Shown: one piece after another, positions 1-23,188 of the stretch
How the letters are laid out: each line of letters opens with the position of its first letter
Position numbering within the stretch: position 1 is the first letter of the stretch
Origin: a virus
Length of the DNA: 23,188 nt
IMG/VR virus record: IMGVR_UViG_3300027771_000105
Coordinates: 1-23,188 of that record
Direction: 5' to 3' (one strand)
Made by a program: the position numbers and the translations under genes
Notes under the pieces: model-generated
The model's database searches: none
Told to the model about the DNA's origin: nothing
The model's input: the letters and a program-made list of their open reading frames with translations, nothing else

Positions 1-58
1 GTGCCATAGTTTTGGCTTCGTCTAAACTCTCAATAATATACTCGTTAAACTCTATCAT
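1..58 (-). CDS. Partial phage gene, N-terminus only; capsid-targeting-like leader
   Basis: Only the first 19 codons are inside the window; the gene continues past position 1. The visible N-terminus is MIEFNEYIIESLDEAKTMA. Residues 1-11 match the shape of the T4 internal-head-protein targeting peptide as I remember it from IPIII (MKTYQEFIAE then A): a hydrophobic/aromatic stretch followed by I-x-E and a small residue. In T4 the prohead protease cuts after the Glu. A TATAAATA late-promoter core lies about 40 bp upstream, which fits a late head-associated protein. The two upstream neighbours have similar leaders. The function of the body of the protein cannot be seen. Confidence 0.6.
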   Translation of the reverse strand, partial: MIEFNEYIIESLDEAKTMA

Positions 59-97
59 GAGTACTTAATCCCATTTAATTTATTGTGGTGTTAGTAG

Positions 98-105
98 TAT
101 TTATA
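98..105 (-). promoter_or_regulatory. T4-like late promoter core (TATAAATA)
   Basis: TATAAATA on the minus strand, about 40 bp upstream of the start of the partial gene at 1-58 and in the gap after the 411-aa gene. It is identical to the T4 late-promoter core, which in T4 is read by host polymerase with gp55/gp33. Several other copies lie in front of minus-strand genes in this window. Confidence 0.6.
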
Positions 106-112
106 CGTACTA

Positions 113-1348
113 TTATGTTGAACTTTCCCAACCCTTTATGATTGAAGGATCGAAATTATTCTTTGAGAACTCCATTCTATCTACCAATTTAACGGCAGAA
201 CCTGTTAGATGATCAATCGCAACAAATCCTTCTGGGGATGTTACTTTAAATCCATCTGCAGTCTTAACAAATGTTGATATGCCACCAACCTCTGCTAGCT
301 TTTTGATTAACATTAACTTTGCTTCTACAATGTAGTTCTGTAGATCGAATATTAGTTTAAGATTAGCTTTATTGGATGTTGAGAAGAATGCAAGTATAGC
401 ATCACGTTTTACTGTCTGTGATGTCTTACCTTTCTCTGATTTACGCTTATCGATTTCTTTCTGGAAACGAGCGTTAACCCATACAATTAGTTCTGCTACG
501 TGCTTTGTTGTATTAGTGATACGTTTGCCGTTACGAACTTTAGTATTGTTGAATGTGTTGAGTAGGAGGTTTAATTCGTTGTTGCTCTCAATCTCTTTAA
601 GAGTTCCAGCGGCAATCTTTTGGAATACTTTACCGGCATTAGATAAATGCGAGGTTAATAGCTTTGTTTCTTTATTAGTGAATGTAGCAAGTCCTGACAT
701 ATCAGGCAGATCAGCAGAGATGCTCCATACAGAAGGTACTGTCTTTAGCTTTGATACGTCCACACCAAATGATGCTGACATAGCTTCTAATGAACTACCC
801 GTATAAGTTGTATGCCAAACCACACCAATATTAGCTTTCTTTAATGTGGCTGCTAGCTTTGATTCAGCTGGAACAGCATAGGCGATAGTGTTAGGATGCA
901 TTGTAATGTATTTCTTACCGTCAATAACAGACTTCTTTAGGTCGCCCTTAGTATACATGATATCACCTTGAATGACACCTTTAATTCCTAACTTAGGGAA
1001 TTCTTTTAATGCCATCTTCAGCTTCTCGCCTAGACCAGGACCATGGTTCTCGTCTACGTCAGCATCGGTATAATTTAGCTTTGGATTCTTATTGAATATG
1101 GATTTAGATCCTACAAAGAACTTTCCATTCTCTGGATTGATGCCAGCAAATACTGCAGGAGCACCATCCCATTTAACAGTAACATCAGTCTTAGCTTTAG
1201 TATGACCAGCTAACATATCTCGTAATGAACGCAATGCAAGGATTGCTTCACGAGCTCCTTTCACACCACCATCAAGCACAAGATCCTCAATATGAGTCAT
1301 ATGAGTATTCTTTGCTTCTTGTATTAAGTGTTCGCTCATCGATATCAT
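113..1348 (-). CDS. DUF6267-like phage protein with nucleotidyltransferase/ligase motifs
   Basis: 411 aa, resembling the conserved T4-like phage family I know as DUF6267. It carries what look like the motifs of the ATP-dependent ligase/nucleotidyltransferase fold. Motif I is KWDGAP at residues 59-64 (K-x-D-G, nucleotidyl-lysine candidate K59). A motif III-like QGDIMY follows near 127-132. Motif IV EGFV lies near 373-376 and motif V AVKLVDR has its Lys near 387. About 240 residues separate the middle from the C-terminal motifs, longer than in a minimal ligase. The N-terminus MISMSEHLIQE/A resembles a T4-type capsid-targeting leader with a prohead-protease site. RBS AAAGGAA lies 5-6 nt before the ATG; M4 is an alternative start. 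The gene overlaps the upstream one at the stop/start junction and probably shares its late promoter. Ligase-like activity and packaging are inferences from motifs. Confidence 0.7.
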   Translation of the reverse strand: MISMSEHLIQEAKNTHMTHIEDLVLDGGVKGAREAILALRSLRDMLAGHTKAKTDVTVKWDGAPAVFAGINPENGKFFVGSKSIFNKNPKLNYTDADVDENHGPGLGEKLKMALKEFPKLGIKGVIQGDIMYTKGDLKKSVIDGKKYITMHPNTIAYAVPAESKLAATLKKANIGVVWHTTYTGSSLEAMSASFGVDVSKLKTVPSVWSISADLPDMSGLATFTNKETKLLTSHLSNAGKVFQKIAAGTLKEIESNNELNLLLNTFNNTKVRNGKRITNTTKHVAELIVWVNARFQKEIDKRKSEKGKTSQTVKRDAILAFFSTSNKANLKLIFDLQNYIVEAKLMLIKKLAEVGGISTFVKTADGFKVTSPEGFVAIDHLTGSAVKLVDRMEFSKNNFDPSIIKGWESST

Positions 1349-2346
1349 TATATTTCCTTTAACTTACGTCTTGTATTCATATACGCAACAGGATAGATTC
1401 CTGCTCTGATGTTCTTTACTTCAACACCCTTAGGCGACATTACTTTACGTCCAGATCTAAATGTAGCTCCGAACACTGCAGTAAACTTACCTATCTTGGC
1501 CCACTTAACATCACCATTAATGTGAATGCTCTCTGAGAAGTCTAAAGTATACTTCCCTTTCTTGCCAATTAGCAACGGATTTCCTTGTCCAATACAATGA
1601 CAATTATCTCTTGCAAATGCACCACCATATCCTGGTCCGTACACAGATGCGTTAATTAGCCTAGGATCTTTGATAACTCTGTAGTATGCATCGCCAGACT
1701 TTGGCTTATCAGTCTTATATACAGCAGCTAGATCATTAACGAATGCTTCAATCTCTTTGTGCTTTATACCTGACTTGATGGAGATACCACCATACTGACT
1801 GAAGCCTTTAGCGCCACCTTCTTTCTTATGAGAGATGAAACCTACTTCTTTGCCACTACTATTGATCAATGCAATGTCTGCTTTAGGATCGCCTTTGATG
1901 TGATCTGATGAAGCAGTTACGACATCTGCAACAGTAAACTTTCCAATCTTAACTGAGATGCCTTTGTTGCCATTAGCCATTACTGCTTTTCTGATATAAC
2001 CATCAAGGTCACTTGTAGCAAGTATCTCGGCATCCATTGCTTTGAATCCAGAAGGCTTTCTTACATGCTTAATGTGGATGTAACCGATAGATGTATGTAA
2101 TGCTGGATTACCATCGATGTCATACACTTTCTTAGAAAGTAGTCTGAATGTAGTACCAGCTTGTGTAACAGAAGTTTGGATACCATTCTGATCATATACA
2201 GGAACGTCTTTCTTTTTGTTCTCTATAGAATAATCTATGGTTAATGCTTTAGGATTATCGATAACATATTTCTTGATGTTCGGTGTGCCATTGGTAGACT
2301 TACCTACTAACGTTGCCTCCGAGATGTACCCTATAAATGTCTGCAT
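1348..2346 (-). CDS. Phage protein with PD-(D/E)xK nuclease-like core and capsid-targeting-like leader
   Basis: 332 aa. The N-terminus MQTFIGYISE/A matches the T4 IPIII capsid-targeting peptide almost position by position (aromatic at 4, aromatic-Ile-small-Glu at 7-10, Ala at 11). The central region has KADIAL (D157), a short hydrophobic strand and GFISHK (K174), followed by GFSQYGG. This pattern recurs in phage proteins I recall as restriction-endonuclease-like, and D-x16-x-K fits a PD-(D/E)xK core, although Ser replaces the usual acidic residue before x-K. It is directly followed by the ligase-like gene (stop and start overlap) and preceded by TATAAATA, so the pair looks like a late operon. 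Nuclease activity is a hypothesis; the family assignment is by eye. Confidence 0.55.
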   Translation of the reverse strand: MQTFIGYISEATLVGKSTNGTPNIKKYVIDNPKALTIDYSIENKKKDVPVYDQNGIQTSVTQAGTTFRLLSKKVYDIDGNPALHTSIGYIHIKHVRKPSGFKAMDAEILATSDLDGYIRKAVMANGNKGISVKIGKFTVADVVTASSDHIKGDPKADIALINSSGKEVGFISHKKEGGAKGFSQYGGISIKSGIKHKEIEAFVNDLAAVYKTDKPKSGDAYYRVIKDPRLINASVYGPGYGGAFARDNCHCIGQGNPLLIGKKGKYTLDFSESIHINGDVKWAKIGKFTAVFGATFRSGRKVMSPKGVEVKNIRAGIYPVAYMNTRRKLKEI

Positions 2347-2374
2347 GTATATTCCGTAATGATATCGTTTTGTA

Positions 2375-2382
2375 TATTTATA
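2375..2382 (-). promoter_or_regulatory. T4-like late promoter core (TATAAATA)
   Basis: TATAAATA on the minus strand about 30 bp before the ATG of the 332-aa gene, just downstream of the terminator of the preceding operon. The terminator-then-late-promoter order suggests that 2346 down to 113 is a separately controlled late operon. Confidence 0.65.
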
Positions 2383-2398
2383 TAAATTAAAATTGCAT

Positions 2399-2425
2399 AA
2401 AAAAAGGGCCCTAGAAGGCCCCTTA
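2399..2425 (-). terminator. Intrinsic terminator after the dut/dcd-type gene
   Basis: On the minus strand AAGGGGCC-TTCTA-GGGCCCTT (one internal mismatch) is followed by a run of seven T. A second small hairpin (GGGGCTC/GAGCTCC) sits between it and the stop codon at 2461. It separates the nucleotide-metabolism operon from the late operon downstream. Confidence 0.8.
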
Positions 2426-2460
2426 ACATAGTTTAAGGAGCTCTACAGAGCCCCATTTGG

Positions 2461-2958
2461 TTATGTATATTTAACGTCGTGTGCTTTACCATCACCATAC
2501 GAACCATCATAGTCGTGTAGTGATTCTGCATCGAAGCTAAGATATTGACCGATACGAGTACCAGGAGCAATCTTCATTGGTCCACAAGTGATATGCATTA
2601 CTGCTGCCATCACTCCATCATATCCTGTGTCATATAGTCCTGAAGTTAAGAATACACCATTACGGTTCAGAGTAGAACGAGTGATAACAAATCCTGCTTC
2701 ATCCTTTCCTACTTTGATCTTATTCTCCATGATAACTTCATAATGACCTTCTGGTAGATTGAAGATGCCATGACGATTAAGTTCACATGGATCAGATCCC
2801 CGATGGACCTTATTATCTTCATCGATTTCAAATGTGTTCTTTGAAATACGAAACACCTTACCAATTCGAAGATCAACTGCGTTCGGTTGAACGTCACCTT
2901 CCTGAATGGCAGACAGCTCTGAAGTAGAACTACCGCCCCCAATATTCTTCATACTCAT
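2461..2958 (-). CDS. dcd: dUTPase/dCTP deaminase family protein
   Basis: 165 aa of the trimeric dUTPase/DCD fold. Recognisable blocks are QPNAVDLRIG (substrate-loop region), RSTLNRNGV, GLYDTGYDG and GTRIGQYLSF, ending in YDGSYG as in dCTP deaminases. The GLYDTGYDG block matches dUTPase motif III (compare GLIDSDYQG of E. coli Dut), where the Asp activates water. The Glu that deaminases carry just after this block (LEFYN in E. coli Dcd) is not obvious; VMHIT stands there. It could therefore act as a dUTPase rather than a deaminase, or be bifunctional. Either activity lowers dUTP and supplies dUMP for the ThyX encoded at 9341-10033. Its start overlaps the stop of the 91-aa gene upstream. Confidence 0.8.
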   Translation of the reverse strand: MSMKNIGGGSSTSELSAIQEGDVQPNAVDLRIGKVFRISKNTFEIDEDNKVHRGSDPCELNRHGIFNLPEGHYEVIMENKIKVGKDEAGFVITRSTLNRNGVFLTSGLYDTGYDGVMAAVMHITCGPMKIAPGTRIGQYLSFDAESLHDYDGSYGDGKAHDVKYT

Positions 2959-3233
2959 TAAACTTCATCCTTTGTGTCATGCATCATTAAAATAATGTAA
3001 TGGATTGCTTTTAACAAATCCTTACGGTTATACCCATCCTTCTTCCCAAAGCGTCCTAGATACTTAATAGCAGTATCACGTGCTGTTGTATCCAATGACC
3101 CTAACGACTTCCATACATCGATGATTTGAAGATCATCCCCTTGCACATAGTGCTGGTTGTATGTTGAGTTTACATAGTCTGTAATCTCTTTGAGGATATC
3201 ACCCTCATCATATTTGTAATTAATATCTGTCAC
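2958..3233 (-). CDS. DUF3310-like small phage protein
   Basis: 91 aa. The C-terminal half (DVWKSLG, a helix, then YLGRFGKKDGYNRKDLLKAIHY) resembles the DUF3310 family common in phages, whose members share an R/K-G linker followed by DLLKA-type helices. These are sometimes labelled nucleotide kinases in phage annotations, but no P-loop is visible, so no enzymatic claim is made. The start overlaps the end of the transglycosylase-like gene by 14 nt and its stop overlaps the ATG of the dut/dcd gene, so it is translationally coupled on both sides. Confidence 0.65.
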   Translation of the reverse strand: MTDINYKYDEGDILKEITDYVNSTYNQHYVQGDDLQIIDVWKSLGSLDTTARDTAIKYLGRFGKKDGYNRKDLLKAIHYIILMMHDTKDEV

Positions 3234-4095
3234 TCAAACTCTCCATCATTTTGTCAATCACATAGATGTTAGTTGCACAATGAGACACTAGATCTAATGC
3301 CCTCGATGAATCACAACCAATCAACTTATAATCAAAATCTACTTCTAATTCAAATTTACCATCCACCAAACCAGTAGGTGAGTTGTCAAACTTGATACTA
3401 TTTAATCCAGCCCAAATAGCAGCCGAACTATCCCATGTGTCAATCAAATCCATATAACGAGCAAGTAATTCGATCTCATTAGGACCATCAACCATACCCA
3501 GTAAGTGAATCATCTTACCATTGTCTACAATCTTTTCTAGGATTCCACGTTCATCCAACATATTCATAAACTTCCAACGAGATAAGAATCGTTGTAACTT
3601 GTTATTCTTCTCTACACCAAATGCATTAGGAATAGCAAGAATAGAGAATCCAATGTAATCTACATGTTCAGATTCTGATGCCCACTCGAATGCATTAAGC
3701 AATCCTTCGATATCACCGATCTCTGATTGTGGAACAAAGAACGTACCAAAGCCTGCCTCACGTAATTGTGGAGCCATTTCAACAGCTGCTTGGATTGTTT
3801 TAGAGTGATGCTCTGTAGGATAGTCTGACATAACAATGTAGTCAGCATTGACTTTAGTTCCCATCTCGATTAACTTATCAGATGGATACATTGGTCGACC
3901 CTGCTTGAACATTTCAAATGCAGAGTTATCCATGATGTTAACTACATCAAGGCCTTCACATTTATCAGCATACCACTTAGTGTATACTTTATCTGTTTCG
4001 ACAAGATGTGCTAGGGTTAGATGAAATTCACGATCACCAACAAGGATGTCCAATAGATGAGGATCACCAGGACAGATATGACAAAATGTAGCCAT
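3220..4095 (-). CDS. dpdA: TGT/DpdA-like guanine transglycosylase
   Basis: 291 aa, TIM-barrel-like, resembling the tRNA-guanine transglycosylase superfamily and its phage DNA-modifying branch DpdA. Features are NIMDNSAFE (candidate catalytic Asp56), DYIVMSDYP, FFVPQSE (compare the Q-loop), HLLGMVDGPNEIE (197-209, equivalent to the Y/HLMG strand) and LIDTWDSSAA (219-225, candidate second catalytic Asp). It is much shorter than bacterial Tgt (about 375 aa) and I see no C-terminal CxCx2C zinc site, which argues for the phage DpdA type. With folE, queD and queE nearby it would exchange guanine in phage DNA for a 7-deazaguanine, protecting it from host restriction. The DNA rather than tRNA target is inferred. 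RBS GGAG lies about 10 nt upstream. The symbol is tentative. Confidence 0.65.
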   Translation of the reverse strand: MATFCHICPGDPHLLDILVGDREFHLTLAHLVETDKVYTKWYADKCEGLDVVNIMDNSAFEMFKQGRPMYPSDKLIEMGTKVNADYIVMSDYPTEHHSKTIQAAVEMAPQLREAGFGTFFVPQSEIGDIEGLLNAFEWASESEHVDYIGFSILAIPNAFGVEKNNKLQRFLSRWKFMNMLDERGILEKIVDNGKMIHLLGMVDGPNEIELLARYMDLIDTWDSSAAIWAGLNSIKFDNSPTGLVDGKFELEVDFDYKLIGCDSSRALDLVSHCATNIYVIDKMMESLSDRY

Positions 4096-4111
4096 TATAA
4101 ACTTACTCCAT

Positions 4112-4138
4112 AATAAAAGGCACCGAAGTGCCTATTTT
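4112..4138 (-). terminator. Intrinsic terminator with UUCG tetraloop
   Basis: Minus strand AGGCAC-TTCG-GTGCCT followed by TTTTATT: a six-pair stem closed by an extra-stable UUCG loop. It lies between the 68-aa gene and the transglycosylase-like gene. The flanking AATA and ATTTT make it plausible in either direction, but the genes run only on the minus strand. I see no promoter between it and the ATG at 4095, so the downstream operon may depend on read-through. Confidence 0.8.
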
Positions 4139-4141
4139 AAA

Positions 4142-4348
4142 TTAATCACCCATAGCTTGAGATACTAGATCATCCCAATACTTCTTAGTCATAGCAGCAC
4201 CAAACTTCTTGGTAAACTCTTTCTTCAACTTCTCGTGATCATGCTTAGTATTTTCCATACCATAGATAACCCAACCGATCATAGTTGCGATCTCTTTGTT
4301 TGAAGCTTCGTTTAATTCTGATACAACATCCGTATACGTTTTGCTCAT
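4142..4348 (-). CDS. Small hypothetical phage protein
   Basis: 68 aa, highly charged and helical (KLKKEFTKKFG, KKYWDDLVSQA). No family recognised. It has an AAGAG-type RBS, is followed at once by a UUCG terminator, and is preceded both by a TATAAATA late core (4378-4385) and by a sigma70 promoter embedded in the upstream gene (4441-4469). It could therefore be expressed early and late as a one-gene transcript. Confidence 0.7.
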   Translation of the reverse strand: MSKTYTDVVSELNEASNKEIATMIGWVIYGMENTKHDHEKLKKEFTKKFGAAMTKKYWDDLVSQAMGD

Positions 4349-4377
4349 GACTCTTTACTCTTAATTAATAGTTACTT

Positions 4378-4385
4378 TATTTATA
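4378..4385 (-). promoter_or_regulatory. T4-like late promoter core (TATAAATA)
   Basis: TATAAATA on the minus strand 30 bp before the ATG of the 68-aa gene and just past the stop of the 121-aa gene. It is downstream of a sigma70 promoter for the same gene, giving a possible early/late pair. Confidence 0.5.
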
Positions 4386-4388
4386 TGA

Positions 4389-4754
4389 TTACGGTTCGTA
4401 TGTAGCAAAAGAACCGTTCTCTCTGTCTTCCGATACGTCTATTATAACACGTCTACCTGGATAAGTCAACGATATTTGTTCAGCTAATTCATCTGATAAC
4501 ATCTCACATGACATATGATCAATTTGTAATACATCACCAGCATACAGAGCTTCACACCAACGTTTGAATTGAATAAACTCAACATCACGATCATCATGAA
4601 ATACTTCTAGCTGCACTTTGAAATGAAAGATATGTCTATGAGCATAACCTAGAAAGCTAACATCATCCAAACGTTCATTCAATGCTGCATCAGGATAACG
4701 ATGAATGCCTTCCTTCTGAAATGTGACCCATACAAAATTATCAACTTTATTCAT
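4389..4754 (-). CDS. Conserved T4-like phage protein, 121 aa
   Basis: Resembles a protein conserved in marine T4-like phages: starts near FVWVTFQKEGIH, then LGYAHRHIFHFKV, HDDRDVEFIQFKRW and a conserved tail IDVSEDRENGS. The HRHIFHF segment, the FIQFKRW segment and the SCEMLSDELAEQI helix loosely recall the T-fold layout of QueD (H-x-H strand, DF-xLK, PTSENLA helix), but no complete zinc or catalytic set can be pointed to, so no function is assigned. It overlaps the nuclease-like gene by one base. A sigma70 promoter for the next gene lies inside its 3' part. Confidence 0.7.
   Translation of the reverse strand: MNKVDNFVWVTFQKEGIHRYPDAALNERLDDVSFLGYAHRHIFHFKVQLEVFHDDRDVEFIQFKRWCEALYAGDVLQIDHMSCEMLSDELAEQISLTYPGRRVIIDVSEDRENGSFATYEP
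4441..4469 (-). promoter_or_regulatory. Sigma70 promoter inside the 121-aa gene
   Basis: Minus strand TTGACT - 17 bp - TATAAT (-35 at 4464-4469, -10 at 4441-4446). It points to the 68-aa gene at 4142-4348. The heptamer TAGACGT occurs twice around the -10, which could be a binding site. It has the same 17-bp architecture as the other early promoters here. Confidence 0.75.
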
Positions 4755-5212
4755 TATACATTTACCTTACTTAGTCGTCTCGATACGAATTTTGGTGAGT
4801 CGGCTGGAGTGATTATAATATAGTCACTACCACGAGCATTTGCTTTATACCAAGTCTTCATTTCTTCTGTTCCATACCATGCTACCCAACCAGTATCTGG
4901 ATTAACATGAAAGTAACGATCATTGATATGTTTAGGATTAAACAACCAATCTGCATAAACAAAGAATGAACCATACTTAGACATATTACTCTTAACATCA
5001 CATGAATATTTGTTATGCCATGTAGGAGCTTTAAAGTACAAGTCAATACCTTTAGTTTGTAATGACTTATCATCTTCACAATCTTCAACAGCCCAACCCC
5101 AGCTCTCGAAAACCTTCTTCATAAACAACTCACCAATACGACCTTTCTTGCCAGAAGCACCATACGCTTCTTCAGTTGTATCAGTCCACTCACTAGTTAA
5201 ACGTTCACTCAT
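4754..5212 (-). CDS. PD-(D/E)xK nuclease-like protein
   Basis: 152 aa with the full signature of a PD-(D/E)xK nuclease: a helix with Glu28 (KGRIGELFMKK), then GIDLYF with Asp57, a beta turn and CDVKSN with Asp72-x-Lys74. This order and spacing (E, D, D-x-K) is that of small endonucleases. An aromatic C-terminal half follows (WLFNPKH, TGWVAWYG). It may act on host DNA or on recombination or replication intermediates; the sequence does not say which. It sits in an early operon started at 5476-5504 and overlaps the 121-aa gene by one base. Confidence 0.65.
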   Translation of the reverse strand: MSERLTSEWTDTTEEAYGASGKKGRIGELFMKKVFESWGWAVEDCEDDKSLQTKGIDLYFKAPTWHNKYSCDVKSNMSKYGSFFVYADWLFNPKHINDRYFHVNPDTGWVAWYGTEEMKTWYKANARGSDYIIITPADSPKFVSRRLSKVNV

Positions 5213-5222
5213 AATATAATTC

Positions 5223-5444
5223 CTATTTGATAACTTTAGTATCTTTGTTCAAAGCTAGATTAGCTGCAATGAAGTCTAACTTAGGAGCATTAGATCCATT
5301 CACAGCCTTAGTGAACTTAACTACATTCTCGTTGAATTTACCTTTATGGTCAAACTCATCGATTGCACCTAATAATAAATCACGCTTTGTTTGAACATCT
5401 TTAGTTGCCCAAACTGCTTGTGCTACCTTATCAAAATCTTGCAT
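5223..5444 (-). CDS. Small hypothetical phage protein, 73 aa
   Basis: Reads MQDFDKVAQAVWATKDVQTKRDLLLGAI at the N-terminus, helical and soluble; no family assigned. I start it at the ATG at 5442-5444, which has a GAAGGG RBS. The open frame extends eight codons further to a TTG, which lies close to the transcription start and is unlikely to be used. First gene of the operon 5444 to 4389. Confidence 0.7.
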   Translation of the reverse strand: MQDFDKVAQAVWATKDVQTKRDLLLGAIDEFDHKGKFNENVVKFTKAVNGSNAPKLDFIAANLALNKDTKVIK

Positions 5445-5475
5445 AATAAAAAACCCTTCGTTAGTCAATATAGCT

Positions 5476-5504
5476 ATTATACCATACTTTCATCAGAAGG
5501 GCAA
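5476..5504 (-). promoter_or_regulatory. Sigma70 promoter
   Basis: Minus strand TTGCCC - 17 bp - TATAAT followed by AGC (-35 at 5499-5504, -10 at 5476-5481), just upstream of the 73-aa gene. The TATAATAGC string is shared with the promoters at 8843 and 11539. Confidence 0.8.
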
Positions 5505-5509
5505 CAGGG

Positions 5510-6178
5510 TTAACGATTTATATTTGCCATTACTTCACGTCGAAGACCACTATTCTGATCTCCAAATTGTCCAAGTACACAAGCTGTGACAGTAGAAGAT
5601 GTAGTATCTTTAATGCCTCGTTGCGATACACAAGTATGAGCAGCTTCAATAACAACCATTACATCAGGAGAATCCGTGATGAATGCAATAGCATGTGCTA
5701 TCTGTTGATTGAGACGTTCTTGTACTTGAGGACGTTGTGCAAAGTATTGTGTGATACGATTCAACTTAGAAAGACCTAATACCTTCTTACCTGGAATGTA
5801 AGCGATATGAGCCTTACCGATAATCGGACGAAGGTGATGTTCACAATCAGAGAATAAAGTAATGTTCTTTTCTAGTACGAACTCTTCGCCATTACAGAAC
5901 TTGTTCTCTACTGTAGTACACTTCGGAAAGTTTTCATCTTGAAGACCACCAAAGATTTCATTGACATACATCTTAGCAACTCGAATTGGAGTCTCTTCTA
6001 ATGAATCATCAGTTAGATCTAATCCCAATACCTGAAGCATCTCTGCTGTAAGTTCTGCGATACGATCAATCTTTGTTTGAGAATCTACATATAATAGATC
6101 TGTGGTAGGAGTATTAATACCCATTTTAGTTAAATGAGCGTTTACCTTAATGCCTAAGGCATGGTTTGATTTTGACAT
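5510..6178 (-). CDS. folE: GTP cyclohydrolase I (FolE)
   Basis: 222 aa, full length. Converts GTP to dihydroneopterin triphosphate, the first step of both folate and 7-deazaguanine synthesis. Family blocks are complete: SDCEHHLRPI (C112, H114, H115, zinc site), GLSKLNRI, AQRPQVQERL and EAAHTCVSQRG (third zinc ligand C183). RBS AAAGGAA lies close to the ATG. The 5' leader at 6206-6272 is predicted to fold strongly. With queD and queE it provides CDG for base modification; it could also supply folate, although the phage's ThyX uses folate only as a methylene donor. Identification is firm; the DNA-modification role is inferred from neighbours. Confidence 0.95.
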   Translation of the reverse strand: MSKSNHALGIKVNAHLTKMGINTPTTDLLYVDSQTKIDRIAELTAEMLQVLGLDLTDDSLEETPIRVAKMYVNEIFGGLQDENFPKCTTVENKFCNGEEFVLEKNITLFSDCEHHLRPIIGKAHIAYIPGKKVLGLSKLNRITQYFAQRPQVQERLNQQIAHAIAFITDSPDVMVVIEAAHTCVSQRGIKDTTSSTVTACVLGQFGDQNSGLRREVMANINR

Positions 6179-6205
6179 TGTATTTCCTTTTCGGTATAGT
6201 TTATT

Positions 6206-6272
6206 GTCTGTAGAAAAGGGGCAGGACAGACGGCTCCGGCCAGGATAAAACTCTTACGAGTGCAACTCCTGG
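6206..6272 (-). promoter_or_regulatory. Structured RNA leader of folE (candidate cis-regulator)
   Basis: The roughly 110-nt gap before folE folds into two perfect stems on the minus strand. Hairpin 1 is CCAGGA/TCCTGG (6267-6272 with 6240-6245) enclosing ACTC-GTAA-GAGT, a GNRA-type tetraloop. Hairpin 2 is GTCTGT/ACAGAC (6226-6231 with 6206-6211) with a C-rich loop. CCGGAGCC links them. I cannot match it to the THF or preQ1 riboswitch consensus from memory, so it is reported as an unassigned structured leader. Confidence 0.45.
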
Positions 6273-6293
6273 ATCACCTTATTGCTTCTTTAA

Positions 6294-6491
6294 TTAGGTT
6301 CCGCGTTTTAAATGCTTATCCATCTTCTTCTTGTAGTCATCGATGAATTTCTGAGCTTTATCTAAACGTCCAGCCATCATATGTTTATGAGCTAATTTGT
6401 ATATAGGTTCATCCATATACTTTTTAAACTTCATTAGATCACGAGCTATTTGATCAGTCCGTGTAATTGATTCTTTGAATGATAACATCAT
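6294..6491 (-). CDS. Small basic hypothetical protein, 65 aa
   Basis: Lys-rich and helical (FKKYMDEPIYKL, KKKMDKHLKRG) with no recognised family. It starts with two consecutive Met codons; a TAGGA-type RBS is upstream. It is the first gene after the promoter at 6520-6548 and lies upstream of folE with the structured leader between them, so the two are probably co-transcribed. Confidence 0.65.
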   Translation of the reverse strand: MMLSFKESITRTDQIARDLMKFKKYMDEPIYKLAHKHMMAGRLDKAQKFIDDYKKKMDKHLKRGT

Positions 6492-6519
6492 GGTTTAGTT
6501 CCTAGTTATATATGTATCT

Positions 6520-6548
6520 ATTATCCCTTATAGTAACATTAATGTCAA
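6520..6548 (-). promoter_or_regulatory. Sigma70 promoter with flanking inverted repeat
   Basis: Minus strand TTGACA - 17 bp - GATAAT (-35 at 6543-6548, -10 at 6520-6525). An inverted repeat TCCCTTAT/ATAAGGGA brackets it, one arm just upstream of the -35 and the other overlapping the -10, as an operator would. A TATAAATA late core lies at 6570-6577. It drives the 65-aa gene and folE. Confidence 0.75.
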
Positions 6549-6569
6549 CAGATAAGGGACTATTAGTTC

Positions 6570-6577
6570 TATTTATA
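6570..6577 (-). promoter_or_regulatory. T4-like late promoter core (TATAAATA)
   Basis: TATAAATA directly after the queE stop and just upstream of the sigma70 promoter for the 65-aa gene and folE; another possible early/late pair. Being AT-rich, a single copy could be chance. Confidence 0.4.
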
Positions 6578-6578
6578 A

Positions 6579-7520
6579 CTATGTACCAATTGCGTTTCCA
6601 AACAGATAACAATGCAATCTACCAGAGACATTATAGCCTCGATCGAATGCCATCTTAGCAACAGTTCCAGCAGACTCTTCTTGTTCCTCAAGAGTAGCTC
6701 CTACTGGCATGATATACACAGGCCATGTAACACCAGCTTTTCTAAACTGACTAATAACACTATCTAACTCATCCCACTGCTCTTGCTTAGAACCCATAAC
6801 GAATTTAAGTTGCCCTGTTGGCTTCTTCCATTCCTTATTAGCGATTCCTGCTACATGTTCATACTCTGCTACAATTTCAGGTTTGATTGCTTTCTTGTTC
6901 TTTTCGCCTGCCACAGTCCATAACTTAGGACTCACAGAGAACATAATAGGAGATCGATAGATTCCTTTATTTGCAACAAACTTCTTGAACTCTTCGATCA
7001 ATGGAGTAGTACCATTAGTCTCGAATGTAACACCAGAAGGAATATTGTAACTATCATCCTTAAACTGTTGATAGATCTCAATGAAAGCCTTCTGTGAATT
7101 CTTCAGAAGTGGCTCACCACCCGTGAAACACATATGAGCAATCTGATTAGATACAGGATGCTTGAACCTACCTAATGGATTAAATTCATTCTTAATAGAA
7201 TCTTTAATACCTTGATATATCTCAGCAGACGTTTGATTAGTCATCAAGTGCTTATACTTCTTAGCCCATGTATAACTTGAATCACATCCCTTATCCCAAA
7301 CAGGTAGATCTTCTACTAGCTTGATCGAAGATGGATCAAAGTCTTCATAAGGTAATTCGTATGTAGATGGATCGGTAGGATTATCCTGACCGAAACCATC
7401 ACACTGAAGATTACAAAGATAAAAGCGAAGCCACATAGTCCATTGACCTGTGTACATTCCCTCACCCTGGATAGAGTTAAAGATTTCGCTATAATGATAT
7501 TTCTTAACTTTATCAGTCAT
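6579..7520 (-). CDS. queE: 7-carboxy-7-deazaguanine synthase (QueE), radical SAM
   Basis: 313 aa from the ATG at 7518-7520, which follows the queD stop by one base; longer reading would overlap queD. QueE turns 6-carboxytetrahydropterin into CDG by radical SAM chemistry. Seen: SEIFNSIQGEG (canonical QueE start), LCNLQC (C36, C40), GCDSSYTW (C79), CFTGGEPLL (SAM site) and TFETNGT. The third cluster cysteine is displaced by an insertion, giving CX3CX38C instead of CX3CX2C; the conserved CDSSYTW that normally follows the third Cys is intact after the insertion. I recall the same architecture in cyanophage QueE. It needs a 4Fe-4S cluster, relevant to the phage iscU/iscA. Confidence 0.9.
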   Translation of the reverse strand: MTDKVKKYHYSEIFNSIQGEGMYTGQWTMWLRFYLCNLQCDGFGQDNPTDPSTYELPYEDFDPSSIKLVEDLPVWDKGCDSSYTWAKKYKHLMTNQTSAEIYQGIKDSIKNEFNPLGRFKHPVSNQIAHMCFTGGEPLLKNSQKAFIEIYQQFKDDSYNIPSGVTFETNGTTPLIEEFKKFVANKGIYRSPIMFSVSPKLWTVAGEKNKKAIKPEIVAEYEHVAGIANKEWKKPTGQLKFVMGSKQEQWDELDSVISQFRKAGVTWPVYIMPVGATLEEQEESAGTVAKMAFDRGYNVSGRLHCYLFGNAIGT

Positions 7521-7521
7521 A

Positions 7522-7974
7522 TTAATCACGCTCATATATAGCTGAGTTTGAATCGTGCTCTGCACATACTACACGTACACAATAACAACGTCCATCAGTC
7601 ATTTCACTTACAAGTTTATCTGCAAAGTTAAATGCATGCTCTGCAAACTTCTCTGCACCAACACCATCCATCACAACAACTTCAGCTAGATGAAGATCTT
7701 CAAGTTCTAAAAACTTATATAAGAATGGATCGTTCTTATCAATTGCTGTCTTATGATCAAAGTTATCTTCGAGCCATTTCTTCAGAGGTTTTAACCCACC
7801 AAAGTCTACTGCCCAATTCTTATTGTCTAATTCTGTACAACCGAATGTAAATGTAAATGCTAAACTGTATCCGTGTAATAGATGACAGTGTGAATGGTCT
7901 GCATTAGGTTGACGAAATACAGCTGATAAGCCAATATTATGTCCGTAATGTTTTGTTGATAGATATCGTGCCAT
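7522..7974 (-). CDS. queD: 6-carboxytetrahydropterin synthase (QueD)
   Basis: 150 aa from an ATG with a GGAG RBS; an upstream in-frame TTG is rejected. Converts dihydroneopterin triphosphate to 6-carboxytetrahydropterin. T-fold blocks are visible: an N-terminal FRQPNADHSH strand, CHLLHGYSL (catalytic Cys plus zinc region), WAVDFGGLKPLKKW, FDHKTAID (catalytic His) and AEHDSNSAIYE (Glu). The usual HGH zinc pair reads HGY, so one of the three expected histidine ligands is missing or supplied from elsewhere. It is followed immediately by queE. A TATAAATA core lies 25 bp upstream. Confidence 0.88.
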   Translation of the reverse strand: MARYLSTKHYGHNIGLSAVFRQPNADHSHCHLLHGYSLAFTFTFGCTELDNKNWAVDFGGLKPLKKWLEDNFDHKTAIDKNDPFLYKFLELEDLHLAEVVVMDGVGAEKFAEHAFNFADKLVSEMTDGRCYCVRVVCAEHDSNSAIYERD

Positions 7975-7997
7975 TATATACTCCAATAATAAAAATG

Positions 7998-8480
7998 TTA
8001 TTTATAAAACTTATGATCATCAATTCGAACCACAAACTTATAACTAGGTGCCCACCAAGGATTGACGGATGTTGAGTGATAATGAGTAGCACCATCAGTG
8101 AAGTCAGCTCCACCGTTGATTAATCGCACTGCATTCCTTGCTTGATAAATTGCATCATCCCAATCAGACATTACTCTTATGGTATCAGACAACCCATCAC
8201 AATACCAGCTAAACTGACATTGGTTCCTAAGTATTACATTATACCTCTTTTTAGCTTGATAGACAACACCACAAGCAGTATTTGGCCATCTTTTATCGTG
8301 CATACGATTGATGGTAACAAGTCCTACTGCAGCACGTCCTGCTATAGATTGGTTACGAGATTCAAAGTAAATGTTCTTTGCAATACAACGAAGCTCTTGC
8401 TCAGATGGTTTATAGTGCTCTGCAGCTTGTACAGAAGAGGATACTAATAAAGATGCTAGTAATACTATTCGCTTGATCAT
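7998..8480 (-). CDS. SleB-type cell wall hydrolase with signal peptide
   Basis: 160 aa. Residues 1-19 form a signal peptide (MIKR, hydrophobic core, SSVQA/A), so it is exported by Sec. The rest matches the Hydrolase_2/SleB family (PF07486): AKNIYFESRNQSIAGRAAVG with the conserved Glu, VTINRM, CQFSWYCDG, and GATHYHSTSVNPWW near the end. This family cleaves peptidoglycan as a lytic transglycosylase or amidase. In a phage it probably serves lysis as a secreted endolysin that would not need a holin for export. It overlaps the HExxH gene upstream by 4 nt. Confidence 0.85.
   Translation of the reverse strand: MIKRIVLLASLLVSSSVQAAEHYKPSEQELRCIAKNIYFESRNQSIAGRAAVGLVTINRMHDKRWPNTACGVVYQAKKRYNVILRNQCQFSWYCDGLSDTIRVMSDWDDAIYQARNAVRLINGGADFTDGATHYHSTSVNPWWAPSYKFVVRIDDHKFYK
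7999..8006 (-). promoter_or_regulatory. T4-like late promoter core (TATAAATA)
   Basis: TATAAATA within the last codons of the SleB gene, 25 bp before the queD ATG. It could give late expression of queD-queE. It overlaps coding sequence, so confidence is low. Confidence 0.35.
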
Positions 8481-8812
8481 AATAAAGATACTGCCTGTTC
8501 TGCTAGTGATGATTCATTTTCGTATGCTACATCTTCGTCAAGTGACAAGTGATTAGCAAATTGACATACATGAATTAACTCATGTGCTAATGCTATGACT
8601 TTATCATCATAGCTTAAATCTTCGTTAATAAAAACATCTGCACGATCTGGTTCAATACTATCCACATCGCAATAACCATGCCAACCACTGTCTATATGAC
8701 TTACATCTATCATAACATCCATGTGTTGGATTTGTAATATGTTTGAAATATTGACCGCTATCTTACCTAGCATTTTGCGGTCTCGAGAACTTGTAGCGAA
8801 AATTTGAATCAT
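8477..8812 (-). CDS. Small HExxH metallopeptidase-like protein
   Basis: 111 aa from the ATG at 8810-8812 with an AGAGGA RBS. The open frame upstream reads through the -10 box of its promoter, so the longer version is excluded. It has ALAHELIHVCQF (HELIH at 77-81), a zinc metallopeptidase signature in a helix, with acidic residues ENESS about 20 residues later as a possible third ligand. The size resembles minimal SprT/IrrE-like domains, but no substrate domain is visible. First gene of the operon that continues with the SleB hydrolase, queD and queE. Confidence 0.65.
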   Translation of the reverse strand: MIQIFATSSRDRKMLGKIAVNISNILQIQHMDVMIDVSHIDSGWHGYCDVDSIEPDRADVFINEDLSYDDKVIALAHELIHVCQFANHLSLDEDVAYENESSLAEQAVSLL

Positions 8813-8842
8813 CAACCTATTCCTCTTTAATATTGTAAGGCT

Positions 8843-8871
8843 ATTATAGCATACCAAAGAGGATAAGTCAA
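8843..8871 (-). promoter_or_regulatory. Sigma70 promoter
   Basis: Minus strand TTGACT - 17 bp - TATAAT then AGC (-35 at 8866-8871, -10 at 8843-8848). It overlaps the end of the DUF1353 gene and drives the HExxH gene and those below it. Confidence 0.8.
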
Positions 8872-8880
8872 CAGTTATTT

Positions 8881-9339
8881 TTAATCATTTTTCCTATGTT
8901 TATTCCAAGCCATCCAACCGAATGCTCGTAATGCAATGTATGCCGCTTTATTAATGAACTTAAATCCGTTGATAGCAATGGCTAGGTCACAAAATAATGT
9001 ATCACATTCTTTCTGATTCAACTCTGGAGTAGGTCTATTATCTGCACGCTTTAGCGATTTATACTTATAAACCCAATCGTGAATAAGACCTGGCATTAGC
9101 AATACACCAGTAGGAGACAAGTACGTCCATAAGAACTTAGGGATAGATGCTCCATCGAATGTAAATCCTGCAGGAATAACATAAGGAACTCCATCAAGAG
9201 TGAACTTCCAATCTGCTGCTAGTTGCCATTGCCTTGATGCAATAAGCCACATAATGACTGCTCCGAAAAATCCCTTATCCTTTGTAGGAATAGGAAGAGG
9301 TCTCATAGCAGGCATAGTTTCGTATTTAACTACTACCAT
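8881..9339 (-). CDS. DUF1353 family phage protein
   Basis: 152 aa. GFTFDGASIPKFLW followed by LLMPGLIHDWVYKY is the DUF1353 (PF07087) signature; a His-Asp pair in a helix after a GASIP turn is typical. Function unknown; in phages it often lies near lysis or tail genes, as here next to the SleB hydrolase. Residues 23-36 are hydrophobic but do not look like a clear membrane span. RBS GGAGA lies 6 nt before the ATG, overlapping the end of thyX closely. Confidence 0.8.
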   Translation of the reverse strand: MVVVKYETMPAMRPLPIPTKDKGFFGAVIMWLIASRQWQLAADWKFTLDGVPYVIPAGFTFDGASIPKFLWTYLSPTGVLLMPGLIHDWVYKYKSLKRADNRPTPELNQKECDTLFCDLAIAINGFKFINKAAYIALRAFGWMAWNKHRKND

Positions 9340-9340
9340 T

Positions 9341-10033
9341 TTAATCTCCGTGTGTGTATTTTTCTATACTAGGGAAGATACCCATGAGAGCCTCTGAGCA
9401 AGCTCGAGCGATTTCCATGTGTTCTTTCTGCGTACCATTTGATGAACGTAGATCAATGTAATGAACCCAGCTGCGGATTGTTCCATTAATGTTCATACGA
9501 CTCATTGTATTACCTTCCGGTAGGACTACTCGAGCCTGCTCTTTAGCAATACCATTATCAACAGCCCAAGTGTAATTCTCAAGAGCGAGATTAATACCTG
9601 CTTGTTGGCGACGTGACCATTCAATCATAAGATCGAAGTCGGCTGCGGTACAATCAATAGAGTTCTGGCGGTTCTTTGGATCCTGAAGACGTGCTTCACG
9701 GATTACAAAGTTTAGATCTTTAGTGGGATCTGCATAGCGCTGAGAGTATTCCTGGAATGAGAATGAACGATGCCTGAGGAACTGTCTTGCGATATCTCGC
9801 GTAGTATCCACTTCAAGACATGCTGAGACCATTTCTAATGGACTCCAGTGCTTATGCTTAATTAGATAGTCTATCAGCCGTTTACCAGATACAAAGTCTG
9901 ATTGATTGTCTGGTGCTGAGACTCGGGCGCAATAGGAGATAAGGTTGTTTAGTATTTCATTATCTTCTCGTGTCTCTAATGCTATGACACTTCCTGCGGG
10001 GGGTTGTGAATATGATATAAGTTTACTGCTCAT
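9341..10033 (-). CDS. thyX: Flavin-dependent thymidylate synthase (ThyX)
   Basis: 230 aa. Makes dTMP from dUMP using methylene-tetrahydrofolate and FAD. The diagnostic ThyX motif RHRSFSFQEYSQRY is present (RHRxxSxxxYSxR), followed by QARVVLPEG and WVHYIDLRSSNGTQKEHMEIA near the end, both standard. Length is typical. It starts directly after the stop of the 55-aa gene (TAAATG). With the dUTPase/DCD-family enzyme it makes a dCTP/dUTP to dTMP supply line. Confidence 0.95.
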   Translation of the reverse strand: MSSKLISYSQPPAGSVIALETREDNEILNNLISYCARVSAPDNQSDFVSGKRLIDYLIKHKHWSPLEMVSACLEVDTTRDIARQFLRHRSFSFQEYSQRYADPTKDLNFVIREARLQDPKNRQNSIDCTAADFDLMIEWSRRQQAGINLALENYTWAVDNGIAKEQARVVLPEGNTMSRMNINGTIRSWVHYIDLRSSNGTQKEHMEIARACSEALMGIFPSIEKYTHGD

Positions 10034-10201
10034 TTAGTTGGGTGCTCCATTATCATTATAGTGGTTTCTAAAGTCTCTCAAGTCTGCTTTAATTTCTTTA
10101 ATTATATCCAACATTTCATGTAATGTTCTAGTGTTGGCTCTACAAGTATCAACTTCAGAGATAGTAGGTTCTTGCCTATCCATCTCTGGAAATATATTCA
10201 T
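10034..10201 (-). CDS. Small hypothetical protein, 55 aa
   Basis: Begins MNIFPEMDRQEPTISEVDTC and continues with a helix rich in K, E, D and R, probably coiled-coil (TLHEMLDIIKEIKADLRDF). It fills the gap between two clear genes, has a GAGGA RBS, overlaps the upstream stop (ATGA) and ends immediately before the thyX ATG. This tight fit supports it as real. No family recognised. Confidence 0.7.
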   Translation of the reverse strand: MNIFPEMDRQEPTISEVDTCRANTRTLHEMLDIIKEIKADLRDFRNHYNDNGAPN

Positions 10202-10449
10202 TTGATCCTCGCTGTAACTGCAATAGTTTCAGGCTTAATGATGATACCGTTAATACTGAATGAATCTGCTACCTTCGATAGGTCAACATCATGCTCTTCC
10301 TTAGCCTTCTTAGTACGCATGTACATTTTGAACTCTGTCCACTCATGTTCATCTAGCGTAATAACATCGATACGTTTCTTAGCCTTGGTAGCTGAAAGAA
10401 CCTGATCGGAGATTTCATCCATAATATGTTGCTTGTATTTAACTTGCAT
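10198..10449 (-). CDS. Hypothetical protein, 83 aa
   Basis: Mostly charged (KAKKRIDVITLDEHEWTEF, KKAKEEHDVDL) with a beta-like C-terminus (INGIIIKPETIAVTARI). No recognised family. AAGGAAAC RBS before the ATG; TATAAATA at 10473-10480 is 24 bp upstream. Confidence 0.65.
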   Translation of the reverse strand: MQVKYKQHIMDEISDQVLSATKAKKRIDVITLDEHEWTEFKMYMRTKKAKEEHDVDLSKVADSFSINGIIIKPETIAVTARIK

Positions 10450-10467
10450 GATAGTTTCCTTAGCTGT

Positions 10468-10734
10468 TTAGTTATTTATAAAGATGAGATGAGTTTTTCT
10501 TAAACCTTCCAGCCTATTCACCATATGACCGTAACCTTTATCTTCAAGGTACTGCTCAATGAACAATTTACGCGTGGCCATAGAGCTACTATCCCATGCT
10601 TCTGCAGCCCCACTTCTTGTATTTTTGATTTCATTCTGTAGATCAAAATACTCTTGGGGTGTGCATGCTTCACATTGACCAAAGTTAATGCCAAGATAAT
10701 GACCACAGTTCCTACAATCGTAATGACTTGTCAT
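10468..10734 (-). CDS. Zinc-ribbon-like hypothetical protein, 88 aa
   Basis: The N-terminus has CRNCGHYLGINFGQCEAC, two CxxC pairs that probably bind one zinc ion, then a helical charged tail. No enzymatic domain is visible. It may be a DNA-, RNA- or protein-binding accessory. A -1 frame open stretch overlaps it but has no RBS or family and is ignored. Confidence 0.65.
   Translation of the reverse strand: MTSHYDCRNCGHYLGINFGQCEACTPQEYFDLQNEIKNTRSGAAEAWDSSSMATRKLFIEQYLEDKGYGHMVNRLEGLRKTHLIFINN
10473..10480 (-). promoter_or_regulatory. T4-like late promoter core (TATAAATA)
   Basis: TATAAATA in the last codons of the zinc-ribbon gene, 24 bp ahead of the 83-aa gene; its spacing from the next ATG is similar to that of the copy at 7999. 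Confidence 0.35.
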
Positions 10735-10750
10735 AATAAAGTTCTCTCAG

Positions 10751-10951
10751 TTAAAGACGCTTAGTAACGTCTTTGATCCTGATTGCATCCAATACACCAT
10801 CGCCTGGATCAACCAATAGCTCATCCATGTCACGAGGATTAACACCCTTGATGACACCCATGAACTTCTTACCTTTGTACTTATACTCGATCTTCTGACC
10901 ACGTTGAAATGGACCTCGAGCTGCTTCAATTAGATCTTTAAAGTTTTGCAA
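10751..10951 (-). CDS. Small hypothetical protein, 66 aa
   Basis: Starts MQNFKDLIEAARGPFQRGQK. A basic strand-rich centre (KIEYKYKGKKFMGVIKGV) resembles a small SH3/KOW-like barrel, and the tail is acidic then basic. The N-terminus (MQNFKDLIEAA) is somewhat like the capsid-leader pattern but lacks the aromatic-I-x-E spacing, so I do not claim it. An AGGAGTT RBS precedes the ATG. Confidence 0.65.
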   Translation of the reverse strand: MQNFKDLIEAARGPFQRGQKIEYKYKGKKFMGVIKGVNPRDMDELLVDPGDGVLDAIRIKDVTKRL

Positions 10952-10960
10952 GTGGAACTC

Positions 10961-11272
10961 CTAGAAGTTAAAATCATAGAATTTACGAGGCTCATCAGAT
11001 AGGTCATACTTCTGACCATGCTTATCCTGCCATCCTTTGTTCTTAGAAAGACGAATACGAATAACTGGATTAGTTTCGACTGAAGTGATATCCCAACGCT
11101 GTGAATACATGTTAGAACAATGAGCGCTGAAACCACCTGGGTGCCAAACTGGCTTCCAGGTAGGATCTTGTACTGAACGCATATCGCGGATTTCGATAGT
11201 CTTGTCTGAAATAACTTTAACTACTTCACAAGGGTTAACATCTGTGTAACCAATTCGGTTAGCAAAGTTCAT
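10961..11272 (-). CDS. Conserved phage hypothetical protein, 103 aa
   Basis: Starts MNFANRIGYTDVNPCEVVKV from the ATG at 11270-11272 with a GGAG RBS; the longer frame would run into the upstream gene. DPTWKPVWHPGGFSAHCSN is a conserved block I recall from T4-like marine phage proteins of unknown function. The fold looks beta-rich. No catalytic set is apparent. Confidence 0.7.
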   Translation of the reverse strand: MNFANRIGYTDVNPCEVVKVISDKTIEIRDMRSVQDPTWKPVWHPGGFSAHCSNMYSQRWDITSVETNPVIRIRLSKNKGWQDKHGQKYDLSDEPRKFYDFNF

Positions 11273-11273
11273 G

Positions 11274-11510
11274 TTAAATACTCCACTGTGCGCGATTAGA
11301 AAGGTTATATTCAGCAACTAACTTATCAAATCCAACTGAGCTGTAACACTCTGGAGAAAGGATCATATCAGCATGAACAAATGACCAATTAGGTTGGCCT
11401 TTTGTATGGAATAATGTACCGTCAGTTTGCAAAGGTCCATCTTGAACATGAAAGTTCTCAGGGTTTGTAAGTGCGGTGTTAAATGCTTGCTCTAATGTGA
11501 TCGTATTCAT
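11274..11510 (-). CDS. Hypothetical protein, 78 aa
   Basis: Aromatic- and Asn-rich soluble protein (HTKGQPNWSFVHADMIL); no family recognised. AAGGAA RBS. First gene of an operon started by the promoter at 11539-11567 and followed one base later by the 103-aa gene. Confidence 0.65.
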   Translation of the reverse strand: MNTITLEQAFNTALTNPENFHVQDGPLQTDGTLFHTKGQPNWSFVHADMILSPECYSSVGFDKLVAEYNLSNRAQWSI

Positions 11511-11538
11511 AACTTCATTCCTTATTTAATATATAGCT

Positions 11539-11567
11539 ATTATAGCATATAAATGAGGAAAGGGCAA
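11539..11567 (-). promoter_or_regulatory. Sigma70 promoter with palindrome over the -35
   Basis: Minus strand TTGCCC - 17 bp - TATAAT then AGC (-35 at 11562-11567, -10 at 11539-11544). AGGAAAG/CTTTCCT, an inverted repeat, flanks the -35, so a repressor site is possible. It drives the small-gene operon below the tRNA array. Confidence 0.75.
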
Positions 11568-11608
11568 CACTTTCCTTAGAACAATTTGTTATATAGTTAT
11601 AACTAATA

Positions 11609-11683
11609 TGGCGTCCCATCAAGGAGTCGAACCCTGATCTATGGAGTAGAAATCCACTGCACTATCCATTATGCTAATGGGAC
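11609..11683 (-). tRNA. tRNA-Arg(TCT)
   Basis: 75 nt including an encoded CCA. Acceptor GTCCCAT pairs with the 3' strand ending GGGAC; anticodon stem GTGGA/TCCAT with loop TTTCTAC gives anticodon TCT (reads AGA). T arm AGGGTTCGACTCCT. It begins two bases after the iscA stop, so it is probably co-transcribed and processed from the same RNA. AGA is a rare codon in many enteric-type hosts and this tRNA is common in phages. Confidence 0.9.
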
Positions 11684-11684
11684 A

Positions 11685-12008
11685 TTAAACTGTGAAACTC
11701 TCACCACATCCACATTCGTCTTTCACGTTAGGATTGACAAACTTGAATCCTTCGTTAAGACCTTCTCGTGTATAGTCTAACTGAGTACCGTCAAGGTAAG
11801 TTAGACTCTTGGCGTCGATTACTATGTTAATATTGTTGGATACAAATGTCATATCATCGGATTGGACTTCGTCAACAAACTCTACTACGTATGCCATACC
11901 AGAACAGCCTGTAGTACGAACTCCGAGACGAACACCATATCCATGTCCTCTATTGCTTAGAAAGGCTGATACACGCTCTGAGGCAGCCTCTGACATTGAT
12001 ATAGACAT
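11685..12008 (-). CDS. iscA: IscA-type A-type Fe-S carrier protein
   Basis: 107 aa from the ATG at 12006-12008, two bases after the iscU stop region. The three cluster cysteines are in place: TTGCSGMAY (C35) and CGCGESF (C99, C101). The length of 107 and cysteine numbering are those of E. coli IscA as I remember them, so the gene is intact and not degraded. It accepts or delivers Fe-S clusters to client enzymes, working after the IscU scaffold. The order iscU-iscA is that of bacterial isc operons, but iscS, hscBA and fdx are absent here, so it must rely on the host for sulfur and chaperones. Clients could be the phage radical SAM enzymes. Confidence 0.9.
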
Positions 12009-12009
12009 G

Positions 12010-12387
12010 CTAGTGCTTTGACTTATAATCTGCAATAGCAGACTTAATAGCATCTTCTGCTAGTACAGAACAATGGATCTTAACTGGAGGTAGTGCAAGT
12101 TCTTCTGCAATATTATGATTACGGATCTCTCCTGCCTTATCCAATGTCATCCCTTTCATCCATTCAGTAACCAATGAACTAGATGCAATAGCTGATCCAC
12201 AACCATAAGTCTTGAACATAGCGTCTTCAATAACACCTTCATCGTTAACTTTAATTTGTAATCGCATTACATCACCACATGCCGGAGCGCCTACAAGACC
12301 AGTACCTACACTATCGTCATCCGGATCCATCAAACCTACGTTACGTGGATTCTCATAATGATCTAATACCTGTTCGCTATAAGCCAT
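12010..12387 (-). CDS. iscU: IscU Fe-S cluster assembly scaffold
   Basis: 125 aa from the ATG at 12385-12387 with a GGAG RBS. Builds Fe-S clusters with sulfur from the cysteine desulfurase IscS. All key residues are visible: APACGD (C37, D39), [11 protein letters not shown] (C63) and [10 protein letters not shown] (LPPVK 99-103 and C106). LPPVK is the site bound by the HscA chaperone, so the protein appears able to use the host's release machinery. Numbering matches E. coli IscU. It is translationally close to iscA. Phage-borne iscU is unusual to my knowledge. The tRNA-like element at 12412-12474 lies just upstream. Confidence 0.93.
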
Positions 12388-12411
12388 AAGTTGCACTCCA
12401 GTGTAAATAGC

Positions 12412-12474
12412 TCGCGGGCGTACGGAATTGAACCGCTACTCGTTCGAACAATACCCACCTGGGAATAGCCCGCG
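12412..12474 (-). tRNA. Short tRNA-like element, no anticodon arm found
   Basis: 63 nt. A perfect 7-bp acceptor-like stem CGCGGGC/GCCCGCG encloses TA at positions 8-9, a CCC/GGG hairpin, the palindrome GTTCGAAC and a T-arm-like GGTTCAATTCC. No 5-bp anticodon stem with a U33 loop can be drawn. It lies between the 106-aa gene (stop abuts it) and iscU. It may be a degenerate tRNA or an RNA processing signal. Confidence 0.4.
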
Positions 12475-12795
12475 TTAAAGGTGACACATCAATACTCTTC
12501 CAGATTTTATTCGTTCTTGTGTAACTACTGGAATATTTATTGTTGCTGTACTCAACATAGCAAACATCGAATCTTGAGTTTTATCAAATTCTAATTTTGA
12601 ACCATCAAATTCTGATTTAACGAACCAAGTTAAAAAATCTGAATTCGATTCAAATTCTAAAATATCTTCATCGTTATCATTAATAAAAACCACATGTCGT
12701 TTTATACTATATTTTTTATTTATATAGTGAATCAAACACGTAGGATTCATCACTTCATCTTTACTATATAGTTTTTCAAATGTCTCAGATTTCAT
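12475..12795 (-). CDS. Hypothetical protein, 106 aa
   Basis: Acidic, aromatic, soluble (NDNDEDILEFESNSDFLTWF). No family. It is noticeably more AT-rich than the genes around it. Its stop codon abuts the tRNA-like element, and a GAGGGA RBS precedes the start. A TATAAATA inside it (12717-12724) is probably chance. Confidence 0.6.
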   Translation of the reverse strand: MKSETFEKLYSKDEVMNPTCLIHYINKKYSIKRHVVFINDNDEDILEFESNSDFLTWFVKSEFDGSKLEFDKTQDSMFAMLSTATINIPVVTQERIKSGRVLMCHL

Positions 12796-12844
12796 AATTC
12801 ATAATCCCTCAAACTAGTTAAATATTGTGCGCATACTATGAAAA

Positions 12845-12922
12845 TGGTGCAGAGTGTAGGAGTCGAACCTGCGACCTCTCGCATCCAAGGCGAGGACTCT
12901 GGCCAAACTGAGCTACACACAG
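12845..12922 (-). tRNA. Degenerate tRNA-Pro(TGG)-like
   Basis: 78 nt with encoded CCA. Anticodon stem CTCGC/GCGAG is perfect, with loop CTTGGAT giving TGG. The 5' half (CTGTGTGTAGCTCAGT) is nearly the same as in the tRNA-Pro at 13441-13518, but the 3' half does not match it. The acceptor pairs poorly whichever register is tried, and the T stem GCAGG/CCTAC has a C-A mismatch. It may be a recombinant or decaying copy. Confidence 0.5.
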
Positions 12923-12928
12923 ATAAAA

Positions 12929-13065
12929 CGGTTTACTAGTGGGAGTCGAACCCTTGCGTTGCCTGTAACGCGATACACCAAGCCTTCCTTAATGTATCCG
13001 AGGAGTTGAACCTCAATATTTAACGTCAGTCCCATGGAAACTTTGACGGCAACCAGCATAGTAAA
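12929..13065 (-). ncRNA. Long tRNA-like structured RNA
   Basis: About 134 nt with acceptor-like ends TTTACTA/TAGTAAA (13059-13065 with 12932-12938) and a T-arm-like hairpin GGGTTCGACTCCC next to the 3' end. Inside: GTTGCC/GGCAAC (13048-13053 with 12958-12963), a GAGG-TTCAACT-CCTC hairpin (13000-13014) and GATACA/TGTATC (12993-12998 with 12972-12977). The layout (acceptor, inner long helix, hairpins, T arm) superficially recalls tmRNA, but it is far too short and shows no tag frame. It could be several eroded tRNAs. Confidence 0.35.
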
Positions 13066-13071
13066 TTTGAT

Positions 13072-13144
13072 TCATCTTGGTAGGATTTGAACCCTACATT
13101 TCCGACCCTACAAGTCGGTGTCCGCAACATTAGACGACAAGATA
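13072..13144 (-). tRNA. tRNA-Tyr(GTA), short variable loop
   Basis: 73 nt, no encoded CCA. Acceptor TATCTTG/CAAGATG (first pair T-G), D stem GTCT/GGAC, anticodon stem CCGAC/GTCGG with loop TTGTAGG giving GTA. T stem GTAGG/CCTAC has an eight-base loop. Bacterial tRNA-Tyr normally has a long variable arm; here only AAAT separates the arms. GUA anticodons are natural queuosine sites, noteworthy next to phage QueD/QueE. Confidence 0.7.
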
Positions 13145-13274
13145 AAATTGTAAAAAAGGTTCTATGTCTTTCCATAGTGTCAGATTTAAGATGGCCTTGT
13201 TAAGAAGTATAATCAATACGACTTAAATTTTTTCGCAGTACAATTAAGTAGGGTACGAGGCGCTGTTATTAAAA

Positions 13275-13347
13275 TGGTACTCTTGGAATGAATCGAACAT
13301 TCGCAACTCGGTTTCGTAGACCAAGTGCCAGTTCCACTGGCAAGAGT
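13275..13347 (-). tRNA. tRNA-Arg(ACG)
   Basis: 73 nt with encoded CCA. Acceptor ACTCTTG/CAAGAGT and T arm GAATG-TTCGATT-CATTC are perfect. Anticodon stem TTGGT/ACCGA with loop CTACGAA gives ACG, which would need A-to-I editing by host TadA to read the CGN codons. The D arm is less regular. Confidence 0.75.
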
Positions 13348-13354
13348 ATAAAAG

Positions 13355-13433
13355 TGGTAGAACGTGTTGGATTTGAACCAACGATCTTCACCGTATGAAG
13401 GTGCTGCATTAAGCCGCGCTATGCTAACGTTCT
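13355..13433 (-). tRNA. tRNA-Met(CAT)
   Basis: 79 nt with encoded CCA. Acceptor AGAACGT/ACGTTCT, D stem GCAT/ATGC, T arm GTTGG-TTCAAAT-CCAAC. Anticodon loop TTCATAC gives CAT; the first pair of that stem is G-A. It lacks initiator features, so it is elongator Met or, if lysidinylated, Ile(AUA). Confidence 0.8.
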
Positions 13434-13440
13434 ATAAAAT

Positions 13441-13518
13441 TGGTCTGCGTGGTAGGATTTGAACCTACGACATCTCCGTTCCAAACGGAGGACTCTAACC
13501 AGACTGAGCTACACACAG
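13441..13518 (-). tRNA. tRNA-Pro(TGG)
   Basis: 78 nt with encoded CCA. Acceptor CTGTGTG/CACGCAG (one G-U), T stem GTAGG/CCTAC, anticodon stem CTCCG/CGGAG with loop TTTGGAA giving TGG (reads CCA and other CCN). Position 37 is A, whereas Pro tRNAs normally have G37. Confidence 0.85.
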
Positions 13519-13524
13519 ATAAAA

Positions 13525-13598
13525 TGGTACTCAGTGAAGGTAACGATCCTTCGTCTATCGCTTATCGAGCGAGGGCTCTACCTTTGAGCTAACCGAGC
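13525..13598 (-). tRNA. Atypical tRNA-Ile(GAT)-like
   Basis: 74 nt with encoded CCA. Acceptor GCTCGGT/ACTGAGT (two G-U), D arm GCTC/GAGC, T stem GAAGG/CCTTC. The anticodon loop TCGATAA gives GAT but has C33 in place of the invariant U33. The T loop is ATCGTTA, lacking the usual T54 and A58. First tRNA after the array promoter. Possibly not charged, or functioning outside translation. Confidence 0.6.
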
Positions 13599-13653
13599 AT
13601 TATACTGAAAAACACTCTATGAATGCTTTTTAGTATAAAAATATACTGTCATA

Positions 13654-13682
13654 ATTTTACTCATTCTCACTAGAACTTTCAA
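13654..13682 (-). promoter_or_regulatory. Sigma70 promoter of the tRNA array
   Basis: Minus strand TTGAAA - 17 bp - TAAAAT (-35 at 13677-13682, -10 at 13654-13659), between the terminator at 13764 and the first tRNA. A small inverted repeat AGTATA-TTTT-TATACT follows (13632-13647) and would be in the leader RNA. The rest of 13599-13763 holds the inverted repeat AGTGTAA/TTACACT (about 13717-13758) and no convincing gene. Confidence 0.55.
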
Positions 13683-13763
13683 TCCTACAACACGCCATTT
13701 TAGAGATATTATTTAAAGTGTAATCTCAGCGACCTCGTTCCGCTTCTACTTTTACACTGTCAT

Positions 13764-13797
13764 AAAAAAACCCGCTTTGCTTTCGCTTGGCGGGTTT
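13764..13797 (-). terminator. Strong intrinsic terminator after the 38-aa gene
   Basis: Minus strand AAACCCGC/GCGGGTTT with an inner GC-GAAA-GC tetraloop hairpin, followed by seven T. It closes the short transcript from 13990 and isolates it from the tRNA array. Confidence 0.9.
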
Positions 13798-13823
13798 CTT
13801 AGAATTTGATTGGATGTTTGGAT

Positions 13824-13940
13824 TTATTCGTATAATCCTTCATCCTCTTCTAAGAAACTCGCGGGCACATTCATAATCTCCGGCTGATACCAGCGTTGAC
13901 TATCTAGTTTACTATGTAAATTACAGAATGTGTTTAACAT
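13824..13940 (-). CDS. 38-aa peptide gene with dedicated promoters and terminator
   Basis: Encodes a 38-aa acidic peptide starting MLNTFCNLHSKLDSQRWYQP and ending in an acidic tail (LEEDEGLYE). An AAGAGAA RBS lies about 8 nt before the ATG. No homologue recognised. Two near-consensus sigma70 promoters upstream and a strong terminator 27 bp after the stop make a compact, probably highly transcribed unit of about 220 nt. That would suit an early host-takeover peptide or a small RNA that also carries an ORF. Judged real because of the RBS and the dedicated signals. Confidence 0.6.
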   Translation of the reverse strand: MLNTFCNLHSKLDSQRWYQPEIMNVPASFLEEDEGLYE

Positions 13941-13989
13941 CGTTTCGTTCTCTTGTTTATTACAGTTATCTTTAACTGTTTATGTTATA

Positions 13990-14018
13990 AGTATAACAGA
14001 CTATTTCTATCTTGTCAA
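13990..14018 (-). promoter_or_regulatory. Sigma70 promoter P1 (repeat copy 1)
   Basis: Minus strand TTGACA - 17 bp - TATACT (-35 at 14013-14018, -10 at 13990-13995). The surrounding 40 bp (AAAATAAGTGTTGACAAG and GAAATAGTCTGTTA) are repeated at 14104-14132. It drives the 38-aa gene. Confidence 0.85.
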
Positions 14019-14103
14019 CACTTATTTTAACTTTATTTCTTATGATTCTATTTATCTTTTGCGGTTCAAAATGCTTAGTTACGCTTCTCAAACCTATGTA
14101 ATA

Positions 14104-14132
14104 AGTGTAACAGACTATTTCGTTCTTGTCAA
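14104..14132 (-). promoter_or_regulatory. Sigma70 promoter P2 (repeat copy 2)
   Basis: Minus strand TTGACA - 17 bp - TACACT (-35 at 14127-14132, -10 at 14104-14109), in tandem with P1. Confidence 0.8.
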
Positions 14133-14163
14133 CACTTATTTTCAATTAAATACTTAGTTACAG

Positions 14164-14367
14164 TTAGTCCTGTAACATCTTAAAGTAAACAGTTTCTTCA
14201 CCCGTTTCTTTGTTAATTGCAGCAATGTAAGGTGAAGAATTATCTGGTGTGGTTGCACCAATATAATGCCACGACATACCATCTTCTTTATTCTTCTCTA
14301 CTTGATTTAAAAACTCTGCATTGTCTACTGTGAACAATGCCCCAATTAGTGCTAGTGCTACAATCAT
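14164..14367 (-). CDS. Small exported or membrane-anchored protein, 67 aa
   Basis: Starts MIVALALIGALFTVDNA, a short hydrophobic N-terminus that could be a signal peptide or anchor, followed by a soluble 50-residue domain (MSWHYIGATTPDNSSPYIAA). The AGGGA RBS is good. No family recognised. It is the last gene of the operon from 14939 and lies downstream of the interrupted tRNA. Confidence 0.65.
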   Translation of the reverse strand: MIVALALIGALFTVDNAEFLNQVEKNKEDGMSWHYIGATTPDNSSPYIAAINKETGEETVYFKMLQD

Positions 14368-14419
14368 TACTTTTCCCTACGTTTAGTTAAACTACATTCA
14401 TATTAGACAAAACTCTAAC

Positions 14420-14536
14420 GGAGTTGGAGGGATTCGAACCCACGACCTTCTATCTATGTAATGCAGGGTATTAGGTAATTAATCTAATGCTACATCACCG
14501 AGGATAGACGCTTCTCCCAGACTGCGCTACAACCCA
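14420..14536 (-). tRNA. Interrupted tRNA-like gene (anticodon CGG) with hairpin insertion
   Basis: 117 nt. Acceptor GGGTTG/CAACTC plus one more pair, TA at 8-9, D stem GCGC/GCGT, T arm GTGGGTTCGAATCCCTC. Anticodon stem CTATC/GATAG (14503-14507 with 14450-14454) is perfect, but its loop is 48 nt: CTCGGTG, then a hairpin with ATGTA/TACAT and ATTAG/CTAAT, then A. Removal of about 41 nt would leave a seven-base loop CTCGGTA with anticodon CGG (Pro). It has no encoded CCA. It is flanked by TAGACAAAA/TTTTGTCTA (14404-14412 and 14542-14550), which would extend the acceptor helix in the precursor. Confidence 0.5.
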
Positions 14537-14592
14537 AACCCTTTTGTCTAGAACAAGGTCAGATATACGTTACAGTTCTGTCTAATATAAAC

Positions 14593-14763
14593 TTATGATT
14601 CTTCGTTACGTGCTTTCCACATACGCTTGATGAACCATTTGTTCATGTTAACCCACGTACGAAAACCGTAATCTGGTGGACTACCTTCCCACTCAATCTT
14701 TTCGCGCTTATGATCATACCACATGGATTGTACCCAATGCTTAAACTCACTAAATCTAGCCAT
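14593..14763 (-). CDS. Conserved small phage protein, 56 aa
   Basis: Starts MARFSEFKHWVQSMWYDHKR and ends with WFIKRMWKARNEES. Aromatic and basic; it resembles a small protein conserved in T4-like cyanophages and marine phages, without known function. Its ATG overlaps the stop of the upstream gene (TAATG), and there is an AAGGTG-type RBS within it. Confidence 0.75.
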   Translation of the reverse strand: MARFSEFKHWVQSMWYDHKREKIEWEGSPPDYGFRTWVNMNKWFIKRMWKARNEES

Positions 14764-14903
14764 TATAATTCACCTTTCTTAAATAATACCGCACTACCAA
14801 TCAGCATGATTGGCAATAAACATAATAACAATATTTCAAAATAGCCGCTCGCTTCAATAACACGTGTCATTGGCAAAACAGTAGTCTCTAAAAAATTTAA
14901 CAT
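14763..14903 (-). CDS. Small single-pass membrane protein, 46 aa
   Basis: Starts MLNFLETTVLPMTRVI; the second half is one hydrophobic span (about residues 22-40, rich in L and I) ended by FKKGEL. I use the ATG at 14901-14903 because AAGGA is 7 nt away; an ATG two codons earlier is too close to it. First gene after the promoter at 14939, so probably early and expressed into the host membrane. Candidates include holin-like or superinfection-exclusion proteins; nothing decides between them. Confidence 0.6.
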   Translation of the reverse strand: MLNFLETTVLPMTRVIEASGYFEILLLCLLPIMLIGSAVLFKKGEL

Positions 14904-14938
14904 ATTCATTTCCTTGCGCTTTATTAACTTATATAACT

Positions 14939-14967
14939 ATTATACAACAATACGGCTTACTTGTCAA
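14939..14967 (-). promoter_or_regulatory. Full-consensus sigma70 promoter
   Basis: Minus strand TTGACA - 17 bp - TATAAT (-35 at 14962-14967, -10 at 14939-14944), the exact consensus. Its upstream block AATAAGTGTTGACAAG is shared with P1 and P2. It overlaps the end of the SPASM gene and drives the operon 14903 to 14164 including the interrupted tRNA. Confidence 0.9.
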
Positions 14968-15374
14968 CACTTATTACAATTATTAACACACAATATCGCA
15001 GGATTATCGCTATTCCATCCTTCAGTCCAGATGTAACTGTGGAATACTTCGTGCGCTAGAATTTCTTCAATAGAATGATGTTCTAAACTATTCCAATCAG
15101 GATCTTCATTTATTATAGTCATCATTCTAGCATCATTCAATAATTCTGCTGATTCACCATTTACATTATGAAAATCTTCTTCACTAGGATCTTCATCGGG
15201 ACCCAATTCATCTGCCCTCATCATATGTCGTCTATCCCATGCATTTGCAAAAAAACAACAAGGCCACACTCTTCCTTCTGGTGTTACTTCCCATTTTCTT
15301 ACAGGGAGGTTAGTAAATTCATTTAGAGCTTCGAATGATTGACATTCAATATTATATTTACCCTTGGATGTCAT
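14964..15374 (-). CDS. Stand-alone SPASM-like Fe-S domain protein
   Basis: 136 aa. EVTPEGRVWPCCFFANAWD (C39, C40) followed much later by CVNNCNKC (C129, C133, C136) is the cysteine layout of a SPASM/twitch domain, which binds auxiliary Fe-S clusters and usually forms the C-terminus of a radical SAM enzyme. There is no CX3CX2C core here. It overlaps the 3' end of the radical SAM core gene by 17 nt (ATG before that gene's stop). The two may form a two-subunit enzyme or be one protein joined by frameshifting. Also notable is NIECQSF near the N-terminus (C11). Confidence 0.7.
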   Translation of the reverse strand: MTSKGKYNIECQSFEALNEFTNLPVRKWEVTPEGRVWPCCFFANAWDRRHMMRADELGPDEDPSEEDFHNVNGESAELLNDARMMTIINEDPDWNSLEHHSIEEILAHEVFHSYIWTEGWNSDNPAILCVNNCNKC

Positions 15375-16026
15375 CTGGACTCACTCCTATTAATAATTTT
15401 TCTGCATCCAATCTAGAATCTGGTGTTATTAATCCAAAATCTCTATTATTGAAGCAAAAAATAATTTTAATTCCAATCTCTTTTGCCATTTGACGTGCTA
15501 GCGGTATTTCATGCCAATTCCACTCAAATATTAAATATCGCCATTCACCATCCCCACCTGATTGAGTGTGAGTTTTCATATTTTCAAAAGCTTTATTAAA
15601 ATCAACACCTTCTCTATACTTCCAATTGGTGTCATGTGTTGCTCCATCAATTGCCCAATTTATAAAGACATCGTTTGTGTATTTTTCTGCTATCGTCTTA
15701 TACCAGTTTGCATTCCTAAGCGCACCATTTGTTGATATTAATATTGATGGTGCATATTCTAATGCAGTTTCTATAAATTTGTCAACTTGTGGATGCATCA
15801 TGGGATCGCCCAACTCGCCACAAAACTCAATTATATTATACTTTATATTAGGAGATGCTGCAAGAGTTCGTTTAAACACATCTAGATTCATATGCTTGAG
15901 TTCTAACCAATCTTCTTTTTCACCAGTATATTGATTCGTTCTAGCACAACTTCTACATCGTGCTTGACAATATGTGGTTAATGCAAAATCTATCTCAGTT
16001 AAATATTCTATATTAGTTGATGTCAT
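15358..16026 (-). CDS. Radical SAM core protein
   Basis: 222 aa. YCQARCRSCART (C20, C24, C27) is the CX3CX2C cluster motif; FCGELGDPMMHP takes the place of the GGEP SAM-binding strand; ISTNGALRN is the usual next strand and FINWAIDGAT fits the IDG turn. It ends right where a SPASM domain would start, and that domain is in the next gene. Related multi-domain enzymes modify peptides or sugars, but no substrate can be named. Needs a 4Fe-4S cluster. Confidence 0.8.
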   Translation of the reverse strand: MTSTNIEYLTEIDFALTTYCQARCRSCARTNQYTGEKEDWLELKHMNLDVFKRTLAASPNIKYNIIEFCGELGDPMMHPQVDKFIETALEYAPSILISTNGALRNANWYKTIAEKYTNDVFINWAIDGATHDTNWKYREGVDFNKAFENMKTHTQSGGDGEWRYLIFEWNWHEIPLARQMAKEIGIKIIFCFNNRDFGLITPDSRLDAEKLLIGVSPDDIQG

Positions 16027-16034
16027 TTATTTCC

Positions 16035-17348
16035 TTACTTGTCAAGTTCTAAATCTGATTTAATTCGGCTAAATTCAGGTGCTACTGACATCACATCATG
16101 TCCGCGATGCTTATCATAGTTTTCTGTTACTTGAACATAATCCCTCATAAATCCACGATCATACTTGGTTTCTGGATCTTCGCCAAAATGCAATGCTTCC
16201 ATTAACGGACGTGAATAATCTTCATAATGAGGACTATCTTTTATCTCTTCTAAAAATTCTAGTATCTGTGATTTCTGTTCATCACGCAACCATTGGGGAC
16301 TATGCGCCATTGAGTAATATTCAGGTTCTACCAATTGATTCGTACTCATGCCGATGGTACGGTCATTAGTCTGTTGATAATCGTGCATAAATCTCCAGAA
16401 TGGAACCAAATGCAACGCGTTTGTTACTTGATTCACCGTAGTGACACGTACACGAATGTTCTTTCCTTCTGATGTATTTGAATACTTTACTAACTTATCA
16501 AAATTTTCCCATACTGAATCCCACTGCGATGGCGGACGTAAATAATCATTCATATCACCCATGCCCTCTAATGAGCAATTTACAATAACTAGCTTAAACT
16601 GACTGAATTGTTTTAACCATTTATCTTGCATATTGGTGATGTTCGTGTAGAACGATAATGTAATATTTTTTGCGTATCCAGATTCAGTTGCTCTGTCTAG
16701 CAACTTGAACATATCAGATACAACAGTTGGTTCGCCGCCAATCATTTTAATCGTCTGTGCATATGGCAGCATCTTATCAAAACTATCCCAATCGATGCCA
16801 GGCTGAATTATCGCTTTCTTTTTATTAGCAATATTATTGTCCCAATCATATCTATCTAAGTTAGGAGATTTGGGTCCCAAATCTGTTGCAATCATATTGG
16901 CACGCTCAACACTTACTAAATGCGATGCTTCTTTGTTACACATCTGACATTGTAGATTACATAAATTACCTAATCTAAAATCAAATTGTAGAGGCTGTTC
17001 TATATTCCAATCATTTGCACTTGCCAATGCTACAATATCTGGAACCTGATCTTTCCATGAATAGTTTTCCCATTGACGAGAACTTATAATATCGTTACGT
17101 TCTAATCTTTTACATTCTATACACTCTGGTAGCCATTCGCCCGTAGCCATACGCTCACGAACACTACGAATGTAATCATGATTCCATGTTCCATCTATGC
17201 CTAGTTCTTCTTGATTAATAAGTTCACTAGGTTCCTTTGCCATACAACATAATCGATAACGACCCCCATTGAATGTACTATATTGTACAAATGGCAGTGC
17301 GCAAAACCCATTATCTGTGTCATTGTTCTTTATATCGTCATCGTTCAT
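16035..17348 (-). CDS. Twitch-type radical SAM protein (437 aa)
   Basis: N-terminal auxiliary region with FCALPF (C16), YRLCCMA (C34, C35) and LPECIECK (C76, C79), then a radical SAM core with GNLCNLQCQMCN (C130, C134, C137), MIGGEPTVV (SAM site, 204-207) and NCSLEGMGDMNDYLR. The auxiliary Cys cluster comes before the core, the reverse of classical SPASM enzymes; this matches the twitch-domain family found in phages and bacteria. Substrate unknown. It starts at the stop of the glycosyltransferase gene (one-base overlap), so the two are coupled. A paralogue is at 19458-20891. Confidence 0.8.
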   Translation of the reverse strand: MNDDDIKNNDTDNGFCALPFVQYSTFNGGRYRLCCMAKEPSELINQEELGIDGTWNHDYIRSVRERMATGEWLPECIECKRLERNDIISSRQWENYSWKDQVPDIVALASANDWNIEQPLQFDFRLGNLCNLQCQMCNKEASHLVSVERANMIATDLGPKSPNLDRYDWDNNIANKKKAIIQPGIDWDSFDKMLPYAQTIKMIGGEPTVVSDMFKLLDRATESGYAKNITLSFYTNITNMQDKWLKQFSQFKLVIVNCSLEGMGDMNDYLRPPSQWDSVWENFDKLVKYSNTSEGKNIRVRVTTVNQVTNALHLVPFWRFMHDYQQTNDRTIGMSTNQLVEPEYYSMAHSPQWLRDEQKSQILEFLEEIKDSPHYEDYSRPLMEALHFGEDPETKYDRGFMRDYVQVTENYDKHRGHDVMSVAPEFSRIKSDLELDK

Positions 17349-18913
17349 TACTTGATTCCTATAATCATAAATCTATTATATAACTGTGTGCTTTGTTCAC
17401 CACTAAATAATACTTCTTTCATTTGGTATTTAGTCATGGCGGTAGACAGATCTTTAACGCAGTTCATATTATCTGAAAAATCATTTGTCTGTATTACTAT
17501 CAAAGTATCATCAGTATCTGGTATATTGTCAAACCATGTATCATCCATATGTGCGCAACTAGTGTTTATCAATAAATCAGGCAGAGATGATTCATCCCAT
17601 ATTATATCAGATACATCATTGGTTTGTGCACTGAATAATTCGTCAGATTCTGCTATGTGATTTAACAAACGAGCATACTCTGTTGTCTTATGATCTATAT
17701 CCACACTAAGTATAGATTCAATTGTTTCATAATTATTAATTAACATAGATGAATGGGTGCATATGTTACCACCCAATATTACAACATCAGATGGTTCCAA
17801 CGTTGTCTTACTTAATTCTTCAATCATCCAAGACTTGCCTATCATCGAATCACGTGTGATAAAATCTACTAGATCAATATTACCATGCGATGGGTCAGAC
17901 AATTTCATCAATCCATATATAAAATTATCATTAATATTGCGATTAATATATTCCAATACTTGATGATCTGGTATTACATAATCATCTATTAATAATGATT
18001 GAAGTATTACATTAACATAAAGTTCAGTGTCTTCATTCTTACCTATATTTACTTCTTCTAAAATAAGATCGCGAATGCCCCAGTTATCACCGTATACCAG
18101 TGCATTCTTTAGTTTAATAAATACTGCATAGTATGATTCTACGGATGACAATGTAAAATATTCTTCTAGTCCATGAAACCATGATAAATGAATTGGGTGA
18201 TGCTGATCTATTGTATGCACTGATGACTTGTCAAATGTAGTGGTTAACCAAGTGAAATCGTTTATTTTATCTAGAGTTTTCTTATCATTTTTGTAAAATG
18301 CACCGAACTCTCGTCCTTGTCTAGCACCCATTATAGCATATTTTCCATGGGCACTACTATCTCCACGAGTACACCATACATCTAATCTGTATCGATCATC
18401 CATATCTGGAGTGGGGTTAGATGCTAGTTTTGTACACTCACGGAATGCACTGCGCCATGTACTGAATTCATCTGTATTGAATTCGGTTATATTAGATATT
18501 TGTTGCTTCACTACTAATGGTGCATCTATTGTTGTGGTCATATCTATCTGAAATGATTTCGCATTCAATAACTTATGTCTAGGGAATAACTTTACTCCAC
18601 CATAACCATAAATCAATCCATTGACTGCATTAACACTCTGCCATACGAATACACAACTTGATTCATTCACACCCGGATACGATTCTTTAATGATATCAGG
18701 TGTGAATGAGAAATTAAAATGCTCAGATAACACCGCGTCAGCATCTACTACATAAAAATTATCAGTAGTTGCCAATTTTGCTGCTGCTTGATGTGCCTCT
18801 AAAATCCCGACGACATTATCTACCCTCTTCGCATTGGGTGCTAATTTCTGTATTCTTTTGAAATTTTGATCAGCGTTTGGTTCACCATACGCCAACATGA
18901 CAACATCTAACAT
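17348..18913 (-). CDS. Glycosyltransferase-like protein fused to a methyltransferase-like domain
   Basis: 521 aa. The N-terminal domain resembles a GT-A glycosyltransferase common in marine phages: an AHQAAAKLATTDNFYVVDADA block with Asp-Ala-Asp at 57-59 (nucleotide-sugar/metal site) and GLIYGYGGVKLFPRH, WRSAFRECTKLAS. From about residue 375, DVVILGGNICTHSSMLI and ILSVDIDHKTTEYARLL look like motifs I and II of a class I SAM methyltransferase (Rossmann fold), with DLLINTSCAHMDD as the next strand. The gene may add and methylate a sugar in one protein. Acceptor unknown. The nucleosidase gene ends 3 nt before it starts, so SAH made here could be removed at once. Confidence 0.75.
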   Translation of the reverse strand: MLDVVMLAYGEPNADQNFKRIQKLAPNAKRVDNVVGILEAHQAAAKLATTDNFYVVDADAVLSEHFNFSFTPDIIKESYPGVNESSCVFVWQSVNAVNGLIYGYGGVKLFPRHKLLNAKSFQIDMTTTIDAPLVVKQQISNITEFNTDEFSTWRSAFRECTKLASNPTPDMDDRYRLDVWCTRGDSSAHGKYAIMGARQGREFGAFYKNDKKTLDKINDFTWLTTTFDKSSVHTIDQHHPIHLSWFHGLEEYFTLSSVESYYAVFIKLKNALVYGDNWGIRDLILEEVNIGKNEDTELYVNVILQSLLIDDYVIPDHQVLEYINRNINDNFIYGLMKLSDPSHGNIDLVDFITRDSMIGKSWMIEELSKTTLEPSDVVILGGNICTHSSMLINNYETIESILSVDIDHKTTEYARLLNHIAESDELFSAQTNDVSDIIWDESSLPDLLINTSCAHMDDTWFDNIPDTDDTLIVIQTNDFSDNMNCVKDLSTAMTKYQMKEVLFSGEQSTQLYNRFMIIGIK

Positions 18914-18916
18914 TAT

Positions 18917-19465
18917 TTACTCGCTACGATTTGATAATATTTTCATGAATTCATTTGCACCATCGGAGCAATTCTGTTCCCAGTCTGTAGTTGAATCTTC
19001 ATCTGCAAAGTCTGATACGTACTTATAGCAATCAAAGATAACTTTATACTTTTTGCATACCATTGCAATACCATATGCTTCCATATCAACCAGTGTACTA
19101 CTCAATGGTGGCTGACTTGTGACAAAGTTATCACCACTAGTCAATGAAACACCACTAAGTTTTAGATCTATCCATAATTCACCAGTGAACGGAGTCTGTC
19201 CTACTTTCCAACCTAAAGGCGATGCATCCATATCTCGTTGACCTACCGTACTAACTTCATGTACACCTAGTGCTAAATCAGGATCTAAACTGCCCGCAGT
19301 ACCCATATTGATAATGGTCTGAGGATTGTACTTTAATACTGCTTCCATTGCTGCCATTGTCGCTTTGATCTTACCAACACCTGTTACTATTTTAACATAA
19401 GGCGCTGGTAATTCATAGGGCAATTCCACTTCTAATGCAACTAATACTGGTATTACATCAGTCAC
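18917..19465 (-). CDS. MTA/SAH nucleosidase-like protein
   Basis: 182 aa, shorter than E. coli Pfs (232). PNP_UDP fold blocks: VLVALEVEL (catalytic Glu near 12), TGVGKIKATMAA, INMGTAGSL, TSGDNFV, LVDMEAYGIA (Glu129, ribose contact) and YVSDFADE (Asp152, purine protonation). It would cleave SAH, 5'-methylthioadenosine and 5'-deoxyadenosine. The last is the by-product of radical SAM enzymes and inhibits them; SAH comes from methyltransferases. It sits between radical SAM genes and next to the methyltransferase fusion, which fits a clean-up role. The shortening is between the middle strands and the MEA block. A phosphorylase is less likely because of size. Confidence 0.8.
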   Translation of the reverse strand: MTDVIPVLVALEVELPYELPAPYVKIVTGVGKIKATMAAMEAVLKYNPQTIINMGTAGSLDPDLALGVHEVSTVGQRDMDASPLGWKVGQTPFTGELWIDLKLSGVSLTSGDNFVTSQPPLSSTLVDMEAYGIAMVCKKYKVIFDCYKYVSDFADEDSTTDWEQNCSDGANEFMKILSNRSE

Positions 19466-20891
19466 TATCTTTGTCCTCGGTAGGCTCGTCTAATAAGTAA
19501 GCCATATCTGCAAATGTTTTTCTGAAATCTGTTCCGCGCATCTCGTCTAGTTTGTTAATGTATTCTCTAAACTCAGGCAATCGTTGACTCCAATCTTCAC
19601 TACGAGCAAAACTAATCATACCACGTAAACGCTTAATGCCGTATTCTGCCTCTTCCCATTTTTGGTAATCAACTTTGCCTTTGTGCCAACTCGGAACACC
19701 TAGTTCCCAATTCTCTTTCCACCATTCAATAAACTCTTCATACTTGGCTTCAGTTTTATCTAAGAACTCATCAGGCAATACCTTGACATTCAAATGTCCT
19801 GGCCAGTACACAAAGTGATAGTTAATACCACCTGCACCAAAGGGCCACATGTTGGTTTTCTTCAAGTCTGATTGCAGTTTCCATTTAAGGAAGTCTGGAA
19901 TGTAATGAATATTTAGTGCGTTAACTGCACACGCGATTGTAACTTCTACGTTGTTAGAAGTCTGTTTATCAAGACGCTCAAACATTGCAAGTTGATGTGA
20001 CCATTCACTTGGGTAACGAATATAATCGTTCATCTCGCCAATACTATCAATACTATAATGGAAACGTACCTTTTGGAAATGCTTCCATTGCTCTAGTAGA
20101 CGATCAGGCAATTCAATGCCATTACTGTTATAACGCAACTCAATCTGAGATGCATAACCCATTTCAATAACTTTATCTAGGATTTCATAATGCTCTTCGA
20201 TAACCGTCGATTCGCCGCCTGCAAAGTATAGTTGACGCATGAATGGAATTTGAGCATAAAATTGTTCCCAAAACTGTGGGTTGTTTTTATGCCAGTTATA
20301 ATTAGCACCAAACTGCTTGCCTTTATCATCCCAAGACATTGTTTCTTTTAGTGACTCATTGGTAATCTGTGGATACAACTTATTCCAATCTTTTACCCAT
20401 CCTGATGAATCGTGTGGACTACACATAACGCAACCAAGTTGGCATTTAGTACCCATACGGATATCAATGTATCGTAGTTTTGAATCAGTTGAACCGTCTT
20501 CATATGTTTCTTTAACAAGTTCATCAACATCAATTCCATCACGCATCCAGTACTGTGTTTCCCACTGGCGCTTAGATCGATGTCCTGCATCTTCTTCTTT
20601 GTAACATTTCAAACAACTAGCGGGCTTTTCCCCTGCAAGCATTTGTTGACGTACTCCACGCATGTAACTATTGTTCCATGCACTAGACAAGTCACTGTTG
20701 TTTAGGTTTGCAGGCTTACCATCATCTGTCTTAACAATGCCAACTCGCCCACCGTGAACTTTATCATTTGTTGCACCAACACTACTTGCATTTGCTGTAC
20801 AACAAACTCTCATACTGCCGTCTGGGCGAGTACTCAAATGTATCCAAGGTAGAATACAAAACGTATCTGATGGTAATTTCTTTTCTGTCAT
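19458..20891 (-). CDS. Twitch-type radical SAM protein (477 aa)
   Basis: Same architecture as the 437-aa protein: FCILPWIHLS (C12), MRVCCTA (C30, C31), ASCLKCYKEE (C93, C96), then the core KCQLGCVMCS (C150, C154, C157) and LYFAGGESTV (225-228). YSIDSIGEMNDYIR matches the paralogue's CSLEGMGDMNDYLR. The two are diverged copies and may act on different positions of one substrate. First gene after a TATAAATA late core at 20927-20934, so its expression is expected late; it overlaps the nucleosidase start by 8 nt. A small hairpin GTGTC/GACAC lies just before its RBS (20905-20921). Confidence 0.82.
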   Translation of the reverse strand: MTEKKLPSDTFCILPWIHLSTRPDGSMRVCCTANASSVGATNDKVHGGRVGIVKTDDGKPANLNNSDLSSAWNNSYMRGVRQQMLAGEKPASCLKCYKEEDAGHRSKRQWETQYWMRDGIDVDELVKETYEDGSTDSKLRYIDIRMGTKCQLGCVMCSPHDSSGWVKDWNKLYPQITNESLKETMSWDDKGKQFGANYNWHKNNPQFWEQFYAQIPFMRQLYFAGGESTVIEEHYEILDKVIEMGYASQIELRYNSNGIELPDRLLEQWKHFQKVRFHYSIDSIGEMNDYIRYPSEWSHQLAMFERLDKQTSNNVEVTIACAVNALNIHYIPDFLKWKLQSDLKKTNMWPFGAGGINYHFVYWPGHLNVKVLPDEFLDKTEAKYEEFIEWWKENWELGVPSWHKGKVDYQKWEEAEYGIKRLRGMISFARSEDWSQRLPEFREYINKLDEMRGTDFRKTFADMAYLLDEPTEDKDSD

Positions 20892-20926
20892 TTTAGTTTC
20901 CTTTGTGTCGATTTATGACACTCTTT

Positions 20927-20934
20927 TATTTATA
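20927..20934 (-). promoter_or_regulatory. T4-like late promoter core (TATAAATA)
   Basis: TATAAATA 36 bp before the ATG of the 477-aa radical SAM gene, in the only gap between it and the oxygenase gene. The best-placed late core of the decoration locus; it would drive 20891 to about 14964. Confidence 0.65.
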
Positions 20935-21634
20935 TGTTATAGATGGTATCTGCATTACCGTTACGCACAATATCCCATGTTGATGGTGTTGCTGTACCTG
21001 TGATCTGTAAACAAGGACGCTTTGACCAACTACCATTCCATGTTAAATGAGGCAATGTACTCCATTCCCATGTAAATATAGTACCTGCTTTCCATTGGGT
21101 GTATACTCTATTACCAAACTGAAAGACTTGTCCTGGTTCCCAATCTTCTAATGTGATCAAGAAGCGTATTTTATTGTCGTTTGAATGCTTGAATTCGGGA
21201 TTATCTATCACACGCTCTTTACGTGGGTTTCCCGGCAAGTTATCAATATGCCACATAAGTTGATCGTTAGGGAACTGCTCATTGAACTTACATGTTAACT
21301 TTTCATCTTTATCAAGTTGTAATAAATCTGTGATCGCATTTAATTTTGGGAACTCGCTAGGGAACTTATCGTAATTAATTTTACGAAACATAGTAGATCC
21401 AGGTTTACCATCAGGATTCTCTTTATCTTCTTCTATATGGTTTTTACTTTTTTTGTTAGCAGCATGTTCATAACGCTGTTCATTATAATTTTGAACATTG
21501 AAGTCTTTTGAACGAGCATGATCTATCTCTGTTGTCCAGTCACCATTGACTATTCCAACAATCTTAACATACTCACCTTCTTCATCTGTGCGAAATTTAT
21601 CAAAGTGCCAAGGTGTTTTAAACGGACTTGACAT
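20930..21634 (-). CDS. Fe(II)/2-oxoglutarate-dependent oxygenase-like protein
   Basis: 234 aa. LMWHIDNLPG supplies an H-x-D (H129, D131), LPHLTWNGSW a distal His (H196) and SKRPCLQITG an Arg (R206) about ten residues later, the arrangement of the double-stranded beta-helix oxygenases (facial triad plus 2-oxoglutarate-binding Arg). KIRFLITLEDWEPGQVF lies on a core strand, as in the aspartyl/asparaginyl hydroxylase-type group. It may hydroxylate a phage structural protein or a sugar. Substrate not readable. The N-terminal 80 residues are polar and not conserved in appearance. Its ATG overlaps the stop of the gene upstream. Confidence 0.65.
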   Translation of the reverse strand: MSSPFKTPWHFDKFRTDEEGEYVKIVGIVNGDWTTEIDHARSKDFNVQNYNEQRYEHAANKKSKNHIEEDKENPDGKPGSTMFRKINYDKFPSEFPKLNAITDLLQLDKDEKLTCKFNEQFPNDQLMWHIDNLPGNPRKERVIDNPEFKHSNDNKIRFLITLEDWEPGQVFQFGNRVYTQWKAGTIFTWEWSTLPHLTWNGSWSKRPCLQITGTATPSTWDIVRNGNADTIYNI

Positions 21635-22290
21635 TATGGTATTCGCTTTACAGATATATATGTGTCATTGGTCATAATGTCAAGTTTATTAGCCGTTTTC
21701 CAAGCAAATCCATCAATTGATTGGAATGCTTGATTGTTATATAGTGAGAAATTCATATCTTTACGAACTGCGAAGTCTGTTATCTTTGCAGATTCAGTCC
21801 ACAGCAACTTTCTCATTGTATTATAATCAGTATACCCAGGCGCATAATCTGGATAATGTCCCTCGCTAAAATCCATAACTTCTGACCACCATGCAAATGA
21901 TTTCTGTGGTTCTCTATATACAAGAACTATATAATCACCAGAAAAATTATTCCACACGTAATCTAGATTAAATTGTCTAGCCAAGAAATGATCTTTTATT
22001 ATTTTGTAACCAGTACCAGTGAATACTGTATCTATGTCGTTGATTATTTTTGATTTATCCATAAAATTGAAGTCTATCCAATCTTCACCACATCCCATTC
22101 CTGGTCCCCAATAACTACCACGATGTCCGTTGTTAGTATCGGTTGGTGAATACGCTCTATGATAACTTGTGCGTTCATCTGATTCATCAGTCTGATCACA
22201 TGGTAACACTTGACGCATATGCATATCTATTCCAGACCATTTAGATCCGGGTATACCGCACATCCATATTCTGGTTGCACTATCAGTCAT
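21634..22290 (-). CDS. Sulfotransferase-like protein
   Basis: 218 aa. IWMCGIPGSKWSGIDMHMR near the N-terminus resembles the phosphate-binding loop (5'-PSB) of PAPS sulfotransferases, and YIVLVYREPQKSFAWWSEV resembles the 3'-phosphate-binding strand and helix (R-x-P...S). KIIKDHFLARQFNLDYVW lies between, as a His-bearing segment. It is smaller than most sulfotransferases and the C-terminal region is not recognised. A phage-encoded enzyme of this type could sulfate a glycan. A kinase of the same P-loop clan is an alternative. Overlaps the 97-aa gene by 8 nt. Confidence 0.5.
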   Translation of the reverse strand: MTDSATRIWMCGIPGSKWSGIDMHMRQVLPCDQTDESDERTSYHRAYSPTDTNNGHRGSYWGPGMGCGEDWIDFNFMDKSKIINDIDTVFTGTGYKIIKDHFLARQFNLDYVWNNFSGDYIVLVYREPQKSFAWWSEVMDFSEGHYPDYAPGYTDYNTMRKLLWTESAKITDFAVRKDMNFSLYNNQAFQSIDGFAWKTANKLDIMTNDTYISVKRIP

Positions 22291-22576
22291 GATTGCCGAA
22301 TAGACCGTCTAGCACGCTCTTCACATCGGTGCTTACATCATATTCGATTGCTTCATAATCAAGAGCAATATCAACGTTCATGACATCTTCTCGCTCGATT
22401 CCTGCGAATACATCTTCTGCCGATGTAATAGAATCTAGCATTTCATCTGATATTTCTATCTTCTCACCACCTACTAATGTAAGGATGATTGCTTGTATAT
22501 ATTTGGGAGGTATAGTTTGTATGTCGATCTCATCAAAAATTTTACTAAATGATCTATCGTTTTGTTCAATTGCCAT
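22283..22576 (-). CDS. Acidic hypothetical phage protein, 97 aa
   Basis: Contains FDEIDIQTIPPKYIQAI followed by a strongly acidic stretch (EISDEMLDSITSAEDVFAG, EREDVMNVDIALDYEA). It resembles a small protein seen in T4-like cyanophages near structural genes, without known function. Starts after an AT-rich gap (22577-22635) holding CATAAATA, one base off the late core. Confidence 0.65.
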   Translation of the reverse strand: MAIEQNDRSFSKIFDEIDIQTIPPKYIQAIILTLVGGEKIEISDEMLDSITSAEDVFAGIEREDVMNVDIALDYEAIEYDVSTDVKSVLDGLFGNHD

Positions 22577-22635
22577 GATTTATTTATTCCAAGTGTACTT
22601 GTAAATTGTAAGTATTCTAATTATATTTATGCTAT

Positions 22636-23188
22636 TTAATAACATAATCCTTGCTTAGATAGTTCCTGTAGTAGATTCCATGTATGTTCCCATCCCTCTA
22701 CTGTAAAGCACTTATCACTTGTGTTTCTTCTGCCAATGATGGCTTGTTTAAGAGGAGCATCATTGCCACCTTCTTCCATCCTATCACCAAAGAAATAAAT
22801 AGTTTGTTCGTCAAAATCATGAATGATCTGACTTTTGTCTTTCCCATTGGGTAGTATATCAAGACCCGTCTCACCTGCAACATGTGCAGTTATCCCGGAC
22901 TCTTTAAATTTAAAGTTGAACGCTTCAGCAATTAGTTTACGCTCTTTATGTACAAATTCATATTCTACATAGGCTGCGCGATCTTCCACTGTTGCACCTC
23001 TACCCACTATACTGAAATTCGCCATTCCTTGACGATCTTCAATATGCATTCCTGTCTTAATACTAAATTCAGATTCCTCTAATTTAGCGTTTAGGAATTC
23101 TCTCTCTTCGTCACCAAGTACCCATTCATTGCATTCGATTTCTACATCTTTGCACCACACATTATTACCACTACATTGATATACTTTA
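22636..23188 (-). CDS. Eukaryotic-type phosphomannomutase (HAD family), 5' end outside the window
   Basis: The frame is open to the window edge, so at least 184 residues are visible and the N-terminal catalytic DxDxT motif lies beyond 23188. Residues here match the C-terminal two-thirds of PMM2-type phosphomannomutases: VYQCSGNN near the edge, DRQGMANFSIVGRGAT (compare GMLNVSPIGR), EYEFVHKERKL, VAGETGLDILPNGKDKSQ (compare GGQISFDVFPDGWDK) and IYFFGDRMEEGGND (compare YFFGDKTMPGGNDHEI). It interconverts mannose-6-P and mannose-1-P or, in phage relatives, another hexose phosphate. It could feed GDP-mannose to the glycosyltransferase at 17348. Confidence 0.85.
   Translation of the reverse strand, partial: KVYQCSGNNVWCKDVEIECNEWVLGDEEREFLNAKLEESEFSIKTGMHIEDRQGMANFSIVGRGATVEDRAAYVEYEFVHKERKLIAEAFNFKFKESGITAHVAGETGLDILPNGKDKSQIIHDFDEQTIYFFGDRMEEGGNDAPLKQAIIGRRNTSDKCFTVEGWEHTWNLLQELSKQGLCY

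Follow-up and report, generated by a model that had tools for sequence, protein, structure and literature searches.

A ligase-fold protein and its neighbours bear candidate capsid-targeting leaders of the T4 type in a marine T4-like phage

Background

Why would enzyme-like proteins encoded side by side in a marine phage begin with a short leader resembling that of the T4 internal proteins? One of those proteins, IPI, inhibits a restriction enzyme. Ten residues suffice as the capsid-targeting leader of another, IPIII; positions 4 and 7 weigh most for targeting, and positions 8 and 10 for processing (PMC9026906). Enzymes are also carried in phage heads, Alt and other ADP-ribosyltransferases being established examples (PMC9503650). 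We addressed the question in a 23,188-base IMG/VR virus record (IMGVR_UViG_3300027771_000105, positions 1 to 23,188), referred to below as the window, and in the genomes of related phages.

Results and Discussion

Gene layout of the locus

Judged from its sequence, the window is derived from a T4-like (Kyanoviridae-related) marine phage. For the genes studied here, the nearest annotated relatives are two T4-like marine phages classified in Kyanoviridae: Methylophilales phage Melnitz and Phage C48C1. All leader genes in the window lie on the minus strand. They encode a nuclease-like protein of 332 residues (1348..2346; leader MQTFIGYISE/A, motif KAD(x14)S-H-K), a DUF6267 protein of 411 residues with a predicted ligase-type nucleotidyltransferase fold (113..1348; leader MISMSEHLIQE/A), and a basic protein whose gene starts at 58 and is represented by its 5' end only, 19 codons (1..58; leader MIEFNEYIIE/S); the slash marks the predicted cut. 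The overlapping contig L003, whose DUF6267 protein is 100% identical to that of the window, runs on beyond the window's end. It contains the complete basic-protein gene (120 residues, L003 4608-4970), followed downstream by a protein of 277 residues (MSMFKSFNEYLTEASSGVVFTFGRFNPPTVGHEK) and then one of 143 residues (MKTFKQMIEAADK). This contig contributes a cytidylyltransferase/NMNAT-like gene (NTase) and one further leader gene, and at least five leader-type genes are clustered at the locus when window and contig are combined.

A similar neighbourhood of nuclease-like gene, DUF6267 and NTase is found in C48C1, Melnitz, HTVC008M, Stenotrophomonas DLP6 and Vibrio EniLVp02, and in such neighbourhoods a small basic protein is often placed between the genes. 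A single profile, PHROG 455, covers both DUF6267 and the NTase, and S-PM2 encodes a leaderless 591-residue fusion with the NTase part behind DUF6267; the two are therefore probably functionally linked.

Late promoters

Two late promoter cores had been noticed ahead of these genes in the preliminary description, and both are borne out. The T4-type core TATAAATA lies 28 nt upstream of the start of the nuclease-like gene (2375..2382, minus strand) and 39 nt upstream of that of the basic protein gene (98..105, minus strand). The window contains no TATAAATA upstream of the DUF6267 gene that would be its own, and this gene shares one base (1348) with the nuclease-like gene, so the two are probably co-transcribed. 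The window has eight copies of TATAAATA, every one on the coding strand. Six of them stand 12-39 nt before a start; five fall within 15-50 nt of a start, a positional enrichment with a binomial P of 3e-5. The same core is found upstream of the nuclease-like homologue that forms the first cassette gene in L082, of the first gene of the Melnitz cassette, which is non-orthologous to the nuclease-like gene, and of the NTase gene in S-CREM2.

Match of the leaders to the T4 signal

The leader of the nuclease-like protein (residues 1-10; 2317..2346, minus strand) and that of the basic protein fit the fixed spacing of T4 IPIII, with F4, Y7, I8 and E10 in both. The DUF6267 leader (residues 1-11; 1316..1348, minus strand) is a loose match: its Glu is shifted to position 11 and an aromatic residue is absent at -6. 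Residues 1-15 are disordered in the AF2 model. Orthologues of DUF6267 bear canonical leaders (MKSFKEYIAEA, MLRFKQYLIEA, MKTFKNHLLEA and MISFSNFLTEE). The reading of all three starts as T4-type leaders is thus exact for the nuclease-like and basic proteins and looser for DUF6267 itself, and the comparison with T4 internal proteins that had been proposed as a check agrees at the functional positions 4, 7, 8 and 10 of IPIII.

We defined the leader pattern as Met-x2-[FYW]-x2-[FYHW]-[ILVM]-x-Glu followed by a permissive P1' residue, with fixed spacing. Applied to IMG/VR loci that surround DUF6267 or the nuclease, it matches 46 of 683 ORF starts and none of 569 internal ATGs (Fisher P 5e-13). Chance was considered as the source of the leaders and rejected on this internal-ATG control. 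Fourteen of the 46 matching ORFs are DUF6267 and the remainder are other proteins, some of them mutually related; around the DUF6267/nuclease locus the leader sits on unrelated proteins. Scanned with the strict pattern, T4 yields exactly two matches, ipII and ipIII, both starting MKTYQEFIAEA. There are two matches in Melnitz and four in C48C1, and the pattern is absent from the scanned ORFs of lambda, HTVC008M and P-HM2. At 40 of 43 DUF6267 loci, counted by hand, the conserved block is preceded by an N-terminal extension that has Glu or Glu-Ala at its end, a count that includes L072, whose extension passes through the Glu/Glu-Ala site; two loci are without it and one was left unjudged.

The leader as a removable module

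Homologues compared side by side show the leader to be a removable module. Of the homologues of the nuclease-like protein, three have the 10-residue block and nine lack it. Members with a leader read MQTFIGYISE/ATLVGKSTNG, MIRFKRYLSE/ATLAGKSTNG and MRTFKNFLIE/APLSGNSTNG, and those without begin M/ASLSGNSTNG or M/PSLSGNSTNG, the junction being exactly the predicted cut. The corresponding DUF6267 junction is MISMSEHLIQE/AKNTHMTHIED, against the leaderless M/SKNTHLEHLED of P-HM2 and MA/KNTHLEHLED of S-SZBM1. A clean E/A junction is therefore seen in two unrelated families, the nuclease-like proteins and DUF6267.

A gp21-type prohead protease (PF03420) is encoded in 10 of the 11 records searched, nine of these being phages with DUF6267; it was not found in the 23-kb fragment, which is a partial genome. 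Read by comparison, the capsid proteins have maturation-type sites FLTE/T in C48C1, FLSE/A in Melnitz and FLTE/A in T4. The sites of C48C1 and Melnitz have the same F-L-x-E form as the leaders.

Virion proteins of related phages

Mass spectrometry of virions from four cyanophages bears on the question, as far as the accessible portions of the reports extend. Purified virions of S-SM1 yielded T4-GC190, the putative cytidylyltransferase that adjoins DUF6267 (T4-GC71) (PMC3037559), and an NMNAT/cytidylyltransferase was detected in virions of S-SCSM1 (PMC9602691), S-SZBM1 (PMC9146016) and S-CREM2 (PMC10665884). All four virion-detected NTases have the leader, their N-termini being MKKFSAFLNEA (S-SM1), MKSFLQFLKEA (S-SCSM1), MRFRQFIIEA (S-SZBM1) and MKNFSSFLTEA (S-CREM2). 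The S-PM2 copy, the leaderless fusion, is listed among the proteins that escaped detection in the accessible part of the report (PMC3037559). In S-CREM2, the leader pattern is found at seven of 193 ORFs, and five of the seven are among the 50 ORF-matched virion proteins in the available data (P 0.013), a count that allows Phe at position 8, which was our choice and adds gp136; without it, the figure is four of six, with a P that we estimate at about 0.04.

Leaderless homologues in related phages had been named in the preliminary description as an observation that would speak against packaging. They do occur (P-HM2, S-PM2, S-SZBM1, S-SCSM1 and S-CREM2), and the DUF6267 proteins of S-SZBM1, S-SCSM1 and S-CREM2, all leaderless, are outside the virion list or unmarked as virion proteins in the accessible data. 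Since these leaderless DUF6267 proteins are also missing from the virion lists, their existence fits a leader that acts as a packaging signal, and we rejected it as an argument against packaging. The interpretation of the leader as a packaging signal is well supported by the precise modular junction, the unrelated carriers, gp21 in relatives, the capsid sites of the same form and the mass spectrometry of virion NTase homologues.

DUF6267 and the ligase fold

The DUF6267 protein matches Pfam PF19782 (E 1e-108) and PHROG 455 (E 2.7e-103), both families of unassigned function, and has relatives in at least 466 phage records. The ligase motifs named in the preliminary description (KWDGAP, EGFV and VKLV) are present, and their key residues are invariant in a family alignment of 35 sequences. 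On the minus strand these are K59, D61 and G62 of motif I (K59-W-D-G, 1163..1174), where K59 is the predicted adenylated lysine, the acidic residue D129 of motif III (962..964), E373, G374 and V376 of motif IV (E373-G-F-V, 221..232), and K387 of motif V (188..190), 14 residues past E373. The spacing between the Glu of motif IV and the Lys of motif V is 12-14 residues in the family, mostly 14, and in the present protein equals that of E312-K326 in Naegleria gruberi RNA ligase, as numbered in the titles of mutant structures.

Structure prediction, which had been suggested for this protein, gave a confident AF2 model (pLDDT 87.2, pTM 0.84), in which a helical segment of about 150 residues is inserted between motif III and motif IV. 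By VIA-align its best match is the Naegleria RNA ligase (Z 8.7, rmsd 3.7, 183 residues), with T4 RNA ligase 2 (Rnl2) at Z 7.7 and DNA ligases after it; polynucleotide ligases occupy every one of the top 34 rows, with Z from 8.7 to 6.1. Foldseek found no match of the model in the PDB at E <= 0.001, a profile search of the PDB returned weak coiled-coil-like hits only and no ligase, and no Pfam ligase family matches the protein. The Z scores by themselves are moderate; because fold, invariant residues and spacing agree, DUF6267 is supported as a predicted ligase-type nucleotidyltransferase at the level of fold and active site. A literature search whose scope ended short of subscription papers and supplementary tables found no mention of DUF6267, and a ligase-fold, head-targeted enzyme of this family appears to be undescribed so far.

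The nuclease-like protein

The protein encoded upstream contains a putative PD-(D/E)xK-like core, recognised as a motif, from K155 to K174 (1825..1884, minus strand). K155, D157, S172 and K174 are invariant in the aligned homologues, distant ones included, and the core is a variant with Ser replacing Glu in D...(E/S/Q)xK. The protein matches phrog_13937 (function unassigned, E 1.5e-37); nothing in Pfam above the cutoff, nothing in NCBIfam and no PDB structure by profile search was found for it or, in the two family databases, for proteins of its kind. The D-x16-K core claimed for it in the preliminary description (D157-K174) is thus conserved, and the claim that it is a nuclease stands at the level of the motif and no higher, because the structure prediction suggested alongside failed to give a usable fold (AF2 pLDDT 43.6).

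A similar [TA]D...S-x-K motif is present in sequence-unrelated proteins beside DUF6267, in Melnitz (TPKTDILIGNMRFSLK), HTVC008M (TPKTDFTIGNNKISLK), S-SM1 (EPKTDILFVKGGKKYKCSMK) and L043 (TPKTDVLIGDMRFSVK), which suggests that the nuclease slot may be filled by different families in different phages. S-SCSM1_90, a leaderless PADI...SLKK protein, adjoins the NTase and is marked as a virion protein. The S-CAM7 homologue of the nuclease-like protein was named a CviJI-type restriction enzyme by its depositor.

Alternative explanations

Could the leader be an N-terminal docking helix for some other partner, with the proteins acting late in the cytoplasm, in a task such as processing the genome or turning over host RNA, and with the virion detections in relatives due to co-purification? 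Leaderless homologues are common, many DUF6267 proteins of cyanophages among them, and in some cyanophages the DUF6267 gene is located after the replication genes uvsX, gp41 and mazG. Two proteins with perfect leaders, S-SCSM1_30 and S-SZBM1_191, are unreported in the virions of S-SCSM1 and S-SZBM1 in the accessible parts of those studies, and virion-study authors themselves caution there that such proteins may be co-purified (PMC9602691). Against this stand the junction, placed exactly at a gp21-type site of the F-L-x-E form seen in the relatives' capsid protein, and the late promoters. In addition, the available portions of four separate virion studies each report an NTase whose gene encodes the leader, and those of the S-CREM2 study report other leader proteins as well. 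We consider this explanation improbable.

The enzymatic assignments have alternatives of their own, both tenable though doubtful in our view. DUF6267 may be packaged and yet be no end-joining ligase, using its fold for a different nucleotidyl transfer, either of a cap-like kind or NAD-dependent and carried out jointly with the NMNAT-like neighbour, or serving as a catalytically weak DNA-binding core protein. The fusion and adjacency to the NTase and the long helical insertion noted above would suit such a role, as would the lack of a ligase among Pfam families and in the PDB profile search; every tested ligase motif residue is nevertheless invariant over 35 diverse sequences, and RNA and DNA ligases are the nearest folds. 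The upstream protein, in turn, may be a structural or DNA-binding internal protein in which K-A-D...S-x-K is coincidental, a suspicion fed by the failed AF2 model and the lack of a family or structure match. It is countered by motif residues that are invariant in distant homologues, by the similar motif in non-homologous genes at the same place and by the depositor's name for the S-CAM7 protein.

Proposed mechanism

The account that best joins the leaders, the modular junction, the ligase fold and residues, the gene order and the late promoters observed here is one of late-made, head-packaged, protease-trimmed and injected enzymes, which we regard as probable. Late transcription of the operon from TATAAATA promoters would yield precursors of head cargo, which leaders of 10-11 residues would dock into the prohead core; a gp21-type protease would then cleave after I/L-x-E, and the mature enzymes would stay beside the DNA in the head and pass into the host cell when infection begins. 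Packaging, cutting and injection of these exact proteins, like their catalysis and substrate, are what we infer. As a ligase-type covalent nucleotidyltransferase, DUF6267 would take AMP on K59, and its most likely task early in infection would be to seal the ends of RNA or DNA. The protein encoded upstream would most likely be a PD-(D/E)xK-like nuclease; the basic protein resembles the T4 internal proteins in charge and the NTase is NMNAT-like. The preliminary description had proposed a packaged nuclease/ligase pair; the reading of the leaders is well supported, but with at least five leader genes a pair is too narrow.

Relation to known systems

Because head-packaging of phage enzymes is well established, as with Alt, the kind is known; what is new is the members and the distribution of the tag. 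The T4 internal proteins share with the present ones a short leader at the N-terminus in which the same positions are key, the I/L-x-E site, late expression and the gp21-type protease, here found in relatives. They are small and basic, however, whereas the leader here is carried by enzyme-like proteins of 277-680 residues, and the operon that holds the leader genes is conserved among marine phages. The T4 ADP-ribosyltransferase Alt is a head-packaged, processed and injected enzyme, as these proteins would be, but of a different class. The cyanophage virion NMNAT/cytidylyltransferase (T4-GC190) belongs to the family of the next operon gene, has the leader and occurs in four virion proteomes, but the accessible parts of the papers link it neither to a leader nor to a cargo set with DUF6267 or nucleases.

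DUF6267 shares with T4 RNA ligase 2 and the Naegleria RNA ligase the predicted nucleotidyltransferase fold, the KxDG/EG/K motifs and the E-to-K spacing of 14; it differs in its long helical insertion, head leader and partner genes, and has no detectable sequence similarity to them. Jumbo-phage Rnl2 ligases fused to HNH endonucleases likewise pair a nuclease with an RNA-ligase-type enzyme (PMC7824862), but there the HNH domain is fused, whereas here a PD-(D/E)xK-like gene is separate, and the accessible part of that report describes no capsid-targeting leader. Our search of the literature on capsid-targeting sequences, subscription papers and supplementary tables lying outside its scope, found no report linking such leaders to marine phage enzymes.

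Conclusions

DUF6267, present in hundreds of phage genomes without an assigned function, can now be given a predicted fold, putative active-site residues and a probable location. Packaged enzymes and contaminants were indistinguishable in the published virion studies; a leader that can be cleaved off provides a testable sequence rule, which can be applied to existing mass-spectrometry data by looking for peptides that start directly after I/L-x-E. Quite possibly, though we put it forward tentatively, a general tag for loading proteins into the head is common to marine T4-like phages and brings a modular set of enzymes into the host cell at the very start of infection, where they would form a ready-made layer of repair and counter-defence. 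The set would comprise the ligase-fold DUF6267, an enzyme of the NMNAT-like type, interchangeable nucleases and, depending on the phage, a SAM hydrolase, a kinase and a Cas9-like protein. If true, the T4 cargo tag would extend from small basic proteins to diverse enzymes in abundant marine phages.

Probable capsid-targeting leaders in cyanophages and in the window

Leader-bearing proteins occur among the virion proteins of cyanophage S-CREM2 (OR473000; database loci L180-L189, positions 3837-5081 and 7704-12861). Of the proteins found in its virions, the SAM hydrolase begins MKDFDSFLEEF, the APH/ChoK-like kinase VKRFDAFLTEE and the small gp13 MKDLHSFLTEQ, and in a Cas9-like virion protein RFASFMAEA begins at residue 18. 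The leader may explain the presence of such non-structural proteins in the particle; it is not mentioned in the available part of the virion study (PMC10665884).

A perfect leader is also carried by one conserved protein of about 105 residues (MKSFKSFLSESVNISGDFNGNLY) in two further cyanophages, as S-SZBM1_191 (locus L213, 812-1129) and S-SCSM1_30 (locus L212, 616-936). Both genes adjoin virion protein genes, and neither product is in the published virion list of its phage. Within the window, a 66-residue protein without a Pfam match (MQNFKDLIEAARGPFQRG; 10751-10951, minus strand) has a shortened leader-like start, MxxFxxxIEA.

In the older S-PM2 record AJ630128, DUF6267 is divided over two ORFs (locus L086, 3992-5771). 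This split may be a sequencing frameshift, since the structure library holds a single 591-residue S-PM2 DUF6267-NTase fusion.

Other genes in the window

All genes described here lie on the minus strand. Consecutive GTP cyclohydrolase I-like, QueE-like (Fer4_12) and QueD-like (PTPS) genes (5510-7986) suggest synthesis of 7-deazaguanine, perhaps used in DNA modification. A run of three radical SAM proteins (15358-20891) comprises a match below the Pfam cutoff (15358-16026), a second protein (16035-17348) and a third with a SPASM domain (19458-20891), and includes a 521-residue protein without a Pfam match; it is a possible modification cluster, unusual for a phage. Adjacent Fe-S cluster assembly genes (11685-12396), IscU/NifU_N-like (Pfam E 7.7e-51) and IscA-like (Fe-S_biosyn, Pfam E 6.9e-21), possibly serve these radical SAM enzymes. 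Genes for five tRNAs also lie in the window (11609-13598): one each for Arg-tct, Met-cat and Ile-gat and two for Pro-tgg. They bear on the idea that the phage packages an RNA repair activity.
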